NCBI GenBank assembly: GCA_017405965.1
Contig: JAFQZK010000003.1
Location: 62,001 to 126,000 of the forward strand
Reading direction: 5' to 3'
Origin: Muribaculaceae bacterium
Lineage (GTDB): Bacteria; Bacteroidota; Bacteroidia; Bacteroidales; Muribaculaceae
DNA length: 64,000 nt
Shown here piece after piece: positions 1 through 64,000 of the stretch (position 1 is the stretch's first letter; each line of letters begins with the position of its first letter). A program made the position numbers and the translations under genes. Below the pieces are notes generated by a model. That model saw only the letters and a program-made list of their open reading frames with translations. It was not told where the DNA came from and searched no databases.

Positions 1-922
1 TTGCATTGCTAAACTGGCCGCCCTCGATTTCTTGTACTACATGAGTCCTTCCTGGCACCTTGACGTATTTGCCGTTAGCATCTTTTTGAAGACGGAAGGT
101 GTCAAAGATGAATTTCACTCGAAAATGTTTTGAGAGGTTTGGTATGGGTTGTAACTGGCTATATATCATGGTTCTTATGTCCAAACCGACCCTAGACAAA
201 AGTCGTTCTCCCTCAAATTCAGTGATAGGACCATCTGGAGCATTGTCGCCGTCGTTGTTGTCTTGCGGTGGCGGTGTGGTTTCGCCGTCGTTGTTGTCTG
301 TAACAGGTTTTGCGTTGGGACTGGAGTTCTTGATCGTCAGCACCATGTCGTAATCACACTTTTCAATAGTTTGACGTGCATCGGGGTCAGTTGCCAGAGC
401 GAACTCAGTATATTGGGTGTCAAGCTCGAAGGTGGCAAACGAGTCTGACCAGTTGCTGGCTGCCACAATGGTGAATTCGGCTACTGCTGTTGGCGTCGTG
501 AACTTGTCTCTTGGGTACCAGAACTGGTTATTCTTGATATTGGCTGCGATGCAACGCCACAGGCTAGGCTCAGACTCTCTTGAATTCAAGAAGTTGCCGT
601 ACATTCCGCCTTCCGATTTGTTCATGGTTGATAAGCCCAAGGGAAAAATCCACTCATCTGAATCCTTCTTGCAGGTGACTTCGGCGGTTTTTTCATGATT
701 GGAACCATACATGAGCCATTGCGCTTGGAAAGCTCTGGTGATGGCTTCGGGATGCTTGTACAGTATGACCTGTATGTTGCGTTCCTCGCCAGGGGCCAAG
801 GTGATTTCATTGATTGGGTTGCCGGCTTCATCGCCGAAAACTAAAAAGGGCGTCATTGAGTCGCTCGGGCGATTTGCAAGTTGAGCGAGGACTGCGCCGG
901 CATCGTTGATTTGATCATTCAT
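1..922 (-). CDS. Cohesin-like surface or secreted protein, C-terminus cut by window edge
   Basis: An uninterrupted minus-strand frame runs from ATG at 922 to the left edge (307 codons, no stop), so the gene continues outside the window. The product begins MNDQINDAGAVLAQLANRPS and has no signal peptide. At residues ~35-60 it has the pattern ITLAPGEERNIQVILYKHP followed by an AFQAQWLMYG strand, and later an AVAEFTIVAASNWSDSFATF strand and a Thr/Pro/Asp-rich linker (TPPPQDNNDGDN). The 'LAPGE + V.L + FQ' pattern resembles cohesin-like beta-sandwich domains of Bacteroidales surface proteins; that match is by eye only. An in-frame stop lies seven codons before the ATG, so the missing signal peptide is real, or it lies in another frame (a 37-aa ORF overlaps the start). 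Reading frame confident, function weak. Confidence 0.6.
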   Translation of the reverse strand, partial: MNDQINDAGAVLAQLANRPSDSMTPFLVFGDEAGNPINEITLAPGEERNIQVILYKHPEAITRAFQAQWLMYGSNHEKTAEVTCKKDSDEWIFPLGLSTMNKSEGGMYGNFLNSRESEPSLWRCIAANIKNNQFWYPRDKFTTPTAVAEFTIVAASNWSDSFATFELDTQYTEFALATDPDARQTIEKCDYDMVLTIKNSSPNAKPVTDNNDGETTPPPQDNNDGDNAPDGPITEFEGERLLSRVGLDIRTMIYSQLQPIPNLSKHFRVKFIFDTFRLQKDANGKYVKVPGRTHVVQEIEGGQFSNA

Positions 923-1028
923 GTGGGTTAAAAAATTTTAAGGTTCCAGTGACTCCCCCACTGGTCGTTATTACGAGGTTAGCTGGGGTGGACACGGAAG
1001 AAGCGCGGGAGTCTGTTTTGCCACCCAT
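915..1028 (-). other. Possible small upstream ORF (37 aa) overlapping the truncated gene
   Basis: A minus-strand frame starts at ATG 1028 and stops at TGA 915-917, overlapping the start of the next gene in an ATGAATGA arrangement. The peptide begins MGGKTDSRASSVSTPANL and contains VITTSGGVTGTLKFFNP, which reads like protein sequence rather than random translation. It could be a translationally coupled small gene, or the 5' part of the downstream gene displaced by a frameshift. No clear ribosome binding site was seen and chance is not excluded. Confidence 0.25.
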
Positions 1029-1342
1029 CCTGCAACTTGAGTCTCAAGCATCGTCCTTAGCAGTTCAGTTGGATAAGCAGAGACTCACATCGAATGTGTA
1101 ATTCACAATAGCGCTCACACGACATGAGCTGTTCACATCATTCTAAACAAGTCATCTGCCGTAGCCACTCTTGACTACTGATGTCAATTTGCTGGATTCC
1201 AAGTTGTCGTGGACAAAGCGCCAAAAACGCTTTTCCTATATCCTATCGTAATCTGTCATAAATCTCCACAGTTTAAGTGGATTTATAACAAATTACAACG
1301 GCAAATATCGTAATAGTTTTTGGTTTATGCAAGTATTTCAAC
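1029..1342. other. Intergenic, no gene recognised
   Basis: Both strands are broken by stops, apart from short frames. No hairpin terminator, tRNA or known riboswitch was recognised. It separates the truncated gene from the 3' end of the esterase gene, so it should hold the promoter of the truncated gene; no clear TAnnTTTG box was found. Confidence 0.4.
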
Positions 1343-2221
1343 CTATTTTTGGGTATAGCGGGAGAAGAATTGCCAGATTTCCTCACCGGTGTCGATGTCG
1401 CCGGTGTGCCAGCTGTGAACCCCGCCCACGACCTCGTAGAGCCACACGGCGCAGTGGGTGGTGGGGCTTGAGTAGCAATGCTTAATGACGGGATGGCCCT
1501 CGTCGCCCTTGAGGCTCTCGACGCGCTCGGTGACCTCATGGCTGCAGCGGTTCTTCGCCACCCAGTAGCCGATGGCGACCGGCACGGGCAGACAGGAGCC
1601 CCAACCGCCCTTGTTGTCCATGTCGCCGGCCCATTCCGACAGGCGGTCCTCGGTGCCGTGGATTTCCATCAAGGGAATGGGGCGGGGAGCCTCCATTTGC
1701 TCATATATCCATGCCATCGTCAGACCTGCGATGGACGCCACGGCCCTAAAGGTGTATTGTTCACTGTAGGCCATCAGGTAGCACATCTCGCCGCCATTCG
1801 AGAATCCCGTCAAGAAGGTGTTCAGTTGGCTCAGACGGTAGCGCTTTTGCACATGGCGGGCGATGCTGCACAGGGCCTTCACATCATCCACTTTCCAACC
1901 CTGCTGGAAGCTATAGCCCACATTCCAGCTGGTGTGCCCCTGCGGATCCTTGAGCCCCTGGGGAATGCACACAGCGAAACCATGTCGGTCGGCGGGCCCG
2001 ATCATGATGTTCTCGCGCAGGATGCCTGCATCGTAGCCGTGCAACATGAACACCAGCGGCGCGTTGTCCTGCAAGCCGTCGGGCAGGTACATCACGAACT
2101 GCCGCAAGTGGCCGTCCACCTTGAGTGAATCTTCGACATAGGTCCCCGCATGGGACGGGGTGCCGTGGAAAGCCAACACTAGCATCAGCATGGATATGGT
2201 CAAGAGGCGCTTCATTTTCAT
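1343..2221 (-). CDS. Secreted CE1/LpqC-type alpha/beta-hydrolase esterase
   Basis: A 292-aa protein with a signal peptide (MKMKRLLTISMLMLVLAFHG, cleavage probably after SHA at ~25). It has the alpha/beta-hydrolase fold of the PHB-depolymerase/feruloyl-esterase (LpqC, CE1) group: oxyanion region MLHGYDAG at ~59-66, nucleophile elbow GFSNGG with Ser141, acid Asp192 in HGTED, and catalytic His269 in GGVHSW. Family members cleave ester side-chains from plant polysaccharides or short-chain esters. The substrate here is unknown and no glycosidase lies next to it. Both ATGs at 2221 and 2215 are possible. It appears monocistronic and diverges from the alkylation-repair gene. Confidence 0.8.
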   Translation of the reverse strand: MKMKRLLTISMLMLVLAFHGTPSHAGTYVEDSLKVDGHLRQFVMYLPDGLQDNAPLVFMLHGYDAGILRENIMIGPADRHGFAVCIPQGLKDPQGHTSWNVGYSFQQGWKVDDVKALCSIARHVQKRYRLSQLNTFLTGFSNGGEMCYLMAYSEQYTFRAVASIAGLTMAWIYEQMEAPRPIPLMEIHGTEDRLSEWAGDMDNKGGWGSCLPVPVAIGYWVAKNRCSHEVTERVESLKGDEGHPVIKHCYSSPTTHCAVWLYEVVGGVHSWHTGDIDTGEEIWQFFSRYTQK

Positions 2222-2349
2222 CGCATCGTAAAGGGTTACAGGCGGTTCATTGATTGTTTGCAGCTACAAAAATACAATAGTTTTTGGATTATTGTTGGCG
2301 CCACGGCTTTAAAACCGTCAAGATGGATGGCGTTAATGGAAATATCGTG

Positions 2350-2357
2350 TATCTTTG
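2350..2357 (+). promoter_or_regulatory. Bacteroidota -7 box directly before alkD-like gene
   Basis: TATCTTTG matches the TAnnTTTG -7 consensus. The first ATG of the coding region follows only 4 nt later (2362), so the transcript would have almost no leader. Confidence 0.5.
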
Positions 2358-2361
2358 CGAC

Positions 2362-3114
2362 ATGATGACAGCCGAGGAGATTATAGGGTATATGGAGTCG
2401 CTGCGTAACGAGAAGCAGCGGCAGGTGTTGATACGGTTCTTCAAGACAGGACCGGGAGAATATGGCGAGGGCGACGAGTTCCTGGGCCTGAAAGTGCCGC
2501 AGACGCGCCAGATCGTGAAACTGACCGAAGGCGACACGCCGCTTGACGAGGTGCCCCGGCTGCTGATGTCGCGTTGGCACGAAGTGAGGCTCTGCGGCCT
2601 GCTCATGCTGGTCGAGAAGTTCGGGCGATTGGCCAAAAAACGGCTTGTTGACGACGAAGCCGCCATCCGGGGGCGCGACGAAATTGTGACGATGTACCTG
2701 CAGCATGCCCAGCAGGCCAACAACTGGGACCTGGTGGACCTGTCGGCTCCAAAGATTCTCGGCTACTGGCTGCTGTTGCCCACCCATCTGGGTGACAAGC
2801 ACGAAATCATGGACCGTTTGGCGGCCAGCTCTTGCCTGTGGGAACAGCGCATGAGCATGGTGAGCACCTGGAAGACCACCCAGCAGGGCGACCCCTCGTG
2901 GTGTCTGCGTTATGCCGAATGGCACCTGCACCACTCGCATGACCTGATGCACAAGGCCGTGGGCTGGATGCTGCGCGAGGTGGGCAAGCGTTGCAGCATG
3001 GACTTGCTGCGCCAGTTCCTCGAGCATCATGCCCACAAGATGCCACGCACCGCCCTGCGCTACGCCATCGAGCAGATGACCGATGACGAACGCAAGTACT
3101 GGATGTCAAGATAA
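2362..3114 (+). CDS. DNA alkylation repair protein, AlkD-like HEAT-repeat glycosylase
   Basis: A 250-aa all-helical protein starting MMTAEEIIGYMESL. AlkD/AlkC-family enzymes excise 3- and 7-alkylated purines from DNA without base flipping. The signature NNWDLVDLSAPKILG (about residues 112-126) corresponds to the Trp/Asp active-site stretch of AlkD, and WEQRMSMVSTW carries the Arg of the DNA-backbone cleft. A longer frame exists from a TTG at 2284, but that 5' extension spans the promoter box and has no family counterpart, so ATG 2362 or 2365 is chosen. It is probably a single-gene unit. Confidence 0.85.
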   Translation: MMTAEEIIGYMESLRNEKQRQVLIRFFKTGPGEYGEGDEFLGLKVPQTRQIVKLTEGDTPLDEVPRLLMSRWHEVRLCGLLMLVEKFGRLAKKRLVDDEAAIRGRDEIVTMYLQHAQQANNWDLVDLSAPKILGYWLLLPTHLGDKHEIMDRLAASSCLWEQRMSMVSTWKTTQQGDPSWCLRYAEWHLHHSHDLMHKAVGWMLREVGKRCSMDLLRQFLEHHAHKMPRTALRYAIEQMTDDERKYWMSR

Positions 3115-3115
3115 T

Positions 3116-3331
3116 CAATGAGTTAGCAACTCCCACCTCCTCCCCTGCCTGGGGAGGAGGTGCCCGAAGGGCGGAGGAGGGAAAGCGATTAGAGGGGACC
3201 GGGGGCGTTGATGTTACCGATTAAGATTATTTGTCGCAGTATCACGAACGCCCCCGCCCTAACGGGCACCCCCTCTTAACCAAGAGGGGGAATTGAGTAT
3301 CAGCACTTTGTTTTCGTCGAACTCACATTAA
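3116..3331. repeat. Composite intergenic repeat, copy 1 (lacks left terminal repeat)
   Basis: It contains the modules GTTAGCAACTCCC, a CCTCCTCCCC/GGGGAGGAGG hairpin, GGGGGCGTTGAT, CGCCCTAACGGGCACC and a CCCTCTT/AAGAGGG hairpin. It ends with TATCAGCACTTTG and TTTTCGTCGAACTCAC (3311-3326). The same modules in a different order make up 6854-7106. The right end matches the terminal inverted repeat of that copy; the left terminal repeat is missing here. Confidence 0.65.
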
Positions 3332-3396
3332 ATAATTGATGTCCTGCAGAACAAACATTTTTCGTTCAGGCATCTATGAGACCCTGGTAAGTACAC

Positions 3397-3430
3397 AAAA
3401 AGGGCGGCCCGGTAAGGGGGCGCCCTTTAA
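3397..3430 (-). terminator. Rho-independent terminator, minus strand
   Basis: AAAGGGCG at 3398-3405 pairs with CGCCCTTT at 3421-3428. On the minus strand the stem is followed by TTTTTGTG. It sits just after the stop of a gene remnant at 3450-3515. Confidence 0.55.
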
Positions 3431-3449
3431 TCGATAGGAACCTGTTAGC

Positions 3450-3515
3450 TTACTTCACAACCTTTGCAGCGCTGGTGGTGCTGTTGCCCACTGCCCCATC
3501 GACTGAAAACCGATG
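3450..3515 (-). pseudogene. Probable 3'-end remnant of a decayed gene
   Basis: A minus-strand frame reads FSVDGAVGNSTTSAAKVVK and then TAA at 3450-3452, with a terminator 20 nt downstream. It reads like a natural protein C-terminus, but upstream it is broken by a stop after about 22 codons. It is too short to assign a family. Confidence 0.3.
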
Positions 3516-3600
3516 ACTTCAAAACTTATTGAGCAAAGATTGTAATAAATCAATGATTATGTGTAATTTTGCAAAAATCTGACTAAACCCGATATACAAC

Positions 3601-6600
3601 ATGACCATTAAACGAAAAATGACCTTGTTGGTCGCTTTGATGCTGACCATCGGTGCTGCGGCACAAGTTAACCCATTGTGGATGCGTTTCTGCGCCATTT
3701 CTCCTGACGCCCAAACCATCGCTTTTTCTTATAAGGGCGACCTGTTTACCGTCCCGGTACAGGGCGGGATTGCCCATCAGCTGACATCTAACGCGGCCTA
3801 TGATGCATATCCCGTGTGGAGCCCCGACGGCCAGAGCATCGCCTTTGCCTCGGCTCGCGAGGGCAGCCTCGACGTGTATGTCGTGAACAAGGACGGTGGC
3901 GATCCCAAACGTCTCACTACCGACAGCGGCAACGAGACTCCGTTGTGTTTCCTCGACAACGAGAACGTCTTGTTCGAGGCTACCATCATGCCGACGGCCA
4001 AGTCGATCTTGTTTGCCAATCGCTCGTTCCCGCAGGTATATCAGGTGAGCACCAGCGGCGGCCGTGCCCGCCTGTTCTCGGCCTTGCCGATGCAGGACCT
4101 GAGCATCAACAGCCGTGGCGACATCCTCTACCATGACATCAAGGGTTATGAGGATCCCTTCCGCAAGCACCACACCAGTTCCATCACGCGAGACATCTGG
4201 TTGAAACAAGGCGAGAAATTCACCAAACTCACCGATTTCAACGGCGAGGACCGCACGCCGCGTTGGGCAGCCGACGGCAATGCCTATTACTACCTGAGCG
4301 AACAGGACGGCACGTTCAACGTGTTCAAGAACACGGTGGGCGGTCACCCCGTGCAGCTCACCCACCACGAGGCCAATCCCGTGCGCTTCTTGACTGTAGC
4401 CGACAACGGCACCCTGTGCTATGGCTATAACGGCGAGATATATACCCTGCGTGAGGGCCGTGAACCTCAACGGGTCAACATCACCATCAATGCCGACCGC
4501 AACGAGAAGGATCTCATCCGCCAGATCAAGCAGGATGGCGCAACTGCCATTAGCGTCTCGCCCGGCGGCAAGGAAATCGCTTTTGTGATGCACGGCGACG
4601 TGTATGTCACCTCGATTGACTACAAAACCACCAAGCGCATCACCGACACCCCCGAGCAGGAACGCACCATCGATTTCTCGCCCGACGGTCGCAGCATCGT
4701 CTATGACAGCGAGCGTGACGGCATGTGGAAAATCTACCAGACGTCCATCAAGAACAAGGACGAGAAACTGTTCACCTATTGCACCGAACTGGAAGAAGTG
4801 CAGCTCACCAACACGGGCCACACGTCCATCCAGCCGCAATACAGCCCCGACGGCAAGAGCGTCGCTTTTCTCGAGGACCGCGCCACCCTGCGTGCCGTCG
4901 ATGTGAAAAGTAAAGCCGTGCGTACCCTCATGGACGGGAAGTACATTTATTCTTACAGCGACGGTGACGTGTGGTTTGAATGGAGTCCCGACAGTCGATG
5001 GCTCCTCTCGTCCTACATCGGCACCGGTGGATGGAACAGCCAGGACATCGCGCTGGTCAACGCATCGGGCAACGGTGAAATTCATAACTTGACCGAGAGC
5101 GGCTACAACGAGAGCAACGGCAAGTGGGTGCTGGGCGGCAAGGCGATGATCTTTGAGAGCGACCGTGCCGGCTACCGCAGTCATGGCAGCTGGGGCGCCG
5201 AGGGCGACGTGTACATCATGTTCTTTGACCTGGATGCCTACGAGAATTTCAGGATGACCAAGGAGGAAAAGGTGCTGCGTGAGGAGGCCGAGAAGGAGAA
5301 GAAGAAAGAGGCCGACAGTCAGCAAGCCGACAAGGGCAAGGATAACAAGAAAAAGAAAGACAGCAAGAAGAAAAAAGGCGCTGTCGACGAGAAACCTGCC
5401 GTTCCGGCACTGGCCTTTGACCTGGAGAACTGCCGTGATCGCATCGTGCGCCTGACGGTGAATTCTTCCCGCTTGGGCGACTATGTGCTCTCGCGCGGTG
5501 GCGACACATTGTACTATCAGGCAGCCTTTGAGGGCGGCATGGACCTGTGGAAACACGACCTGCGCGAGAACAAGACTGAAATCGTTATGAAGGGGGTAGG
5601 ACAGGGCCCCATGAAGGGTGACAAGGACATGAAGAACCTGTTCGTGCTCTCCGGCCGTGGCATCAAGAAGGTAGACCTGGCGAAGGGCAAACCCGAGCCC
5701 GTCAGCTTCGAGGCTTCCTTCAACTACAAGCCTTATCAGGAACGGGAATACATCTTCAACCACATCTGGCAGCAGGTGAAAGATAAATTCTACGTCGAGG
5801 ACATTCACGGTGTGGATTGGGAAGGCTGCCGCGAGAACTACAAGCGTTTCTTGCCTTACATCAACAACAACTACGACTTCCGTGACATGCTCAGCGAGAT
5901 GCTCGGCGAGCTGAACGGCTCCCACACCGGTGCCCGCTACAATCCCGGTGGCCCGACGCTCCAGACGGCAGCTTTGGGACTCTTCCTTGACGAGACCTAT
6001 CAGGGCGACGGCCTGCGCATCGAGGAGGTCATCAAGCGCGGTCCCTTCGACGTGAAGAATACCGGAGTCACTGCCGGGTGCATCATCGAGGAAATCGATG
6101 GCAACAACATTGCTGCCGGTGAGGACTATAACTGGATACTCGATGGCAAGGCTGGCAAGCCGATACATGTCAAGGTGTTTGACCCCAAGAAGGGCAAGCG
6201 CTTTGATGTCACTGTCAAGGCCATCAGCAAGGGTGCGCAGCAGGAACTGCTCTACAAGCGCTGGGTGGACCGTAACCGTGCGCTGGTCGACAGCCTGTCG
6301 GGCGGCCAGTTGGCCTATGTCCATGTCAAGGAGATGAACAGCGAGAGTTTCCGCACCGTCTATCGCGAGCTGCTCAGCGACAAGAACCGCAACCGCAAGG
6401 CCGTCATCGTCGACGAGCGCCACAACGGCGGCGGATGGCTGCACGACGACTTGTGCACCCTGCTCAGCGGCAAGCAGTATCAGGACTTTGTGCCTCATGG
6501 CAAGGTCGTGGGCGCTGACCCGTTCAACAAGTGGACCAAACCGTCGTGTGTGCTGATGTGCGAGGACGATTACAGCAACGGCCACGGTTTCCCGTTTGTC

Positions 6601-6852
6601 TATAAGGAACTGGGCATCGGCAAACTCATCGGCACGCCTGTTCCCGGAACGATGACCGCCGTGTGGTGGGAGACGCTGATCGACAGTTCACTCGTCTTCG
6701 GCATTCCGCAGGTGGGCTGCCGTGACATGCGCGGCAACTACTGCGAGAACACCCCGCTGCTGCCCGATGTCGAGGTCTATAACACCCCCGAGGATTACCT
6801 CACCGGCCACGACCGCCAGCTCGAGCGTGCCGTGCAGGAGATGCTTAAGTAA
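3601..6852 (+). CDS. Tricorn-like S41 family peptidase, exported
   Basis: A 1083-aa protein with a signal peptide (MTIKRKMTLLVALMLTIGAAA). Residues ~30-350 carry TolB/WD40-type propeller repeats (VWSPDGQSIAFAS, DFSPDGRSIVYDS) and ~350-550 a second set. Residues ~553-600 form a Lys/Glu-rich low-complexity linker. A PDZ-like segment lies at ~800-880 and the S41 catalytic domain at the C-terminus (DERHNGGGW at ~940, YSNGHGFPF around Ser992). Tricorn homologues trim peptides in the cytosol of archaea; Bacteroidota versions are exported and thought to process periplasmic peptides. The residue after the presumed catalytic Ser992 is Asn993, where Thermoplasma tricorn has the S1-defining Asp, so specificity may differ. 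Monocistronic, with a composite repeat starting 2 nt after the stop. Confidence 0.85.
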   Translation: MTIKRKMTLLVALMLTIGAAAQVNPLWMRFCAISPDAQTIAFSYKGDLFTVPVQGGIAHQLTSNAAYDAYPVWSPDGQSIAFASAREGSLDVYVVNKDGGDPKRLTTDSGNETPLCFLDNENVLFEATIMPTAKSILFANRSFPQVYQVSTSGGRARLFSALPMQDLSINSRGDILYHDIKGYEDPFRKHHTSSITRDIWLKQGEKFTKLTDFNGEDRTPRWAADGNAYYYLSEQDGTFNVFKNTVGGHPVQLTHHEANPVRFLTVADNGTLCYGYNGEIYTLREGREPQRVNITINADRNEKDLIRQIKQDGATAISVSPGGKEIAFVMHGDVYVTSIDYKTTKRITDTPEQERTIDFSPDGRSIVYDSERDGMWKIYQTSIKNKDEKLFTYCTELEEVQLTNTGHTSIQPQYSPDGKSVAFLEDRATLRAVDVKSKAVRTLMDGKYIYSYSDGDVWFEWSPDSRWLLSSYIGTGGWNSQDIALVNASGNGEIHNLTESGYNESNGKWVLGGKAMIFESDRAGYRSHGSWGAEGDVYIMFFDLDAYENFRMTKEEKVLREEAEKEKKKEADSQQADKGKDNKKKKDSKKKKGAVDEKPAVPALAFDLENCRDRIVRLTVNSSRLGDYVLSRGGDTLYYQAAFEGGMDLWKHDLRENKTEIVMKGVGQGPMKGDKDMKNLFVLSGRGIKKVDLAKGKPEPVSFEASFNYKPYQEREYIFNHIWQQVKDKFYVEDIHGVDWEGCRENYKRFLPYINNNYDFRDMLSEMLGELNGSHTGARYNPGGPTLQTAALGLFLDETYQGDGLRIEEVIKRGPFDVKNTGVTAGCIIEEIDGNNIAAGEDYNWILDGKAGKPIHVKVFDPKKGKRFDVTVKAISKGAQQELLYKRWVDRNRALVDSLSGGQLAYVHVKEMNSESFRTVYRELLSDKNRNRKAVIVDERHNGGGWLHDDLCTLLSGKQYQDFVPHGKVVGADPFNKWTKPSCVLMCEDDYSNGHGFPFVYKELGIGKLIGTPVPGTMTAVWWETLIDSSLVFGIPQVGCRDMRGNYCENTPLLPDVEVYNTPEDYLTGHDRQLERAVQEMLK

Positions 6853-6853
6853 C

Positions 6854-7101
6854 GTGAACTCGACGAAAAAGGTCACTGTAATTCAGTGCGTTAGCAACTC
6901 CCCCTCTTTGATAAGAGGGGGATCCGCGTGAGTGGCGGGGGCGTTGATACTACCTGATAAAATAAATTAAGGACAAATCATACTCCTCCGGCGCACTCCC
7001 CCTCCTCCGCCCTAACGGGCACCTCCCCCCAGGCGGGGGAGGAATTCCACCTCCCCTAGGGGAGGAGTTGATTATCAGTACTTTATTTTCGTCGAACTCA
7101 C
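6854..7101. repeat. Composite MITE-like element, copy 2, with terminal inverted repeats
   Basis: The left end GTGAACTCGACGAAAA (6854-6869) and the inverted right end TTTTCGTCGAACTCAC (7086-7101) form a 16-bp terminal inverted repeat with two mismatches. Inside are a CCCCCTCTT/AAGAGGGGG hairpin, GGGGGCGTTGAT, CGCCCTAACGGGCACC and CCTCCCC/GGGGAGG hairpins, i.e. the same modules as 3116-3331 in another order. It codes for nothing. Confidence 0.7.
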
Positions 7102-7127
7102 CTTAAAAAAAGCAACAACTATAGATA

Positions 7128-7165
7128 AAAAATGGGATGCACCTTGTGTGGCGCATCCCATTTTT
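7128..7165. terminator. Strong terminator after the phospholipase-like gene (possibly bidirectional)
   Basis: AAAAATGGGATGC (7128-7140) pairs with GCATCCCATTTTT (7153-7165), giving T-runs on both strands. It lies 10 nt beyond the stop of the minus-strand gene at 7176. Confidence 0.7.
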
Positions 7166-7175
7166 CATTGCTTTT

Positions 7176-8228
7176 TCATTGCTCGGTGCTTTGTGATTCT
7201 GCTTCTTTCTTTTCTTTTTCTTTAGCTTTCTTTTCTTTCTTCTCTTTGACTGCGGCAGCAATCATGGCCTTGTCGGGACCCCAGTTGCGGTAGCGCACCC
7301 AAACGTGCAGCCAGCTGCGGGCAATGGAATCGATGGCGTCGGCCATCAGCATGGCGCTGTATTCCTCAAAGTTGTTGTAGGCCTCGGACTTCTTGTACAC
7401 GCCGATGGTGACGTCTCCCAATGATTCGGGAACCATTTCTCGGCCCAGCATGTAGGAGTATTGGGCCACAGCCTCCATGTATTCGCGTGTGCCGGATGCG
7501 CTTCCCCAGCTGTAGTCGAAGGGGCGCGAGACGATTTTTTCTTCCACTTTCTGGATCAAGGGAGTCATTTCCTTTGCCAGGGGGTATCCCTCCGGGTCAT
7601 AGAAGAAACGCTCGTTGTCTTTGTCGATCTCATAGGAATTCTTGATTTGTCTCTCCCATTCGCTCTCGATGGCGCCATGGATGCCACCCAGGGATCGGGC
7701 ATCGCAGTGCAACGGCATGTGGCAGTCGGCAATATAGTGGCTGAACATGAAGTAGCGCAGCGCCATGTGGGTCGATGACGGCAGGATGGGGTTGCCCTTA
7801 TCTTCGGTGTACTGGATCTTGAAATTGTCCACGATGGTGTGAGCCATGGCATCGCAGCGGTCCTGGAGGTTTCCCAGACAGATGATGAAAGGCTCTTTGT
7901 TCTTGTAGATGGGTGATTTGGCCTTCATCGCCTTGTACACTTCCATGGTGTCGGGCAATCTCATGAAAGTCGGTTTTTCCCCGGCCAGGAATGGCGTGTG
8001 TTTCAGACTGTGGGAATAGTCTCCGGCATTGTCCGACAGCACCAGGTCAGGATACCAGGCACCCTTGACGACGAAGTCGCGATAACTCTTGAACAGGCGT
8101 ACCAGCAACTTGGCATCTCTCGCCAGGGGAGTGGGTTCGCCTTTGATGTTCATCATCTCGGGTATCTCAACTTTTTCGAGTCGTTTGATGGCCATCATGG
8201 CCAACCAGGCATGGGTATATTGTTTCAT
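7176..8228 (-). CDS. Zinc-dependent phospholipase C / S1-P1 nuclease-fold protein
   Basis: A 350-aa protein with no signal peptide; it begins MKQYTHAWLAMMAIKRLE, and the early His-Trp (HAW) is typical of the N-terminal metal site of the phospholipase C/P1 nuclease superfamily. Further His and Asp residues expected as zinc ligands appear in DYSHSLKHTPF (~71-81), DRCDAMAHTIVDNF (~123-136) and HYIADCHMPLHCDAR (~164-178). The last ~30 residues are Lys/Glu-rich (KEKKEKKAKEKEKK). Family members hydrolyse phospholipids or single-stranded nucleic acids. The missing leader is unusual for the family, so cytoplasmic location or non-classical export is open. Substrate not predictable. Confidence 0.65.
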   Translation of the reverse strand: MKQYTHAWLAMMAIKRLEKVEIPEMMNIKGEPTPLARDAKLLVRLFKSYRDFVVKGAWYPDLVLSDNAGDYSHSLKHTPFLAGEKPTFMRLPDTMEVYKAMKAKSPIYKNKEPFIICLGNLQDRCDAMAHTIVDNFKIQYTEDKGNPILPSSTHMALRYFMFSHYIADCHMPLHCDARSLGGIHGAIESEWERQIKNSYEIDKDNERFFYDPEGYPLAKEMTPLIQKVEEKIVSRPFDYSWGSASGTREYMEAVAQYSYMLGREMVPESLGDVTIGVYKKSEAYNNFEEYSAMLMADAIDSIARSWLHVWVRYRNWGPDKAMIAAAVKEKKEKKAKEKEKKEAESQSTEQ

Positions 8229-8275
8229 AATACTACAGTTATTAATGATGGTTATTATATCAGGTTAACAGGAAA

Positions 8276-9478
8276 TCAATTGGCTTTCTCTTGAGGTATC
8301 ACGAGGTTGAGGATGACACCCGATAGGGCCGACAGTCCGATGCCGCTGAGCGAGAAATTGCCCATCTGCAGGATGGCCCCGCCGATGCCCACGGTCAGCA
8401 CCACGCTCACGATGATGATGTTGCGCGTCAGGTTCAAGTCCACCTTGTTGTTCACCAGATTCTGGATGCCTACCGAGGCGATGGTGCCGAACAGCAACAT
8501 CATGATGCCGCCAAGCACAGCGGCGGGAATGCTCTGCAGGATGGCGCTCAGTTTGCCGATGATGGAAAACACGATGGCAGTGCCGGCAGCTATGCGGATG
8601 ACGGCAGGGCTGGTGATGCGCGTGATTTGCATCGCGCCGGTCACCTCGCTGTAGGTGGTCACGGGAGGACCGCCGAAGAATGAGGCCACCAGGCACGCCA
8701 GACCGTCGCCCAGCATGGTGCGGTGCAGGCCGGGATCTTTCACGAAGTCCTTGTCGGCGACAGCACTCACCACATACACGTCGCCGATGTGCTCAATCAC
8801 GGGCGCTATGGCCACGGGAATCATGAACAGGAACGGCTCCCAGGCAAATTCAGGCAGGTGGAAGTGGGTGATGCTTGACGGCAACGCGAACCAGGGTGCA
8901 CTGCTCACGGCCGTGAAATCAACCAAGCCCATGCAGATCGACACGATGTAGCCCACGATGATGCCGCACACCACGGGCACCAGTTTGAGGAGCCCACGGC
9001 CCAGGACAAGCACGAGGATGGCGGTCAACAGCGAAATGAAAGCCAGCAGCCAGTTCTCTTGAGCCATGTTGACGGCCGAGGGAGCCAGCGACAGACCGAT
9101 GCAGATGATGACAGGTCCGATGACGACGGGCGGGAACAGCCGTTGCAACAGTCGCTTGCCCTGCCACTTGATGAGCGCCGACATCACGAAATAAACCAAT
9201 GCCACACCCGCCATACCGGCCAACGTGCCCGACATGCCCCATTGCTGAGATGCCGAGATGATGGGCGCGATAAAAGCGAAACTGGAGCCCAGGAAGATGG
9301 GGACTTTGCCCTTGGTGACGAGGTGGAAGATGAATGTGCCCAAGCCTGCAGTGAACAGCGCTGTGGCGGGATCAAGACCGACAAGCAGGGGCACCAGAAC
9401 CGTGGCTCCGAAGGCCACAAACAGGAACTGAACGCCCACAACTGTCTTTCGAATGGAGGATAGATTAGCGGTTTCCAT
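8276..9478 (-). CDS. NCS2 family uracil/xanthine permease (UraA-like)
   Basis: A 400-aa polytopic inner-membrane protein starting [20 protein letters not shown]. UraA-like features are [21 protein letters not shown] near the N-terminus, [10 protein letters not shown] (TM3), [11 protein letters not shown] (~TM8, with the Glu of the substrate site), [22 protein letters not shown] (TM10) and [15 protein letters not shown]2 proteins import nucleobases by proton symport. A TTG 24 nt upstream also opens the frame, but ATG 9478 fits the family start. Likely single gene; its promoter is a TACCTTTG box at 9520-9527. Confidence 0.9.
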
Positions 9479-9519
9479 TGAATTACTCTTGTTGAGTGTC
9501 AATAATTGTTTGCCGTAGG

Positions 9520-9527
9520 CAAAGGTA
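9520..9527 (-). promoter_or_regulatory. -7 box for the NCS2 permease
   Basis: CAAAGGTA on the plus strand, read as TACCTTTG on the minus strand, lies 42 nt before the start codon. Confidence 0.5.
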
Positions 9528-9647
9528 CAACACTTTTTTAGTTTTCACCAACCTCCCACAACAAAAACTATCAACACCCCATTCCCCTGTTTACAATTTC
9601 GTTAATATTTTATTTGCTTATCCTTTTGATAAATGAATTGTTGGCAT

Positions 9648-9655
9648 TAAATTTG
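9648..9655 (+). promoter_or_regulatory. -7 box for the three-gene AT-rich cassette
   Basis: TAAATTTG lies 42 nt before the first start codon (9698). A TTGTTGG stretch at the expected upstream distance could be the -33 element. Confidence 0.5.
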
Positions 9656-9697
9656 CACGTGCAAGAATGATATTAACCTCTTAAATTTTTTATCGTT

Positions 9698-10255
9698 ATG
9701 TACGAGGATGAGAACAAACAGTCTATTACCACTGTCAACAATGAAGTTCTTGACAAGGGTGTTGAATATGCTCAAAATCAATATAAAGAAGAGGTTGAGA
9801 AATACGATCTCTATAACAAGCGAGCGAAGTACCCCATGTCTGTAATCACGTTCCTTGTTACGGCAATCTCTCTTTTTATTGAGCAAACAGATTTTTTATT
9901 AGATCATCATTTGTTGTCATTGATTATCATCGCTCTCATTTTTGTTATCATCATCTGTTTCGTGGCTATCACGATACCTTATTATTTTAAGAAAGCAGCA
10001 GTTCCAGAGGACGAGGAGTTTTATGAGAAAATCAATGATTCAGATGCTACCTTGTTTAAGAAATGGCTCATCGACAGTTATAGGACAGATGCCAAAACTT
10101 ATCGCAAATTCAACCGCTTTAGAGGGTGGTTGTTACTTGCCATGAACATCTGTCTGGCCATTATTGTCATAGCCATCATTTTAGCGTTACTGTCATCCAT
10201 ATTCCCGGATTTCAGTTATACTACATCAACGACAATAACCACATTAAAAAATTGA
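9698..10255 (+). CDS. Uncharacterised three-TM membrane protein, first gene of AT-rich cassette
   Basis: A 185-aa protein not recognised as a named family. A ~45-residue charged helical N-terminus (MYEDENKQSITTVNNEVLDK...) is followed by hydrophobic segments at ~46-62, ~71-95 and ~142-168, with a soluble charged loop (KINDSDATLFKKWLIDSY) between TM2 and TM3. The overall plan (coiled N-terminus, TM pair, helical part) recalls small membrane effectors such as SLATT-type proteins, but no signature was confirmed. The next start is 4 nt after its stop, so it is co-transcribed with the 559-aa protein. Its base composition is visibly more AT-rich than the flanking housekeeping genes, which suggests horizontal acquisition. 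Confidence 0.7.
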   Translation: MYEDENKQSITTVNNEVLDKGVEYAQNQYKEEVEKYDLYNKRAKYPMSVITFLVTAISLFIEQTDFLLDHHLLSLIIIALIFVIIICFVAITIPYYFKKAAVPEDEEFYEKINDSDATLFKKWLIDSYRTDAKTYRKFNRFRGWLLLAMNICLAIIVIAIILALLSSIFPDFSYTTSTTITTLKN

Positions 10256-10259
10256 TACT

Positions 10260-11939
10260 ATGTATGCGCTATTTCTACGATTATTACGATTGCTCCTTGT
10301 CAAGGACAGGAGCTTTTCCGACGATTTAAAAAATCGGTCATTCGATGTCCCCATTCCTGCAGAAGCCTCTTATAAAAGCAGAACATCAACCTCTACTTTC
10401 ACTCATTTAGGAAAAGTTCCTGCAAGATCAGGAGGACGATTCATCCTTTTGTCGTTCCGTGACTTTGCGTCAATAATGCTTGACAAAGAGAGAGATGAGA
10501 TTACTGATGAGGACCTGAAGAACTTGAGTGAGGGGAATAAAGGAGGTGAATTGGCGAAAAGAGAAACCGCCGAGGCCTTTATTGAGCACTTCCAGAACAA
10601 TAAGCAACAGTACATAAATAATTTCAATGCTCAATGCGCTAACGGCAAGAATAAGGATGTTATTGCTGCACTTGTTGAGGAGCAAAGCCATAATACCCTG
10701 ATAAGGGATACACCCCTCTTTGTTATCCTGAATTCACTGACGATTTATTACAGAATCTGCTCTTGCTATTTGGGCTATCACAGATGCGTCAATCACAACA
10801 AACCCCTTACTAAAGATAAGGAATTGGAAGTCAGTGCTGCGCTAATCAACACTTATTTCATCAGACGTTGGATTTTCAATTTTGCTTATCCTATCGTTGA
10901 AGCCGCCTATCATTATAACTCATCCAATGACGATGAGATCAATCAATATGGCGAAGATGTTAAGAATTGGTGCAGCGTGTTCAATGAAATTGAAAATGGT
11001 TTGAATTCTCACATTGCTGACAAAGAAAAAATCAAAAGCCTCATGACTAGAATCCAACAAGTGATGTTGGCTTTCCCCTATATTTATGTTTTAACTCATG
11101 TCAGCAAAATCAATTTCAAGGCATTTCAGGCAGCATTTCAATCTCTGGAGATTGATAATGAACGATTTATAAAACAGATCAAGAACAAGTTGAATGGCCA
11201 ATTCGATGTGACGGGTTTCGAAGACTTCTTAAAAGCTGAATACGATAAAAGGGTCTCAAACTCAAAACTTGATCGAGAGTTTTTGGCCTCATTGCTGTAT
11301 CTCGGTACCGAACGCAAAGAAGATTTCATCCCCAAGGATTTGAATAACTTCCTGGCAAAACACATCATCAAATGCAAGAATAAAAAAGCATTATTTACTA
11401 TGCTGTCAAGTGGCACTAAGGTGAATAATGCCTATCGTGACATGCCTCCTGTTTTGGCATTTGGTAATGAGGATCAGTTTTTTGACATTGACCCGTCAAT
11501 GGAAATTTTTGATACCGATTCATTCATCATCGCCCAGAACAGCTTTGAACCGACGCTTGCTGGAGAGAATGGTTATGTCGGGTTGGGTGCTTCGCCGTAT
11601 TGCAGACCCTTCTTGATTCATGCCCTCTATTTCAAGGCAGTTTCAGAGGTTTATTTCTCTGACCCTGTCAATAAGCAGAATTTCATCGATAGTTTTGATT
11701 TGTGCTTTGATGCTAAGCCCTATGCTGCCCAAAAAAAGGAGGAGATGACTCATTTGTTGGGACTTTTCTTTGATGAAGCAGAGAAGACTGTGCCACGAGA
11801 CCGTGACGTCACAAAAGACTTTGCAAAACAGTTCGAAAAAAGCATTTCGAAATTGTATAACGAGGTCGAATTGTTGGATGATGATTTGAAAGAACGTTTT
11901 TACTCATTTTGCGGAATAAATTATGCTCATGGGTTCTAA
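10260..11939 (+). CDS. Unknown 559-aa protein, second gene of AT-rich cassette
   Basis: No family recognised. The N-terminus (MYALFLRLLRLLLVKDRSFS) is an amphipathic or weak membrane-associated helix and not a signal peptide. Residues ~45-60 contain STFTHLGKVPARSGGRF, then come mostly helical stretches with a Cys/Tyr-rich patch (YYRICSCYLGYHRCV, ~185) and a C-terminal helical region. No nuclease, ATPase or toxin motif could be identified by eye. It overlaps the DUF218 gene by 17 nt, indicating translational coupling, so the three proteins probably act together. AT-rich like its neighbours. Confidence 0.7.
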   Translation: MYALFLRLLRLLLVKDRSFSDDLKNRSFDVPIPAEASYKSRTSTSTFTHLGKVPARSGGRFILLSFRDFASIMLDKERDEITDEDLKNLSEGNKGGELAKRETAEAFIEHFQNNKQQYINNFNAQCANGKNKDVIAALVEEQSHNTLIRDTPLFVILNSLTIYYRICSCYLGYHRCVNHNKPLTKDKELEVSAALINTYFIRRWIFNFAYPIVEAAYHYNSSNDDEINQYGEDVKNWCSVFNEIENGLNSHIADKEKIKSLMTRIQQVMLAFPYIYVLTHVSKINFKAFQAAFQSLEIDNERFIKQIKNKLNGQFDVTGFEDFLKAEYDKRVSNSKLDREFLASLLYLGTERKEDFIPKDLNNFLAKHIIKCKNKKALFTMLSSGTKVNNAYRDMPPVLAFGNEDQFFDIDPSMEIFDTDSFIIAQNSFEPTLAGENGYVGLGASPYCRPFLIHALYFKAVSEVYFSDPVNKQNFIDSFDLCFDAKPYAAQKKEEMTHLLGLFFDEAEKTVPRDRDVTKDFAKQFEKSISKLYNEVELLDDDLKERFYSFCGINYAHGF

Positions 11940-12537
11940 AAAATCAAATAAAAAGAAACTGTTCTACGTTTTGGCTTTGATTGTTTTCATAGCAATCAGC
12001 GCTTTTGCCTTTCAATCGGATGACAGCGAGCCGATATCAAGCGGAGATGGTTTTGACGTGATTATCGTTTTGGGAACTCCCGCAACAAAGGATTGCAAAC
12101 CGACCAGCATCATGAAGCAAAGGGCCGGAAAGGGAATTGAACTCTTCAAACAAGGGCTTGCGCCTAAGATTATCTTCACTGGCGGTCAGGCGGCAAATGA
12201 GTGTTATGAGGCGGAAGTCATGAAGGAGTATGCAATATCTCTCGGTGTGCCTGACAGCTGCATCTTACCAGAACCAAAGGCCAAAAACACTTATCAGAAT
12301 GCCCGCTATTCTGTTGAAATCATGAATGAACATAATATGCATTCAGCGGCTATAGTCACATCTAAGTTCCACTGCACAAGGTCAAAACATATTTTTTCCA
12401 ATTATGACATTGAATATCAGATGTTCCCATGCGAAGACCCGCCATTGAGTTTCAAATCCTGCTATTGGAAGCTGCGTGAATTTGCGATTAAGTCTTATCA
12501 TTTTATCATGGGCTATTCACCCACTTTCGGTCTCTAG
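11923..12537 (+). CDS. DUF218/YdcF-SanA family membrane-anchored protein
   Basis: A 204-aa protein with an N-terminal basic stretch and one TM segment (LFYVLALIVFIAISAFAF, ~13-30), then a DUF218 domain facing the periplasm: DVIIVLGTPA (strand 1), RAGKGIELFKQG, PKIIFTGGQ, EAEVMKEYAISLGVP, AKNTYQNARYS and AAIVTSKFHCTRS. DUF218 proteins (SanA, YdcF, ElyC) are linked to envelope integrity and lipid-carrier metabolism; the reaction is not established for most. Start at 11923 (or the ATG at 11929), inside the upstream gene. It ends 75 nt before a strong bidirectional terminator that closes the cassette. Confidence 0.8.
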   Translation: MLMGSKKSNKKKLFYVLALIVFIAISAFAFQSDDSEPISSGDGFDVIIVLGTPATKDCKPTSIMKQRAGKGIELFKQGLAPKIIFTGGQAANECYEAEVMKEYAISLGVPDSCILPEPKAKNTYQNARYSVEIMNEHNMHSAAIVTSKFHCTRSKHIFSNYDIEYQMFPCEDPPLSFKSCYWKLREFAIKSYHFIMGYSPTFGL

Positions 12538-12612
12538 TTGATGATGGAGACGCGCCCTAAGTGAGCCGATAAGAAATAACGCCAATTATTCAAGAAGTGC
12601 AGATGCCTATAA

Positions 12613-12649
12613 AAAACAACTCCATCACTCATGTTGATGGAGTTGTTTT
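12613..12649. terminator. Bidirectional terminator between cassette and nuclease operon
   Basis: A 15-bp perfect stem (AAAACAACTCCATCA at 12613-12627 with its complement at 12635-12649) gives T-runs on both strands, between two convergent units. Confidence 0.8.
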
Positions 12650-12691
12650 TCTATCAAGACGCCTATATTTCTCTTGAATCTGGGTTTTGGG

Positions 12692-13681
12692 TTATTCCCA
12701 GTCTTGGATGCGGCATTGCTGCTTGGGGATGGCGCTGGAGAAGGTGAGGCCTGTGCGGCGCTCGACCTCGGCGACGGTGACGGCATACTTGCTGATGCCG
12801 CCGGGACAGGGTTTGTTGTCGTAGATGAAGGCGATGGCACGGCCTTGCTCGGGGGCATACACCACCTTGAAGAAAGCGTCGGGCACGGCGATGTTCTGCT
12901 TGTCCTTACCGATGCGCGCGGGATTCTTGCCCATGATAGGGCCGGTATAGACCATCAGTCGCTTGTCGCGCTTGGCCCAGCGGTGCACCTTCTCCTCGAG
13001 CACGCGCCAGTGGTCGTTGTTGAGTTTGGTGTCCTGAGGGCACATGTTGGTCATGTAGAAGCATTGAGTCATCGGGGTCTTGTCCCAGCGCATATCCATA
13101 GCGGGCGCCATGTGGCCACGGCTGTAGCCGCTGCCGCGGTATTCCCAGTTCTCGGGGCATGACTTGACGTTGTTGTCCCGGGCATAGTTGTAGTTCTTGC
13201 GCACCTCGTGGTCGGGTGCGTCGGCCATGGAAACCATTGTCGCCGTCAGTTCATAGGCCACACAGTTGGGGATTCTCAACGACGGGTTGAAGTTCACACG
13301 GATGGCCTGATAGTTCAGCACCTCGTTGGACACGCCTTTGGGAATGCCCACTGCCAGCAGTGCGTTGGCGTTCTGCTGCGGCACCGCAGTCTTGGTTGCC
13401 GTCTTGCCGATGGTGGGGACGCTCACCAGAGGCGAGGCGACTGCGGTTTGTTGTCCCAGTTTATTCTTCTTGCCCGATTTCTTGGAAGATTTCGCCTTTT
13501 TCTTGTCTTTCTTGGCTTGATTCTTCTTCTGTTTTTTGGATTTCTTTTTGCCCTTGGTTTTGCTCTTGGCCTGGGTGCACCACTGGCTGGTGACCTCGTT
13601 GTCGCCCATCACTTGCGGTGGCAGGGCTCCGCCCATAACCATCACTGCTACCAATACCCAAATCGTTGCTATTCGCTTCAT
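12692..13681 (-). CDS. DNA/RNA non-specific endonuclease, exported, last gene of SPFH operon
   Basis: A 329-aa protein with an N-terminal signal sequence (MKRIATIWVLVAVMVMGGAL) and then a very Lys-rich linker (~38-75). The NUC (beta-beta-alpha metal) endonuclease domain lies at ~150-320: YELTATMVS, the motif GYSRGHMAPAMDM with the general-base His, TNMCPQDTKLN carrying the metal-binding Asn, then VYTGPIMG and FFKVVY. The usual DRGH motif is SRGH here. Family members (NucA, EndoG) cut DNA and RNA without sequence preference. The Lys-rich linker could bind nucleic acid or cell-wall polyanions. It lies 63 nt after a paralogous nuclease gene and ends just before the operon terminator. Confidence 0.85.
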   Translation of the reverse strand: MKRIATIWVLVAVMVMGGALPPQVMGDNEVTSQWCTQAKSKTKGKKKSKKQKKNQAKKDKKKAKSSKKSGKKNKLGQQTAVASPLVSVPTIGKTATKTAVPQQNANALLAVGIPKGVSNEVLNYQAIRVNFNPSLRIPNCVAYELTATMVSMADAPDHEVRKNYNYARDNNVKSCPENWEYRGSGYSRGHMAPAMDMRWDKTPMTQCFYMTNMCPQDTKLNNDHWRVLEEKVHRWAKRDKRLMVYTGPIMGKNPARIGKDKQNIAVPDAFFKVVYAPEQGRAIAFIYDNKPCPGGISKYAVTVAEVERRTGLTFSSAIPKQQCRIQDWE

Positions 13682-13744
13682 TTCTTTATATTATTGATCT
13701 CACTAATCACTAACCTCTAAACACTAATCAGCGCCCGTGGCGCA

Positions 13745-14581
13745 TCAATTCAGCCATGCGTCAAGATTCACGGTGCTTTCCAGCCGCTCTTGCTCTTCGC
13801 GAGGCAGGGTGGGGAAGAAGTCCAGCCCAGTCTTGTGTTCCACCTCGTCAACGCTCACAGCATATTGACTCAGTCGTCCTCCGCTGTGGCCGTTGGGGTA
13901 GATGAAGGCGATGGCACGCATCGGTCTGACGCACGGTGCCATGATGATCTTGTAGTAGGCTCTCGGCACCGTCACCTGACTGTTTGCCAATGTCGTGTCG
14001 CTCTCGCTGACGACAGGTCCGGTGAACACCAGCAATGCACTGTCGCGTGCCGTCCACTCACGCACTTTCTCCTCGAGCTTGGCCCAACCGCCCTCGTTCA
14101 AGGCCTTGTGCATCGGGCAGATGTTGGTCATCAAGAACGACTGCCGCATGGCTGTCTCGCTCCACTTCAGGTCGCCTGCAGGCACCAGATGCCCACGGTC
14201 CATCCCGCTTCCGGCGTAGTCTTGCGGCGACGGGCATCCCTTCACGTCTGGGTCAGGCATAAACTCGCCCATGCGCTCGGCTGTTCCGTTCAGTTCGTTT
14301 GTAACAAGCTCATAAACAGCGCAGTTGGCGATGCCCCTCGCGCTGTTGAAGTACACGTCAAACGCGTCGCGTCTAACCAGTGTGTCGCTCATGCCACGGG
14401 GAATGCCGACGGTCATCAGGCTGTCGCGCCCGCCCTCGCTCAAGGGCACCAGATGTTGAGCATGGTTGTTCACGATGACGCGATACAGCAAAAAGCATAC
14501 CAACGCCACCGTCAAGCCCCACAAGAAGAACCTGACTGTGTCGCCCCATCGCTGCCACAACTGCTCAACACGCTTTTTCAT
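13745..14581 (-). CDS. Membrane-anchored DNA/RNA non-specific endonuclease
   Basis: A 278-aa protein from ATG 14581 (MKKRVEQLWQRWGDTVRFFL); a GTG at 14614 would add 11 residues and overlap the upstream gene. One TM segment (~17-39) anchors the nuclease domain outside the cytoplasm. Key motifs are YELVTNELNG, GSGMDRGHLVPAGDLKW (canonical DRGH with catalytic His), TNICPMHKALNEGGW (metal-ligand Asn), VFTGPVV and YYKIIMAP. It is paralogous to the next nuclease in the operon, but with canonical active-site residues and a TM anchor instead of a cleavable signal. The start lies 7 nt beyond the stop of the preceding module gene, so it is in the same transcript. Confidence 0.85.
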   Translation of the reverse strand: MKKRVEQLWQRWGDTVRFFLWGLTVALVCFLLYRVIVNNHAQHLVPLSEGGRDSLMTVGIPRGMSDTLVRRDAFDVYFNSARGIANCAVYELVTNELNGTAERMGEFMPDPDVKGCPSPQDYAGSGMDRGHLVPAGDLKWSETAMRQSFLMTNICPMHKALNEGGWAKLEEKVREWTARDSALLVFTGPVVSESDTTLANSQVTVPRAYYKIIMAPCVRPMRAIAFIYPNGHSGGRLSQYAVSVDEVEHKTGLDFFPTLPREEQERLESTVNLDAWLN

Positions 14582-14588
14582 TGGTTCG

Positions 14589-15701
14589 TCACTCTGCCCT
14601 GCGGATGAAGCCACGGAAGATGAAATACACGATTGCCAGTACGGCGAACAATCCAGCTATTGCCCAAATTATAATATTACTCTTGTTAATACACGGGAAG
14701 GAAAATAGCAGAACTGCGATGGCAACAACGATGGCGGTCGTGCGACACATGTTAGCAGTCAATTTGACCTGCTTGAGATTGGTCAACGGGCCCATTTCTC
14801 TCATGCTGGCGGGTCTGTGGGTATCCCAGATCAGTTTGAAGATTGGAATGGTTAGAGAGAACTGACCGATCAGTGTTCCGGGATTGAAACTGCCATCATC
14901 AAAGGTGAATAAGCTGTTTTTCACTGCCATCACCCATGCTGTGACAACAATGACGCCAATGAGGATTTCGGCTAAAGTGCTTAAGGTAGTGCGTGGCAAT
15001 TTCACCTCATTGATGTTGAAACCGTTGGTGATTTCGTTCGGCTCGTTGTCGAACTCGTCATCAGAGTTTTGTCGGGCTTGGTAGATGAGATAGCGGAAGA
15101 TAGCGATGGTGATGATAAAAGCAACACCAACAATGAAGATGCATACTATTGAGAAATCCTCCAGAGGCAGGGAACTCACCAGGACGAATAACGCAAATTC
15201 AACGGCAAGCACACGGCACATGCGGACTTCAAGGGCGACCTGTTCCACATTAGTGTGTCTTCTGATTTTTGACTTAAAGCTTGGTAAATACACAATCCAA
15301 GAGAAGATAATAGCCAAGATTGATAGCACAAACATGAGTACGGGGGAAAGGAAAGAGAAGAAACCCTCAATAATCCAAAACCGATCGGAGGCTAAAGCCA
15401 GTATCCATGCACCAACGATAATCAACCCCGTGAGCACCTCATAGATTGTTCCCTCTAGGGTGCGCTGCACTTCGATTGAGCCCACTCCATTACTAGCTTC
15501 TTTCTTTATGCTAAACCGCGATTTTTTGATGAATGCAAGAGCAATGGCCAGTACTCCTGTAATTCCCGCGTAGATGCAACCCATCTGAAGGTCCGAGGTA
15601 TCTATGATTCCCCCTCTATACAACACCATCGTGTAGGTGAAGAAGAGTACTTCGGCAATAACGATGATAAAAAGATAGATATTTCTGTTCAAGTTTTTCA
15701 T
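14589..15701 (-). CDS. Module-family multi-TM protein A (two modules)
   Basis: A 370-aa polytopic membrane protein of an unnamed family. The first ~60 residues hold two TM helices. Module 1 (~70-195) contains VQRTLEGTIYEVLTGLIIV and later VRMCRVLAVEFAL. Module 2 (~205-370) contains FNINEVKLPRTTLSTLAEIL, WDTHRPASM, TNLKQVKLTANMCRTTA and ends FRGFIRRAE. The shared module is a cytoplasmic lead with P/Q-R-T, a TM with a conserved Glu, a second TM pair, an xMxR helix and a final TM. Start ATG 15701; a TTG two codons upstream opens the frame earlier. No transport or enzymatic motif seen. Confidence 0.75.
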   Translation of the reverse strand: MKNLNRNIYLFIIVIAEVLFFTYTMVLYRGGIIDTSDLQMGCIYAGITGVLAIALAFIKKSRFSIKKEASNGVGSIEVQRTLEGTIYEVLTGLIIVGAWILALASDRFWIIEGFFSFLSPVLMFVLSILAIIFSWIVYLPSFKSKIRRHTNVEQVALEVRMCRVLAVEFALFVLVSSLPLEDFSIVCIFIVGVAFIITIAIFRYLIYQARQNSDDEFDNEPNEITNGFNINEVKLPRTTLSTLAEILIGVIVVTAWVMAVKNSLFTFDDGSFNPGTLIGQFSLTIPIFKLIWDTHRPASMREMGPLTNLKQVKLTANMCRTTAIVVAIAVLLFSFPCINKSNIIIWAIAGLFAVLAIVYFIFRGFIRRAE

Positions 15702-15751
15702 AATCAATTCTCTTTAGTGACTAACGTAATCAAAGCATCGCACAGTCGCTT

Positions 15752-16384
15752 TCATTTGTTCCTTTTATGCAAGATTACAAAGAGGAGGTCGGTCCCGAAC
15801 CAAGCAAGGCCAAGGCAAATCAAGATAACCACCATCAAGTGCTTGTTTACAGGACTGACGCTGAGGATTAAGGCCATCAAGGCGGTGACGATCGCGAACA
15901 CTCGTTTTTTTCTGATCAGCAGTTTGAACTGCTCCTCGTTGGTGACGCGCATCGATGACCGGATGGGGATGAAGAACAACGGATGATAGGCAAATATGAG
16001 AGCCGCGATAGCCGCGATGAAGAGAATCACATATTCTTCGAATAAGCCGTTGCTGCCACGTGACTCAAACATGTGGGTGACAAACCCCATGAGCAGCGAG
16101 CCGGCAAGAATCAGGGCTGTTGCTACCTCAAAGATAGTCCCCTCGCGAGTGCGCGGCACCTTTTGATGCGCGAATGCCAGTTCTATTTTATCTTCAGCTC
16201 TTTCTTCTCGTGTCTTGAGTTCGGGGTAGATGACATAGAAAACCAGAGCCAAAAGGCCTACGATAGCTCCAAATAACGATGCGACAAGGTTATCAATCCT
16301 GCCAGCTGCATAGAGTACCAGAATCAAGGCCAATGCTATGACAAGGACTGTGGTTATCAGTTTATTTGTTTTCTTACTGTCCAT
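15752..16384 (-). CDS. Module-family multi-TM protein B (one module)
   Basis: A 210-aa membrane protein. Two N-terminal TM helices (~10-50) are followed by a basic/acidic linker (PELKTREERAEDKIEL) and one copy of the module: FAHQKVPRTREGTIFEVATAL (PRT and Glu conserved), an extended VTHMFESRGSN loop, a TM, YHPLFFIP, EEQFKLLIRKKRVFAIVTAL and a final TM ending LHKRNK. It sits 50 nt upstream of gene A and 36 nt downstream of gene C in one transcript. Function unknown. Confidence 0.75.
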   Translation of the reverse strand: MDSKKTNKLITTVLVIALALILVLYAAGRIDNLVASLFGAIVGLLALVFYVIYPELKTREERAEDKIELAFAHQKVPRTREGTIFEVATALILAGSLLMGFVTHMFESRGSNGLFEEYVILFIAAIAALIFAYHPLFFIPIRSSMRVTNEEQFKLLIRKKRVFAIVTALMALILSVSPVNKHLMVVILICLGLAWFGTDLLFVILHKRNK

Positions 16385-16420
16385 AACTTTCTCATTTTTT
16401 GGTTAATGAATTGCTTGAGG

Positions 16421-17512
16421 TTATTCTTTGTCAGTTTCGGTATCTTTCAACTCATTCCTGATCAAGTTTCGATAGAAGAGATCAATAAAGAGGATAACGG
16501 CGAAGAAATGTTGTGCGATGAAGTCGATCGGCCCGATTGTTCCCTTGTAAGGCTGATACACGACCAGCATGGCTGCCACGGCACATCCGACCGCCAGAAG
16601 GTGATAGAGCTCAATGTTCTTGATGAGCTGACGGCTGTTGGTGAAACTCTCCGACCGGTTCATCCAGCGTGGGCAATAGGTGATGATGAGGGCGATAATG
16701 GCAAGCACTGTGTAGCAGATCATCTGAATGATCGTTAAATCCAAGATGCTCTTTCCCGCTAACTGACGGGTGTGCCAGGCCGCATACCATGAGCCGACGA
16801 GGATGAGGATTGTCACAACCTCGAAGGCAAAGGCAGAAAATGTGTGAGGCACTCTCACCTCGTTGATGTTGAACTTGCTGGCGCCGTTCTGTTGATTGGG
16901 TGCGCCCTTGATGAAGAAACTGAAGATGAGCCGCAAGGCAACGTACAAGATGCAACCGATGAAGGTGAGGTTGCCGGAGCCCTTCCATGGGAGGAACACG
17001 ATGGCTAGTGAAAACAGTGCCAACGCTACCGAGCGCACGCGCAACCGGCGGCTCTTGACGATATCGGCTTCCGTGGCTTTGGGATGAATCTCACCTTCCT
17101 TAGAATCGGGGTAGTAGGCTAACCCGAGCATGCCGCAAACCGTGATAGCAAGAGGAATGATGAAGACATAAAGCACTTTGTCGATTGTCCATGCCTTGTA
17201 GCAAGCAACGGCAAACATGGCGGCAATCACAATCTCGAGGATGGTACTGCCCACCGTTCGCGGCAATTCAACCAAATCATCGGTATTGCTCAGGTCAATG
17301 TCCTCTGTATCTTGTTTGGGAGGCGCCAGTGACGGATACTTCTTGCGGATGATTTGCTTTGCGGCGAAGAAGGCTACAACAACTCCGGCGCATAGTGCCA
17401 GTGCGATTCCACTGCTGATGATGTGCGTTGAGTGAAGCTCCTTGATGATAAGTACGAGGACCAATGATGCCACTCCACGAGCGATATTCACTATTCTGTT
17501 TGTATTATTCAT
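16421..17512 (-). CDS. Module-family multi-TM protein C (two modules)
   Basis: A 363-aa membrane protein. Two N-terminal TMs are followed by module 1 (~75-205: VELPRTVGSTILEIVIAAMF, then KSRRLRVRSVALALF) and module 2 (~215-360: FNINEVRVPHTFSAFAFEVV, YCPRWMNRSESFTNSRQLIK, ELYHLLAVGCAVAAM). The acidic tail ends KDTETDKE. FNINEV before module 2 is identical to the same position of protein A, clear evidence of recent duplication and shuffling. Function unknown. Confidence 0.75.
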   Translation of the reverse strand: MNNTNRIVNIARGVASLVLVLIIKELHSTHIISSGIALALCAGVVVAFFAAKQIIRKKYPSLAPPKQDTEDIDLSNTDDLVELPRTVGSTILEIVIAAMFAVACYKAWTIDKVLYVFIIPLAITVCGMLGLAYYPDSKEGEIHPKATEADIVKSRRLRVRSVALALFSLAIVFLPWKGSGNLTFIGCILYVALRLIFSFFIKGAPNQQNGASKFNINEVRVPHTFSAFAFEVVTILILVGSWYAAWHTRQLAGKSILDLTIIQMICYTVLAIIALIITYCPRWMNRSESFTNSRQLIKNIELYHLLAVGCAVAAMLVVYQPYKGTIGPIDFIAQHFFAVILFIDLFYRNLIRNELKDTETDKE

Positions 17513-17575
17513 AGCTGTATTTTTTTTAGGTTTTTAGGTGAGACTGTTGTTGCCTTTCAAAATGCGAAGGCCGAT

Positions 17576-18205
17576 TCATTTCGCCCTGCGGATGAGGATG
17601 CGGAAGACGATGAACACTACTGCCAGAATCGTGGCCAGCGTTATCCAGATCCAGTTGCGCGGTCGCAGTGAGGGAAAGGAGGATAACAGCATTCCGACGG
17701 TGAGCAGCAAGGCGATCAGGCGATTCATGTGAACGGCGAGAGAGACCTGCTTTAAGTTGGTCAGCTTGCCCACATTATTCATGTCGCCAGGTGTGTAAGT
17801 ATCCCAAAACGTGAAGATGATGGCGGCGGTGAAGAGGATCATGCCGAGCAACGTCTCGAAACTGAAACTGCCGTCGCCCTCGGTGAACAGGCCGTTTTTC
17901 ACCGATAGCGCCCATGCCAGGGCCACAAGGACACCGGTGATGACTTCGATAGATGTCCCGAGTACGGTGCGATGCATCCTCACTTCATCAAGGTTGAACC
18001 CGTTGATGACTTCACGTTTCTCATTGCTGTACTTGAACAGCAGCATGATGGCTGCGAAGTCGCCGATAATTGCAACTACCGCTGCTGTGGCGATGATTCC
18101 CGCTTTTGAAACCCCGGCCCATGCTGCCAGCATCAGGGCGCCGATAAGGATGATCATGAATGCAACACCCAGCAGGTTGAATGCGCGATTACTGTTAAGT
18201 TTCAT
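17576..18205 (-). CDS. Module-family multi-TM protein D (one module)
   Basis: A 209-aa membrane protein. Two N-terminal TMs are followed by one module at ~68-209: FNLDEVRMHRTVLGTSIEVI, KNGLFTEGDGSFSFETLLGM, WDTYTPGDMNNVGKLTNLKQ, LAVHMNRLIALLLTVGMLL, ending FRILIRRAK. It is closest to module 2 of protein A (shared LTNLKQV, WDT.xP, xRRA[EK] end), so A probably arose by adding a module to a D-like protein. Spacing to neighbours is 31 and 63 nt. Confidence 0.75.
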   Translation of the reverse strand: MKLNSNRAFNLLGVAFMIILIGALMLAAWAGVSKAGIIATAAVVAIIGDFAAIMLLFKYSNEKREVINGFNLDEVRMHRTVLGTSIEVITGVLVALAWALSVKNGLFTEGDGSFSFETLLGMILFTAAIIFTFWDTYTPGDMNNVGKLTNLKQVSLAVHMNRLIALLLTVGMLLSSFPSLRPRNWIWITLATILAVVFIVFRILIRRAK

Positions 18206-18236
18206 ATCGTCCCTCCTTTCTGTGACAGGTACAAAA

Positions 18237-19364
18237 TTATTTGGCTTTTTTGCTGAAATGCTTGAAGATGAAATAAGTGCCCAAGAACATGGCCAGTATT
18301 GCGATGATCAAAACGCTGGCCTCAACGATATGGTGCTTAATGCCAATAGCCAAAATCAAGCTGATGCTGGCTAACTCGACGCCATAGACACGGTTCTCCA
18401 GGACGCTCAGACGGAATTGCCTGATGTTCTCAATCTCCTCATCGACTTTGGCAAACTTAACGGCACTGGCAAGCTGGTTAATGGCCGAGAACGCTGTAAG
18501 GAGGATGAATAATAATCTTGTTGAAAAGCGCATGGCGTCAACCTTGATGACATCTAAGGATAGCAACACAAAACACAGTGCCGTCAGGATGATGAAGCCT
18601 GTCACGATGTAAAAGGCGATCTCCACCTTGTCATGGGTGACTTGAATGTTGCTGGAGTCAAAGGCCTTGTCGGTCACTTGACCCGAAGTGGAACCGCTCG
18701 TGCTTTGCGCCGATTTTTTCTTGCGGTTGAAGTAAGCCTCGACAAGAAGAATAGCAAGGATAATTACGAAAAAGTTATCCATGATATCTGCGACGGGCGA
18801 GAGCACTGCCATGATGGCACAGATCAATGCATAGACCTGTTGCTTCTTTACCGAAAGACTGATTAGGCTCATGTCCTTTTGCTTCTCGGCATCGTGCAAC
18901 ATGAACGGGAAACGTGCCCCGATAAGTGCTGCTACCGAACCGATTGTCAAGATAACAGCCCCGCCGATGTGCTCCCAGTCCATCTGGTGCTTGCTCCAGA
19001 ATATGCCCCATGTGACAAGGAGCAGGAGCACGGTCAACGCTTCCATGATAACCTTGGTGGGGGAGTTGTGGACCTTGATATTATAGATATTCACCCGTTG
19101 AGCCGATTCGCTCATGGCTCCTGTGGTGGTCCTGTTCTTGCGCTCTTGCATGATTTCATCCTCGACCTCCACCAGACGGGTGCGATAGGCCCACCAGTAT
19201 AATGCGGCCAGGATAACTGCTGTCGCCACGATAACGGCAGCAGTGCCTGCCGTGCCGAGCTGTTCTGAGAATAAACCCAAAGTGCCGCCGGCAACGATTG
19301 CCGTGCCGTAGGTCAGTACATTCCACAATAATGTCTGCCTCGGATTGTTAAACTTGGGTTTCAT
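18237..19364 (-). CDS. Module-family multi-TM protein E (two modules)
   Basis: A 375-aa protein from ATG 19364 (MKPKFNNPRQTLLWNVLTYG). A frame extended upstream would run through the ribbon-helix-helix gene and is discarded. Two TMs are followed by module 1 (VNIYNIKVHNSPTKVIMEAL, GARFPFMLHDAEKQKDMSLI, VKKQQVYALICAIMAVLS) and module 2 (FDSSNIQVTHDKVEIAFYIV, RQFRLSVLENRVYGVELASI), ending FKHFSKKAK. It is the most divergent member: the PRT motif is lost but the aligned Glu and the late basic helix remain. Its start overlaps the end of the ribbon-helix-helix gene by 17 nt, so the two are translationally coupled. Confidence 0.75.
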   Translation of the reverse strand: MKPKFNNPRQTLLWNVLTYGTAIVAGGTLGLFSEQLGTAGTAAVIVATAVILAALYWWAYRTRLVEVEDEIMQERKNRTTTGAMSESAQRVNIYNIKVHNSPTKVIMEALTVLLLLVTWGIFWSKHQMDWEHIGGAVILTIGSVAALIGARFPFMLHDAEKQKDMSLISLSVKKQQVYALICAIMAVLSPVADIMDNFFVIILAILLVEAYFNRKKKSAQSTSGSTSGQVTDKAFDSSNIQVTHDKVEIAFYIVTGFIILTALCFVLLSLDVIKVDAMRFSTRLLFILLTAFSAINQLASAVKFAKVDEEIENIRQFRLSVLENRVYGVELASISLILAIGIKHHIVEASVLIIAILAMFLGTYFIFKHFSKKAK

Positions 19365-19560
19365 CACTACTGTCCTCCTGGTTATCGGTTTCACTTTTTT
19401 TCTTCTTGGGCAGACGGCGGGCCTTGCGCAGCGCCTCGGTGATGATCCACTGCAACTGACCGTTGGTCGAGCGGAACTCGTCGGCTGCCCACTTCTCAAT
19501 GGCATCCATCGTGTCGCTGTCGACACGCAGGATAAAACTCTTTGTGGCTTTCTTTGCCAT
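19348..19560 (-). CDS. Ribbon-helix-helix (Arc/CopG-like) DNA-binding protein
   Basis: A 70-aa protein. TKSFILRVDSDTMDAIEKWA gives the N-terminal beta-strand and first helix, and STNGQLQWIITEALRKARRL the second helix of the ribbon-helix-helix fold; a basic/acidic tail follows (PKKKKSETDNQEDSSDETQ). Such proteins dimerise and bind short palindromes in the major groove. It is the only regulator in the operon, and a perfect TGATATC-5-GATATCA palindrome lies at the operon promoter (20692-20710). Autoregulation is an inference. No toxin partner of a classical toxin-antitoxin pair is adjacent. Confidence 0.85.
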   Translation of the reverse strand: MAKKATKSFILRVDSDTMDAIEKWAADEFRSTNGQLQWIITEALRKARRLPKKKKSETDNQEDSSDETQV

Positions 19561-19587
19561 AGTCTGCTAAATCTTTATGCGGGTTAT

Positions 19588-19670
19588 TAATGCGAATTTC
19601 GCGAATGGTGCTAATTCTGTGAATTGTTATAAAGTTCGCTAAAACCGTTTAATTCGCGAAATTCGCATTA
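19588..19670. repeat. Palindromic intergenic element, family 2, copy 1
   Basis: A perfect 19-bp inverted repeat (TAATGCGAATTTCGCGAAT at 19588-19606 and its complement at 19652-19670) is followed by GCCCCGCAGGG. It sits between the SPFH and ribbon-helix-helix genes. A degenerate second copy lies at 45976-46098. As RNA it would form a hairpin and could act as an intra-operon attenuator or processing site. Confidence 0.75.
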
Positions 19671-19681
19671 GCCCCGCAGGG

Positions 19682-20650
19682 TTACATATTCAATGTGCCG
19701 GTGTTGACGACGGGCTGGGCCTGTTCGTCGGCACACAGGACAACGAGCAGGTTGCTCACCATCGAGGCCTTCTTGTCGTCGTCAAGCTCCACGATTTCTT
19801 CGCTTGAGAGCTTGTCAAGAGCCATCTTCACCATGCTCACGGCACCCTCGACGATCTTCTCGCGGGCGGTGATGATGGCGCTGGCCTGCTGACGGCGCAG
19901 CATCACGGCTGCGATTTCGGGAGCATAGGCCAGATAGTTGATACGGGCCTCGACTACCTCGATACCGGCCAGCGACAGGCGCTCGTTGAGCCTCTCCTCG
20001 AGTTGCTCGTTGATCTCCTCGCCACCCGAGCGCAGGGTCAGCTCCTTGGTGTTCTCGTCATTGTCGTCGTAGGCATACAAGCCGGCCACCTGCCTCAGGG
20101 CGGCATAGCTCTGCACGCTCACGAAGTCTTCCAGGGCACGCATCAGGCCCTTGGCGTTACCGCTCAGGGTGCCATCGGTCGAGGCCATGGTCTGCGAGTC
20201 CACCTCGAACAGGGCCTTGTAGGTATCCTTCAGTCTCCATACCAGCACCAGGCCGATCATCACGGGGTTACCCACCTTGTCGTTGACCTTGATGGGCTCG
20301 GCGTCCAGGTTGCGGGCACGCAGCGACACTTTCTTGGTGCCATAGAAGGGGTTGATCCAGTAGAAGCCCGTCTTGGTGAACGTGCCACTGTACTTGCCGA
20401 ACCATGTGGTCACCCTGGCCGTGTTGGGCTCAAGCATCAGGAAACCGCCTAATATAAATAAGGTGAGAATGATGAACAGGATGCTCACGATGAGCAGTGC
20501 TGTGGGCTGCCAGCCGTGCTGGGGCTGGTCATACATCATGATGCTCTCATAGATGCCCCATACTGCGAGGATGGGCAGCAGGATGACAACAAACAACATT
20601 AAAAAGCCGTTCAGGGTTGTACCTTTGAAATTGAATTCTTTCGTTTCCAT
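19682..20650 (-). CDS. SPFH/band-7 domain membrane protein, first gene of nine-gene operon
   Basis: A 322-aa protein. Two N-terminal TM helices (~14-33 and ~49-72) are followed by the SPFH core: EPNTARVTTWFGKYSGTFTK (~74-93), GFYWINPFYGTKKVSLR, PIKVNDKVGNPVMIGLVLVW, RLKDTYKALFEVD, then a helical C-terminus (LNERLSLAGIEVVEARINYL, AAVMLRRQQASAIITAREKI). SPFH proteins (stomatin, flotillin, HflK/C) oligomerise into membrane cages and organise other membrane proteins. Downstream are a ribbon-helix-helix protein, five related TM proteins and two nucleases. Its promoter is a TATCTTTG box at 20711-20718 with a palindrome across the start region. Confidence 0.9.
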   Translation of the reverse strand: METKEFNFKGTTLNGFLMLFVVILLPILAVWGIYESIMMYDQPQHGWQPTALLIVSILFIILTLFILGGFLMLEPNTARVTTWFGKYSGTFTKTGFYWINPFYGTKKVSLRARNLDAEPIKVNDKVGNPVMIGLVLVWRLKDTYKALFEVDSQTMASTDGTLSGNAKGLMRALEDFVSVQSYAALRQVAGLYAYDDNDENTKELTLRSGGEEINEQLEERLNERLSLAGIEVVEARINYLAYAPEIAAVMLRRQQASAIITAREKIVEGAVSMVKMALDKLSSEEIVELDDDKKASMVSNLLVVLCADEQAQPVVNTGTLNM

Positions 20651-20691
20651 AATCGTAGAAGTTGAAAAGTTAATATTCAGTTTTATTAAAA

Positions 20692-20718
20692 TGATATCGT
20701 TTTGATATCACAAAGATA
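20692..20718 (-). promoter_or_regulatory. Promoter with palindromic operator for the SPFH operon
   Basis: The minus-strand -7 box TATCTTTG (plus CAAAGATA, 20711-20718) is directly followed by TGATATC-GTTTT-GATATCA (20692-20710), a perfect 7-bp inverted repeat covering the expected transcription start. This suggests repression by a dimeric regulator, possibly the operon's own ribbon-helix-helix protein. Confidence 0.55.
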
Positions 20719-20891
20719 TAGGCATTTTTTGGAACGGCAATGGATATCACCAAATATTTAACACATTTTAACTATTTTCCTTTTATCGATTATTGTTCAG
20801 CCGTCCTAATGTGGAGGCATACGGGCTGAAAAATATGTCTTTCAGTCCCAATTTTTTATTCGTGATTATATGAGGTTTCAATGTTTTTTTT

Positions 20892-20899
20892 TACTTTTG
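20892..20899 (+). promoter_or_regulatory. -7 box for first BspA-like gene
   Basis: TACTTTTG, 57 nt before the start codon at 20957, matches the TAnnTTTG consensus. Confidence 0.5.
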
Positions 20900-20956
20900 C
20901 TTGTTGAACCGAATATCTAGTCTTAACCAACCATAACTAACCAAAATAAGAAGATT

Positions 20957-22933
20957 ATGAGTACAATTACATTCAAATCCCGATTGATGGCCATCCTGGC
21001 CTGTGTGCTGTGTGTCCTTGGCGCCAATGCCTATGATTTCTATGTTGACAGTATCTATTACAACATCACCGGTCCCAACACCGTTGAGGTGACATACAAG
21101 TCTTATAGCACTGCTGATTATTCTGGCAATGTGGTCATCCCGTCAACAGTGACCTATGATAATGTGACATATACGGTCACTGCAATTGGCCGGGCGGCTT
21201 TTATTCATGGCGATGGCTTGATTACGGTCGAGATACCGCAATCGGTCAAATCTATTGGTGAAGATGCATTCCATTATTGCAAAAAGCTGAAATCAGTCAA
21301 TATTCCCGACTCTGTAACAAGAATTGAGGACAATGTCTTTCACGGATGCTGGGCGTTGACTAGGGTGGATATCCCCACCGGTGTCACCTATATTGGCTCC
21401 TACGCCTTCAGTAACAGTGGCCTTGTAGAAATCACTTTCCCGGATAGCCTTACCACAATAGGCGGTAGCGCGTTTCATTGGTGCAACAACCTGAGAAGTG
21501 TTCGCATTCCCAAAAAAGTTTCTAGAATCGGTGCGGCTGCATTCACTGGTTGTGAATACATGACTTATATCGAGGTTGACAGTGAGAATGCCTATTATGA
21601 TTCGCGAGATAACTGTAACGCCATTATTGAAACGGCTACCAATACATTGATTGCAGGTTCTTCACAAACCATCATCCCCTATGGAGTTACTGCGCTTGCC
21701 AATAACGCTTTTACTTATCGCCGTGAGTTGACCCGCATTGATATTCCGAATACGGTAAAGACCATTGGAAACGAAACCTTTGCGTCTTGCTATAATTTGC
21801 GGGAAGTGACTTTGTCCGACTCCTTGGTCAGCATCGGTAATAGTTGCTTTGAGGGCTGCTCTTTTACTTCGCTGATCATGCCCAATTCGGTCATTACAGT
21901 TGGTAGTGACGCTTTCGCTCGTTGTCAATATCTTGTTGACATCACACTCTCTGAAAATCTGAAGACTCTCAATGCCCGTGCATTTTCCGAATGCAAGCGT
22001 TTAAAGGAGATCACGCTGCCTCATAGTCTTGAATACATAGGTCCGGGCCTTTTTGATAAATGTGCACAGCTTCAGAGCTTGGTTATTCCCAGTTCTGTTA
22101 ACAAGATTGCTTCACGAGTCGTAGCCGGATGCGATGCACTCACCAACCTTGTTGTTGAGGAAGAGAATCCTTTCTATGATTCACGCGAGAACTGCAATGC
22201 CATTATCGAGACAGCAGGTAATAAACTCCTCAGCGGTTGTAGCATATCGACCATTCCCAATACAATCGACTCAATTGGTCCCAATGCGTTTCTGTACGTT
22301 AAGAACTTCACCGATTTGAGATTGCCCAACTCAGTGAAATACATAGGTTTTGCTGCATTTAACGCTTGCTATGGTTTGAAGACCGTATCAGGCGGTGATG
22401 GTCTTATTTATATTGATGCAGCGGCTTTTTCGGCTTGTCCCGAACTGACCACTGTCACTTTAGGAAAATCAGTCAAAATAATTGACGCTAGTGCTTTCCA
22501 TGGATGTGGAAAATTAACGACGGTAGTGCTTCAGGATTCGGTCGTAAGTATAGGTAATAGTGCATTCTCAACTTATAACCATAGTGTCTTGGAGTCTTTC
22601 ACCTGTAAGGCTTTGGTGCCTCCTGTCTTGGATGAAGACGTGTTCCATGCCGAAGCGCTGGCCAACGCCACGCTCTATGTGCCGATGCGCACCATGGAGG
22701 ACTACCGCAATGCCGACGGCTGGAAGGACTTCGCCCACATCGAGGGCATCTACCTGCCTGTTGACGCCAACAGCGACGGCCGCATCAACGTGAGCGATAT
22801 CAATGCCATGCTCAATCGCCTGCTCGGCGGCGAGGAGATTACCGATCCCGTCTATGACATGAACTGCGACGGCACGGTCAACGTCACCGACGTGATGATG
22901 ATGATCAACTACATCATGTCCATGACCGAATAG
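20957..22933 (+). CDS. BspA-like leucine-rich-repeat surface protein with dockerin-like C-terminus (1)
   Basis: A 658-aa protein with a signal peptide (residues 1-~25, ending GANA). Residues ~30-75 form an N-terminal beta domain (YNITGPNTVEVTYKSY), and ~75-545 hold about 20 treponemal-type LRRs (pattern L..I.IP.SV..IG..AF..C). A repeated spacer module with YDSRDNCNAIIETA occurs twice (~212 and ~412). Residues ~555-595 hold a linker (VPMRTMEDYRNADGWKDFAH), and ~600-658 two EF-hand-like dockerin segments (DANSDGRINVSDINAMLNRL and DMNCDGTVNVTDVMMMINYI). BspA-type proteins mediate adhesion to host proteins or cells. It is followed 48 nt later by a tandem paralogue. Confidence 0.85.
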   Translation: MSTITFKSRLMAILACVLCVLGANAYDFYVDSIYYNITGPNTVEVTYKSYSTADYSGNVVIPSTVTYDNVTYTVTAIGRAAFIHGDGLITVEIPQSVKSIGEDAFHYCKKLKSVNIPDSVTRIEDNVFHGCWALTRVDIPTGVTYIGSYAFSNSGLVEITFPDSLTTIGGSAFHWCNNLRSVRIPKKVSRIGAAAFTGCEYMTYIEVDSENAYYDSRDNCNAIIETATNTLIAGSSQTIIPYGVTALANNAFTYRRELTRIDIPNTVKTIGNETFASCYNLREVTLSDSLVSIGNSCFEGCSFTSLIMPNSVITVGSDAFARCQYLVDITLSENLKTLNARAFSECKRLKEITLPHSLEYIGPGLFDKCAQLQSLVIPSSVNKIASRVVAGCDALTNLVVEEENPFYDSRENCNAIIETAGNKLLSGCSISTIPNTIDSIGPNAFLYVKNFTDLRLPNSVKYIGFAAFNACYGLKTVSGGDGLIYIDAAAFSACPELTTVTLGKSVKIIDASAFHGCGKLTTVVLQDSVVSIGNSAFSTYNHSVLESFTCKALVPPVLDEDVFHAEALANATLYVPMRTMEDYRNADGWKDFAHIEGIYLPVDANSDGRINVSDINAMLNRLLGGEEITDPVYDMNCDGTVNVTDVMMMINYIMSMTE

Positions 22934-22981
22934 GCCGTTGATGCGTTAACGCTTACATTCAACCCAAATACCTTATAGATT

Positions 22982-24952
22982 ATGAGAACAATTCAATTCA
23001 AATCCCGGTTGTTGGCCATCCTGGCCTGTGTGCTGTGCACCCTCGGCGCCAGCGCCTACAGTTTTTATGTAGACGGTATCTACTATTACATCACCGGCCC
23101 CAACACCGTCGAGGTGACCAACAAGGCTTACAGGCAAGCCAGTTATTCTGGCGACGTGGTTGTCCCGCCGACGGTGACCTATAATGATGTGACCTATACA
23201 GTGACCGCCATCGGTGATGATGCATTTTATTGGAGCACTTCAATGACAAGCATCCAGTTGCCCAACACAATCAAGATCATCCATTATTGTGCATTTGACA
23301 ACTGCAGTGGTCTTACTGAAATCGTAATTCCTGACTCAGTTACTATTATTGAGCATTCGGCTTTCAATGGATGTGATAATTTGACTAGTGTCACATTGCC
23401 CGAAGGTCTGCTTAGAATAGGTGATAATGCTTTCTGTAACTGTGAATTCACGAGTATCACTTTGCCCGAAAGCCTCACCTACCTTGGCGCTGAAGTCTTC
23501 TGGTGGTGTATCAAGCTGAAAAGTATCCGCATACCCAAAAATGTCACCCACATTGGCAAAGCTCTACTGATGGGCTGCGAATACCTTTCTTATATTGATG
23601 TAGACAGCGAGAACCCGGTTTATGATTCACGTGACAGCTGCAATGCCATTATTGAAACGGCAACCAACAAGTTAATTGCCGGATCGTCCTTAACGGTTAT
23701 CCCCGAGGGTATTACCGAGATTGGAGAGGGTGCATTCACCTATCGTAGAGAGTTGGAGAGCATCCATATCCCTAACTCGGTCAAGTATATCCGTAATGAG
23801 GCTTTCCGTTCATGCTATCGTTTGGCGGATGTGAACATCCCTGATTCACTTCTCACTATCGGGAATCAGGCCTTCCAAGGCTGTAAAATGACAAGTGTTG
23901 TCATGCCCAATACTGTCACCTCCATGGGTTACCAGGCTTTCCAGGACTGCTCAAGTCTGGAAACCGTCGTGCTTTCCGAGAACTTGACGTCTATCCCTGG
24001 TGATGCCTTCCGTTCGTGCGCAAAGTTAAAAGATGTCATCATTCCCAGATCAGTCACTTATATCGGTTATGGCGCATTTGAGTGGTGTAGAAGTATAAAG
24101 AGTATGCTTATTCCTAATACAGTGACCAATATAAGCCGATGTGTTTTCATTTGGGATAACTACATGACAGAGTTAGTCGTGGAAGAAGGGAACCCGGTTT
24201 ATGATTCACGAGACAACTGTAATGCCATTATAGAGACAGCCACAAACAAACTGATTAACGGGCTTTCTTGCAGCGTGATTCCCAACTCGGTTGATACAAT
24301 CGGAGAGCAAGCGTTTTATGTCTGCCAGGATATGTACAGCATTGATATTCCCAATTCAGTGAAATACATCGAACGAATGGCTTTTGATGCTTGTTTTGAT
24401 TTGGAAACAGTGAACTTCGGTGATTCGCTTGATTGCATTGAGGAATATGCGTTTGGCCAATGCAGCCAACTGAAAGATGTTACGTTTGGTAGATTGCTAA
24501 GGACCTTGATGAATAATGCCTTCAGCCATTGCAGCGGACTCGAGACAATAACCTTGCAAGACTCAGTCAAGTTTATTGGTAAAAATGCATTTTCAAGTAG
24601 TAAATTGTTGACCTCGGTGACGTGCAAGGCTCTGACGCCTCCTGAGATGGGTGAAAGCGTGTTCCATGCCGATGCGCTGGCCAACGCCACGCTCTATGTG
24701 CCGATGCGCACCATCGAGGACTACCGCAATGCCGACGGATGGAAGGACTTCGCCCAAATCGAGGGCATCTACCTGCCTGTTGACGCCAACGCTGACGGCC
24801 GCATCAACGTGAGCGACATCAATGCCATGCTCAATCTTATGCTCGGCGGCGAAGAGATTACCGATCCCGTCTACGACATGAACTGCGACGGCACGGTCAA
24901 CGTCACCGACGTGATGATGATGATCAACTACATCATGTCCATGACCGAGTGA
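22982..24952 (+). CDS. BspA-like leucine-rich-repeat surface protein with dockerin-like C-terminus (2)
   Basis: A 656-aa tandem paralogue of the preceding gene with the same order: signal peptide (ending GASA), beta domain, about 20 BspA-type LRRs with two YDSRD[SN]CNAIIETATNKL modules (~206 and ~406), linker, and two dockerin-like EF-hand segments (DANADGRINVSDINAMLNLM, DMNCDGTVNVTDVMMMINYI). The first ~35 codons and the last ~95 codons are almost identical to gene 1 at DNA level, while the LRR part has diverged, a pattern of gene conversion or selection on the ends. Probably the same transcript (48-nt gap, no terminator). Confidence 0.85.
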   Translation: MRTIQFKSRLLAILACVLCTLGASAYSFYVDGIYYYITGPNTVEVTNKAYRQASYSGDVVVPPTVTYNDVTYTVTAIGDDAFYWSTSMTSIQLPNTIKIIHYCAFDNCSGLTEIVIPDSVTIIEHSAFNGCDNLTSVTLPEGLLRIGDNAFCNCEFTSITLPESLTYLGAEVFWWCIKLKSIRIPKNVTHIGKALLMGCEYLSYIDVDSENPVYDSRDSCNAIIETATNKLIAGSSLTVIPEGITEIGEGAFTYRRELESIHIPNSVKYIRNEAFRSCYRLADVNIPDSLLTIGNQAFQGCKMTSVVMPNTVTSMGYQAFQDCSSLETVVLSENLTSIPGDAFRSCAKLKDVIIPRSVTYIGYGAFEWCRSIKSMLIPNTVTNISRCVFIWDNYMTELVVEEGNPVYDSRDNCNAIIETATNKLINGLSCSVIPNSVDTIGEQAFYVCQDMYSIDIPNSVKYIERMAFDACFDLETVNFGDSLDCIEEYAFGQCSQLKDVTFGRLLRTLMNNAFSHCSGLETITLQDSVKFIGKNAFSSSKLLTSVTCKALTPPEMGESVFHADALANATLYVPMRTIEDYRNADGWKDFAQIEGIYLPVDANADGRINVSDINAMLNLMLGGEEITDPVYDMNCDGTVNVTDVMMMINYIMSMTE

Positions 24953-25020
24953 GAAGGCGCGATGATTGAGACCAGGTCTTGAAAATATTGATGATTGATG
25001 GTTTGTTGTTGTTTTTTCAT

Positions 25021-25028
25021 TATCTTTG
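25021..25028 (+). promoter_or_regulatory. -7 box for pepT
   Basis: TATCTTTG, 45 nt upstream of the pepT start; a TTGTTGTTG stretch lies at the -33 distance. Confidence 0.55.
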
Positions 25029-25072
25029 CCGATTGAAAAAGCATATAACCATTAACGCAACTGTATATCACT

Positions 25073-26290
25073 ATGACAAAATTAGTTGACAGATTTTTGA
25101 AGTATGTGAAGTTCGACACCCAGAGTGACGAACTCACCAACCTGACGCCGTCCACGCCCGGACAGATGGTGTTTGCCAAGGAACTGGAAAAGGAATTGCA
25201 CGCCATGGGCTTGAGCGACATCTCGCTCGACGACAACGGCTACCTGTTTGCCACCCTGCCCGCTAACACCGACAAGCCCGTGCCCACCATTGGCTTCATC
25301 GCCCACATGGACACGGCCCCCGACATGAGCGGCCACGACGTGAAACCCCGCATCGTCAAGTATGAGGGTGAGCCCATCGTCCTGAGCGAGGAACCCCGCA
25401 TCGTGCTCGACCCCGTTCAGTTCCCCGAGATGAACGACTACAAGGGCCAGGAATTCATCGTCACCAGCGGCGACACGCTGCTCGGTGCCGACGACAAGGC
25501 CGGTATAGCCGAGATATTGAGCGCTGTGGAGTGGCTTCAGGAACACCCCGAGGTGAAGCACGGCAACATCCGCGTGGGCTTCAACCCCGACGAGGAAATC
25601 GGCCTGGGTGCACACCACTTCGACGTGGAGAAATTCGGCTGTGACTGGGCTTACACTATGGACGGTGGTGCCGTGGGCGAGCTGGAGTATGAGAACTTCA
25701 ACGCCGCCAGCGCCAAGATCACCTTCAAGGGCCTGAACGTCCATCCCGGAGCCGCCAAGCACAAGATGCTGAACTCGATGCGTGTCGCCCTGCAGTTCGC
25801 CACCATGCTGCCGCGCTGGGAGACCCCCGAGCACACCGAGGGCTACGAGGGCTTCTATCACCTCATCAGCATGCAGGGTAGTGTGGAGCAGACCACGCTG
25901 AGCTACATCATCCGTGACCACGACCGTGACCGCTTCGAGAGCCGCAAGCGTGAGATCGAGCACCTGTGCCGCAAGATCAACTGCGAGTTCCCCGAGTGCG
26001 CTACCTGCGAGATCAAGGACCAGTACTACAACATGCGCGAGAAGATCGAGCCGGTGATGAACATCATCGACATCGCCAAGCAGGCTATGGAGAATGCCGG
26101 CGTCACCCCCAAGGTACAGCCCATCCGCGGCGGCACCGACGGCGCCCAGCTCTCGTTCAAGAACCTGCCTTGCCCCAACATCTTTGCCGGTGGCATGAAC
26201 ATGCATGGCCGCTTCGAGTATGTACCCATCCCCTCGATGGAGAAAGCCATGATGACCATCGTCGAGATTTGCAAGCTCGTTGCCGAATAA
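25073..26290 (+). CDS. pepT: Peptidase T (tripeptide aminopeptidase), M20B metallopeptidase
   Basis: A 405-aa cytosolic protein of the usual family length. Zinc-ligand motifs are [11 protein letters not shown] (His/Asp), [13 protein letters not shown] (bridging Asp), [13 protein letters not shown] (Glu-Glu pair), [15 protein letters not shown] (Asp) and the C-terminal His in NMHGRFEY. PepT releases the N-terminal residue from tripeptides, the last step of peptide use. That suits an organism carrying two POT-type peptide transporters and several proteases. Own promoter; followed by tRNA-Lys. Confidence 0.95.
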
Positions 26291-26367
26291 AACCAGTTGG
26301 CCCTATCAGGACTTATGTGCTTGATAGGGCCAATACTTTGGCCAAAAAGCAAAAACCTGCCAAATTA

Positions 26368-26399
26368 TTTGGCCAGTAGGGAAATTTGCTATACCTTTG
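26368..26399 (+). promoter_or_regulatory. Promoter of tRNA-Lys
   Basis: TTTG at 26368-26371 and TACCTTTG at 26392-26399 are 20 nt apart, a good match to the Bacteroidota -33/-7 pair, with the tRNA beginning 15 nt further on. Confidence 0.6.
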
Positions 26400-26414
26400 C
26401 ACCGCTTTTTGGGA

Positions 26415-26487
26415 GATTCGCTAGCTCAGCAGGTAGAGCACATCCCTTTTAAGGATGGGGTCGTGGGTTCGAGCCCCACGCGAATCA
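26415..26487 (+). tRNA. tRNA-Lys (anticodon TTT)
   Basis: A 73-nt cloverleaf. The acceptor arm GATTCGC (26415-26421) pairs with GCGAATC (26480-26486), followed by discriminator A. The D-arm is GCTC..GAGC, the anticodon stem CATCC/GGATG has loop CTTTTAA (anticodon TTT at 26448-26450), and the T-arm is GTGGG-TTCGAGC-CCCAC. CCA is not encoded. Confidence 0.95.
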
Positions 26488-26505
26488 CGATAAAAACAAT
26501 AATGT

Positions 26506-26531
26506 GCCTCTCGTTTCGAGAGGCTTTTTTT
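26506..26531 (+). terminator. Terminator after tRNA-Lys
   Basis: GCCTCTCG/CGAGAGGC hairpin followed by seven T residues. Confidence 0.8.
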
Positions 26532-26562
26532 GTCGTTGATCCCGACGGATTGTCGGGGAGGT

Positions 26563-26606
26563 AAAAAACAGTGGACCCGGGCACATGGCCCGAGTCCACT
26601 GTTTTT
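26563..26606. terminator. Terminator of the CotH-dockerin gene (bidirectional shape)
   Basis: AAAAAACAGTGGAC..GGGC and GCCC..GTCCACTGTTTTTT form a long stem with T-runs on both strands, 20 nt beyond the stop of the minus-strand gene. Confidence 0.75.
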
Positions 26607-26626
26607 TGTCATGTCGTAGTGACGAC

Positions 26627-28363
26627 TTAACCCAGGATGATGTCCATGATGGTGTTGACGTCGGCGATGTTGATCTCACCGTCACTGTTGACGTCGGCAC
26701 GCTGCATGGTGCCTTCATCGGCGCTACCACCCAGGATGATGTCGATGACCGCGTTGACGTCGGCGATGTTGACCTCGCCGTCACCGTTCACGTCACCAGT
26801 CACAAATTCGGGCAGGGGAATGAACACATGCTCATCAAGATAGTCCATGTGGCGACGGATCCAGTCCTCGACATAGTCCATCTCGGCACTCAGGTCAAGA
26901 TCTTTCTTTGCCAAATCAGTGTCTCCACTCCAGCGATCTTCCTCACGGCCTGCGGCTCCGCAGCTCTCGAGTTCATCGATGGCGGTACGGTAGCGGTTCA
27001 CGAGGTTGTCGGTGTCAAGCCAGGTCTTGCGCAGTTCCTTGTAGCGCTCAATCATCGGGGTACGGAAGATTTCCAGGTTCCACATGTTCACCATGGGCAC
27101 GAGACTGATCCAGTCCACATCGCGCTCGGGCTTGATCAACTCAGGATTGTTGGCTCCGGGGGAATAGTTTTGGCCCAGACAGATATCAAGATCCCAAGGA
27201 GTCATCGTCAAGCGAGGATGCTCGGCTTTATCGTAGCAGGAGTAATAGATGTTCCTGGCTCCGTTGTCAATAGCCTGCAGGGCAGCAATAAAGATGAAGT
27301 AGTCCTGCATCACGGGAACGTCAAAGTAATAGCCGACGCTGTCGATGAACATTTGTCTGTCGGTCATCTTGTCAGAATAATCCGAGAATTGGATGGCATC
27401 CACCAGCGTGGTCCAATCTAAGCGGCGGATCTCATTATAGTCGGGATACTTTGCCCTGAAACCTGCCCATGTCGGGAGGCCCCTGGGAGGACGGGTGGAG
27501 TCGAGCTGACTCATCATCACGTTAGTGTTGCTGATGAGCGCATCCCAGATTTGACCGTGGAAGGTCTTGGTCTCGGGTTCGTAGCGAACGAGTTTGAGCT
27601 GCTTGCGGTCGATGGGCTCGCACATGTTGTAGATACCACGATACTCACCATTAAGGAATACCTCGACCATTTGGCCGCGCGAACCGTTGCGAACGTTGGC
27701 CACCGTGTCGGCATATAACGGCTTGCGTGACATGTCGAGCCATAGGTCGGTGCTCACGCGGTTGCGCACGCGCAGGAAGTCCATCTGACCGGCGTCAAGA
27801 AGCCAGGTGTTGTCGTTGCGCAGGCCGAAGAAGCGCCTGTTCATCTTGGTGCTGTCGTCGGCAACGAATTTGATGCGGTAGTTGCGCTTGTGCTTACGCG
27901 TTTGATCGGTCGCGTAACCGCGGTGCTTGATCTTGGCTTTCATCAGTTCGGGGAACACCGAGTCGGGCTCACTGATGAAAATCTCGGTGTAAACGTAGCG
28001 GTCAGAATTGAAGTTTCCGAACAGTTCCACGATGGGGAGCCATGTGAAGGTGATGCTGCCGGTGATCAGGCTGTCGCCCATGTGGGCGGTCACTGTGTAC
28101 TGTTTGCCTCCCTCGATGCCGTCAAAGGTGAACACCTCGCCGCTGGCGACTGCTACACCATCGATTACAACTTCGCTCAGTTCTTCACCATAGGTGACCT
28201 GGGCATCGAAATCATTGCCGAACAATGACTGGGGGATGCTGCACAGCCAAGTGTGGCTGACCGTGTCAAGCGGGGCGCGATGACCGTCGATGTGAAGCAC
28301 CTGGGCCATCGAGGCCATTGCTGTCAACACGATAGTCATAGCAAGAAGTAATTGTCTCTTCAT
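26627..28363 (-). CDS. CotH kinase-like secreted protein with dockerin-like C-terminus
   Basis: A 578-aa protein starting at ATG 28363 (two codons after a TTG). Signal peptide ~1-20 (ending SMA). An N-terminal beta domain (~25-110) is followed by a CotH-type domain (~115-490) with KHRGYATDQTRKHKRNYRIK, NTWLLDAGQMDFLRVRNRVS, the DYFIFIAALQAIDN helix, YYSCYDKAEHPRLTMTPWDL and DICLG. CotH proteins are atypical protein kinases (spore coat, fungal invasins); exported Bacteroidota homologues have unproven substrates. The C-terminus has two EF-hand dockerin segments (DVNGDGEVNIADVNAVIDII and DVNSDGEINIADVNTIMDII). Confidence 0.85.
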   Translation of the reverse strand: MKRQLLLAMTIVLTAMASMAQVLHIDGHRAPLDTVSHTWLCSIPQSLFGNDFDAQVTYGEELSEVVIDGVAVASGEVFTFDGIEGGKQYTVTAHMGDSLITGSITFTWLPIVELFGNFNSDRYVYTEIFISEPDSVFPELMKAKIKHRGYATDQTRKHKRNYRIKFVADDSTKMNRRFFGLRNDNTWLLDAGQMDFLRVRNRVSTDLWLDMSRKPLYADTVANVRNGSRGQMVEVFLNGEYRGIYNMCEPIDRKQLKLVRYEPETKTFHGQIWDALISNTNVMMSQLDSTRPPRGLPTWAGFRAKYPDYNEIRRLDWTTLVDAIQFSDYSDKMTDRQMFIDSVGYYFDVPVMQDYFIFIAALQAIDNGARNIYYSCYDKAEHPRLTMTPWDLDICLGQNYSPGANNPELIKPERDVDWISLVPMVNMWNLEIFRTPMIERYKELRKTWLDTDNLVNRYRTAIDELESCGAAGREEDRWSGDTDLAKKDLDLSAEMDYVEDWIRRHMDYLDEHVFIPLPEFVTGDVNGDGEVNIADVNAVIDIILGGSADEGTMQRADVNSDGEINIADVNTIMDIILG

Positions 28364-28464
28364 GATCAATTAATCGATTAAAAATTTTGTTGATATTTCG
28401 TTAATGTGATGTTCGAACTCATGTCTTTCGGAACCTGAAAACAACCAGATCTCTAAAAACCGTG

Positions 28465-28472
28465 CAAAGATA
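28465..28472 (-). promoter_or_regulatory. -7 box for CotH-like gene
   Basis: Plus CAAAGATA, minus TATCTTTG, about 100 nt before the start. The leader is therefore ~90 nt. The rest of 28364-28733 holds no further gene. Confidence 0.45.
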
Positions 28473-28685
28473 GTAAAAATGTCAACACGCAGTGGATTAG
28501 GTCGCTAATTTTCAAGAATATTTTACATGAATCGGGTATTTTAACAACTAAATTGTTCATTATGAGAGGCGGTCATGAGGTTGATGATGCGATAATAGGG
28601 AGGATGAAACGGCGTTTGCTGCAGGGCAAGAAAAAAAGTCTTCAGTTTTAAGTTTTTTTTAGAGTCTCATCCGCCAAAAAATAAG

Positions 28686-28693
28686 TAACTTTG
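28686..28693 (+). promoter_or_regulatory. -7 box for nnr
   Basis: TAACTTTG, 40 nt before the start at 28734. Confidence 0.5.
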
Positions 28694-28733
28694 TTGGCTC
28701 AATTAAACAAAACTTGAAAATCACTCGACCAGA

Positions 28734-30254
28734 ATGAAAATATTTACCAACGAAGGTCTTCGCCGCATCGGCGACCGCACTTTGGAAAAGGATGGCATAG
28801 AGATGCTGGACCTCATCGAGAGGGCGGCCTCGGCTGTGTCCTACGAACTCATATCGCGCTGGAGAACTTCCAAGCGTTTTGTCTTTTTTGCTGGCCCCGG
28901 CGACAACGGGGCCGATACACTGGCAGTTGCCCGCATGATGTACGAGCAGGGTTATCGCCCCGAGGTGTACCTGTTCAACATCAAGTCGGCGGCACTGTCG
29001 CCTTGCTGTCTTGCCAACCGTGACCGTCTGTTGCAGGTGGCTGGCGATGACATCGACTTCATTGAGGTGATCCAGAACTTCAACCCGCCCGAACTCGACG
29101 AGAACGACGTGGTGGTGGACGGCCTGTTCGGCAATGGTTTGCGCACACCCCTCAGGGGCGGTTACACGGCGCTGGTACAGTACATCAACGCCAGCAATGC
29201 CTATGTCGTGTCGATTGACATCCCCTCGGGCATGTTCGGCGAGTGGAATGTGGGCAATGACCGCCGCAATATCATCAGGGCGAACCTCACGCTCACCTAT
29301 CAGAGCAAGCGCCTGGCCTTCTACTTCGCCGAGAATGCCGAGTGCGTGGGCGAGTGCAAGGTGCTTGACATCGAGATGGACAGTGAAAGCATAGCCCGCA
29401 CTCCCTCCGACTTCTATCTCATCGAGCGTGACGATGTGCACGACTTGATGAAACCGCGCAACCCCTTCAGCAACAAGTACGATCATGGCACATTGCTGCT
29501 CATCGCCGGCAGCTACGGCATGATGGGTGCCGCGGTCCTTGCCGCCAAGGGAGCACTCAGGACCGGCGCCGGACTGGTGACGGTGCATGCTCCGCGCTGC
29601 GGCCATCAGATTCTGCAAACTGCCGTCCCCGAGGCCCTGTTTGAGCCTGACCGTAACGAGATTGTCACCAGCAGCATCGACCTGCGTCACACCTACAGCG
29701 TTGTGGCTCTGGGACCGGGTCTGGGAGTCAATGACGAGACCCTCGAGGCCGTGCATCACTTCATCATGAACTTCAAGCGGCCGTGCCTGCTCGATGCCGA
29801 TGCGCTGAACTGCATCGCCCGTCGTCCCCAGCTGCTCAGGAGCATTCCGCCGCGCAGCATCATCACGCCGCACGCTATCGAGTTCGACCGCCTCTTCGGC
29901 GACCATAATACCGACGAGGAGCGCCTCAAGAAGGCCATCGACGTTTCGAAGCTCTACAAAATCACCATCGTGCTCAAGGGCCACTACACGATGACCGTGC
30001 GCCCCGACAGCAAGATTTATGTCAACAGCAGCGGCAACCCCGGCATGGCGACACCGGGCAGCGGCGATGTGCTCACCGGAGTCATCTCGGCCCTCATTGC
30101 CCAGAACTATGCTGCCGACTGGTCGGTGGTGCTGGGCGTCTATCTGCACGGCTTGGCCGGCGACCTGGCGGCTCAGGCCCACGGCACCTATGGCATGATA
30201 GCCGGCGACATCGTCGATAACCTGGGAAAGGCCATTGTCGAGGTCATGAAATAA
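28734..30254 (+). CDS. nnr: Bifunctional NAD(P)H-hydrate epimerase / ADP-dependent NAD(P)H-hydrate dehydratase
   Basis: A 506-aa fusion of YjeF_N (~1-215, epimerase) and YjeF_C (~230-500, carbohydrate-kinase-like dehydratase). It repairs damaged NADHX/NADPHX: the N-terminal part interconverts R and S forms and the C-terminal part dehydrates the S form with ADP. Motifs are VVDGLFGNGLRTPL and SIDIPSGMFGEW in the epimerase, and GALRTGAGLVTVHA, NPGMATPGSGDVLTGVISAL with the catalytic Asp, in the dehydratase. The epimerase glycine loop reads GPGDNGADTLAVAR instead of the usual GNGNNGGDGL.xAR. Housekeeping gene, monocistronic. Confidence 0.92.
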   Translation: MKIFTNEGLRRIGDRTLEKDGIEMLDLIERAASAVSYELISRWRTSKRFVFFAGPGDNGADTLAVARMMYEQGYRPEVYLFNIKSAALSPCCLANRDRLLQVAGDDIDFIEVIQNFNPPELDENDVVVDGLFGNGLRTPLRGGYTALVQYINASNAYVVSIDIPSGMFGEWNVGNDRRNIIRANLTLTYQSKRLAFYFAENAECVGECKVLDIEMDSESIARTPSDFYLIERDDVHDLMKPRNPFSNKYDHGTLLLIAGSYGMMGAAVLAAKGALRTGAGLVTVHAPRCGHQILQTAVPEALFEPDRNEIVTSSIDLRHTYSVVALGPGLGVNDETLEAVHHFIMNFKRPCLLDADALNCIARRPQLLRSIPPRSIITPHAIEFDRLFGDHNTDEERLKKAIDVSKLYKITIVLKGHYTMTVRPDSKIYVNSSGNPGMATPGSGDVLTGVISALIAQNYAADWSVVLGVYLHGLAGDLAAQAHGTYGMIAGDIVDNLGKAIVEVMK

Positions 30255-30282
30255 CTCGCTGGAATAGCCTGTAAAACAAAAT

Positions 30283-30320
30283 AATGGCGGTTGATAATCA
30301 CTTGATTATCAACCGCCATT
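30283..30320. terminator. 18-bp perfect hairpin between nnr and tRNA-Leu
   Basis: AATGGCGGTTGATAATCA (30283-30300) and its exact complement (30303-30320). On the minus strand it is followed by ATTTTGTTTT, so it can terminate the tRNA-Leu transcript, and it may also serve nnr. Confidence 0.75.
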
Positions 30321-30322
30321 AG

Positions 30323-30407
30323 TACCTGAAGTGGGACTTGAACCCACACGGCCGCAATGGCCAAGGGATTTTAAGTCCCTCGTGTCTACCGATTCCACCA
30401 TTCAGGC
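30323..30407 (-). tRNA. tRNA-Leu (anticodon TAA)
   Basis: An 85-nt class II tRNA on the minus strand. Acceptor GCCTGAA pairs with TTCAGGT (one G-T pair), discriminator A. The anticodon stem AGGGA/TCCCT has loop CTTAAAA (anticodon TAA). The long variable arm (TTGGCCATTGCGGCCG region) and T-arm GTGGG-TTCAAGT-CCCAC are present. Confidence 0.95.
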
Positions 30408-30428
30408 ATCGCGGTACGGATTCGGCTG

Positions 30429-30436
30429 CAAAGTTA
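30429..30436 (-). promoter_or_regulatory. -7 box for tRNA-Leu
   Basis: Minus-strand TAACTTTG, 22 nt upstream of the tRNA 5' end. Confidence 0.55.
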
Positions 30437-30500
30437 GTACTTTTTGCCGAATGAGCGCTTCATTTGTCGTTTTTTTTATTGTTTCGGCCGATAAATGCCT

Positions 30501-31868
30501 TTATGAAGGCTGCTGCACAGGCTCGATATCGGGCAGGTCAAGCAGGCGGATGTCGGTCTCGCCATGCTGTTGGCTGTCGCGAAGCGCTTTGATGGCAGCG
30601 GTCATCTTGGCAAAGCGGTCATCGGCCTTGGCGATGAAATCGCTGTTGCCCAGATTGGCCAACCGGTTGGCGACATCGTTCACCGTGAAGTCGTCGGGGT
30701 CGAAGGTCGGCTGGTAGGTGATTTCCCTGTCGGCATTGACTTCATCGTCCTTGTCGTTGGTCACGGTGGTGAGCAGGCCAGCCTTCTGCAGACTGTTGGT
30801 CAGCTGGTCGGCCAGCAGGCCGGGGATGTCATAATCGTTGAGCAGCTCCTTGCGTGTGAGGGGCGTTTCCTGTCGCTTGAATCGCTTGGCCGCCATCGTC
30901 AGCACGGCAATGGCGAGGTTGCTGGAGTAGGTTTGTGAGATTCCTTTGGCGAGGTCGTTGTAGATGTAGTTGTTGAAGTTCTGCCACGAGTAGCACAGCA
31001 CCACGCCCGCCAGCGAGATGAGCCATGACAGTTGCAGCCACACCAGCATCAACGGCAGGAAGGCGAAGCTACCGTAGATGGCATTGTATTTCGATACATA
31101 CAACTGTCCCGTCACGAACAGCCATTGCACCCCCTGGAACAGTGTGCCGCACAGGATGCCGGCAACCAGCGCTCCCTTGAAACGCACCTTGGCGTTGGGG
31201 ATGATGTAATAGGCCGCTGTGAAGATGATCCATGAGATGACCGTGGGCATGAACGCAAGCAGTCGATGAGCCATCGGCGACAGCCGGTTGCCCTGAAACA
31301 GATGCTGTACTGCATCGCTCAGGAAAATCGAGATGCCGGCCGAGCAAATCATCATCAAGGGCAGCAGCAGGAGAATCGCCGAGTAGTCGGTGAACTTGCG
31401 CAAGACTGAGCGACGCTTGGTCACGCCCCAGATGTAGTTGAAGGTGTCTTCCACATTGCTCATCAGCGAGTGCAGCGTCCATAGCAAGAACACCAGACCG
31501 ATGCCGATGAATGCGCCCTGCGATGCCTGTGACAAATAGTTGTCGACATACCTAAGCGCACTCTCGAGTGCTTGTTGTTGGGCGGGGAAGTAACGGAACA
31601 GCTCGCTCTGCAACAGGTTCTGGAAGCCGAAACCGCGACCAATGGCAAACAACATGGCCAGTGCCGGCACAATGGCCAGCACTGTGTTGTAGGTCAATGC
31701 TCCGGCGCGCATCTGGAGGTCGTGACGCAGAAACGATCGAACGCTCAGGTTGATGATCTTCAGCGTCTTGACCGACCACATGGCGCGTGTGTCATTCCAC
31801 ACGCCATTGATGCAGTACGTCACGTTCTGCATCATGCGCTCCCAAAAGCTAGCCTTCTCCTCGCTCAT
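30501..31868 (-). CDS. YihY/BrkB family inner-membrane protein
   Basis: A 455-aa protein. The N-terminal cytoplasmic part is followed by about six TM helices: LRHDLQMRAGALTYNTVLAI (family signature RAGALTYNT..AIVPAL), GIGLVFLLWTLHSLMSNVED, the YIWGVTKRRS loop, LLLLPLMMICSAGISIF, WIIFTAAYYIIPN and PLMLVWLQLSWLISLAGVVL. The ~170-residue C-terminal soluble extension (from ~300) includes a winged-helix-like part (TPLTRKELLNDYDIPGLLAD), usual in Bacteroidota members. Some relatives were once called ribonuclease BN, wrongly; the true role is unknown. It lies upstream of tRNA-Leu and downstream of adk, 43 nt away. Confidence 0.88.
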   Translation of the reverse strand: MSEEKASFWERMMQNVTYCINGVWNDTRAMWSVKTLKIINLSVRSFLRHDLQMRAGALTYNTVLAIVPALAMLFAIGRGFGFQNLLQSELFRYFPAQQQALESALRYVDNYLSQASQGAFIGIGLVFLLWTLHSLMSNVEDTFNYIWGVTKRRSVLRKFTDYSAILLLLPLMMICSAGISIFLSDAVQHLFQGNRLSPMAHRLLAFMPTVISWIIFTAAYYIIPNAKVRFKGALVAGILCGTLFQGVQWLFVTGQLYVSKYNAIYGSFAFLPLMLVWLQLSWLISLAGVVLCYSWQNFNNYIYNDLAKGISQTYSSNLAIAVLTMAAKRFKRQETPLTRKELLNDYDIPGLLADQLTNSLQKAGLLTTVTNDKDDEVNADREITYQPTFDPDDFTVNDVANRLANLGNSDFIAKADDRFAKMTAAIKALRDSQQHGETDIRLLDLPDIEPVQQPS

Positions 31869-31911
31869 AGTCTTATTGTTGGGCCAAGGGGACGGTTTTT
31901 ATCCCGTTTTG

Positions 31912-32487
31912 TTAGAGGGTGTCGAGGGATTCTTTGATCAAGTCAAAGATACCGTCGATGCTGCCCAGACCGTTGATGGCGCGATACTTGCCCTTTTCCT
32001 CATAGTAGGCCTTCAAGGGCGAGGTCTGGTTGTGGTAGGTCTCCAGGCGCTTGCGGGCAGTCTCCTCGTTGTCGTCCGAGCGACCGCTCATCTGTCCGCG
32101 CAGCAGGATTCGCTTAATGAGTTCTTCTTCGGGAACCTCAAGACCCACAACGGCGTCGATCTGGGTGCCGCGGTCGGCCAGCAGCTGCTCCAGAGCCTCG
32201 GCCTGGGGGATGGTGCGGGGGAAGCCGTCGAAGATGACGCCCTGGGTGGCCTGCTCTTTATTGTCGTCAAGAACCTGGGCTAGGATGTCGATGATGAGCT
32301 CATCGGGGACGAGTTGGCCCTGGTCGATATAACCCTTGGCCGTCTTGCCGAGTTCGGTGCCACGGCGAATGTGGTCGCGCAGCACGTCGCCGGTCGAGAT
32401 GTGGAACAGGTTGTAGTGTTCAATCAGTTTATCGCTTTGGGTGCCTTTGCCCGATCCGGGCGCACCAAAAATGACAATGTTCAACAT
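31912..32487 (-). CDS. adk: Adenylate kinase
   Basis: A 191-aa enzyme converting AMP + ATP to 2 ADP. P-loop GAPGSGKGTQ (~7-16), AMP-binding HISTGDVLRDHIRRGTELGK, GFPRTIPQAEAL, and the short lid GRSDDNEETARKRLETY without the Cys4 zinc site, as expected for the short form. It follows hpt (50-nt gap) and precedes the YihY gene in the same orientation. Confidence 0.96.
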   Translation of the reverse strand: MLNIVIFGAPGSGKGTQSDKLIEHYNLFHISTGDVLRDHIRRGTELGKTAKGYIDQGQLVPDELIIDILAQVLDDNKEQATQGVIFDGFPRTIPQAEALEQLLADRGTQIDAVVGLEVPEEELIKRILLRGQMSGRSDDNEETARKRLETYHNQTSPLKAYYEEKGKYRAINGLGSIDGIFDLIKESLDTL

Positions 32488-32537
32488 AATCTTGAATTTT
32501 TCTGTTAAGTGTTCTATAGTTTAAATGTATGTTCTCT

Positions 32538-33089
32538 TTATTCTTTGTCCTTCTCTTTCAGGACATAGATGTCAGGAAGATTGCGGGCCAGGCCGTCGAG
32601 GTCCAGGCCGTAGCCCAGGATGAACTTGCAGGGAATCTCAAAGCCTACATATTCAGGACCCTTGCCCACGGTGAGTGCATCGGGCTTGAAGAGCAGCGAG
32701 ACCATTTTCACGCTTTTGGGATTGTGCTTGGCCAGTTCCTTGCGCAGCTGGGCGGCGGTGACGCCACTGTCGATGATGTCCTCGACGATGAGCACGTTGC
32801 GGCCCGTGATGTCCTCGCTCAGGCCCATCAGCTGCTTCACGCTGCCTGTCGATTCCATGCCCTCGTAGGACTTGAAACGGATGAATGTAATCTCGGCATC
32901 GTGCAGGCTGCATGCGCGGAACAGGTCGGCAGCAAAGATGAAGGAACCGTTGAGTACACACAGGAACAGAGGATTCTCATTGGCATAGTCACGCTTGATT
33001 TCCTGGGCAAGGCGATGCACTTGCTTGGCAATTTCTTCACGTCTGATGTAAGGCTCAAACGTCAAGCCCTGATAAGTTACTTCTTCCAT
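32538..33089 (-). CDS. hpt: Hypoxanthine phosphoribosyltransferase
   Basis: A 183-aa purine-salvage enzyme that makes IMP or GMP from hypoxanthine or guanine and PRPP. The PRPP-binding motif VLIVEDIIDSGVTA (~98-111) and the NPLFLCVLNGSFIFAADLFR core are present. With adk downstream it forms a small nucleotide-metabolism operon. -7 box TACCTTTG on the minus strand at 33110-33117. Confidence 0.94.
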   Translation of the reverse strand: MEEVTYQGLTFEPYIRREEIAKQVHRLAQEIKRDYANENPLFLCVLNGSFIFAADLFRACSLHDAEITFIRFKSYEGMESTGSVKQLMGLSEDITGRNVLIVEDIIDSGVTAAQLRKELAKHNPKSVKMVSLLFKPDALTVGKGPEYVGFEIPCKFILGYGLDLDGLARNLPDIYVLKEKDKE

Positions 33090-33109
33090 TTGTTTACAGA
33101 ATTAAAACG

Positions 33110-33117
33110 CAAAGGTA
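33110..33117 (-). promoter_or_regulatory. -7 box for hpt-adk
   Basis: Plus CAAAGGTA, minus TACCTTTG, 20 nt before the hpt start codon. Confidence 0.5.
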
Positions 33118-33177
33118 TAAAAAAGTTTTCAGTAATCGGTTTTCACCCTCTCGGTTTTTTCATGGAGCCAGGAAAAA

Positions 33178-33320
33178 AGCGAGCCACAGGCTCGCAATAC
33201 CCCGACGGGCTGTCCCGTCCTGGCTATGGAGGCCCTTTGCGGGTGCCGCTATTGACGGGACGTGTTGTGGCCGTCCCGCTTGCAGCGGTGGTCGAAGTAT
33301 TGCGAGCCTATGGCTCGCTT
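33178..33320. repeat. REP-like paired palindromes, downstream copy
   Basis: The left hairpin AGCGAGCC-aca-GGCTCGC followed by AATACCCCGACGGG, and the inverted right hairpin (GGTCGAAGTATTGCGAGCC-tat-GGCTCGCT), enclose ~95 nt. The same arrangement recurs at 34311-34428 on the other side of the transposase gene. Confidence 0.8.
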
Positions 33321-33331
33321 GTGCTGTGGTT

Positions 33332-34294
33332 TCACTGCCGTGTGGCGATGGCCCGTGCCAGGGCGTTCATCTTGCGGCAGCATTCAGCGGTTAGTGCTTG
33401 ATAGTCGTTGTGGTGCACAAATGGCGACACCAGCAGCACTTTGCCGGCAGCGCAGGCGTCAAAGAGTTTCCCGCCTGGCTTGGCCATGGCATCAAAGCCG
33501 TTGTTGCAAATGAAAATCACGGGAACTCCAGCCTCGAGGGCCCTGTTCATGATGGCTTTTTCTCCCGGGCTGATGGCAGGAGACACAAGTACGGCACCTT
33601 GGGCAAGTAGCCGGTCTCCCTCGCGGGCTATTTCCTCATCGTTCATCCGACGCGAGCAGTAAACCTGCATGATTGACGGGTGTTGCAAGAGTTGATGGTT
33701 GCCCATGGCACTCACTGTAGAACCCGCAATGGTCAGATGATGAGAGACTGTAAAGAAGTCCTGATGCTGTCGCTTGAGCCACAGGCGACGAGGGTTGTCA
33801 AGTAGGTAGGCTGTCCAACGGTCCAACTGCCCCTTGCCTTGCAGCACCCCGTCGGTATAACCCTGTTCCCACAACGGGACTGGCAACTCCAGTTCACGTG
33901 CCGCCCTGTTGCAACCGCTTTTAAAACCATTGATGACTTTTCCAAGGTGGACAGGCAGCGTCTCGGTGACAAACAGGATGCCGTGCAAGTGGTCGGGCAT
34001 GATGGTCAATGCCAGCATTCGGATTTGCGGATAGTAACGGGGGATGCCCAACCATTCGGCCTTCACACTTTCACCCAGCGGCGAAAGGTTCACCCACGGC
34101 AGCGGGTGGATGCTGTCGGGCCCATACAGTGTCCCGAGTCGCGGCATGCGCCCTTCCACGCACAGGGTGATCATGTAGATGGCCCTTCCCTGGTAGTCAT
34201 GGTTAACCATCCGTCGTTTCATCGAGTGGGTGGCTGCCACATCAGGGTGTTTCTTGGACCATTGCTTGCGCCCTTCGTTGCGCTTCTCGTCCAT
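33332..34294 (-). CDS. REP-associated tyrosine transposase (RAYT, Y1/HUH) with C-terminal Rossmann-like domain
   Basis: A 320-aa protein from ATG 34294 (MDEKRNEGRK); a TTG 36 nt upstream lies inside the repeat and is rejected. The Y1 transposase domain (~25-180) has AIYMITLCVEGR, the metal-binding HxH in IMPDHLHGILFV (His102, His104), and the probable nucleophile Tyr163 in TAYLLDNPRRLWLK. Residues ~215-320 form an extra domain with VLVSPAISPGEKAIMNRALE and VPVIFICNNGF, recalling DprA/SLOG-type Rossmann folds. RAYTs nick at REP palindromes and disperse them; here such palindromes flank the gene on both sides. Same strand as its neighbours hpt and POT. Confidence 0.85.
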   Translation of the reverse strand: MDEKRNEGRKQWSKKHPDVAATHSMKRRMVNHDYQGRAIYMITLCVEGRMPRLGTLYGPDSIHPLPWVNLSPLGESVKAEWLGIPRYYPQIRMLALTIMPDHLHGILFVTETLPVHLGKVINGFKSGCNRAARELELPVPLWEQGYTDGVLQGKGQLDRWTAYLLDNPRRLWLKRQHQDFFTVSHHLTIAGSTVSAMGNHQLLQHPSIMQVYCSRRMNDEEIAREGDRLLAQGAVLVSPAISPGEKAIMNRALEAGVPVIFICNNGFDAMAKPGGKLFDACAAGKVLLVSPFVHHNDYQALTAECCRKMNALARAIATRQ

Positions 34295-34310
34295 AGCTTG
34301 ATAATTTTTA

Positions 34311-34428
34311 AGCGAGCCGAAGGCTCGCAATACCCCGACGGGCCTGCTGCGGCCGTCGCTATCGCCGTGGCCGCTCTTTTGACAGGCCGGTTGCTGGTGG
34401 TCGAGGTATTGCGAGCCTCTGGCTCGCT
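34311..34428. repeat. REP-like paired palindromes, upstream copy
   Basis: AGCGAGCC-gaa-GGCTCGC-AATACCCCGACGGG at the left and the inverted GGTATTGCGAGCC-tct-GGCTCGCT at the right, same order and orientation as 33178-33320 but with a shorter interior. It ends 11 nt before the POT transporter stop and starts 16 nt before the transposase start codon. Confidence 0.8.
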
Positions 34429-34439
34429 GTATGGGTTGG

Positions 34440-35981
34440 TTACTTGGCGACTTTCTCGAGGCGCTTCATCATGGCGAACATGAAGATGGCTGCGACGAGG
34501 CAGACGCCCAGGAAGACGCACCAGCATGCCCACAAGGGCACCTTGCCCCACAGGGCACCGCCCACGAGCACGAGCTGGTTGCCCAGCGCGGTCGATACGA
34601 ACCAGCCACCCATCATCGCTCCCTTGTACTTGGGAGGAGCGACCTTGCTGACGAACGAAATGCCCATCGGCGAGAGCAACAGTTCACCGAAGGTCAGCAC
34701 CAGATAGACGCTGATGAGCAGGTTGGGTGTCACATCAGCGACATGCTTGCCCACGAGGTTACCGCTGGCGTCAAGCGTCTGCTCGGGCATGGGCAGACCG
34801 ACCGATGCAAATGCCATGATAGCATAGGCAACTGCGGCGACCACCATACCGTAGGCAATCTTGCGCGGTGCCGAGGGCTCCTTGCCCTTGTTGGCCAGCC
34901 AGCTGAAGATGGCCATTGATACGGGCGTCAGTGCCACAACATAGAACGGGTTGAACTGCTGGAAAATCGGTGCGGCGATATTGATGCTGCCGGTGGTGCG
35001 GGTGTACTTGTAGTACAGGATGCCCAGCGCAGCCAGGATGATGGCGCCCGAGATTCCTTTAGCCTTGGCGGTCTTGCTCTGGAAGAGCGAGAATCCGGCA
35101 TAGACGATGAAAATCACCAGTACCAGGTTCCACACGTCAAAGGCCATGCTCTCGAGTCCGCTCGAGGTGTTGGCGGTGAACTCGTCGGCAAAGAAGGTGA
35201 GCGATAGACCGTTCTGGTGGAAAGCCATCCAGAAGAATACCACCACGGCGAATACGAGGCACAGGGCGATGATGCGGGCCCTGGTGTCCTCCTTGCTCAA
35301 CTCGGGCTCCTTGACGGTCTCGTCCTCGGCCTTGACAGCAGCCTTCTTGCCGCCCTCGGCGTGACGGAAGGTGTTGCGGAAAGCGTAGTAGATGGCAATT
35401 GACAATACCAGCGAAACGCAGGCCACTGCAAACGAGAAGTGATAAGCATCGTTCGACGAGAAGCCCCAAACGGTCTCGGCATATTCCTTGATCTTCACGG
35501 CAGCCGTCGGTGCGAACAGGGCGCCGATATTGATGGCCATGTAGAAAATCGAGAAACCGGCGTCACGCTTGGCGGCGTAGCGGGTGTCGTCATACAGATT
35601 GCCCACCATGACCTGCAGGTTGCCCTTGAACAGGCCGGTACCCAGGCCGATGAGCAATAGCGCTCCGATCATCACAACCAGTGCAAAGGTGTTGCCGCCC
35701 AATGGAACGGCCAGCAGCAAGTAGCCCAGGAACATGATGATGATACCGATGGTCACCATCTTGCCGAAGCCGAATTTATCGGCCATCCAGCCGCCGATGA
35801 GCGGGAGGAAATACACCACCATCAGAAACGAGCTGTAGATGAAGCCGGCGACAGCCGGGGAGAGGCCATAGTTGGCCCTGAGGAACAAGGCGAACACGGC
35901 AATCATCGTGTAGTAGCCGAAACGCTCGCCCGTGTTGGCCAATGCCAACGCGAAGAGTCCTTTAGGTTGTCCTTCAAACAT
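34440..35981 (-). CDS. POT family proton-coupled oligopeptide transporter (1)
   Basis: A 513-aa protein with ~12-14 TM helices. The N-terminal motif is ALANTGERFGYYTMIAVFAL, followed by GGWMADKFGFGKMVTIGIII, GTGLFKGNLQVMVGNLYDD and FSIFYMAINIGALFAPTAAV (POT signature GxxxFxxxINxG). The last third includes TFGELLLSPMGISFVSKVAP. Members import di- and tripeptides with protons. In the ExxERF motif the first Glu is Asn, as also in the neighbouring paralogue. Tandem with a second POT gene 103 nt away. Confidence 0.92.
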   Translation of the reverse strand: MFEGQPKGLFALALANTGERFGYYTMIAVFALFLRANYGLSPAVAGFIYSSFLMVVYFLPLIGGWMADKFGFGKMVTIGIIIMFLGYLLLAVPLGGNTFALVVMIGALLLIGLGTGLFKGNLQVMVGNLYDDTRYAAKRDAGFSIFYMAINIGALFAPTAAVKIKEYAETVWGFSSNDAYHFSFAVACVSLVLSIAIYYAFRNTFRHAEGGKKAAVKAEDETVKEPELSKEDTRARIIALCLVFAVVVFFWMAFHQNGLSLTFFADEFTANTSSGLESMAFDVWNLVLVIFIVYAGFSLFQSKTAKAKGISGAIILAALGILYYKYTRTTGSINIAAPIFQQFNPFYVVALTPVSMAIFSWLANKGKEPSAPRKIAYGMVVAAVAYAIMAFASVGLPMPEQTLDASGNLVGKHVADVTPNLLISVYLVLTFGELLLSPMGISFVSKVAPPKYKGAMMGGWFVSTALGNQLVLVGGALWGKVPLWACWCVFLGVCLVAAIFMFAMMKRLEKVAK

Positions 35982-36002
35982 GATTCAATGTCTTTTTTAT
36001 CA

Positions 36003-36045
36003 GAGAATCTAGAAAATCTAGGTATTCTAGATCTTCCAGATTCTC
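36003..36045. repeat. Short TCTAGA-containing tandem repeat, copy 1
   Basis: Between the two POT genes there are four close repeats of the type GAATCTAGAAAATCTAGG, each carrying TCTAG. A longer version is found at 62564-62612 between the TolC and HlyD genes. Confidence 0.55.
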
Positions 36046-36084
36046 ATGCGGTGATTATTTAATAAATAATGTGTAGCTCGGGAA

Positions 36085-37671
36085 TTACTCCTTCTCGCCG
36101 GTAACGCGCTCCAGCCAGCCTACCATGAACCACATGACGCCCATGGCGACGAGGCAGATAACCAGGAAGACGGCCCAGCACATCCACAGCTTGGGCATCT
36201 TGTTGAGCATAACCGGGCCAATCCAGATGAACAGGTTGCCCAGTGCGGTAGCACCCAGCCACAAGCCCTGGCAGATACCCTGCAGGTGCTTGGGAGCGAT
36301 CTTGGAAACGAACGACAGACCCAGCGGCGAGATGAACAGCTCGGCAACCGTCAGGAAGAAGTAGGTGGCGATGAGTACCCACCACTGTGACTTCATAGCT
36401 GCCTGCTGGTCGATACCCAGAGCACGGAAGGTCTCACCATTGGGATAATCGTAACCCATGCTCAGGATAACCAGGAACAGATAAGCCAGGCCGGTGATTG
36501 CCATACCGATGACAATCTTGCGAGGGGTGGAAATGGCTTTGCCTTTCCTTGCCAGCGCAGCAAAGATGGCCATGATGATCGGCGTGAGCACAATCACGAA
36601 GAACGGATTCACAGCCTGCCAGATCTCGGGAGCGATTTTGTCGGTGATGACATAGTCACGCGCGAATACCGACAGCGACTGGCCGTTCTGGTGGAACGAC
36701 AGCCAGAAGAATACGCAAACGCCCAGCACAGCGAACAACGCTGCCATGCGCTGCCTGATTTCCTTGGCCATTGCTCTCTTCTCCTCGGCAGTGTACTGCT
36801 CGACGGCAGCAGCCTCCTTCTTGGCGGGAGTCGGGAAGATTTTCTTAAAAGCAATGAAGATGAACAAAGAGATGAACATGGCGATAACCGAAGCGATGAA
36901 GCTGTAGTGTACGCCAGTGTTGAACACCTCAAGGTAGCTGTTGCAAGCAGCTTCCATGTTGCTCATGTCAAGGCCTCCCTGATTTACCTTCTCCATCAGT
37001 GCAGTGAGGTTGGTCATCTGATCGCTGGCCATGCTGGCGCCTTCTTTCAGGTACTGGTGGCACAATGCGGGCAGACCTGCATCATATACCATACCCTTGA
37101 CGCCGAGCCACCACTGGCGCAGCAACGGGGCAACGAACGGGGCAATCAGACCACCGATGTTGATGAACACGTAGAAAATCTGGAAGCCAGAGTCGCGGCG
37201 ATCCTTGATGGACTTGATTTCTTCATCGGACTTGCCGGCAGCGATGGCGTCAGCCTCCATGTTGTCATACATCTGGCCCACGATAGCCTGCAGGTTGCCC
37301 TTGAACAGACCGTTACCGAAGGCAATCAAGAACAGTGCCACACAGGTGAACACGAGCAGCCACATGTGGTTGCCGGCTGAGTGGACAACGGGGATTGCCA
37401 GCAACACATAGCCAATAGCCATGATCACGAGACCCCACTGGATGGTACCTTTGTAATTCTGGGTGCGGTCGGCAATGAAACCGCCGACAAGACTTAATAC
37501 ATAAATACCGGCATAGAAGACGCTGTAGATGGCGCCCGATGTGCCCTCGTCAAGACCGAACTTGGAGCACAGGAACAGCAGCAGCACGGCATTCATGATG
37601 TAGTAGCCGAAGCGCTCGCCCATGTTACTCAAGGCGGCAGGGATTAGACCCTTAGGATGGTTTTTAAACAT
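36085..37671 (-). CDS. POT family proton-coupled oligopeptide transporter (2)
   Basis: A 528-aa POT protein, a divergent paralogue of the previous gene: ALSNMGERFGYYIMNAVLLL, GGFIADRTQNYKGTIQWGLV, GNGLFKGNLQAIVGQMYDNM, FQIFYVFINIGGLIAPFVAP and LTVAELFISPLGLSFVSKIA. An insert (~200-255, DQMTNLTALMEKVNQGGLDM) lies between TM segments and is absent from POT 1. Together with pepT and several proteases this suggests peptide-based nutrition. Probably one transcript with POT 1. Confidence 0.92.
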   Translation of the reverse strand: MFKNHPKGLIPAALSNMGERFGYYIMNAVLLLFLCSKFGLDEGTSGAIYSVFYAGIYVLSLVGGFIADRTQNYKGTIQWGLVIMAIGYVLLAIPVVHSAGNHMWLLVFTCVALFLIAFGNGLFKGNLQAIVGQMYDNMEADAIAAGKSDEEIKSIKDRRDSGFQIFYVFINIGGLIAPFVAPLLRQWWLGVKGMVYDAGLPALCHQYLKEGASMASDQMTNLTALMEKVNQGGLDMSNMEAACNSYLEVFNTGVHYSFIASVIAMFISLFIFIAFKKIFPTPAKKEAAAVEQYTAEEKRAMAKEIRQRMAALFAVLGVCVFFWLSFHQNGQSLSVFARDYVITDKIAPEIWQAVNPFFVIVLTPIIMAIFAALARKGKAISTPRKIVIGMAITGLAYLFLVILSMGYDYPNGETFRALGIDQQAAMKSQWWVLIATYFFLTVAELFISPLGLSFVSKIAPKHLQGICQGLWLGATALGNLFIWIGPVMLNKMPKLWMCWAVFLVICLVAMGVMWFMVGWLERVTGEKE

Positions 37672-37718
37672 AATTTTGTTTGTTTATAGGTTAATATATG
37701 AATAATGTAGTTGTCGTC

Positions 37719-38153
37719 TTAACAGCCCGAGTGCTCGCGTGCCTGATAGGCGATGGCATAGGCCCTGATCTGCTTGATCATCGCCAGCAGGCCGTTACTG
37801 CGGGTGGGGGAGAGGTGCTCGCGCAGCCCGATGCGCTCGATGAAGTACAGGTCGGCGTCGAGCACTTCTTGCGGGGTGGCCCCGTCGAGCACGCGCACGA
37901 GCATCGAGATGATGCCCTTGACGATAATCGCGTCGCTGTCGGCCTGCAGGTGCATCTTGCCGTCGATGCAGTCGGCCTGCAGCCACACGCGACTCTGGCA
38001 ACCGTCAATCAGGTTGTCGGCCGTCTTGTATTGCTCGTCGAGAGCGGGCATGGCATTGCCCATGTCGATGATGACGCTGTAGCGGTCCATCCAATCGTCC
38101 AGACCTTCAAATTCCTCAATGATTTCCTCTTGTCGCTCGTTAACTGTTGACAT
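37719..38153 (-). CDS. sufE: SufE-like sulfur acceptor protein
   Basis: A 144-aa cytosolic protein. The sulfur-acceptor Cys52 lies in the motif DGCQSRVWL, and the typical helical start (ERQEEIIEEFEGLDDWMDRY) is present. SufE takes persulfide sulfur from the cysteine desulfurase SufS for Fe-S cluster assembly; no suf genes are adjacent. Its promoter is a minus-strand TAAATTTG at 38183-38190. Confidence 0.93.
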   Translation of the reverse strand: MSTVNERQEEIIEEFEGLDDWMDRYSVIIDMGNAMPALDEQYKTADNLIDGCQSRVWLQADCIDGKMHLQADSDAIIVKGIISMLVRVLDGATPQEVLDADLYFIERIGLREHLSPTRSNGLLAMIKQIRAYAIAYQAREHSGC

Positions 38154-38182
38154 GAAAAAAGTTGATGTTATGGTTTAACCTA

Positions 38183-38190
38183 CAAATTTA
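38183..38190 (-). promoter_or_regulatory. -7 box for sufE
   Basis: Plus CAAATTTA, minus TAAATTTG, 30 nt upstream of the start codon. Confidence 0.5.
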
Positions 38191-38357
38191 GACTTATTTT
38201 TTGAGATAGCGTGCCACTTGACGGCGAAAAATGAATAATTCGCCCCAATAAGCCCCAAAAATGCCTTGTGAACGGCCATGAAACAGCGACAACCCGGACC
38301 GATGATGTAGTCCGGGTTGTCGGATGATGTGTTGTCGTCAGGGACGCGGCTGCCTTA

Positions 38358-40277
38358 TCAGAAGGTGAAGCCGGCGCCCACCATGAAACCGATGCGCTGT
38401 GCACCCATGCCGTAGAGCAGGTCATAGCGGCGGTTCAGCAGATTGTGGGCTTGCAGCCACAGGCTGACGGTGCTGTTCAGGCGATAGTTGGCTCCGGCGT
38501 GCAGGTTGATGACGTCGTCCATGTCGGTAAAGTGATAACTTGGAGTCGTCGCAGTAGCGTTGGATTCCTGGAATTCAACGCCGAAGAGTGCCATGCGGCC
38601 ACCGCGGTACTCAAGGCCCAAATTCAGGCTCAAAGGACGCCACGGTGTCACCTTCAGGTCGATGTTGGCGACGGTTGTCGGGCGGTCAACACCCAACTTG
38701 TAACCGTTGTAATGGCCGTCGCTGGCAAACATCTCCTTGTCGTGAGGCGCATACTTGACGGCAGCCGATGCCTCGATGAGTGAGCGGTACTTGTAGTTGA
38801 CCTCGGCGTTGAGGTAGTAGCCGCGGCTGTCGATGACCTTATAGCCGCTCATGAAACCGGTGTATAATCCCAAGAGGGTGTTGCCATCGATTGTCATGCT
38901 GTTGAAATCACCGTCAACAAAAGAGGGCAGAATGTTGCGGAACGTGTCTTGTGCGCGGTAGATGATGCCCGGTTCGTCCTTGACGATGGCATAGCCCAGC
39001 GACACCTTGGCGCTCAAGCCGTTGAACGGCCCGATCTGAATACCGCCCTCGGCATCCAGCGGAGTGTACAGGCTGCCGTAGAGCAACAGGGGGTTGTCAT
39101 AGCGATAGTTGATGAAATGCTTGCCCAAGCGGGTGCCCAGACCCTTGAAGCCCAGTGCATTGGCAAAGACTGAGAAGCCATCGACCAGCGACAAGTTGGC
39201 GCGTACGTTGGGCGAGAGGCGGAAGGCCGCACCGTCGCTGAAGCTGATGTGGCCGTTCAGGCCCAGTTGCAACTTGAACATGTCGCCACGAATGGTATAG
39301 GTGGGCGAGATGGTGATCATGCCTGCCTCGTCGAACAAGTCATTGAGGTTGCTGGATTTGGCCTTGGTGCCGCGGGTCAGGTATTCACCCTTGATGGTGA
39401 GTCCGGCGGTGGTCAGTTCGGTCAGGTCGTAGCTGCCGCCCAGCGTCAAGGTTGTCCAGTGGTCGTGAACACCCTTCTTGTACAGGTCGTTGAAGGGCTT
39501 GTCGTGTGCGGCGTAGTTGTACATGAGGCCCACGTTGTACTTCAGCGGATTGTCGCGCAACATGAATCTGCTGGCCCAGCCGGCATTCACGGTGAAATCC
39601 ATGAAAGTCTGCTTCTCGGTGTCCCAGTTGACCAGTGAACTCAGTTTTCCTATTTGTTCAGAACCAGACTGATCTATCACGGTGAAATCACCCACATTCC
39701 AGCCGCCATAGTAGTTATAACTGTCGATGTGGGCTTTTGCACCCAGGCTTAGCGTGCCGGTGCCCAGTCCCTTGCTGTAGTCCACGGCGATGGTGTTGTC
39801 GTTGTACTTCTGCTTGTTGCGGTTTTCCTCGAGGGTGATGATCTTGCTCGGGTTCTTGCTGTTCCAGGTGCTGTTGTGGTTGACCCACAAGCCCAGTTTC
39901 TCGCGCTCCTCGTTGATGAGACGGTAGCCGAAATCCACTCTGAAGTTGGCCTGTGTGCCGGCACCCACATCAAGGTAGCCGCGCTTGTCACTGAAGTTGT
40001 GCGCCGTGCGGTAACCGTAGGGCAGCAAAGTGGGAATTGTGGTCGGCACATCGATGGGTGAAGTCAGGTCACTGTAATTCAGCGCAGTTTTCGACCCGGT
40101 AGTGGTGGGGCGCTTGACTGCGGGCAGGGTGTTCTTCTTGACCGCCTTCTTCTCCAGTGGCGCGATGTCCTTCTCAAGGGTGATTTCCTTGTTGAGCTTG
40201 GTGTTGTCTTGGGCGTAGGCCCCGTTCAGGGCAAACGCGGCCAGCAACATGGCGATATATATCTTTCTCATCTTCAT
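38358..40277 (-). CDS. Outer-membrane beta-barrel protein (TonB-receptor-like), partner of TPR protein
   Basis: A 639-aa protein with a signal peptide (ending GAYA, ~24). A polar lead (~25-85, LEKKAVKKNTLPAVKRPTTT) is followed by alternating amphipathic strands to the end, finishing VGAGFTF with the terminal aromatic residue typical of BAM substrates. Strand-like stretches include GTLSLGAKAHIDSYNYYGGW and PLSLNLGLEYRGGRMALF. The plug domain of a true TonB receptor was not seen. It lies 39 nt downstream of the 1022-aa TPR gene and is surely co-transcribed; such TPR + barrel pairs recur in Bacteroidales but their function is not established. Confidence 0.75.
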   Translation of the reverse strand: MKMRKIYIAMLLAAFALNGAYAQDNTKLNKEITLEKDIAPLEKKAVKKNTLPAVKRPTTTGSKTALNYSDLTSPIDVPTTIPTLLPYGYRTAHNFSDKRGYLDVGAGTQANFRVDFGYRLINEEREKLGLWVNHNSTWNSKNPSKIITLEENRNKQKYNDNTIAVDYSKGLGTGTLSLGAKAHIDSYNYYGGWNVGDFTVIDQSGSEQIGKLSSLVNWDTEKQTFMDFTVNAGWASRFMLRDNPLKYNVGLMYNYAAHDKPFNDLYKKGVHDHWTTLTLGGSYDLTELTTAGLTIKGEYLTRGTKAKSSNLNDLFDEAGMITISPTYTIRGDMFKLQLGLNGHISFSDGAAFRLSPNVRANLSLVDGFSVFANALGFKGLGTRLGKHFINYRYDNPLLLYGSLYTPLDAEGGIQIGPFNGLSAKVSLGYAIVKDEPGIIYRAQDTFRNILPSFVDGDFNSMTIDGNTLLGLYTGFMSGYKVIDSRGYYLNAEVNYKYRSLIEASAAVKYAPHDKEMFASDGHYNGYKLGVDRPTTVANIDLKVTPWRPLSLNLGLEYRGGRMALFGVEFQESNATATTPSYHFTDMDDVINLHAGANYRLNSTVSLWLQAHNLLNRRYDLLYGMGAQRIGFMVGAGFTF

Positions 40278-40316
40278 AATGTCTATATAATAATGTGTGA
40301 CGCTTGCATTGAAGGG

Positions 40317-43300
40317 TTATTTCTTACTCTTGGTGCTTTTCTTGCCGTTGTCGCTGCTGGAGACCGACGTGGACGAGGCATTGCCGCCTTTCCACTTGTT
40401 CAGGCGGCTCTCGATGCCGTTGAGGATGTCTTTCTCCTTGCCCGGGTAATTGGTCTTGAGGCTCTGCAGATAATCGCGGGCCTGGGCCGTGTTGCCCTGC
40501 TTGTAATAGACATCGGCCAGCGTCAAGAAGCTCTTGGCAAGCCAGTAGTTGTGGGGCGTGCCGGTATCGATCAGTGCGTTGATGGTCTGCTCGGCTCCCG
40601 AGTAGTTGCCCATCTCATACTGCATGCGAGACAGCTCGTAGGATGCTTGGGCGCCATATTCGTTGGAGGGATCCTTGGCCAGGGCGCGGAAGGCAGCCTC
40701 GGCTTCCTTGGTGTTACCCATTTGGGCGAATGAGAGGCCGCGGTCGAGCGACACTTCCTTCTCCTCGTTGGCGGTGAGACCACCACGGTCGAGCAGCGTG
40801 CTCGAAATCTGGCGTACCTCGTTCCAGTTGCCCATCTGCTTGGCGACGCGCATCGCGCCCAACTGGGCCAGTGTGCGGTTGTCGTCACTGGTGGCGCGCT
40901 CTGCCAGGTCTTTGTAGCTCTGGAGGGCCTCGTCGAGTTTGCCTTGACGGGTGAGGATGTCGCTGCGCATGGCCAGAGCATCCTGGGCGTAGGATGCGTC
41001 ACCGCCGCCCTGCAGGGCCTCGTCGATGGCGGTCATGGCCTCGGCATAGTTGCCCTTGCCGTAGTGATAGCGGGCGATATAGTACTTGGCTTTGGAGACA
41101 TAGGCTCCGCCGGGATAGTTCTTGAGGTACTGTTGCATCTTGTCGATGCTGGGACGAGTGTCGATGGCGGCTTTCTCGGCAGCCTCGAAGGTGAGGCGTT
41201 CCACCTCGTTCACGTCGATCTGCGGTGCGTTGGGAACGCTGTTGAGGAATTTGCTGAACTCCGACAGCTGGCCGCGGTCGGCATAGATGAGTTTCATGTC
41301 CTCGGCTGCAGCCTGGGCTTCGTCGCTGGTGGGATATTGCTTGATGACCTTCTTGTAGGCCTCGAGCGCGTCATCTTCCTTGTTGATGCTCTTGTTGACC
41401 AGTGCGGTCTGCAACAGGCCCTTGCGTGCCTCGACGCTCTTGGGATAGTCCTTCAGCAGGGTGGCATAGGTGGCCAGCGCTTCGTTGTTCTTTCCCAGCA
41501 GTGCTTGTGCGTTGCCTTTCTCGAGCATGGCCTGCGGGGCGAGGTCACTCTTGGGATAAGCCTTGATAAGGGCGTCCATCTGGGCAATCTCGTCGACATA
41601 CTGATGGTTCAGGCCCATCATGATGCCCTTCTGGTACATCGAGTAGTCGCCGCTGCCGTTCTTGTCGATTCTTGACGCCTGGTCATAGGATGACTGGGCA
41701 CCGCCGAAGTCGCGGGCATAGTATTGCGTGTCACCGATGCGGTTATAGGCGTCGGCCACCAGGTCGTTGCTCAGCTGCTTGCTGGCGATGGCGTTCTGGA
41801 AAGCGGCTTTGGCCTCGTTGTAGCGCTTCTGGTTGTAGAGGCTGTAGCCCAGGTTGTATTGGGCCAGGCCGTAGTTCTCGTCGGTCTTCTTGATCGACTT
41901 CACATACTCTTGCTGCTGCTTGGCGGCCTCCTTGTAGTTGCCCTCGCGGAACTCGCCCTCGGCAAGCCACAGGCGGCTTTCGTTCAAGACGGTCTGGTCA
42001 TAATTGCCCACAGCAATGGCATCCTTGAAGTAGGATTTGGCCTCCTGGTTGCGGTTGTTGGCCATGGCCTGGACACCCAAGTTGTACAGGATGTTCTGCT
42101 TAGCCTTGAGCACCTTGGCGCCGGGCTTCTTGATGCGGTTGATGCTCGTCAAGGCACGCTGATAGTCGGTCGTGCTCATGTAGGCGTCAACCAGGTAGCC
42201 CTCGACGTTGTCTTTATAGCGTGAGTTCGGGTACTGGTTCAGGAAGTCCTCAAACAGGTCCACACTCTTGTCGAACGGCGTGCGGGCACCCTTGCTCACG
42301 CCCACGGCGTAGTTGTAGTAGGCTGTCTCTTTCACGTTGCGGTCGCAGTCCATCATCGCTGCCTGCTGGAACGCCATGTTGGCAGCATTGATGTCACCCA
42401 GCTGGCGCTTGGCCTGACCGAGGTACAGATAAGCACTCTGGGACAGGGCGTCGCTGCCATCGGTCACGTGAAGCATATTGTCGACCACCGCATCGTAGTT
42501 GCCGTTGCGGTAGTCCAGCACACCCATCGTGTAGGCCGCCGTGCGGTAGGGTTCGCCCTCGGGGTTGTCCAGGTAGCGGCGCAGGAAGGTGCGTGCCTCG
42601 TTGTCGTTGCCCTGATGGTAGTAGCTCTCGCCCACCAGACGGTTCAGCTCGGCGTCGAAGTAATCGTTGCCGTGCTGGTCGAGCAGCTCCTTGCCTCGCT
42701 TGATGACATCGGTATAGTGCTTCTTGTTGTACTCGATCTGGGTGAGATAGTACTGGGACTGGAAGCCCAGTTCAGTGCCCTCGGGGATGCGCGAGAACAT
42801 GGCTTCGGCGTCCTCGTAGTTGCCCTGGGCATATTCCAGATAAGCCTTGTAGAACTCGCTCGCCCCGCCGTAGCGTGCGGTGTGATCCAACTCGTGGTAC
42901 TGCCGCTCGGCATCGCGGTAGTTGCCCAGGCGCAGGTTACAGTAGGCACGACGGTACTCGAGGTCCTCGTCTTTGTCCATGTCCAGCGAGCGGTTGCGCA
43001 CCAGCGAGTAGCTCAACAGGGCGCTTTCCCACTGTCCGCGGTAGAAGTAGTAGTTACCCACCTTCAATTGGGCCTCCATCGCCAGCGGTGACGCCGGATA
43101 ATTGTCAATGAACTTGAGCAGCGCGTTGATACTGGACTCCTCTCCACGTTCAAACTTGCTCAGAGCGATGTAGTAGTCGGCCTGTTCGAGTATCGTGGCA
43201 TTGCAGGGCATCTGCCTGCAGTGCTCCAGCTGGTCGATGGCGCCGACATAGTTGTGTGATTCATACATCAGCCTGCCGCGCTCGAGATAGCCGGAGGCTT

Positions 43301-43385
43301 CACTGATCATCACGCCGGGCTGGGCCATAGCCATGGCAGGAATCGCCACGAGCGCCGACAATAAGACTTTCTTTAATTTAGCCAT
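40317..43385 (-). CDS. Large exported tetratricopeptide-repeat protein
   Basis: 1022 aa from ATG 43385 (MAKLKKVLLSALVAIPAMAM, signal peptide ~1-21); upstream in-frame codons lack a leader and are rejected. Nearly the whole chain is TPR helices, e.g. YESHNYVGAIDQLEHC (~37-52), LVGESYYHQGNDNEARTFLR and YKKVIKQYPTSDEAQAAAED. The Ser/Lys-rich C-terminus (GGNASSTSVSSSDNGKKSTK) is probably disordered. As a periplasmic or outer-membrane scaffold it probably holds the barrel protein encoded next. -7 box at 43467-43474. Confidence 0.85.
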   Translation of the reverse strand: MAKLKKVLLSALVAIPAMAMAQPGVMISEASGYLERGRLMYESHNYVGAIDQLEHCRQMPCNATILEQADYYIALSKFERGEESSINALLKFIDNYPASPLAMEAQLKVGNYYFYRGQWESALLSYSLVRNRSLDMDKDEDLEYRRAYCNLRLGNYRDAERQYHELDHTARYGGASEFYKAYLEYAQGNYEDAEAMFSRIPEGTELGFQSQYYLTQIEYNKKHYTDVIKRGKELLDQHGNDYFDAELNRLVGESYYHQGNDNEARTFLRRYLDNPEGEPYRTAAYTMGVLDYRNGNYDAVVDNMLHVTDGSDALSQSAYLYLGQAKRQLGDINAANMAFQQAAMMDCDRNVKETAYYNYAVGVSKGARTPFDKSVDLFEDFLNQYPNSRYKDNVEGYLVDAYMSTTDYQRALTSINRIKKPGAKVLKAKQNILYNLGVQAMANNRNQEAKSYFKDAIAVGNYDQTVLNESRLWLAEGEFREGNYKEAAKQQQEYVKSIKKTDENYGLAQYNLGYSLYNQKRYNEAKAAFQNAIASKQLSNDLVADAYNRIGDTQYYARDFGGAQSSYDQASRIDKNGSGDYSMYQKGIMMGLNHQYVDEIAQMDALIKAYPKSDLAPQAMLEKGNAQALLGKNNEALATYATLLKDYPKSVEARKGLLQTALVNKSINKEDDALEAYKKVIKQYPTSDEAQAAAEDMKLIYADRGQLSEFSKFLNSVPNAPQIDVNEVERLTFEAAEKAAIDTRPSIDKMQQYLKNYPGGAYVSKAKYYIARYHYGKGNYAEAMTAIDEALQGGGDASYAQDALAMRSDILTRQGKLDEALQSYKDLAERATSDDNRTLAQLGAMRVAKQMGNWNEVRQISSTLLDRGGLTANEEKEVSLDRGLSFAQMGNTKEAEAAFRALAKDPSNEYGAQASYELSRMQYEMGNYSGAEQTINALIDTGTPHNYWLAKSFLTLADVYYKQGNTAQARDYLQSLKTNYPGKEKDILNGIESRLNKWKGGNASSTSVSSSDNGKKSTKSKK

Positions 43386-43466
43386 ATCTTGTTGTTTATT
43401 TGTTGATTTCTTGCTACACAGTGCCCGCCGCAGGGGCACAACACGACTTTACATTAATAATAACTG

Positions 43467-43474
43467 CAAATGTA
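43467..43474 (-). promoter_or_regulatory. -7 box for TPR/barrel operon
   Basis: Plus CAAATGTA, minus TACATTTG, 81 nt before the start codon. Apart from this and the divergent ppiD-like promoter, 43386-43723 holds nothing recognised. Confidence 0.5.
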
Positions 43475-43632
43475 GCGAAAAATTGCCAATCAGCGGTAAC
43501 ACATCTTCTAAAATATTCCTAAAATTCGCCTATAAATGTTGTTTGGGTCAAATGTGCCCCTTACTTCACACTGCGAGCAAGGGGCTGAAAAGTCCTAAAA
43601 TGATAAAAAAGTCAGAAATTTGAGTAACTTTT

Positions 43633-43662
43633 TTGGTATAATGCAAAAAATGACTACCTTTG
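43633..43662 (+). promoter_or_regulatory. Promoter of the ppiD-like gene
   Basis: TTGG near 43633 and TACCTTTG at 43655-43662 with ~19-nt spacing; the start codon follows at 43724. Confidence 0.6.
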
Positions 43663-43723
43663 CGTGTTTTTTTGGCTCAAAGCCCTAAAATTGAAAGAAA
43701 TAAAGTAATAAAAATATTTGTAA

Positions 43724-45799
43724 ATGGCTACATTAGAGAAAATTAGGAAACGTAAAGTTTGGCTTGCCATTGTGATCGGTCTTGCTCTGTTCGCCTTCAT
43801 CGCTGAGGCGGCTTTTGAAGTTCTTGGTCGTTTTGGCGGCAGCACCGACGCCGCTAAGGTCGGCAGCGAGAAGATTGACATTATGGACTTCCAGAAGCGC
43901 GAGCAGCTCGTGGCTTCGAACGAACAGCAGAACAACCAGCAGGCCACCGACGCTGCAGTACGTCAGCAGCAGGTGCTTGATGAGATGATCAACGAGAAGC
44001 TCCTTGAACAGGAGTACGAGAAGCTGGGTATCGCAGTCAGTGACTGGGAGATCAGCCAGTTGATGATCGGTAAGAATCCTGCCCAGGCTGTCGTTCAATT
44101 CGCACAGCAGGCTGGTGCCAAGTCGCCTGTCGAGCTCTATGAGTTCATCATGAACCCCACCAAGCAGGGTGTTCAGGCATCACAGGTCGAGCAGCTCAAG
44201 CAGCAATGGAATCAGCTTAAGGATGATATTACTAAGCAATATTTGTTCGCCAAGGTTCAGACCCTCATGGCCGGCTGTATGCAGGCCAATGACCTGGATC
44301 GCGCTCAGATGGCCGAGGAGGCTGCTGTCACCAACGTGGTGACCTTCGCCAAGAAGGACTATTCTACGCTGCCCGACGACAAGTATGCCGTCAGCGACGA
44401 GGAGCTCAAGGCCGAGTGGGAGAAGATGAAACCCATGTTCAAGATCGATGAGCCCGTGCGTGCTATCCACTACATCGCAGTTAATATCGAGCCCAACCAG
44501 GAGGATATCATTGCTGCCAACAAGATTGCCGATGCCGCTTACATCGCCCTGCAGAAGGGTCGTGGCGTTGACTCGGTTCGCCTGTTGGGTACCGTGAAGA
44601 TTGATACCGCCATGCTCCTGAAGAACAACCTGCCCGCCAAGGTGCGCGACTTCTTCGCTAGCGCCGAGGTAGGTACCACCAAGCGTGACACTGCTGTGAA
44701 CAACAAGCACACCATGTACAAGCTCATCAACAAGACGGTCAGCATTGACTCGGTTAACTTGAGTTATGTGGCTGTTCAGGGTGACGCCAAGATGCAGAAG
44801 CAGGTTCTCGACGAACTCAATGCCGGCAAGACGCTCGATGACGTCAAGAAGGCTTATCCCCAGAAGGTGGACGGAAAGCTTGATGACTGGCAGCGCCTGT
44901 ACACCTTAGTTGACTCGCTGAAGCTCAAGGTGGCTAATGCAACTCCCGGTGTTTACTTCGTTTACAACAGCGGCGAGCAGGGCGCAACGCTGCTCAAGGT
45001 GGGTGAGAAGAAGGCTCCCAAGACTTTCTACACCCTCGCAACTGTTACCTACGAGGCCTTTGCCAGCAGCAAGACCAGCGATGCATTGCGTGACAAGTTC
45101 CAGGACTTCCTGAATAAGAACAAGACCGCTAAGGACTTTGAGGCTAATGCCGTTAAGGCCGGTTACAATGCCGCTGAGCTCATGATTACCCCCAGCACCC
45201 CGCAACTCGGTGGCCAGTTCGGTGGTATCAAGGATAGCCGCAAGGCCATCAAGTGGGCCTTCGACAACAAGAAGGGTGAGGTTTCGCCCATCTTCAGCGA
45301 TAACAACGATGTGCTGATCGCTGTAGCTGTCGACGAGATCTACGACGGTGAGTATCTGCCCTACAACTTTGCTCAGGGCAAGGAGATGCTCACGCAGCGC
45401 GTGCGCAACAACAAGAAGGGTGAGGACCTGATGAACCAGTACAAGGGTAAGGCCAACGACCTGAACGGTTATGCCTCACTCATGGGTGCTCAGGTCGACA
45501 CCGCCCGCATCGTCTTCGCCGCCAATGGTGATCCCAAGATCGGTAACGAGCCCGGTCTCGTGGGCCGCGTGGCTGCCGCTAAGCCCGGCACGCTCCAGGG
45601 TCCCTGGAAGGGTGAGAATGCTGTGATTGTTTACCAGGTGGTTAAGCAGGAGAAGGAAGAGCGCAAGCCCAGCAAGGAAGAGCTCGACAACCGTTATGCT
45701 CAGACTCGCGGTGCTCAGGTCTTCGCCAACCCGTCCAACATCTATCAGATCTTGAGCAAGGCCACTAAGGTGAAGAAGAACCTGATCAGTTTCTATTGA
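43724..45799 (+). CDS. PpiD/SurA-like periplasmic folding factor
   Basis: A 691-aa protein. One N-terminal TM anchor (KVWLAIVIGLALFAFIAEAA, ~11-30) is followed by a SurA_N-type helical domain (VGSEKIDIMDFQKREQLVAS, RQQQVLDEMINEKLLEQEYE, ~45-115), a central region that may hold a degenerate parvulin domain (~225-335), and a second region with TPQLGGQFGGIKDSRKAIKW and KGEVSPIFSDNNDVLIAVAV (~485-535) resembling a parvulin PPIase core. It probably helps newly exported proteins fold at the inner-membrane surface, relevant in a genome with many exported giant proteins. Monocistronic, terminator at 45829-45862. Confidence 0.85.
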   Translation: MATLEKIRKRKVWLAIVIGLALFAFIAEAAFEVLGRFGGSTDAAKVGSEKIDIMDFQKREQLVASNEQQNNQQATDAAVRQQQVLDEMINEKLLEQEYEKLGIAVSDWEISQLMIGKNPAQAVVQFAQQAGAKSPVELYEFIMNPTKQGVQASQVEQLKQQWNQLKDDITKQYLFAKVQTLMAGCMQANDLDRAQMAEEAAVTNVVTFAKKDYSTLPDDKYAVSDEELKAEWEKMKPMFKIDEPVRAIHYIAVNIEPNQEDIIAANKIADAAYIALQKGRGVDSVRLLGTVKIDTAMLLKNNLPAKVRDFFASAEVGTTKRDTAVNNKHTMYKLINKTVSIDSVNLSYVAVQGDAKMQKQVLDELNAGKTLDDVKKAYPQKVDGKLDDWQRLYTLVDSLKLKVANATPGVYFVYNSGEQGATLLKVGEKKAPKTFYTLATVTYEAFASSKTSDALRDKFQDFLNKNKTAKDFEANAVKAGYNAAELMITPSTPQLGGQFGGIKDSRKAIKWAFDNKKGEVSPIFSDNNDVLIAVAVDEIYDGEYLPYNFAQGKEMLTQRVRNNKKGEDLMNQYKGKANDLNGYASLMGAQVDTARIVFAANGDPKIGNEPGLVGRVAAAKPGTLQGPWKGENAVIVYQVVKQEKEERKPSKEELDNRYAQTRGAQVFANPSNIYQILSKATKVKKNLISFY

Positions 45800-45828
45800 T
45801 CTGACAATCTTATCAATCATGATAACCG

Positions 45829-45862
45829 ACAAGTCCCGCGGGCAACAGCCCGTGGGACTTGT
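45829..45862 (+). terminator. Terminator of ppiD-like gene
   Basis: ACAAGTCCCGCGGG and CCCGTGGGACTTGT form a 14-bp stem with one G-T pair and a 6-nt loop. The following T-run is weak (TACATTAT). Confidence 0.6.
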
Positions 45863-45975
45863 TACATTATAGGTGATTGATACGCCATCAAGCGCCCCCG
45901 ATTTCGCGATAGTGATAAAATAAGTTCTCCGCCCCAAAAAGTGAATGAAATTATTGTTGTCCCATGAAAGATTTC

Positions 45976-46098
45976 AATGCGAATTTCGCTAATCATATGA
46001 ATTTCACGAAAAATATTTATGATAATTTAGTCACTTTTATTAGTTTAATTCGTGTAATTGGCTACGCCGAGCTAAAGGTTCGCATTAGCCTCGTAGGG
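45976..46098. repeat. Palindromic intergenic element, family 2, copy 2 (degenerate)
   Basis: The left arm AATGCGAATTTCGCTAAT (45976-45993) and right end TTCGCATTAGCCTCGTAGGG match the element at 19588-19670. The right arm is interrupted by ~20 nt (GGCTACGCCGAGCTAAAG). The rest of 45863-46214 shows no gene. Confidence 0.65.
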
Positions 46099-46214
46099 GC
46101 CTAGTCCAGCATCTATAGAATCTTCCTTCTATGGAAATTAGTAGGACGTGATGTCCTAAAATTGAAAAAAATTTAAAATAAACCGTATTTTTGCTTGTTT
46201 TTATTACTTTTTCT

Positions 46215-46222
46215 TATTTTTG
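46215..46222 (+). promoter_or_regulatory. -7 box of giant surface protein gene
   Basis: TATTTTTG with TTTTTGC about 20 nt upstream. The start codon is at 46382, so the leader is ~150 nt. Confidence 0.45.
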
Positions 46223-46381
46223 TGCTTTAAATAGTTTGCCTTGGGATGATGCACCAAAATTCAAGTGCTTTTCAAGGCCAAAATCAATATAAACAAGTAT
46301 AACTAATTAGGCAGACACAAGGATAGAGGGCTCACCCTGGTTGATGCCCATAACAATGAATTGAACCCGCCTTAATTCAAG

Positions 46382-49300
46382 ATGAAAAAATTACTACTAT
46401 TTCTGATGATGCTCGCCTTTGCACTACCACCTGCAATAGCGGGCGAGAAGACCGTGACTATCTCACGCAACGAGGGAATCTATAAGGATTCCGAAGGTGT
46501 GTATTACTGCTATAAGGACGGTATTACCATGACCTTCTCCAGCGGTATGAACAATGTCAACTATCTGGTGGAACACCAGCAGGTGGTATTCTACATCCGC
46601 TCGGACAACTATGTCATTAAAAAAATCAAGTTCAACTGTTTGGACAACACCACCAATAGCAACATGGATTGCTTCTATTGGGGCCCCTCGACCATCCACG
46701 AACTTGGTGCAGTGGGATCTTACACGCCCACAGGTAACTACGCCTCCAGTGGTTATATCGGCACATGGGTCGGTGGTTCAACCGATTCCAAGGATGTCAA
46801 GTTCACGACCGAGGGCAAGCCGGTGCGCTTCGGCTCTGTTGAGATTACCTACGACAAAGAATTCGGTGACATCTATGACCTTGTGACTTCCACCAATGAA
46901 ATTGCAGCTGGTAATACATATGCTCTTGTCAGCAAGCAATCCTCAAGAGCTTTGGGCAAGGTTGAGAATCATGATGGAGATTATTATGAATCCTTCAGTT
47001 CCACCCCTGTCACTTTGTTAGACCGTTATCAGGAAGGCAATATTGATGTATATCGTAAGGTGAAGGTGACTGATGAGGTGCAACTGATTAAGTTAGAGCG
47101 CGCCGTCAGCACAACAACAACTCGCCCATGGCATCTCAAAGTGGGTGACAACTATATCCGTCGCCGTAATGGTGAGAATCTCAGTGGCTCTGGAACGAAT
47201 CGCGGTTACAATTTGTATGCAGTATCGACCTTGCCAACCGATGAGTTCTCGTTGTACTCTTATAGGGTATCGATATCCTTTGGTACCAATCATAATGCGT
47301 TGCTCAAGTTCTATCATCCTAGTGGTGATGCCATGAACTCAAGTGATATGGCTATCAGGCATTATAATGGTGGAAGCCTGTTCAGAGTCATGGATTCAGG
47401 TACTTCTAACGCTGATGCTGTTTATCAGCGCGTTTACCTCTACAAGCCTGCTCAGAGCTATGAGGTGACTACCGAGTGCATTCCTGCCAATGGCGGTTAC
47501 ATCACTTTGGGTAATGGTATCCTTACCGATAATCAGGGCAAGAACTGGTCGCAGCAATATGACAATGTCACTTTCTTTGTCGGTCCGACTGACGGATGGG
47601 GTGTCGGTAACGTGACTGTGACCGATATGAACACGAGGGCAGTGACCACACTGCAACCGACCAACACGGGCGACTTCGGTAACGACTACAGTTTTGAGAT
47701 GCCCGCCAATGACGTGAAGATCACGGCCAATTTCTTGGAGCCTGTAGAGATTGACACGATATGTAATCCTGCTAATGGTGGCCAATTTAACTTCATCAAT
47801 GGCTATACCAACTTTAACGGACAATATTACTCCAACGACGGCAAGACGGTAACCTTCAAGCCCACTGCCGCCGATGGCTTCATCTTCAACTCGGTCACCA
47901 TAACCGATAATGGCGTCACCACAACCATGACGCCCGATGCCGACGGCGTTTATTCGTTCGTTATGCCGGACCATCCGGTGACCTTGACAGCCAACTTTGA
48001 GGAAGCTACCGACCTGTATCTGCTCGGTACTGCCAACGGTGTGACGGGCTGGTATCCCTACGGTCCCAAGTTCATTTTCGACACGGCCAACGAGGAGTAC
48101 TACATCGACGTTTACTTTAAGGGCGGCAACGATAATCCCAACATCGATCAGGCCTATGGCTACTTCAGTCTGACCAAGAAAATTGACTTGGGTGGCAACT
48201 GGGGCAACATCAACGGTTATCGCTTGGCTGCCGAGTACAATAATTACTGGGTGGAGGACGGCGACACCGGCATTAACCTGTATGGCGACCGCAACGATAA
48301 TGCTTTCAAGATCAAGCCCGGTGTTTACCGCATCAAGGTGGATAAGACGATGACCCACATGAGTATCGTGGAATATCCGCTCTCGCTCTCCTTCGATCCT
48401 GTTGACGGTTCGATTGTTGAATCGGGTCAAGTGGTAACCATCACCAGCAACCTCGATGATCTGGTGCACGACATCAATCCCGATGAGGTTTTCTCATCCT
48501 TCTATAACACCACTGATAACTGGGCTACCCAGGAGAACGACAACACCGCAGTGATTACCCAAGAGGGTATCACCACGGTTAAGGCCAACACCAACCTGGG
48601 TTACATCCACGTTGAAGGCCAGGCCGATTATGAAATCATCGGTGACCTCTACCTGCTCGGTACCGCCAATGGTTTGGACAGCTGGCAGCCTTATGGCCCT
48701 CAGTTCACTTATGATGCCAACACAGAGACCTATAGCCTGGACGTTTACTTCACGGGCTTGAATGTTACTGCGTCCGAAGAAGGTTATGGTTACTTCTCTC
48801 TGTCGACGGTAATCTCCGATCCCGAGCATCCTAATTGGGCTGACATTCCCAATTCAGCTCGTTATAATGCCGAGTACAATGGTGAGCCCATCACTGGTTT
48901 GAACTATAACGAGTCCGTTACCGAGGAGCTCTATCAGACCAATCCTGATTTCAGCTTCAAGATTGATCCGGGTGTTTACACCATCACGGTCAACAAGGAC
49001 AAGACTCAGATGACTGTGACCAAGCATGAACTGACGCTTACGTTTAATCCCGCAAGCGGCACTACCGTGGCAGCTGGTGATCCTGTAAACATCTCCAGCA
49101 ACCTTGATCAATTGGTTCACGCCATCAATCCCAATGAGGATAATGCGACGTTCATGTACGCCACCAGCACCGACGGTTCCCTGCCTACTCCCGATACCCC
49201 GGGCAGCACTGTAAATATCACTGCTGTTGGTGCTACCACGACCGTGAATGCCCAGGCCACGCTCGGTTACATCAACGTGCCCGGCAATGCCAATTACAAC

Positions 49301-52300
49301 ATTCCCGCACCTACCGTTTACAGCATCACGACTCTCGTCACCCCCGCAGACGCTGGCGCAGGTGTGATTACTGCTCCCACTGGCTCTGTAGCTGGAGAAA
49401 CGGTAACCTTTACTGTGACCGACAGCGATCCCAGTGTCTATACTCTTAGTGAGATAGAGGTTTATAACAGCTATGGCGCACTGGTGGATGTCGTTAATAA
49501 TGGTGACGGCACCTATAGCTTCACGATGCCTAGTGATGATGTGACCATCCATGCCAGCTACACGCTTACTCAGTATACCGTGACAACAAGTTGGTCGCCC
49601 ATCGATGGTGGTGCCATCTGGCTGAATGGAGTCAATACACCTCAAACTGTCGTGAAGACCAATGGTGAACAGGTGGAATTCGGCGTTACTGCAGCCACCG
49701 AAGCCGGTTATCGACTGACAAACCTCGTTGTAACGAACCTGACGACTAATGAGGTGATTGCAACTACGCCATCCGGAAGCAATGGATACACCTTTACCAT
49801 GCCGACAGCCAACGTATCGATCTCTGCCGAATTTGATAATCACTATAACATCACCACGGTGTGTGTGCCTGAAGAAGGCGGTACGATCAATATCAGTATG
49901 ACTCAAGCCATGGCAGGCCAAAAGGTTTTCTTCACTTTGACCAAGAACTCTGGATATGTAGCCCCTTACGTGACCATATCTTATGTGGATGAGAATAATG
50001 AGACTCAAACCATAAGGATGGAGGATCCAGAAGGCCAGTACAACTTTGACATGCCTGCTGCCGATGTGACGATCACGGCTTATTTTGCACCATTGTATCT
50101 TTTGCAAACGCAAATTGTGCCTTCTGAGGGTGGACAAGTTGAGACAATTATTGCAGTTCCACGAACTAGTGTTTGGCTTGTTGAAGGAGCAAACGTATAT
50201 CTCACGATGAGAGCCTACCAGGGCTATCGTTTAAATCATGCGGTTTTATCTTATGTGGATGAGAATGATGAACCGCAGGAGATTGCTTTGACCCCCACCT
50301 CTTATACAACATCGTATAATTTCAGATTTACCATGCCTCCTGCCAATGCGATGTTCACTGCTTATCTTGATAAGAGTTATAGAATCACGAAACAGTGTAC
50401 GCCGCCCGAGGGTGGAACCATCAATTTGAATACCGCCTCGTCTTATGCGGATACCCCGATTTCCTTCACGGTGACTTCCAATGTGGGCTATGCCGTAACT
50501 GACGTGACTATTTCTTATGTGGACGAAAATGATGTCACTCAGACAGTCGTGCTGACTCCTGACGAGAATGGCGTTTACGACTTTACGATGCCTGAGGCTC
50601 CTGTGACCATCAATGCCAACTTTGCCCATATACCCTATGGAATCAGTGCTGTTTGCATCCCGAACGAAGGTGGTTCGATTGAAGTGGCTTCCTCGGCCTA
50701 CACCGGTGACCAGGTTGCTTTCACTGTTAACAGAAACCCGGGATATGATCTGATTAGTGTTACCGTGACCAACACTGTCACTGGGCAAGAAATTGTGTTT
50801 ACTCAAGGTCAGAATGGCCAAAACCGCTTCGTCATGCCTGACGCAGCAGTGGTCATCACGGCAAACTTCACTCCGATCAGTGACCTGTATCTGCTGGGTA
50901 CTGCCAATGGTGAGACTGAGTGGGCTCCCACTGGACCCAAGTTTGATTATGATATTGTCAACGATGAGTACACTCTGACGGTTTATTTCAAGGGTATCAG
51001 GGATGTCGCCGGCCAGAACGATGACCGATATGGTTACTTTAATTTGACGACAGTGGCCCATGAATCGGATTGGGATTACATCGCTCCTTATCGCCTTGTT
51101 CCCAGGTTCCAAGTAGACGATATAAACATTATATATGGAGAGTCTACCAAACTGTTGTATAGGGCATCGGATGGCTATAATGCAGACAATAAATTCGGGA
51201 TTCCTGCTGGCGTCTATACGTTGACCGTTCCTGGCGATAAGAGTTCGATAAAGATAAATCGAATCCCTGTCTCAGTTACTCTGACTCCTTCGGATGTTGT
51301 CGTTTTGGATGGGTATAATTACGTTGACTATGGTACTGTGGTTACAGCCAGCAGCAATCTGGAACAGACTGTTCATGCTATCAATCCTGACGAGGATAAT
51401 GCCGTCTTCTTTATGCATGTGACGGATGCTTGGAGAAATGTAATCTTTGATTCGATTCCCGGCAATCAGGTGACCATCACAACAGAAGGCGAAAACAGAA
51501 TCAAGGGTACGGCATATATTGGTTGGATTATGCCCGATGGTGTCGAGGAGTATTGTTATCATCCCCTCCGTTACATTGAGACTGCGACTGATGTGACTGT
51601 TGGGGAACCTCAAGTCCTCGCCGATACCCTTGTCGGTGTTTGGGCGGCAGGTAAGATATTGTGGGCTAAGGACCTGGGTAACAGGTCTATAAACAAGGAC
51701 TACAATACTTGGAATCTGGTGGATTATGGTATCGACGTCGCCCACATGCAAGATCCGGAGCGTGGTTGGGACCAGAGCAACTGGGTAATGCTTGACTTCA
51801 CTGATTACTTGAATGATTTAGGCTATACCACCAATGACGAAGCTCTCGGAATCTTGAATAAGTATGTCAACAAGCAATTGAAGTCTATGAGTGTCAGGGG
51901 ATTCTATGAACGTGATGCCACTTATCGCATTACGCTTTATAGTGAGCCTGAGGTCTTGAAGGACACCGTTGGTTATCCGGGATACCTGCAGGATCCCCTT
52001 GAGCTCCTTGCCAAACCCACTGGACGCACCGAGCCTGTCATCTATCACTATAACCACTACACGCCGTGTAATTTCATGTATGGTTCTGTGATTGAACAAG
52101 GTGAACAATCTGACCTCATGCCTCCCTTTGATGACTGGGATGAACTTGAAGCCTTTGTGAGAAGTCATATTGAGTTTGCCGAACTTTGGGATTACGACTG
52201 GTCAGATAGTGACAACTGGACTGATGACCAATGGGACACCCTCGATTCATTGATTGATAGATATAGCCTTGACAATGCTTTCTTTGTCGTCAGGGGCAAA

Positions 52301-52831
52301 CCATGTGAGGTTGCTCACGTGTGGGCCGTTTGGCGTGGAGATGACGTGTTTGATGTGTACGAGAGGAGTATTAACGAGACTGGTGACACCATCTACAATA
52401 GGTATGACCTTGAAGGCGCTTTCAGGGTTGGTGGATGGGAGTACAATCGCTTGACACCTAATCCGGCCTATTATGGTGAGCCCGAGGGCTTGCAAGCTCT
52501 GCATGTCAATGCGGCTTATGAGTTCCATATCGCTATCATGACACCCGGTGAAAATGACCAACCCAGTAAGAAAATGAGGAAGGCTCCTGTTGCTAAGGGA
52601 TGCGAACCGAATGATAGTGAGTATCTGATTTATCCTTTGGACTTGAAGAGCCACTCCGATAATGTGACAGATATTCCTGAAATATCTATGATAACTGATG
52701 ACAAGATGGTTATCAGCGTGCGTTATTACAACCTGATGGGTCAGGAGAGCAGGACACCGTTCGATGGCATCAACATTGAGGTGATCCGCTACAATGACGG
52801 TAGTATGATTTCCAGGAAGATTCTCAAGTAA
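46382..52831 (+). CDS. Giant repeat-rich surface protein (2149 aa)
   Basis: Signal peptide ~1-20 (MKKLLLFLMMLAFALPPAIA). Three related modules begin DLYLLGTANG at ~544, ~755 and ~1501; each is ~130 aa of beta structure with GPKF and YGYF motifs resembling SusE/SusF-type glycan-binding domains. Each is followed by an ~85-aa partner (SNLDQLVHAINP). Between them, ~360-540 and ~980-1500 hold ~80-aa beta repeats of the type ExGGTI...F..MP...VTI.A.F (bacterial repeat / InlB-B-like). Residues ~1640-2090 are a unique region with no recognised fold. The end resembles a sorting-type C-terminal domain (VRYYNLMGQE.., then the basic end SRKILK). Likely an adhesin or glycan binder. Terminator directly downstream. 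Confidence 0.8.
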   Translation: MKKLLLFLMMLAFALPPAIAGEKTVTISRNEGIYKDSEGVYYCYKDGITMTFSSGMNNVNYLVEHQQVVFYIRSDNYVIKKIKFNCLDNTTNSNMDCFYWGPSTIHELGAVGSYTPTGNYASSGYIGTWVGGSTDSKDVKFTTEGKPVRFGSVEITYDKEFGDIYDLVTSTNEIAAGNTYALVSKQSSRALGKVENHDGDYYESFSSTPVTLLDRYQEGNIDVYRKVKVTDEVQLIKLERAVSTTTTRPWHLKVGDNYIRRRNGENLSGSGTNRGYNLYAVSTLPTDEFSLYSYRVSISFGTNHNALLKFYHPSGDAMNSSDMAIRHYNGGSLFRVMDSGTSNADAVYQRVYLYKPAQSYEVTTECIPANGGYITLGNGILTDNQGKNWSQQYDNVTFFVGPTDGWGVGNVTVTDMNTRAVTTLQPTNTGDFGNDYSFEMPANDVKITANFLEPVEIDTICNPANGGQFNFINGYTNFNGQYYSNDGKTVTFKPTAADGFIFNSVTITDNGVTTTMTPDADGVYSFVMPDHPVTLTANFEEATDLYLLGTANGVTGWYPYGPKFIFDTANEEYYIDVYFKGGNDNPNIDQAYGYFSLTKKIDLGGNWGNINGYRLAAEYNNYWVEDGDTGINLYGDRNDNAFKIKPGVYRIKVDKTMTHMSIVEYPLSLSFDPVDGSIVESGQVVTITSNLDDLVHDINPDEVFSSFYNTTDNWATQENDNTAVITQEGITTVKANTNLGYIHVEGQADYEIIGDLYLLGTANGLDSWQPYGPQFTYDANTETYSLDVYFTGLNVTASEEGYGYFSLSTVISDPEHPNWADIPNSARYNAEYNGEPITGLNYNESVTEELYQTNPDFSFKIDPGVYTITVNKDKTQMTVTKHELTLTFNPASGTTVAAGDPVNISSNLDQLVHAINPNEDNATFMYATSTDGSLPTPDTPGSTVNITAVGATTTVNAQATLGYINVPGNANYNIPAPTVYSITTLVTPADAGAGVITAPTGSVAGETVTFTVTDSDPSVYTLSEIEVYNSYGALVDVVNNGDGTYSFTMPSDDVTIHASYTLTQYTVTTSWSPIDGGAIWLNGVNTPQTVVKTNGEQVEFGVTAATEAGYRLTNLVVTNLTTNEVIATTPSGSNGYTFTMPTANVSISAEFDNHYNITTVCVPEEGGTINISMTQAMAGQKVFFTLTKNSGYVAPYVTISYVDENNETQTIRMEDPEGQYNFDMPAADVTITAYFAPLYLLQTQIVPSEGGQVETIIAVPRTSVWLVEGANVYLTMRAYQGYRLNHAVLSYVDENDEPQEIALTPTSYTTSYNFRFTMPPANAMFTAYLDKSYRITKQCTPPEGGTINLNTASSYADTPISFTVTSNVGYAVTDVTISYVDENDVTQTVVLTPDENGVYDFTMPEAPVTINANFAHIPYGISAVCIPNEGGSIEVASSAYTGDQVAFTVNRNPGYDLISVTVTNTVTGQEIVFTQGQNGQNRFVMPDAAVVITANFTPISDLYLLGTANGETEWAPTGPKFDYDIVNDEYTLTVYFKGIRDVAGQNDDRYGYFNLTTVAHESDWDYIAPYRLVPRFQVDDINIIYGESTKLLYRASDGYNADNKFGIPAGVYTLTVPGDKSSIKINRIPVSVTLTPSDVVVLDGYNYVDYGTVVTASSNLEQTVHAINPDEDNAVFFMHVTDAWRNVIFDSIPGNQVTITTEGENRIKGTAYIGWIMPDGVEEYCYHPLRYIETATDVTVGEPQVLADTLVGVWAAGKILWAKDLGNRSINKDYNTWNLVDYGIDVAHMQDPERGWDQSNWVMLDFTDYLNDLGYTTNDEALGILNKYVNKQLKSMSVRGFYERDATYRITLYSEPEVLKDTVGYPGYLQDPLELLAKPTGRTEPVIYHYNHYTPCNFMYGSVIEQGEQSDLMPPFDDWDELEAFVRSHIEFAELWDYDWSDSDNWTDDQWDTLDSLIDRYSLDNAFFVVRGKPCEVAHVWAVWRGDDVFDVYERSINETGDTIYNRYDLEGAFRVGGWEYNRLTPNPAYYGEPEGLQALHVNAAYEFHIAIMTPGENDQPSKKMRKAPVAKGCEPNDSEYLIYPLDLKSHSDNVTDIPEISMITDDKMVISVRYYNLMGQESRTPFDGINIEVIRYNDGSMISRKILK

Positions 52832-52844
52832 TCCATTAAGTATT

Positions 52845-52893
52845 CCTCAATAAAGCGTCGCGCGCTCCGTCATTTACGGGGCGCGCGACTGTT
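52845..52893 (+). terminator. Terminator of giant gene; copy 1 of 49-bp direct repeat
   Basis: The GTCGCGCGC/GCGCGCGAC stem with a 14-nt loop is followed by TGTTTTT. The whole 49-bp block is repeated at 53108-53156 with one mismatch. Confidence 0.75.
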
Positions 52894-53017
52894 TTTCCTG
52901 CACTCTGGCATCTAGCTGAATGAAAGTATCGAGACCCCACAAAAAGTCCCGTAATAGGCTGGGGTCTAACAAGGCAAAGCCGAGTGCAGCTTCTGCAATG
53001 GTTTACCGCAGTTTTAA

Positions 53018-53073
53018 CCGCCCTGGCGGGCGGGAATTTATTCAAATATGATTAATTTCCCGTGCGTAGCACG
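53018..53073 (+). repeat. Paired-hairpin element, family 3, copy 1 (short)
   Basis: The hairpin CCGCCC-TG-GCGGGCGG leads into GGGAATTTATTCAAA. After a short AT stretch, ATTAATTTCCCGTGCG-TAGCACG follows. The same two hairpins, with GGGAAATTAAG arms, frame the inverted element at 58159-58267. Confidence 0.65.
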
Positions 53074-53107
53074 TTTGTTTCTGTGACATTGAATTTTGAC
53101 ATGCCCT

Positions 53108-53156
53108 CCTCAATAAAGCGTCGCGCGCTCCGTCATGTACGGGGCGCGCGACTGTT
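53108..53156. repeat. Copy 2 of 49-bp terminator-like direct repeat
   Basis: CCTCAATAAAGCGTCGCGCG... identical to 52845-52893 except one base in the loop. The T-run is absent here. It lies 31 nt beyond the stop of the C10 protease gene. Confidence 0.75.
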
Positions 53157-53186
53157 GTTGATGCCTGGATCAATGAGTTCCGGGCT

Positions 53187-55553
53187 TTATTCGGTTTGAG
53201 ACATGATCAAGTTGATGAGCATGGTCAAGTCAGTGATGTTCAGGGTGCCGTCCTCACTCAAGTCGGCATTGGCCTCAACGATGGGGATGTCGGTGTTGCC
53301 CATCAGGTAGTTGGTCAACGTGGTCACGTCGGTGATGTTCACCGTGCCGTCATTGTTCACGTCACCCTTCTTGACCTGAGGCGCCTCGGGGAAGATGATG
53401 GTGTAGAACGATGAACTCTTGACCTTGACGGCTGCGCCGGCACTGTAGCAATAAACCGAGGCAAAGTAGCGCCAACCGTCAACGACGTTGTCAAAGTCGG
53501 CCTGCAGCCTGATGGTGTCGCCAGGTGCCAGATTAACATGATGGCTCTGGGCCTGAACAAGGTTGCCATAGTTGTCGTGAGTGTTCTTGTACAACCTCAA
53601 CAAGAGGTCCTCGTCATAGGGGGTGTCGCCCGTGTTGACAACAGTGTATAAAGCGCTGAACTTGTCGCTCGTCACAACCCTGTTGGTTGCATCGGTGATA
53701 TTGAGGATCTGGATGGAAGCCGTGAGCGATGCCTCGGGCATCTCCTCAATGACCAGCGTGTAGCTGCCGATGGGATTGCTGCCGTCGCTATTGAACGAGA
53801 AGGTGAGGTTGTAGGTGCCGGGTGCATCGGGCGTGTAGCTGAAGGGAATGTCAGCGGTCTCGCCAGTGTTGAGGCAAACCGTGCCACCACTTGCAAATGT
53901 GCCGTTAACAAACATCTGCAGGATGCGCATGCTCCATTCGCCCTCGTTGGTCAGATTGACAGCCAGATCAACAGGATGGCCATTGTGCAAGCTGCCTTGG
54001 GTAGTGATGCTGTTGACGGTGTATTGGGGTGTTGAAGCGCTGCCATAGCCCTTGAAAGTGCAGTTGTTGCCGTCAATGATCACCTCGATGTAGTTCTTGT
54101 CGGCACCAGTGCAGGGACGCCAGTTGGTGGGCTCATACTCGCTGCAGATGGGCACGATGCGGTAAGTGCCGCTTGTGATGCCTGCACCAAAGCTTAATGT
54201 CTTGTTGCTGGTGAAATATTTTCCAGGGGTGGAGGATGAACTGTAAGAACCCTGCAGTCTCTTGACTAAGTTGCCGTCCTCATCGTACAGGGCCCAACCG
54301 AATCTGATGGCTGTTACCTCGCTCATGTAGTTGTGGAAGATACCCGTGACAGTGGCTTCGAAGTTATCTTCGCTGCTCTCGCGGGTATTGACGTAACTGT
54401 CGAGCGTGACGTCGGTAACGGTCATGGTGAAGATGTTGTAGGCTTCACCCGGCTCGATACCCACAAGAATCGCCTGGTCGTAGATATAGCCATATTCGCC
54501 ATTGGCGCTGCCAGTGCCCTGGATCTCGGGGTTGAGGATGTTGAGCAGGAAGAAACCGTTGCTGTCGCCGTTCCATCCCCAGTTGAAGTGGAACATGCCG
54601 TTGCCGTCATAGCCGTCGCAGATGAAGGCATGGCCACCAGGATTCTTGCTGCCGCTGAAGATCACGGGACGTCCTTCCGACAGTTCGCGGTAGATGCTGT
54701 CGGCCCACTCCTGAGAGGTGTAGTTGTCGCGGCTCAAGGCATGGGCACTGCCCTTGTAGTCGAAGTATTCGGCGAGATACATCGGTATTCGCGTGGTCGT
54801 GGCACCCGATGAACTGGCCTTGAAATCCATCTGAACCGCTTGGGCGCAATAGAGCGACAGCTGGGAGGCAGCCAGTGCCTCGACACTGGACGTGTCGGTG
54901 GTCTGATAGGTGTTCTGCATCGCATCCCAGTTGAAATCCACAGGCGTGAGGGCGGGCATCTCGATGTTCAGTGACGAAGAGGTGTAACCGGGAATGAGCT
55001 TGGTGGGACGTGCGGGCCACTTCCAGTAGTACATCACCTGGGCCATGGCGGTGGCTACACAGCCCACAGCAGCGTGCTTGCCGCTGCTCACGTACGGGAA
55101 CAGGATGTTGAAAGGATTGTTCTGAGACCAGGCGCAGGGTACCAGCGGGGCGATAGCAGGTCCCGACTTCAGTGCCGGCGCTGCCTTTGCTCCCCAATCC
55201 AGGGCCTCGATTTGGGCTGAATAGCCCTCCAGTAGGTACTGCAAGGCTTCAGGAACATCTTGGGCGTCGAACTTACCCTTGTCGCTGTAGCCCAGCACCG
55301 CAGGCGCGCGGTCGTCACCGGCCACGATGACGTAGCCGCTGCTGGCGTTGAACACATAGTAGGCCGCCTTGTCGCTCCCGGCGCTCATGCGGGGGGCTTT
55401 CTTGGCGATCTGCAGGTTATAGGCCGGCATCTGGTGCGTGGTCATGAATTCACCTGCGATTCTTCTTGCCTGGCTCTCACTGATAGGGCCAGCCAGTGCT
55501 GTGCCGGCCAGTGCCAGACACATCACGATAAATAACAAAGTTCTTTTTTTCAT
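53187..55553 (-). CDS. C10 family (streptopain-like) cysteine protease with dockerin-like C-terminus
   Basis: A 788-aa protein with a signal peptide (~1-21, ending ALA). A SpeB-type propeptide (~25-120, SESQARRIAGEF, YYVFNASSGYVIVAGDDRAP) precedes the catalytic domain (~135-370), with nucleophile Cys165 in HAAVGCVATAMAQVMYYWKW and His308 in GGHAFICDGYDG; FNWGWNGDSNGFF carries the following Trp/Asn region. Two or three beta-sandwich domains (~375-720) follow, then two EF-hand dockerin segments (DVNNDGTVNITDVTTLTNYL, NADLSEDGTLNITDLTMLIN). It is exported and probably self-activated by propeptide cleavage; substrates are host or dietary proteins. Confidence 0.9.
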   Translation of the reverse strand: MKKRTLLFIVMCLALAGTALAGPISESQARRIAGEFMTTHQMPAYNLQIAKKAPRMSAGSDKAAYYVFNASSGYVIVAGDDRAPAVLGYSDKGKFDAQDVPEALQYLLEGYSAQIEALDWGAKAAPALKSGPAIAPLVPCAWSQNNPFNILFPYVSSGKHAAVGCVATAMAQVMYYWKWPARPTKLIPGYTSSSLNIEMPALTPVDFNWDAMQNTYQTTDTSSVEALAASQLSLYCAQAVQMDFKASSSGATTTRIPMYLAEYFDYKGSAHALSRDNYTSQEWADSIYRELSEGRPVIFSGSKNPGGHAFICDGYDGNGMFHFNWGWNGDSNGFFLLNILNPEIQGTGSANGEYGYIYDQAILVGIEPGEAYNIFTMTVTDVTLDSYVNTRESSEDNFEATVTGIFHNYMSEVTAIRFGWALYDEDGNLVKRLQGSYSSSSTPGKYFTSNKTLSFGAGITSGTYRIVPICSEYEPTNWRPCTGADKNYIEVIIDGNNCTFKGYGSASTPQYTVNSITTQGSLHNGHPVDLAVNLTNEGEWSMRILQMFVNGTFASGGTVCLNTGETADIPFSYTPDAPGTYNLTFSFNSDGSNPIGSYTLVIEEMPEASLTASIQILNITDATNRVVTSDKFSALYTVVNTGDTPYDEDLLLRLYKNTHDNYGNLVQAQSHHVNLAPGDTIRLQADFDNVVDGWRYFASVYCYSAGAAVKVKSSSFYTIIFPEAPQVKKGDVNNDGTVNITDVTTLTNYLMGNTDIPIVEANADLSEDGTLNITDLTMLINLIMSQTE

Positions 55554-55595
55554 TTGGAAAACGGTTTAATGTTAGGGTTTGATACTAATTCCCTG

Positions 55596-55603
55596 CAAAT
55601 GTA
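55596..55603 (-). promoter_or_regulatory. -7 box of the C10 protease gene
   Basis: Plus CAAATGTA, minus TACATTTG, 43 nt before the start. Confidence 0.5.
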
Positions 55604-55666
55604 GTTATTTTTCTGCAATATTTTTGTCACATCTCTCATAATCTTTGTGAAATCGTTTTTTTTTGC

Positions 55667-55674
55667 TAAATTTG
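55667..55674 (+). promoter_or_regulatory. -7 box of the DUF285 gene
   Basis: TAAATTTG, 79 nt before the start at 55753, divergent from the protease promoter. Confidence 0.5.
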
Positions 55675-55752
55675 CCAACGTCAAGCATGGTGACTTCCAT
55701 GTCGTTTTCATTTACCTGACAATCGTTTAATAACCCTTAATAACTGAAAAAA

Positions 55753-57969
55753 ATGAATCCTAAAAAAATGTTGATTCTCTTGTGCCTGTTGTTGACAGGC
55801 GCAATGAGCGCCCAGGCGGCGAGATTGTCCAAGATCCTGTGGGATGAGTCACAGTCAACGGCCATCTATGTGTATGACGACGTCACCTATTCGGCCGGTG
55901 ACACCTTCACCGTCGATGGCACGACCTACACGGTCACGAGCACCCTGTCCACGCTGCAGAAGAACGGTAATGTGCAAACGGTCATCTTCGACAGCTCTTA
56001 TCAGGACATGAGACTCATGTCCACGCGCCGCATGTTCTACGAGTGCTATAAGCTGAGCAATATCATCAATCTGCAGTATCTGAATACATCCGAGGTCACC
56101 GATATGAGCGACATGTTCGGCCATTGCGGCGGTTTGACTACACTGGATGTGACTCATTTCGATACGTCAAAGGTGAGGAACATGGCCCGCATGTTCGATT
56201 GCTGCACCCATCTCACCGCCATCGATGTGAGCAACTTCGATACGTCCAAAGTCACCTCCATGAACTCGATGTTCTCACAGAACAATGCCATGGAGTCCCT
56301 GGACCTGAGCAATTTCGATACCTCCAATTTGACCGATATGGGAGGAATGTTCTCGATTTGTCCCAACCTGTCGTTCTTGGATATCAGCAACTTCAACACC
56401 TCTAAGGTGACCAATATGAGCCACACCTTCTATCACTGTTCCAGCTTGATGATGCTGAACGAGGTGCTGCGCCACCTCGATACCTCCAACGTGACCAGCA
56501 TGTACAGGATGCTGTCGAACAACAGCTTGACGACAATCGACCTGAGCCACCTCAATACCGCCAAGGTTGAGGACATGACCGAGATGTTTTTCATGAACAA
56601 GAACTTGACATCCATCGACCTGAGCCCGCTCAACACATCAAACGTGAAAACCATGTGCCGCATGTTCGACGACTGCACTAACTTGACTTCGGTGAATTTC
56701 GGCTCTATTGATACCAGGAACGTGACCGATATGAGCGGCATGTTCTCATGGTGCCGCAATTTGGCGACGATTGATTTGAGCCCGCTTAATACGGTTAACG
56801 TGACCAACATGAGTGCTATGTTCGCGGGGTGCATCAGCTTGACCGAATTGGATGTGAGCCCATTGAAAACCGATAACGTTGTGAACATGTGTGGCATGTT
56901 CTCAGGTCTCAAGCTGACATATCTGGATTTGAGCACCTTCAACACCTCAAAGGTACAGGATATGAGTATAATGTTTGAAGGGTGCCAAAATTTGAAATCA
57001 GTGAATCTGACCGGCTGGAACACCTCAAGGGTGAAGTATATGAACCAGATGTTTGATACTTGCCTTGCGTTAGACACTCTTGACTTGAGCGGTTTCAGAA
57101 CCGAGAATGTGGAGAATATGTTCAGGATGTTCTATTCTGTAGGCTTGAAGTCAATCGACTTGAGCAGTTTCAATACATCCAAGGTACATGACATGAGTGG
57201 CATGTTCGATTGTTGCCATGATTTGACGTCACTGGACGTGTCGGTACTGAACACCTCTAACGTGACCAACATGTGCGGCATGTTTAACGATTGCGTTGGC
57301 CTTACCACATTGGATGTGACCAACTTCGACACCTCGAACGTGACCGACATGAGCTGGATGTTCTATAATTGCCATAATCTCACCTCGCTGGACATCAGCA
57401 GTTTTGAGGTGGAGAAAGTGGAGACTCTCACATCGATGTTTGGCGATTGTTATAAGTTGGAGCGCATTTACTGCGCGCCGGGAACTGAATGGCCGGGACA
57501 CCTCTATAATCTGGGTGATGACGCGAACATGTTCCTCAACTGTTATCACCTTGTCGGTGTATGCGGCGAGTTGTCAACCCCCTACAATGAGCAATTTGTT
57601 GACTGCATGTATGCCCAGGCTTGTTCGACTAACTATGGCGGTTACTTCACCGTGCCCGAGTTGAAGTGTGCCACTCCCGTGCTCGCTTACAGTGCGGGAC
57701 AGGTGCTGTGCACTTGCGAGACCCCTGACGTGTACTATGTCTATAACATCGTGCCCCCTTCGATGTCGGGAACGAGCCTCGACGGTGTGATTACGCTTGA
57801 CGTGGATTTCCGTGTCAATGTGCGCGCTGTGCGTGAGGGATACCAGAGTTCCGACGTCGCTACCCTGCATGTCAACCTCGAGGACGTGGGCGACTTTAAC
57901 GGCGACGGACAACTCACCGTCACCGATGTCGTCACAATGATCAACATGATACTCAGGGCACAACAGTAG
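55753..57969 (+). CDS. BspA-like DUF285-repeat surface protein with single dockerin-like segment
   Basis: A 738-aa protein with a signal peptide (~1-22, ending AQA). After a short beta domain, ~95-590 consist of about 20 DUF285 repeats of ~24 residues (pattern FDTSNVTDMSxMFxxCxxLTxLDLS), an LRR-like solenoid typical of surface adhesins. Then comes a Cys-containing unit (YCAPGTEWPGHLYNLGDDAN), a ~90-aa beta domain, and one EF-hand segment (DFNGDGQLTVTDVVTMINMI) at the C-terminus instead of the usual two. Divergent from the C10 protease gene, with which it may be co-regulated. Confidence 0.85.
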   Translation: MNPKKMLILLCLLLTGAMSAQAARLSKILWDESQSTAIYVYDDVTYSAGDTFTVDGTTYTVTSTLSTLQKNGNVQTVIFDSSYQDMRLMSTRRMFYECYKLSNIINLQYLNTSEVTDMSDMFGHCGGLTTLDVTHFDTSKVRNMARMFDCCTHLTAIDVSNFDTSKVTSMNSMFSQNNAMESLDLSNFDTSNLTDMGGMFSICPNLSFLDISNFNTSKVTNMSHTFYHCSSLMMLNEVLRHLDTSNVTSMYRMLSNNSLTTIDLSHLNTAKVEDMTEMFFMNKNLTSIDLSPLNTSNVKTMCRMFDDCTNLTSVNFGSIDTRNVTDMSGMFSWCRNLATIDLSPLNTVNVTNMSAMFAGCISLTELDVSPLKTDNVVNMCGMFSGLKLTYLDLSTFNTSKVQDMSIMFEGCQNLKSVNLTGWNTSRVKYMNQMFDTCLALDTLDLSGFRTENVENMFRMFYSVGLKSIDLSSFNTSKVHDMSGMFDCCHDLTSLDVSVLNTSNVTNMCGMFNDCVGLTTLDVTNFDTSNVTDMSWMFYNCHNLTSLDISSFEVEKVETLTSMFGDCYKLERIYCAPGTEWPGHLYNLGDDANMFLNCYHLVGVCGELSTPYNEQFVDCMYAQACSTNYGGYFTVPELKCATPVLAYSAGQVLCTCETPDVYYVYNIVPPSMSGTSLDGVITLDVDFRVNVRAVREGYQSSDVATLHVNLEDVGDFNGDGQLTVTDVVTMINMILRAQQ

Positions 57970-58008
57970 CATCATGTCCCTAGGGAATTGACAGCCCCCT
58001 CCTGAAGG

Positions 58009-58137
58009 CTCGATTCACTTCGTGTTCAGCAGTGATAGTGTGGCCTGTCCATGGGATATCATGCTGGATGATGAGCGCCACCTGATTCCCAAGCCCATCG
58101 TGGCTCTTGTAGCTAAAAAAAATGAGCCTGTGTCATA
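58009..58137 (+). pseudogene. Possible gene remnant after the DUF285 gene
   Basis: An open frame without a start codon ends at TAA 58135-58137; it reads SIHFVFSSDSVACPWDIMLD and continues RHLIPKPIVALVAKKN. It looks protein-like but is short and opens just after a stop. Family not recognised. Confidence 0.2.
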
Positions 58138-58158
58138 ATTGCGACTCGGTAATATAAC

Positions 58159-58267
58159 CGTGCTATCGCACGGGAAATTAAGCAAATTATTAAATTATCA
58201 TTGACAGTATTGTCATATTAATAAAAAATAAATAATTAATTTGCTTAATTTCCCGCCCGAAGGGCGG
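58159..58267 (-). repeat. Paired-hairpin element, family 3, copy 2 (long, inverted)
   Basis: CGTGC-TATC-GCACGGGAAATTAAGCAAATTA at the left and TAATTTGCTTAATTTCCCGCCC-GAA-GGGCGG at the right form an 18-nt inverted repeat with a hairpin at each end and an AT-rich middle. It is the reverse orientation of the shorter copy at 53018-53073. Confidence 0.7.
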
Positions 58268-58328
58268 TCATAATTCCGGTGGATGAATTATGGCACAGGC
58301 TCATTCTCTTTGCTTGATGCGAAGGTGA

Positions 58329-58739
58329 CTACGGGCGGCACAGCAACAGCAGCGTGCGTGCACGGTGCAGTCGCCAGGCGGTGCCGTAGATGCTGTCCTC
58401 GTCGCCGTACAGTGACATCAACGTGTAGTTGGCCAGGGCGGCGACAATCGCGCTCTTGAGTTCGCTGGCTAGCGACAGCAGCGGACGCTTGCTCAGTTCC
58501 AGACCCAGCACAATGTTCTGGCTGTCGAGATTGAAGTTGATGTTTTGGCTCACAATGTAGCCGCTCATACGGGCCAGCAGGTCGTCGAGACCCTCGCGCA
58601 CTCGGCGGTCAACAATGGGTTCATTACTCGGGTTCACGCCCCAGGCGGTGGCGTTCTCGGCGGGGTGCCATACCCCTTCGGTGTAAATGGCTTGCTGGAT
58701 GTCATCCAAGTCGATGACGACGTCAATGCGGTATTTCAT
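58329..58739 (-). CDS. Hypothetical protein (136 aa), second of an orphan pair
   Basis: Not recognised. It begins MKYRIDVVIDLDDIQQAIYT, has a mixed alpha/beta pattern and a hydrophobic helical part (LASELKSAIVAALANYTLMS, ~89-108), ending RARTLLLLCRP. The 18 nt before its ATG (ending TTTTTACCATG) resemble the leader before its upstream neighbour. It lies 54 nt after that gene, so the two probably form an operon. Small paired genes of this kind often come from integrated elements, but no phage gene is near. Confidence 0.6.
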   Translation of the reverse strand: MKYRIDVVIDLDDIQQAIYTEGVWHPAENATAWGVNPSNEPIVDRRVREGLDDLLARMSGYIVSQNINFNLDSQNIVLGLELSKRPLLSLASELKSAIVAALANYTLMSLYGDEDSIYGTAWRLHRARTLLLLCRP

Positions 58740-58793
58740 GGTAAAAATGTGTTTTAGTTGATGGGTTGGTATTGCTTGTTGTGAATTCTATGC

Positions 58794-59270
58794 TCATCTC
58801 AAGGCTCGGTTGCGGGCCTTGGGGCAGATTTTGGTCAAGGCGGTTGCCGGCGAGATGAAGAAGCGCGAGGCGCGGCAGTGCTCCAGCACATGGTCGATGG
58901 CGCGCTCGGTGCTCATTCCCTGCGCCATGAGCGCCCTCACATGGTCGGTGATCTCATACCACATCTTCAGGCGTAAGCGCCTCTCGGGCAGGCGCATCTC
59001 CTCCTCGGTGCGGAAAGTGCGCGCCCCGTTGCCCTTTTTCTCCTTGTCGTTGAGCAGATGGCACACGCACCGGTAGGCACGCTCGTGTCCCACATGGTAA
59101 TGCGGATGGCCGTTAGTGATGGTGAACTCGACGGCGGCGCGTCTGGCCTGCCGCTCGGTCTTGCCCTGTTCCAGCAAGGCATCCAGCGTCGGGTGGTACA
59201 GCGCCAGGAATTCCTTGTCGCGCTGCTGGCACAGTTCCCTGTGCTCAATCTGTGATTTCATGTCATTCAT
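58794..59270 (-). CDS. Hypothetical helical protein (158 aa), first of an orphan pair
   Basis: Not recognised. The start is placed at ATG 59270 (MNDMKSQIEHRELCQQRDKE); an extension upstream would run across the promoter. It is mostly helical and rich in Arg, His and Glu: RRAAVEFTITNGHPHYHVGH (~44-63), EEEMRLPERRLRLKMWYEIT, and a C-terminal GMSTERAIDHVLEHCRASRF that could be a DNA-binding helix pair. Minus-strand -7 box TAATTTTG at 59315-59322. Function unknown. Confidence 0.6.
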   Translation of the reverse strand: MNDMKSQIEHRELCQQRDKEFLALYHPTLDALLEQGKTERQARRAAVEFTITNGHPHYHVGHERAYRCVCHLLNDKEKKGNGARTFRTEEEMRLPERRLRLKMWYEITDHVRALMAQGMSTERAIDHVLEHCRASRFFISPATALTKICPKARNRALR

Positions 59271-59314
59271 GGTAAAATTGTACTTAAAATGGTAAAACGA
59301 TAATTTTGACATTG

Positions 59315-59322
59315 CAAAATTA
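59315..59322 (-). promoter_or_regulatory. -7 box of the orphan pair
   Basis: Plus CAAAATTA, minus TAATTTTG, 45 nt before the start. Two TTTTACC direct repeats lie between it and the ATG. Confidence 0.4.
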
Positions 59323-59489
59323 CAATATTGTTGGTGGTTTGTCAATATTTTGGCCCGTCATTTTTCCAAAAATCACCATTTTCGATAGTTTTTGGGCGTG
59401 ATATTGGCCTTTTGTCCCGCTTTTTGCTTGAAATGGAGCAAAAGAACCGTCGCCGAGTTCCACTTTTTGTTTTTTTGGAAAAGTTGCTG

Positions 59490-59497
59490 TACATTTG
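59490..59497 (+). promoter_or_regulatory. -7 box of the cohesin-like gene
   Basis: TACATTTG, with a TTTG at about 59475 and the start codon at 59529. Confidence 0.5.
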
Positions 59498-59528
59498 CGG
59501 TCATAATTAACTCAATGAATTGTTGCAG

Positions 59529-60155
59529 ATGAGACATTACTTAATGATGCTTGTTGCTCTGCTGGTGGCTTTGCCGTGCTGGGCACAGGGTAACAAGATT
59601 TATATCGAAGATTTTGAGGTGGAACCTGATTCCAGCATCACGGTGCCTGTGATGATGGCCAATGCCGACTCGACGCGTGGCGTGCAGTTCAATTTCACGT
59701 TGCCCCAGGGGCTCGACCTCACTGGGTTTGTCGTTTCAAGCTACAGCCTCACCTACGAGATGACCATGAGTTGCCGCCTCACCGATGATGGTACCCATTA
59801 TGTCGTGATGGTGTATCCCAGTGGACCCATCTGTTATCCTGCAGGTACCGCTTCGGTCGCTCTGCTGACATTTACCGCCAGTTCCACTTTCAAGGGCGGC
59901 ATCATCAACGTGTGGAAATGCCGCGGCTCTACCATCGACAACCATGTGATTGAGTTTGAGGGCTGCAACACCACGGTGACTGTGCCTGCCAGTTCGCTCA
60001 TCGGTATCCCTATCGAGCAGGAGCCTGTCAAGGACGAGTTTTTCAACTTGCAGGGTTCTCCCATCAGTTCTCCCGACTCGGTCTCAATGGCCATCAAAGT
60101 GAGCACCTGGCCCGATGGCAAGACGACTTCCAGCAAGGTGGCTTGCCGCATGTAA
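59529..60155 (+). CDS. Secreted cohesin-like domain protein (208 aa)
   Basis: Signal peptide ~1-20 (MRHYLMMLVALLVALPCWAQ); an upstream TTG is rejected. Residues ~22-150 show a cohesin-like beta-sandwich pattern: IEDFEVEPDSSITVPVMMAN, GVQFNFTLPQGLDLTGFVVS, VALLTFTASSTFKGGIINVW. The tail EPVKDEFFNLQGSPISSPDS.. followed by KTTSSKVACRM resembles the sorting-type C-termini of this lineage. Cohesins bind dockerin EF-hand repeats, which end five other exported proteins in this window; binding is only inferred. A DUF3108 gene starts 66 nt downstream. Confidence 0.65.
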   Translation: MRHYLMMLVALLVALPCWAQGNKIYIEDFEVEPDSSITVPVMMANADSTRGVQFNFTLPQGLDLTGFVVSSYSLTYEMTMSCRLTDDGTHYVVMVYPSGPICYPAGTASVALLTFTASSTFKGGIINVWKCRGSTIDNHVIEFEGCNTTVTVPASSLIGIPIEQEPVKDEFFNLQGSPISSPDSVSMAIKVSTWPDGKTTSSKVACRM

Positions 60156-60221
60156 TCGGCCTCCGGTTAAACCCATGGCAGGTTTTGTCGTCTAAAGGTG
60201 GAACATTAACAATTCAGGACG

Positions 60222-60968
60222 ATGAAAAGGATAATGACAACGTTGTTGCTGATGGTGGCGATCATGTTGCCGCAGCAGATGGGGGCGAGAGATTTCAACA
60301 ACGAGACTCTCAACTATGAGGTGGTGTATCACTGGGGCATGATCTGGAAACATGCCGCCGACGCCTCGTTGACCACCCGCAAGACCAAGGATGGCTACTA
60401 TGCCCAGCTCACGGGTAAGACACGCTCCTGGGCCGACAAGGTTTATCCCGTGCGCGATACCCTCAAGTGCACCATGGACAATGACCTCAAGCCCCTGCGT
60501 TATGAGAAGTTGACCCACGAGAAGGACTACTATGCCCGCGACGTGATCAAGTTCTCTTACAACTACAGCCACACCAAGGCTCACTGCACGCGCTACCGCA
60601 AGAGCGGTACCACGTCAATCGACCTGAGCGCCAAGGCCCAGGCCTATGACATGGTGAGCGTCTTCTACATGCTGCGCAACCTGGATTATGGTGAGTTGAG
60701 CCGCAACAAGAACTACACGACGGTCATCTTCTCGGGCAAGGAGAAGGAGTACCTCACCATCAATTATAAGGGAATAGAGACCATCAAGATGCGTGACGGC
60801 ACTAAGCGCAAGGCTTACCGCATCGACTTCCGCTTCACCCAGGAGGGCGGCAAGAAGTCGAGCGATAACCTCAGCGCCTGGATGTCGACCGACGACAGCC
60901 GCATCCCCTTGCTGCTGGTGGGTAAACTCCCCGTCGGAGAGGTGAAGTGCTACTATGCCGGTAAATAA
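60222..60968 (+). CDS. DUF3108 domain-containing exported protein
   Basis: A 248-aa protein with a signal peptide (~1-22, ending MGA). DUF3108 features are ETLNYEVVYHWGMIWKHAAD at the start of the mature part, then KYE-type strands, YDMVSVFYMLRNLDYGELSR (~147-166) and the Lys/Thr-rich YRIDFRFTQEGGKKSSDNLS, with SAWMSTDDSRIPLLLVGKLP near the end. The family is a predicted beta-barrel-like periplasmic protein of unknown role. Likely in one transcript with the preceding cohesin-like gene. Confidence 0.85.
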   Translation: MKRIMTTLLLMVAIMLPQQMGARDFNNETLNYEVVYHWGMIWKHAADASLTTRKTKDGYYAQLTGKTRSWADKVYPVRDTLKCTMDNDLKPLRYEKLTHEKDYYARDVIKFSYNYSHTKAHCTRYRKSGTTSIDLSAKAQAYDMVSVFYMLRNLDYGELSRNKNYTTVIFSGKEKEYLTINYKGIETIKMRDGTKRKAYRIDFRFTQEGGKKSSDNLSAWMSTDDSRIPLLLVGKLPVGEVKCYYAGK

Positions 60969-61024
60969 TATCCATTGGGCCCCTATCACTTCGGGCAGCC
61001 AAACTGGACCAAAAAGAACAACAA

Positions 61025-61063
61025 CTGTTCCAAATTTCACGAATAGTGGATAATTTGGGACAG
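61025..61063. promoter_or_regulatory. Inverted repeat, candidate operator of the efflux operon
   Basis: CTGTTCCAAATT (61025-61036) and AATTTGGGACAG (61052-61063) form a 12-bp inverted repeat with one mismatch and a 15-nt spacer, ending just before the -33 region of the TolC-gene promoter. Confidence 0.5.
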
Positions 61064-61090
61064 TATTTTTTTCTAATAGAAATAAGTAGT

Positions 61091-61098
61091 ATATTTGC
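61091..61098 (+). promoter_or_regulatory. -7 box of tolC-hlyD-ABC operon
   Basis: TATATTTG, 27 nt before the start at 61125, with a short leader. Confidence 0.55.
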
Positions 61099-61124
61099 AC
61101 CGATAAAACAGACCTATTATAATT

Positions 61125-62555
61125 ATGCGAAACGTCGTTCTTATAGCGCTTTGCGCCATATCACTAGCTGTATCGGGACAAGTGGTGACACTGGATTCCT
61201 GCCGTAATATGGCCCTGCGCAACAACAAGGAGATTCAGCAGGCTACACTCGCTATCGACAAGGCGGGTTATCAGCGCAAAGAGGCTGCCGCGGCCTATCT
61301 GCCGCAATTTGACCTCACGGCGGGCTATATCTACAATTCCCGCAAGGTGTCGCTCATCAAGGAAGACCAGCTGCTGCCCACTAAATCGTTCAACTTGCAG
61401 ACGGGGACCTATGATTTCAACCTGGTCATCGACCCGCGCACGGGCGCTCCCCTGCAGCTCGAGAACGGGCAGTATGTCCCCTCGACTGTGGCCTTGCTGC
61501 CCAAGAGTGGCATGACCTACAACATCCACAACCTGATGGGTGGCGCGCTGACCGTGACGCAACCCATCTACATGGGTGGTAAAATCACCGCCATGAACCA
61601 GATCACCGACTTGGCCCAGCAGTTGGCTCGCGAGATGCGCGAGAGCAAGGTCGAGGATGTCATCTACAACGTGGATGCCGCCTACTGGCAGGTCGTGTCG
61701 CTGTGTGCCAAGCAGAAGCTGGCCCGCAGCTACGTGGGACTGGTCCAGAAACTCGACGACGACGTGAAAGTGATGGTCAATGAGGGTGTCGCCACCCTTG
61801 CCAACCAACTCGCCGTGGACGTGAAACTCAACGAGGCTAACGTGGACATGACGAAGGTGGACAACGGCGTGACCTTGTCGCGCATGCTACTGGCTCAGTT
61901 GTGCGGCTTGCCCGTCAATACCATGATGACACTGGCCGACGAGAACCGTGACGACCTGGGCCTTACCCTTGCCCCGACCAACTTTGATCTCAATCAGGTC
62001 TATGCCAAGCGTCACGACGTGCGTTCGCTGGAACTGGCCACTAAGATTTACGACCAGCAGGTAAAGGTCGCCCGCAGCGAGATGATGCCCAAGTTGGCTG
62101 CCGTCGCTGCCCTGCATGCCACCAACCCCAACAGCTATGACGGATTCGAGAACCGCTTCGGCGCTGCTTTCAGCGTGGGAGCGACGCTGCGCGTGCCCTT
62201 GTGGCACTGGGGCGGCTTGAGCAACAAGGTCAAGGCTGCACAAGTCGATGCCAACGTCAAGCGCCTGGAGCTTGATGACGCCAAAGAGAAAATCGCCCTG
62301 CAGATCAGCCAGGCCGCCTTCAGCTACCAGGAGGCCTACAAGACTTACGAGGCCACCAAGGCCAATCTGGCTCAGGCCGACGAGAATCTGCGCATCGCCG
62401 GTATCGCCTTCAAGGAAGGCATGGGCACCGTCGATGAGGTGCTTGGCGCCCAAACTGCATGGCTCAAGGCCAACAGCGAGAAAATCGATGCCGAAATCAA
62501 CGTCCAGCTCACCTATGAGTACCTGGCCAAGGTCATGGGCTCGATGAACTACTAA
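61125..62555 (+). CDS. TolC family outer-membrane efflux protein
   Basis: A 476-aa protein with a signal peptide (~1-19, ending SGQ). It has TolC-type helical repeats: LDSCRNMALRNNKEIQQATL (~23-42) with KEAAAAYLPQFDLTAGYIYN, and in the second half VRSLELATKIYDQQVKVARS, AFSVGATLRVPLWHWGGLSN and the final LRIAGIAFKEGMGTVDEVLG. It forms the trimeric outer-membrane duct of a tripartite exporter, with the membrane-fusion protein and ABC-2 permease encoded next. The promoter contains a palindrome, so expression is probably controlled by a dedicated regulator not in the window. Confidence 0.92.
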   Translation: MRNVVLIALCAISLAVSGQVVTLDSCRNMALRNNKEIQQATLAIDKAGYQRKEAAAAYLPQFDLTAGYIYNSRKVSLIKEDQLLPTKSFNLQTGTYDFNLVIDPRTGAPLQLENGQYVPSTVALLPKSGMTYNIHNLMGGALTVTQPIYMGGKITAMNQITDLAQQLAREMRESKVEDVIYNVDAAYWQVVSLCAKQKLARSYVGLVQKLDDDVKVMVNEGVATLANQLAVDVKLNEANVDMTKVDNGVTLSRMLLAQLCGLPVNTMMTLADENRDDLGLTLAPTNFDLNQVYAKRHDVRSLELATKIYDQQVKVARSEMMPKLAAVAALHATNPNSYDGFENRFGAAFSVGATLRVPLWHWGGLSNKVKAAQVDANVKRLELDDAKEKIALQISQAAFSYQEAYKTYEATKANLAQADENLRIAGIAFKEGMGTVDEVLGAQTAWLKANSEKIDAEINVQLTYEYLAKVMGSMNY

Positions 62556-62563
62556 AAGTAAAA

Positions 62564-62612
62564 GAGAATCTAGAATATCTAGAATATCTAGAAAATCTAG
62601 AGAATCTAGAAA
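62564..62612. repeat. Short TCTAGA tandem repeat, copy 2
   Basis: Five imperfect 10-nt units of the type ATCTAGAATA between the tolC and hlyD genes. A shorter array of the same unit lies at 36003-36045. Confidence 0.65.
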
Positions 62613-62641
62613 AAACAGACAACTGATAAAAAGAATACAAT

Positions 62642-63652
62642 ATGGAAAAAGACGAACAGAGAACTGTGGTCCGCAAAAAGGACAAAGCGCTGCTGGCTGC
62701 ACTGGCCGTGTTTGCGCTGGTGATGGCAAGCATTGCCGTCGTGGGCATCCTGCTCATCCATCCTGCCGAAACCACTATCCAGGGACAGGCCGATTGTGAC
62801 GCTGTGCGCGTGAGCGGCAAGTTGCCGGGACGCATCGTGCGATTCTACGTCCACGAGGGCGACACGGTGCACAAGGGCGACAAACTGGTGAGCATCTATT
62901 CCAGCACGGTCGATGCCAAGTATTACCAGGCCAAGCAGATGCAACAGGCCGCCGCTTCCCAGGATCAGAAAGCAGCAAAGGGCACTCGCGAGGAGTTGAA
63001 GCAAGGCGCCTACAACATGTGGCAGCAGGCTATCGCCGCACAGACCATCGCCGAGAAGACCTACCAGCGTGTCGAGAACCTGTTCAAGCAGGGTGTCGCC
63101 ACCCAGCAGAAGCGTGACGAGGCCAAAGCCGCCTATGATGCCGCCACGGCTCAAGTCAAGGCTGCCAAGGCCCAGTACGACATGGCTGTGAAGGGTGCTC
63201 AGCAGGAGGACAAGAATGCTGCCAAGAGTATGGCCAACGCTGCCCGTGGCACCGTCATGGAGGTGGAGAGCCTGCTCGAGGATCAGGTGCTCGTGGCACC
63301 GTGTGACGGCGAGGTTAGCGAGATTTACCCCCAGGAGGGCGAACTCGTGGCCATGGGCACGCCCATCATGTCGATTGCCAAGATGGACGACATGTGGGTG
63401 AGCTTCAGCGTGCGTGAGGAAATCCTGAACGACCTGCCCATGGGCAAGGAAGTGAACGTGCGTATCCCTGCCCTGAACAATATGCAGACCAAGATGTCGG
63501 TCTATTACATCCACGACATGGGCAGTTATGCCGTTTGGCAGGCTGCCAAGGCGCAAGGCCAGTACGACAGCAAGACCTTTGAGGTGAAGATGCGTCCCAC
63601 CAGCAAGGTGCCCAATCTGCGACCCGGCATGTCGGTCATCCTTGAGAAATAA
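62642..63652 (+). CDS. HlyD/EmrA family membrane-fusion (periplasmic adaptor) protein
   Basis: A 336-aa protein. The cytoplasmic basic start is followed by one TM (LLAALAVFALVMASIAVVGI, ~18-37), then the first barrel-sandwich half (VSGKLPGRIVRFYVHEGDTV, ~56-75), a long alpha hairpin rich in Ala/Gln/Lys (KTYQRVENLFKQGVATQQKR, ~140-159), the second barrel half (VLVAPCDGEVSEIYPQEGEL, ~217-236) and a beta-barrel end. It bridges the inner-membrane permease and the TolC duct. It starts 86 nt after the tolC stop with a TCTAGA repeat between; the permease follows. Confidence 0.92.
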   Translation: MEKDEQRTVVRKKDKALLAALAVFALVMASIAVVGILLIHPAETTIQGQADCDAVRVSGKLPGRIVRFYVHEGDTVHKGDKLVSIYSSTVDAKYYQAKQMQQAAASQDQKAAKGTREELKQGAYNMWQQAIAAQTIAEKTYQRVENLFKQGVATQQKRDEAKAAYDAATAQVKAAKAQYDMAVKGAQQEDKNAAKSMANAARGTVMEVESLLEDQVLVAPCDGEVSEIYPQEGELVAMGTPIMSIAKMDDMWVSFSVREEILNDLPMGKEVNVRIPALNNMQTKMSVYYIHDMGSYAVWQAAKAQGQYDSKTFEVKMRPTSKVPNLRPGMSVILEK

Positions 63653-63674
63653 CAAACCTATCCTGTAGCGACTA

Positions 63675-64000
63675 ATGACAAGCAACTTGCCCAAATACAT
63701 CGGGAATTCGTTCAAGCGCGGGTGCATTCAGCTCGTGCGCCGTCCCATGTACTTCCTGTTGATCGTCATCATGCCGCTGTTGTGCTGCTGGTTCTTGATG
63801 GACCTCATCAAGGACGGTTCGGTGCAACGTGTGCCCGTGGGTCTCGTTGACCTGGACAACAGCAGCCTGTCGCGTCGCGTCTCGCGCAACCTGAACGGTT
63901 TCCAGCAGGTGAACATCAACCGACGCTACAGCAACTTTGCCGAGGCCCGTGACGCCGTGCAGCGTGGCGAGGTGTATGGCTTCTTCTTCATCCCCGATAA
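63675..64000 (+). CDS. ABC-2 type transporter permease, C-terminus cut by window edge
   Basis: Frame open from ATG 63675 to the right edge (108 codons). It begins MTSNLPKYIGNSFKRGCIQL, with a first TM (MYFLLIVIMPLLCCWFLMDL, ~25-44) and a periplasmic region (VPVGLVDLDNSSLSRRVSRN, then FAEARDAVQRGEVYGFFFIP) characteristic of the YhhJ/YbhS-type ABC-2 permeases that work with HlyD and TolC partners. The ATPase and second permease are expected beyond the window. Confidence 0.85.
   Translation, partial: MTSNLPKYIGNSFKRGCIQLVRRPMYFLLIVIMPLLCCWFLMDLIKDGSVQRVPVGLVDLDNSSLSRRVSRNLNGFQQVNINRRYSNFAEARDAVQRGEVYGFFFIPD

Follow-up and report, generated by a model that had tools for sequence, protein, structure and literature searches.

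The nine genes on the minus strand between positions 12,692 and 20,650 of the window (the whole 64,000-nucleotide stretch of Muribaculaceae DNA analysed here, from an uncultured bacterium related to those of gut and rumen) are best explained as an autoregulated SPFH operon, presumably of the envelope-stress kind, that recruited an older envelope-side nuclease operon. We give this reading a probability of about 0.55. The operon is real and its parts differ in history. Its gene order recurs in relatives, where the original prediction had suggested looking for it, and therefore is not due to chance.

Architecture of the operon

The genes form one series, SPFH, RHH, TM1 to TM5, NUC1 and NUC2, with ATG starts picked by us. 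An SPFH (band 7) protein of 322 aa (19,682–20,650) is followed by an Arc-type ribbon-helix-helix (RHH) protein of 70 aa (19,348–19,560), by the membrane proteins TM1 (375 aa; 18,237–19,364), TM2 (209 aa; 17,576–18,205), TM3 (363 aa; 16,421–17,512), TM4 (210 aa; 15,752–16,384) and TM5 (370 aa; 14,589–15,701), and by the nucleases NUC1 (13,745–14,581) and NUC2 (12,692–13,681). SPFH and RHH are separated by 121 nt, RHH and TM1 overlap by 17 nt, and the remaining distances are 31, 63, 36, 50, 7 and 63 nt; gene calls and distances thus agree with the nine-gene operon originally described. The promoter placed at its start is represented by TATATCTTTG (20,711–20,720, minus strand), a match to TAnnTTTG, which we take to be the Bacteroidota-type −7 element; all 46 of 46 rows for the genus have this motif in the 160 nt that precede SPFH. 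At its end, where a terminator had been claimed, NUC2 is followed by an inverted repeat of 16 nt and a T run (12,612–12,650, minus strand), a probable terminator; it is absent from the list of the terminator scan.

The 121-nt gap does hold the expected palindrome, an element at 19,588–19,670 (minus strand) with perfect 19-nt arms at 19,588–19,606 and 19,652–19,670. A hairpin occupies this gap in 30 of 36 genus loci, in about seven unrelated sequences as sorted by eye, and the palindrome of the window is a dispersed repeat found at 12 genomic places with at most two mismatches. Because it is dispersed and relatives carry unrelated hairpins, we rejected a role as operator. We also rejected an intrinsic terminator, as, judged by eye, most of these hairpins are not followed by a T run.

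The SPFH–RHH pair and its predicted operator

SPFH and the Arc-type RHH protein form a conserved pair. Of 80 named Bacteroidales loci (the best of at least 590 candidates), 65 have RHH 3′ of SPFH, as do all 44 loci of the genus in which no contig end cuts the SPFH gene and, outside Bacteroidota, 7 of the 12 loci examined; among plasmids, 28 records had an SPFH match, of which 14, none from Vibrio, were examined. The SPFH protein passes the curated Band_7/SPFH cut-off clearly (69.9 against 23.6 bits; Pfam Band_7 3.6e-19) and has two hydrophobic N-terminal helices according to hydropathy, including counts in relatives, and alignment. A search of PDB chains with its profile gave no match at E 0.01. 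As a single sequence, RHH matches Pfam weakly and below the cut-offs (RHH_5 0.0049; Arc 0.022). A profile of its 30-sequence family matches Arc structures at E 1.1e-7 to 0.012 (engineered pArc 1.1e-7; 1arq 7.8e-4), which places it in the Arc/RHH family. One homolog carries the annotation HicB-family antitoxin, and at other loci (L052, L117) CPBP/Rce1-like protease genes stand between SPFH and RHH. Literature searches on RHH or Arc-type repressors with SPFH or in Bacteroidetes, and on nuclease operons, gave no account; the term was met solely in a VirC2 reference of PMC8656257, and the available part of PMC13086221 contains neither 'ribbon-helix' nor 'nuclease'.

At the predicted transcription start lies the tandem element TGATATCA-AAA-CGATATCA (20,692–20,710, minus strand), the predicted RHH site, which is kept upstream of SPFH at loci that have RHH. 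Calling a site at no more than 2 mismatches of 12, we found TGATATCA-type tandem boxes at 73 of 78 loci with RHH versus 4 of 18 without it (Fisher p 1.2e-9), and at 49 of 1920 random 290-bp control segments. One of the five RHH loci that lack a box by this count (L136) shows one by eye, and among the four RHH-less loci with a box two contigs stop at SPFH. The exact pattern GATATCN5GATATC occurs once in the 3.6 Mb genome of the source organism, at SPFH, and is likewise restricted to SPFH in seven relatives (G002, G006, G018, G019, G020, G021 and G024). Three genomes with SPFH (G008, G009 and G022) have inexact boxes there and no exact match, and G011 has one exact match although it has no SPFH match. 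Away from any SPFH match, the exact pattern was found at five places in four genomes of other orders; the reversed control pattern gave one match apiece in four genomes. Boxes in Bosea and Rhizobium are weak, the Rhizobium one being no better than shuffles. Taken as sequence evidence, these distributions indicate that RHH is very probably the autorepressor of its operon, acting through the predicted TGATATCA boxes.

Membrane modules

The five TM proteins are paralogous (TM5 against TM2, E 1e-42) and, according to the module HMM, contain a single type of four-helix module eight times, arranged 2+1+2+1+2 from TM1 to TM5. Across the genus the number ranges from none intact to eight; one genome (G091) has RHH, both nucleases and not a single intact module. 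When 41 genomes were searched with TM5, all 18 matches were at SPFH loci.

By profile comparison, the modules are a divergent DUF1648 (SdpI-type) family; DUF1648 is the domain carried by SdpI. Aligned with seven DUF1648-type homologs over the 4-TM domain, the module profile reached 98.1% in hhalign (E 7.8e-14, 145 columns). Six of these homologs were scanned for PF07853, four scoring above the cut-off and two matching below it, and the L107 homolog, the seventh, matched no Pfam family at 1e-5. The TM proteins of the window have no match to PF07853 up to E 1, and in the alignment their modules lack the P.HF..G extracytoplasmic loop of DUF1648. A known transporter fold was considered and rejected, the AF2 model of TM2 (mean pLDDT 82, pTM 0.74) having no PDB or viral match at E ≤ 0.001. 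Against PDB sequences, the module profile retrieved solely cytochrome c oxidase polypeptide 4 (0.0092) and a weaker match of like kind.

Nucleases from an older cluster

NUC1 and NUC2 have the Endonuclease_NS family score and the RGH catalytic motif, as seen in the translations and the structure alignment. NUC1 (Pfam 2.8e-47; matches to EXOG, NucA-type and Serratia nuclease structures) has a DRGH motif and, by hydropathy, one hydrophobic N-terminal helix that is probably a membrane anchor. NUC2 (Pfam 2.5e-48; EndoG, EXOG and Serratia nuclease structures) has SRGH, a signal-like N terminus and a Lys-rich stretch. The EXOG chain in the structure alignment also has SRGH. The earlier view of a single operon whose nucleases are predicted to be anchored or exported is supported, and the coupling is common in the genus: of 38 genomes that have an ortholog of NUC1 (at least 67% identity), 29 carry it downstream of SPFH, in the same orientation and at a distance of 634–6797 nt.

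The pair is part of an older cluster, pepT // NUC1-NUC2-NUC3-mnmE. Three genomes that have it (G007, G017, G023) show no SPFH match, six others (G019, G020, G052, G053, G082, G110) have it apart from SPFH, and relatives of the pair at 46–53% identity also exist, several of them adjoining pepT or mnmE. The arrangement pepT//NUC1 without the cassette was found in G007, G017, G015 and G013, and pepT//SPFH at 20 distinct loci. In the genus, 44 genomes have SPFH, and in 15 of these SPFH-RHH has no NUC1 next to it; among the 80 named SPFH loci (the best of at least 590 candidates) a single one (L087) has a nuclease within the flanks available, some of them short. A usual separation of the nucleases or SPFH from the module genes, which the original prediction had named as the observation that would speak against it, is thus seen in relatives outside the subclade and not inside it.

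Since TM5 and NUC1 are 7 nt apart, any separate nuclease promoter would sit inside TM5. Within 40 nt of NUC1, a TAnnTTTG motif is present at 5 of the 6 cassette-free sites on the pepT side, compared with 2 of 29 distinct cassette-bearing sites (31 rows, from which RUG379, equal to G081, and G020, a NUC3 match, were dropped). Its absence is no proof of promoter loss, because only 6 of all 15 cassette-free nuclease sites have it. A single insertion of the cassette is unproven, the trees being weak. One tree retains the false G020 row; the other leaves out short-SPFH rows and three named duplicates. As both are poorly resolved, they do not fix the date at which cassette and nucleases were joined.

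Comparison with known systems

The closest parallels in layout are the SPFH-NfeD operons (QmcA/YbbK-YbbJ and the FloA and FloT operons of Bacillus subtilis), which likewise combine an SPFH membrane protein with membrane partners in a small operon. The window operon differs in having, instead of NfeD, an Arc-type RHH protein with its own predicted operator, DUF1648-type modules and nucleases; none of its nine proteins matches the NfeD family in Pfam up to E 1. In the parts of the sources consulted, FloA and FloT are described as envelope-stress genes [PMC2636767, PMC8144471], and, as part of the sigma-W response, FloA and the SdpI paralog YfhL shield B. subtilis against toxic peptides, namely sublancin and SdpC respectively [PMC8144471, PMC3498285]. 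Similarly, SdpR and SdpI, an autorepressor and a polytopic membrane protein, share one operon according to the part of the report available [PMC1626106]. The likeness to our operon, where the autorepressor is predicted, is one of working principle alone. SdpR belongs to the ArsR family and not to RHH, whereas the repressor candidate of the window is an RHH protein, the SPFH gene comes first and the modules are without the canonical DUF1648 loop. No gene for an SdpC-type toxin was found in Pfam among the nine operon genes.

MetJ-type operators are comparable in consisting of tandem short palindromic boxes, and the predicted operator of the window has such boxes 11 bp apart. Set against Arc/MetJ-type repressors of the same family, the RHH protein of the window accompanies a membrane-scaffold gene and has a single exact site in its own genome. 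NUC1 and NUC2 share with Serratia nuclease, NucA and EXOG/EndoG the family match and the DRGH/SRGH motif, and differ in their predicted N-terminal anchor or export signal and in their operon setting.

A working model and its rivals

In the model that we prefer, the Arc-type RHH protein would bind the tandem boxes at the transcription start and repress its own operon, a step strongly suggested by the sequence data. The SPFH protein may act as a membrane scaffold with its SPFH domain facing the cytoplasm, and the DUF1648-type four-helix modules may be its membrane clients or sensors. Damage to the inner membrane, by antimicrobial peptides for instance, could be the stimulus, on which scaffold and modules would pull RHH to the membrane and open the operon, by analogy with the sequestration of SdpR by SdpI. 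In this lineage the cassette sits between pepT and the older NUC1-NUC2(-NUC3-mnmE) cluster, and the two envelope-side nucleases would therefore be made together with it, probably clearing or scavenging DNA or RNA at the envelope under stress. The hairpin after SPFH would give SPFH another output than the downstream genes. A broader version is tentative: SPFH-RHH might be a phylum-spanning membrane-integrity switch, in which the scaffold itself, with DUF1648-type modules, would keep its own repressor at the membrane during stress, lineages would add exchangeable effector cassettes to the same operon (arrays of modules, CPBP proteases, hydrolases and, in this case, nucleases) and the SPFH/RHH hairpin would be repeatedly swapped for unrelated palindromes, keeping output ratios.

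The modules could instead point to a peptide or bacteriocin immunity operon, with an arms race driving the number of SdpI-type modules and the nucleases as passengers of the same promoter. Their relation to DUF1648, a count that varies from none intact to eight, the CPBP/Rce1-like protease genes at L052 and L117 and the SdpI/YfhL and FloA literature, as far as available, agree with this; the loss of the extracytoplasmic loop from the window family and the lack of a toxin gene in the operon make it rather doubtful. Unlikely, in turn, is the dedicated membrane-microdomain nuclease machine originally proposed, in which SPFH and the modules would position both nucleases for DNA uptake, degradation or envelope defence. 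The short intergenic gaps in the window and the 29 genomes with NUC1 behind SPFH fit such a machine, but the nucleases exist without SPFH and modules, SPFH-RHH without adjacent NUC1 is found in the 15 genus genomes mentioned, 79 of the 80 named loci (the best of at least 590 candidates) have no nuclease in the flanks available, G091 combines RHH and nucleases with no intact module, and PADLOC matched none of 19 proteins. Finally, the HicB-family annotation of one homolog would suit an RHH protein that serves SPFH as an antitoxin-like or structural partner, with another protein reading the boxes. We regard this as very improbable, for the boxes track RHH across loci, and in the source genome and seven relatives the exact box is confined to the SPFH promoter.

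Implications

In a 2009 survey of SPFH proteins, as far as its text was available, no documented member is given for seven of 12 subfamilies (6–12) [PMC2636767]. An Arc-type repressor dedicated to SPFH scaffolds, with one recognisable operator and found in several phyla, would offer a direct handle on their control, and a reporter on this one promoter would let the inducing stress be found. The genus illustrates how an older nuclease operon may come under SPFH-RHH-type control, and how a hairpin position is retained while the hairpin sequence is exchanged.

Genomic neighbourhood

The suggested role in envelope defence found no support: PADLOC models matched none of the nine operon proteins (E 0.1) and none of ten neighbours (E 1e-5), so that a known anti-phage defence system was rejected, and no link to phage defence was found among these proteins. 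Three of the ten neighbours have no Pfam match at 1e-5; the other seven are a permease, a DUF218 protein, a BspA-type LRR protein with dockerin, an M20 peptidase, a CotH protein with dockerin, an NAD(P)H-hydrate dehydratase and BrkB.

The SPFH-RHH core

Re-examination of the window (G000:C21:62001-126000, from a 3.6 Mb genome in 40 contigs) bore out all nine genes of the original prediction in their order, strand and gaps: SPFH, the Arc-type ribbon-helix-helix gene RHH, TM1-TM5 and the nuclease genes NUC1 and NUC2, all on the minus strand. RHH and TM1 share 17 nt, 7 nt separate TM5 from NUC1, and the set is a real operon. In the window, the stretch from SPFH to pepT also holds two dockerin-bearing BspA-type LRR genes (20957-24952); in 15 of 20 distinct pepT-side loci, pepT is the immediate neighbour of SPFH.

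From an SPFH alignment scan, the best 80 of 590 candidates were taken for locus comparison. In 65 of these 80, an RHH gene lies in the same orientation no more than about 2.1 kb past SPFH; among the other 15, some contigs stop at or shortly past SPFH (L133, L101). The closest named loci in this set belong to uncultured Bacteroidales, labelled by their submitters as Prevotellaceae (L087, SPFH 90%), Muribaculaceae (L088, 90%) and Porphyromonadaceae (L092, 84%). Within the genus, all 44 loci with an SPFH gene not truncated at a contig end have the pair. SPFH also matched 28 plasmid records, and nine of the 14 examined carry RHH after it (P. nigrescens, Parabacteroides distasonis, two Deinococcus, Qipengyuania, Bosea, Nonomuraea, Acetoanaerobium and Rhizobium), the P. 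distasonis gene being annotated as an Arc family DNA-binding protein; RHH was not found at SPFH in the remaining five (two other Deinococcus, two Pseudomonas, Teredinibacter). The RHH family profile matched Arc repressor structures; the AF2 model is weak (mean pLDDT 66, pTM 0.30), with two helices and no strand assigned. Judged by sequence, SPFH-RHH is the core of the system. NfeD is reported as the operon partner in better-known SPFH subfamilies (PMC2636767).

A predicted operator and a possible mechanism

The region 5' of SPFH contains TATATCTTTG, directly followed by TGATATCA-NNN-TGATATCA, with TGATATCAAAACGATATCA as the window version. Scored as GATATC-N5-GATATC with at most 2/12 mismatches within 260 nt upstream of SPFH, this box is present in 73/78 loci with RHH versus 4/18 without (Fisher p 1.2e-9, counting related loci as independent), and in 49/1920 random 290-bp stretches from the same loci. 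Two of the four RHH-less contigs with a box stop at SPFH (L050, L133). The single exact copy in the own genome is located at SPFH, and the exact pattern is likewise confined to SPFH in G002, G006, G018, G019, G020, G021 and G024; none was found in the SPFH genomes G008, G009 and G022. Four genomes outside the genus carry it away from any SPFH match, at five places in all (G029, G031, twice in G032, G039), and a reversed control pattern matched in G009, G010, G030 and G040. On plasmids with RHH, a box with at most two mismatches is found in 7/9 loci, including an exact one 161 nt upstream in Acetoanaerobium. The best box in Bosea has three mismatches; that in Rhizobium has four, no better than shuffles, though TGATATC can be seen there twice. 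In the five plasmid loci without RHH the best boxes have 4 to 6 mismatches, again no better than shuffles. Such a distribution would be the pattern expected of a local autorepressor. This SPFH-RHH-operator unit is more general and more interesting than the nuclease link, and our literature search found no description of it.

Several further sites deserve mention. Two GATATC-type tandem boxes in succession, possibly two operators, precede SPFH in Segatella copri (L126/L127). G011, which gave no SPFH match, has one exact copy near a contig end (G011:C45:170-186). Of the two SPFH contigs of G021 (L051 and L050), one is truncated at the contig end and one is split across two frames.

The sequences themselves show the gene order, the SPFH-RHH pairing, the conserved operator, the module family and the nuclease synteny. 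RHH very probably represses the operon, and its recruitment to the membrane could lift the repression. SdpI has been reported to sequester SdpR at the membrane (PMC1626106), and the sigma-W response of B. subtilis to include FloA (sublancin) and the SdpI paralog YfhL (SdpC) (PMC8144471, PMC3498285). By analogy with these systems, envelope stress would be a candidate signal. The nucleases might have a role in the response.

Membrane modules and possible exchangeable cargo

TM1-TM5 together contain eight copies of one 4-helix module. Against Pfam, no family scored above its cut-off for these TM proteins of the window. An iterated profile built from them retrieved single-module proteins beside SPFH-RHH in Prevotella, Segatella copri, Bacteroides, Phocaeicola and unclassified Bacteroidaceae, its weakest matches being L100 (5e-5) and L104 (8e-4). 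DUF1648 (PF07853) matched above cut-off in L099 (2.7e-10), L096 (1.5e-9) and L100 (1.3e-7 and 1.7e-7), below it in L116 (1.1e-5) and L104 (4.8e-4), and not in the module proteins of L126, the L108-type L110 and L107. Profile-profile comparison linked window-type modules to the DUF1648-type set (98.1%, E 7.8e-14); in the alignment, the P.HF..G loop of DUF1648 is absent from the window family. The AF2 model of a module protein shows two helices in addition to the 4-helix module, six in total, and matched no solved fold. A TM5 search of 41 genomes gave 18 matches in nine genomes, 18/18 at SPFH loci. Copies per genus locus range from none (9/44) to eight (window, G084, G096, G103); G091 has no intact module, and NUC1 follows RHH after 327 nt.

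In other loci the SPFH-RHH interval is occupied by a CPBP/Rce1-like protease, identified by Pfam in L052 (site 7143-9061) and L117 (site 3688-5696), or by an alpha/beta hydrolase of 418-457 aa with DUF3887 (L107, L108, L112 and L140, the last just below cut-off), which suggests that the cargo is exchangeable. Gene sizes indicate the protease layout in L134 and L155 too. The CPBP/Rce1-like loci also enclose a further membrane protein, with DUF3784 in L052.

A hairpin in the SPFH-RHH gap

Perfect inverted repeats with arms of 11 or more occur in this gap in 30/36 genus loci where modules or nucleases follow and in 0/8 where SPFH-RHH stands alone; the stand-alone gaps are shorter (38-87 nt), which makes them less likely to hold a hairpin. 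Other gaps, bounded by homology matches and thus partly coding, gave 0/53 (module-module), 0/35 (RHH-module), 0/23 (module-NUC1), 1/43 (NUC1-NUC2), 3/18 (NUC2-NUC3) and 2/15 (pepT-SPFH), and the SPFH-RHH gap elsewhere in Bacteroidales 4/41. Sorted by eye, the hairpins form about seven unrelated families (14, 12, 4, 2, 2, 1 and 1 loci), and G092 and G081, whose SPFH genes are sisters, differ in theirs. The window hairpin is a dispersed repeat, ATTCGCGAAATTCGCATTA, found at 12 places in G000 when up to 2 mismatches are allowed, against 0 for the reversed control. Either the site draws such repeats, or selection keeps a hairpin there.

Probable recruitment of the nucleases

Both nucleases retain the RGH motif, as DRGH in NUC1 and as SRGH in NUC2, the latter shared with EXOG; NUC3 is a third Endonuclease_NS protein. 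Of 101 genus genomes, 44 gave an SPFH match and 38 a NUC1 ortholog at 67% or more. These 38 comprise 29 in which NUC1 follows SPFH in the same orientation (gap 634-6797 nt), six in which the two are apart and three with no SPFH match; 15 SPFH genomes lack an adjacent NUC1. With PepT and MnmE (NCBIfam) as markers, a pepT // NUC1-NUC2 arrangement free of the SPFH-RHH(-module) cassette was found in G007, G017, G015 and G013 (pepT-NUC1 spacing 132-274 nt), followed by NUC3-mnmE in G017 and G015. Distant NUC1 relatives (46-53%) adjoin pepT or mnmE in G005, G010, G012, G013 and G015; neither marker was present in the G008 and G048 stretches covered. We therefore take the nuclease cluster as the older arrangement. 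With the cassette, pepT // SPFH distances are 241-303 nt in 15/20 distinct loci and 1.9-4.4 kb in five, including the window. We read the link to the nucleases as a recruitment at the level of this lineage.

The Bacteroidota-type promoter element TAnnTTTG lies within 40 nt of NUC1 at 5/6 pepT-side cassette-free sites and 6/15 cassette-free sites overall, and at 2/29 distinct sites with the cassette. By this motif count, nuclease expression in most cassette loci, including the window, appears to rely on transcription from upstream. In G020, a degraded NUC1 relic in three pieces directly follows TM2 of an SPFH-RHH-module locus (L046, 6974-7136), and the genome has an intact NUC1-NUC2 pair on a different contig.
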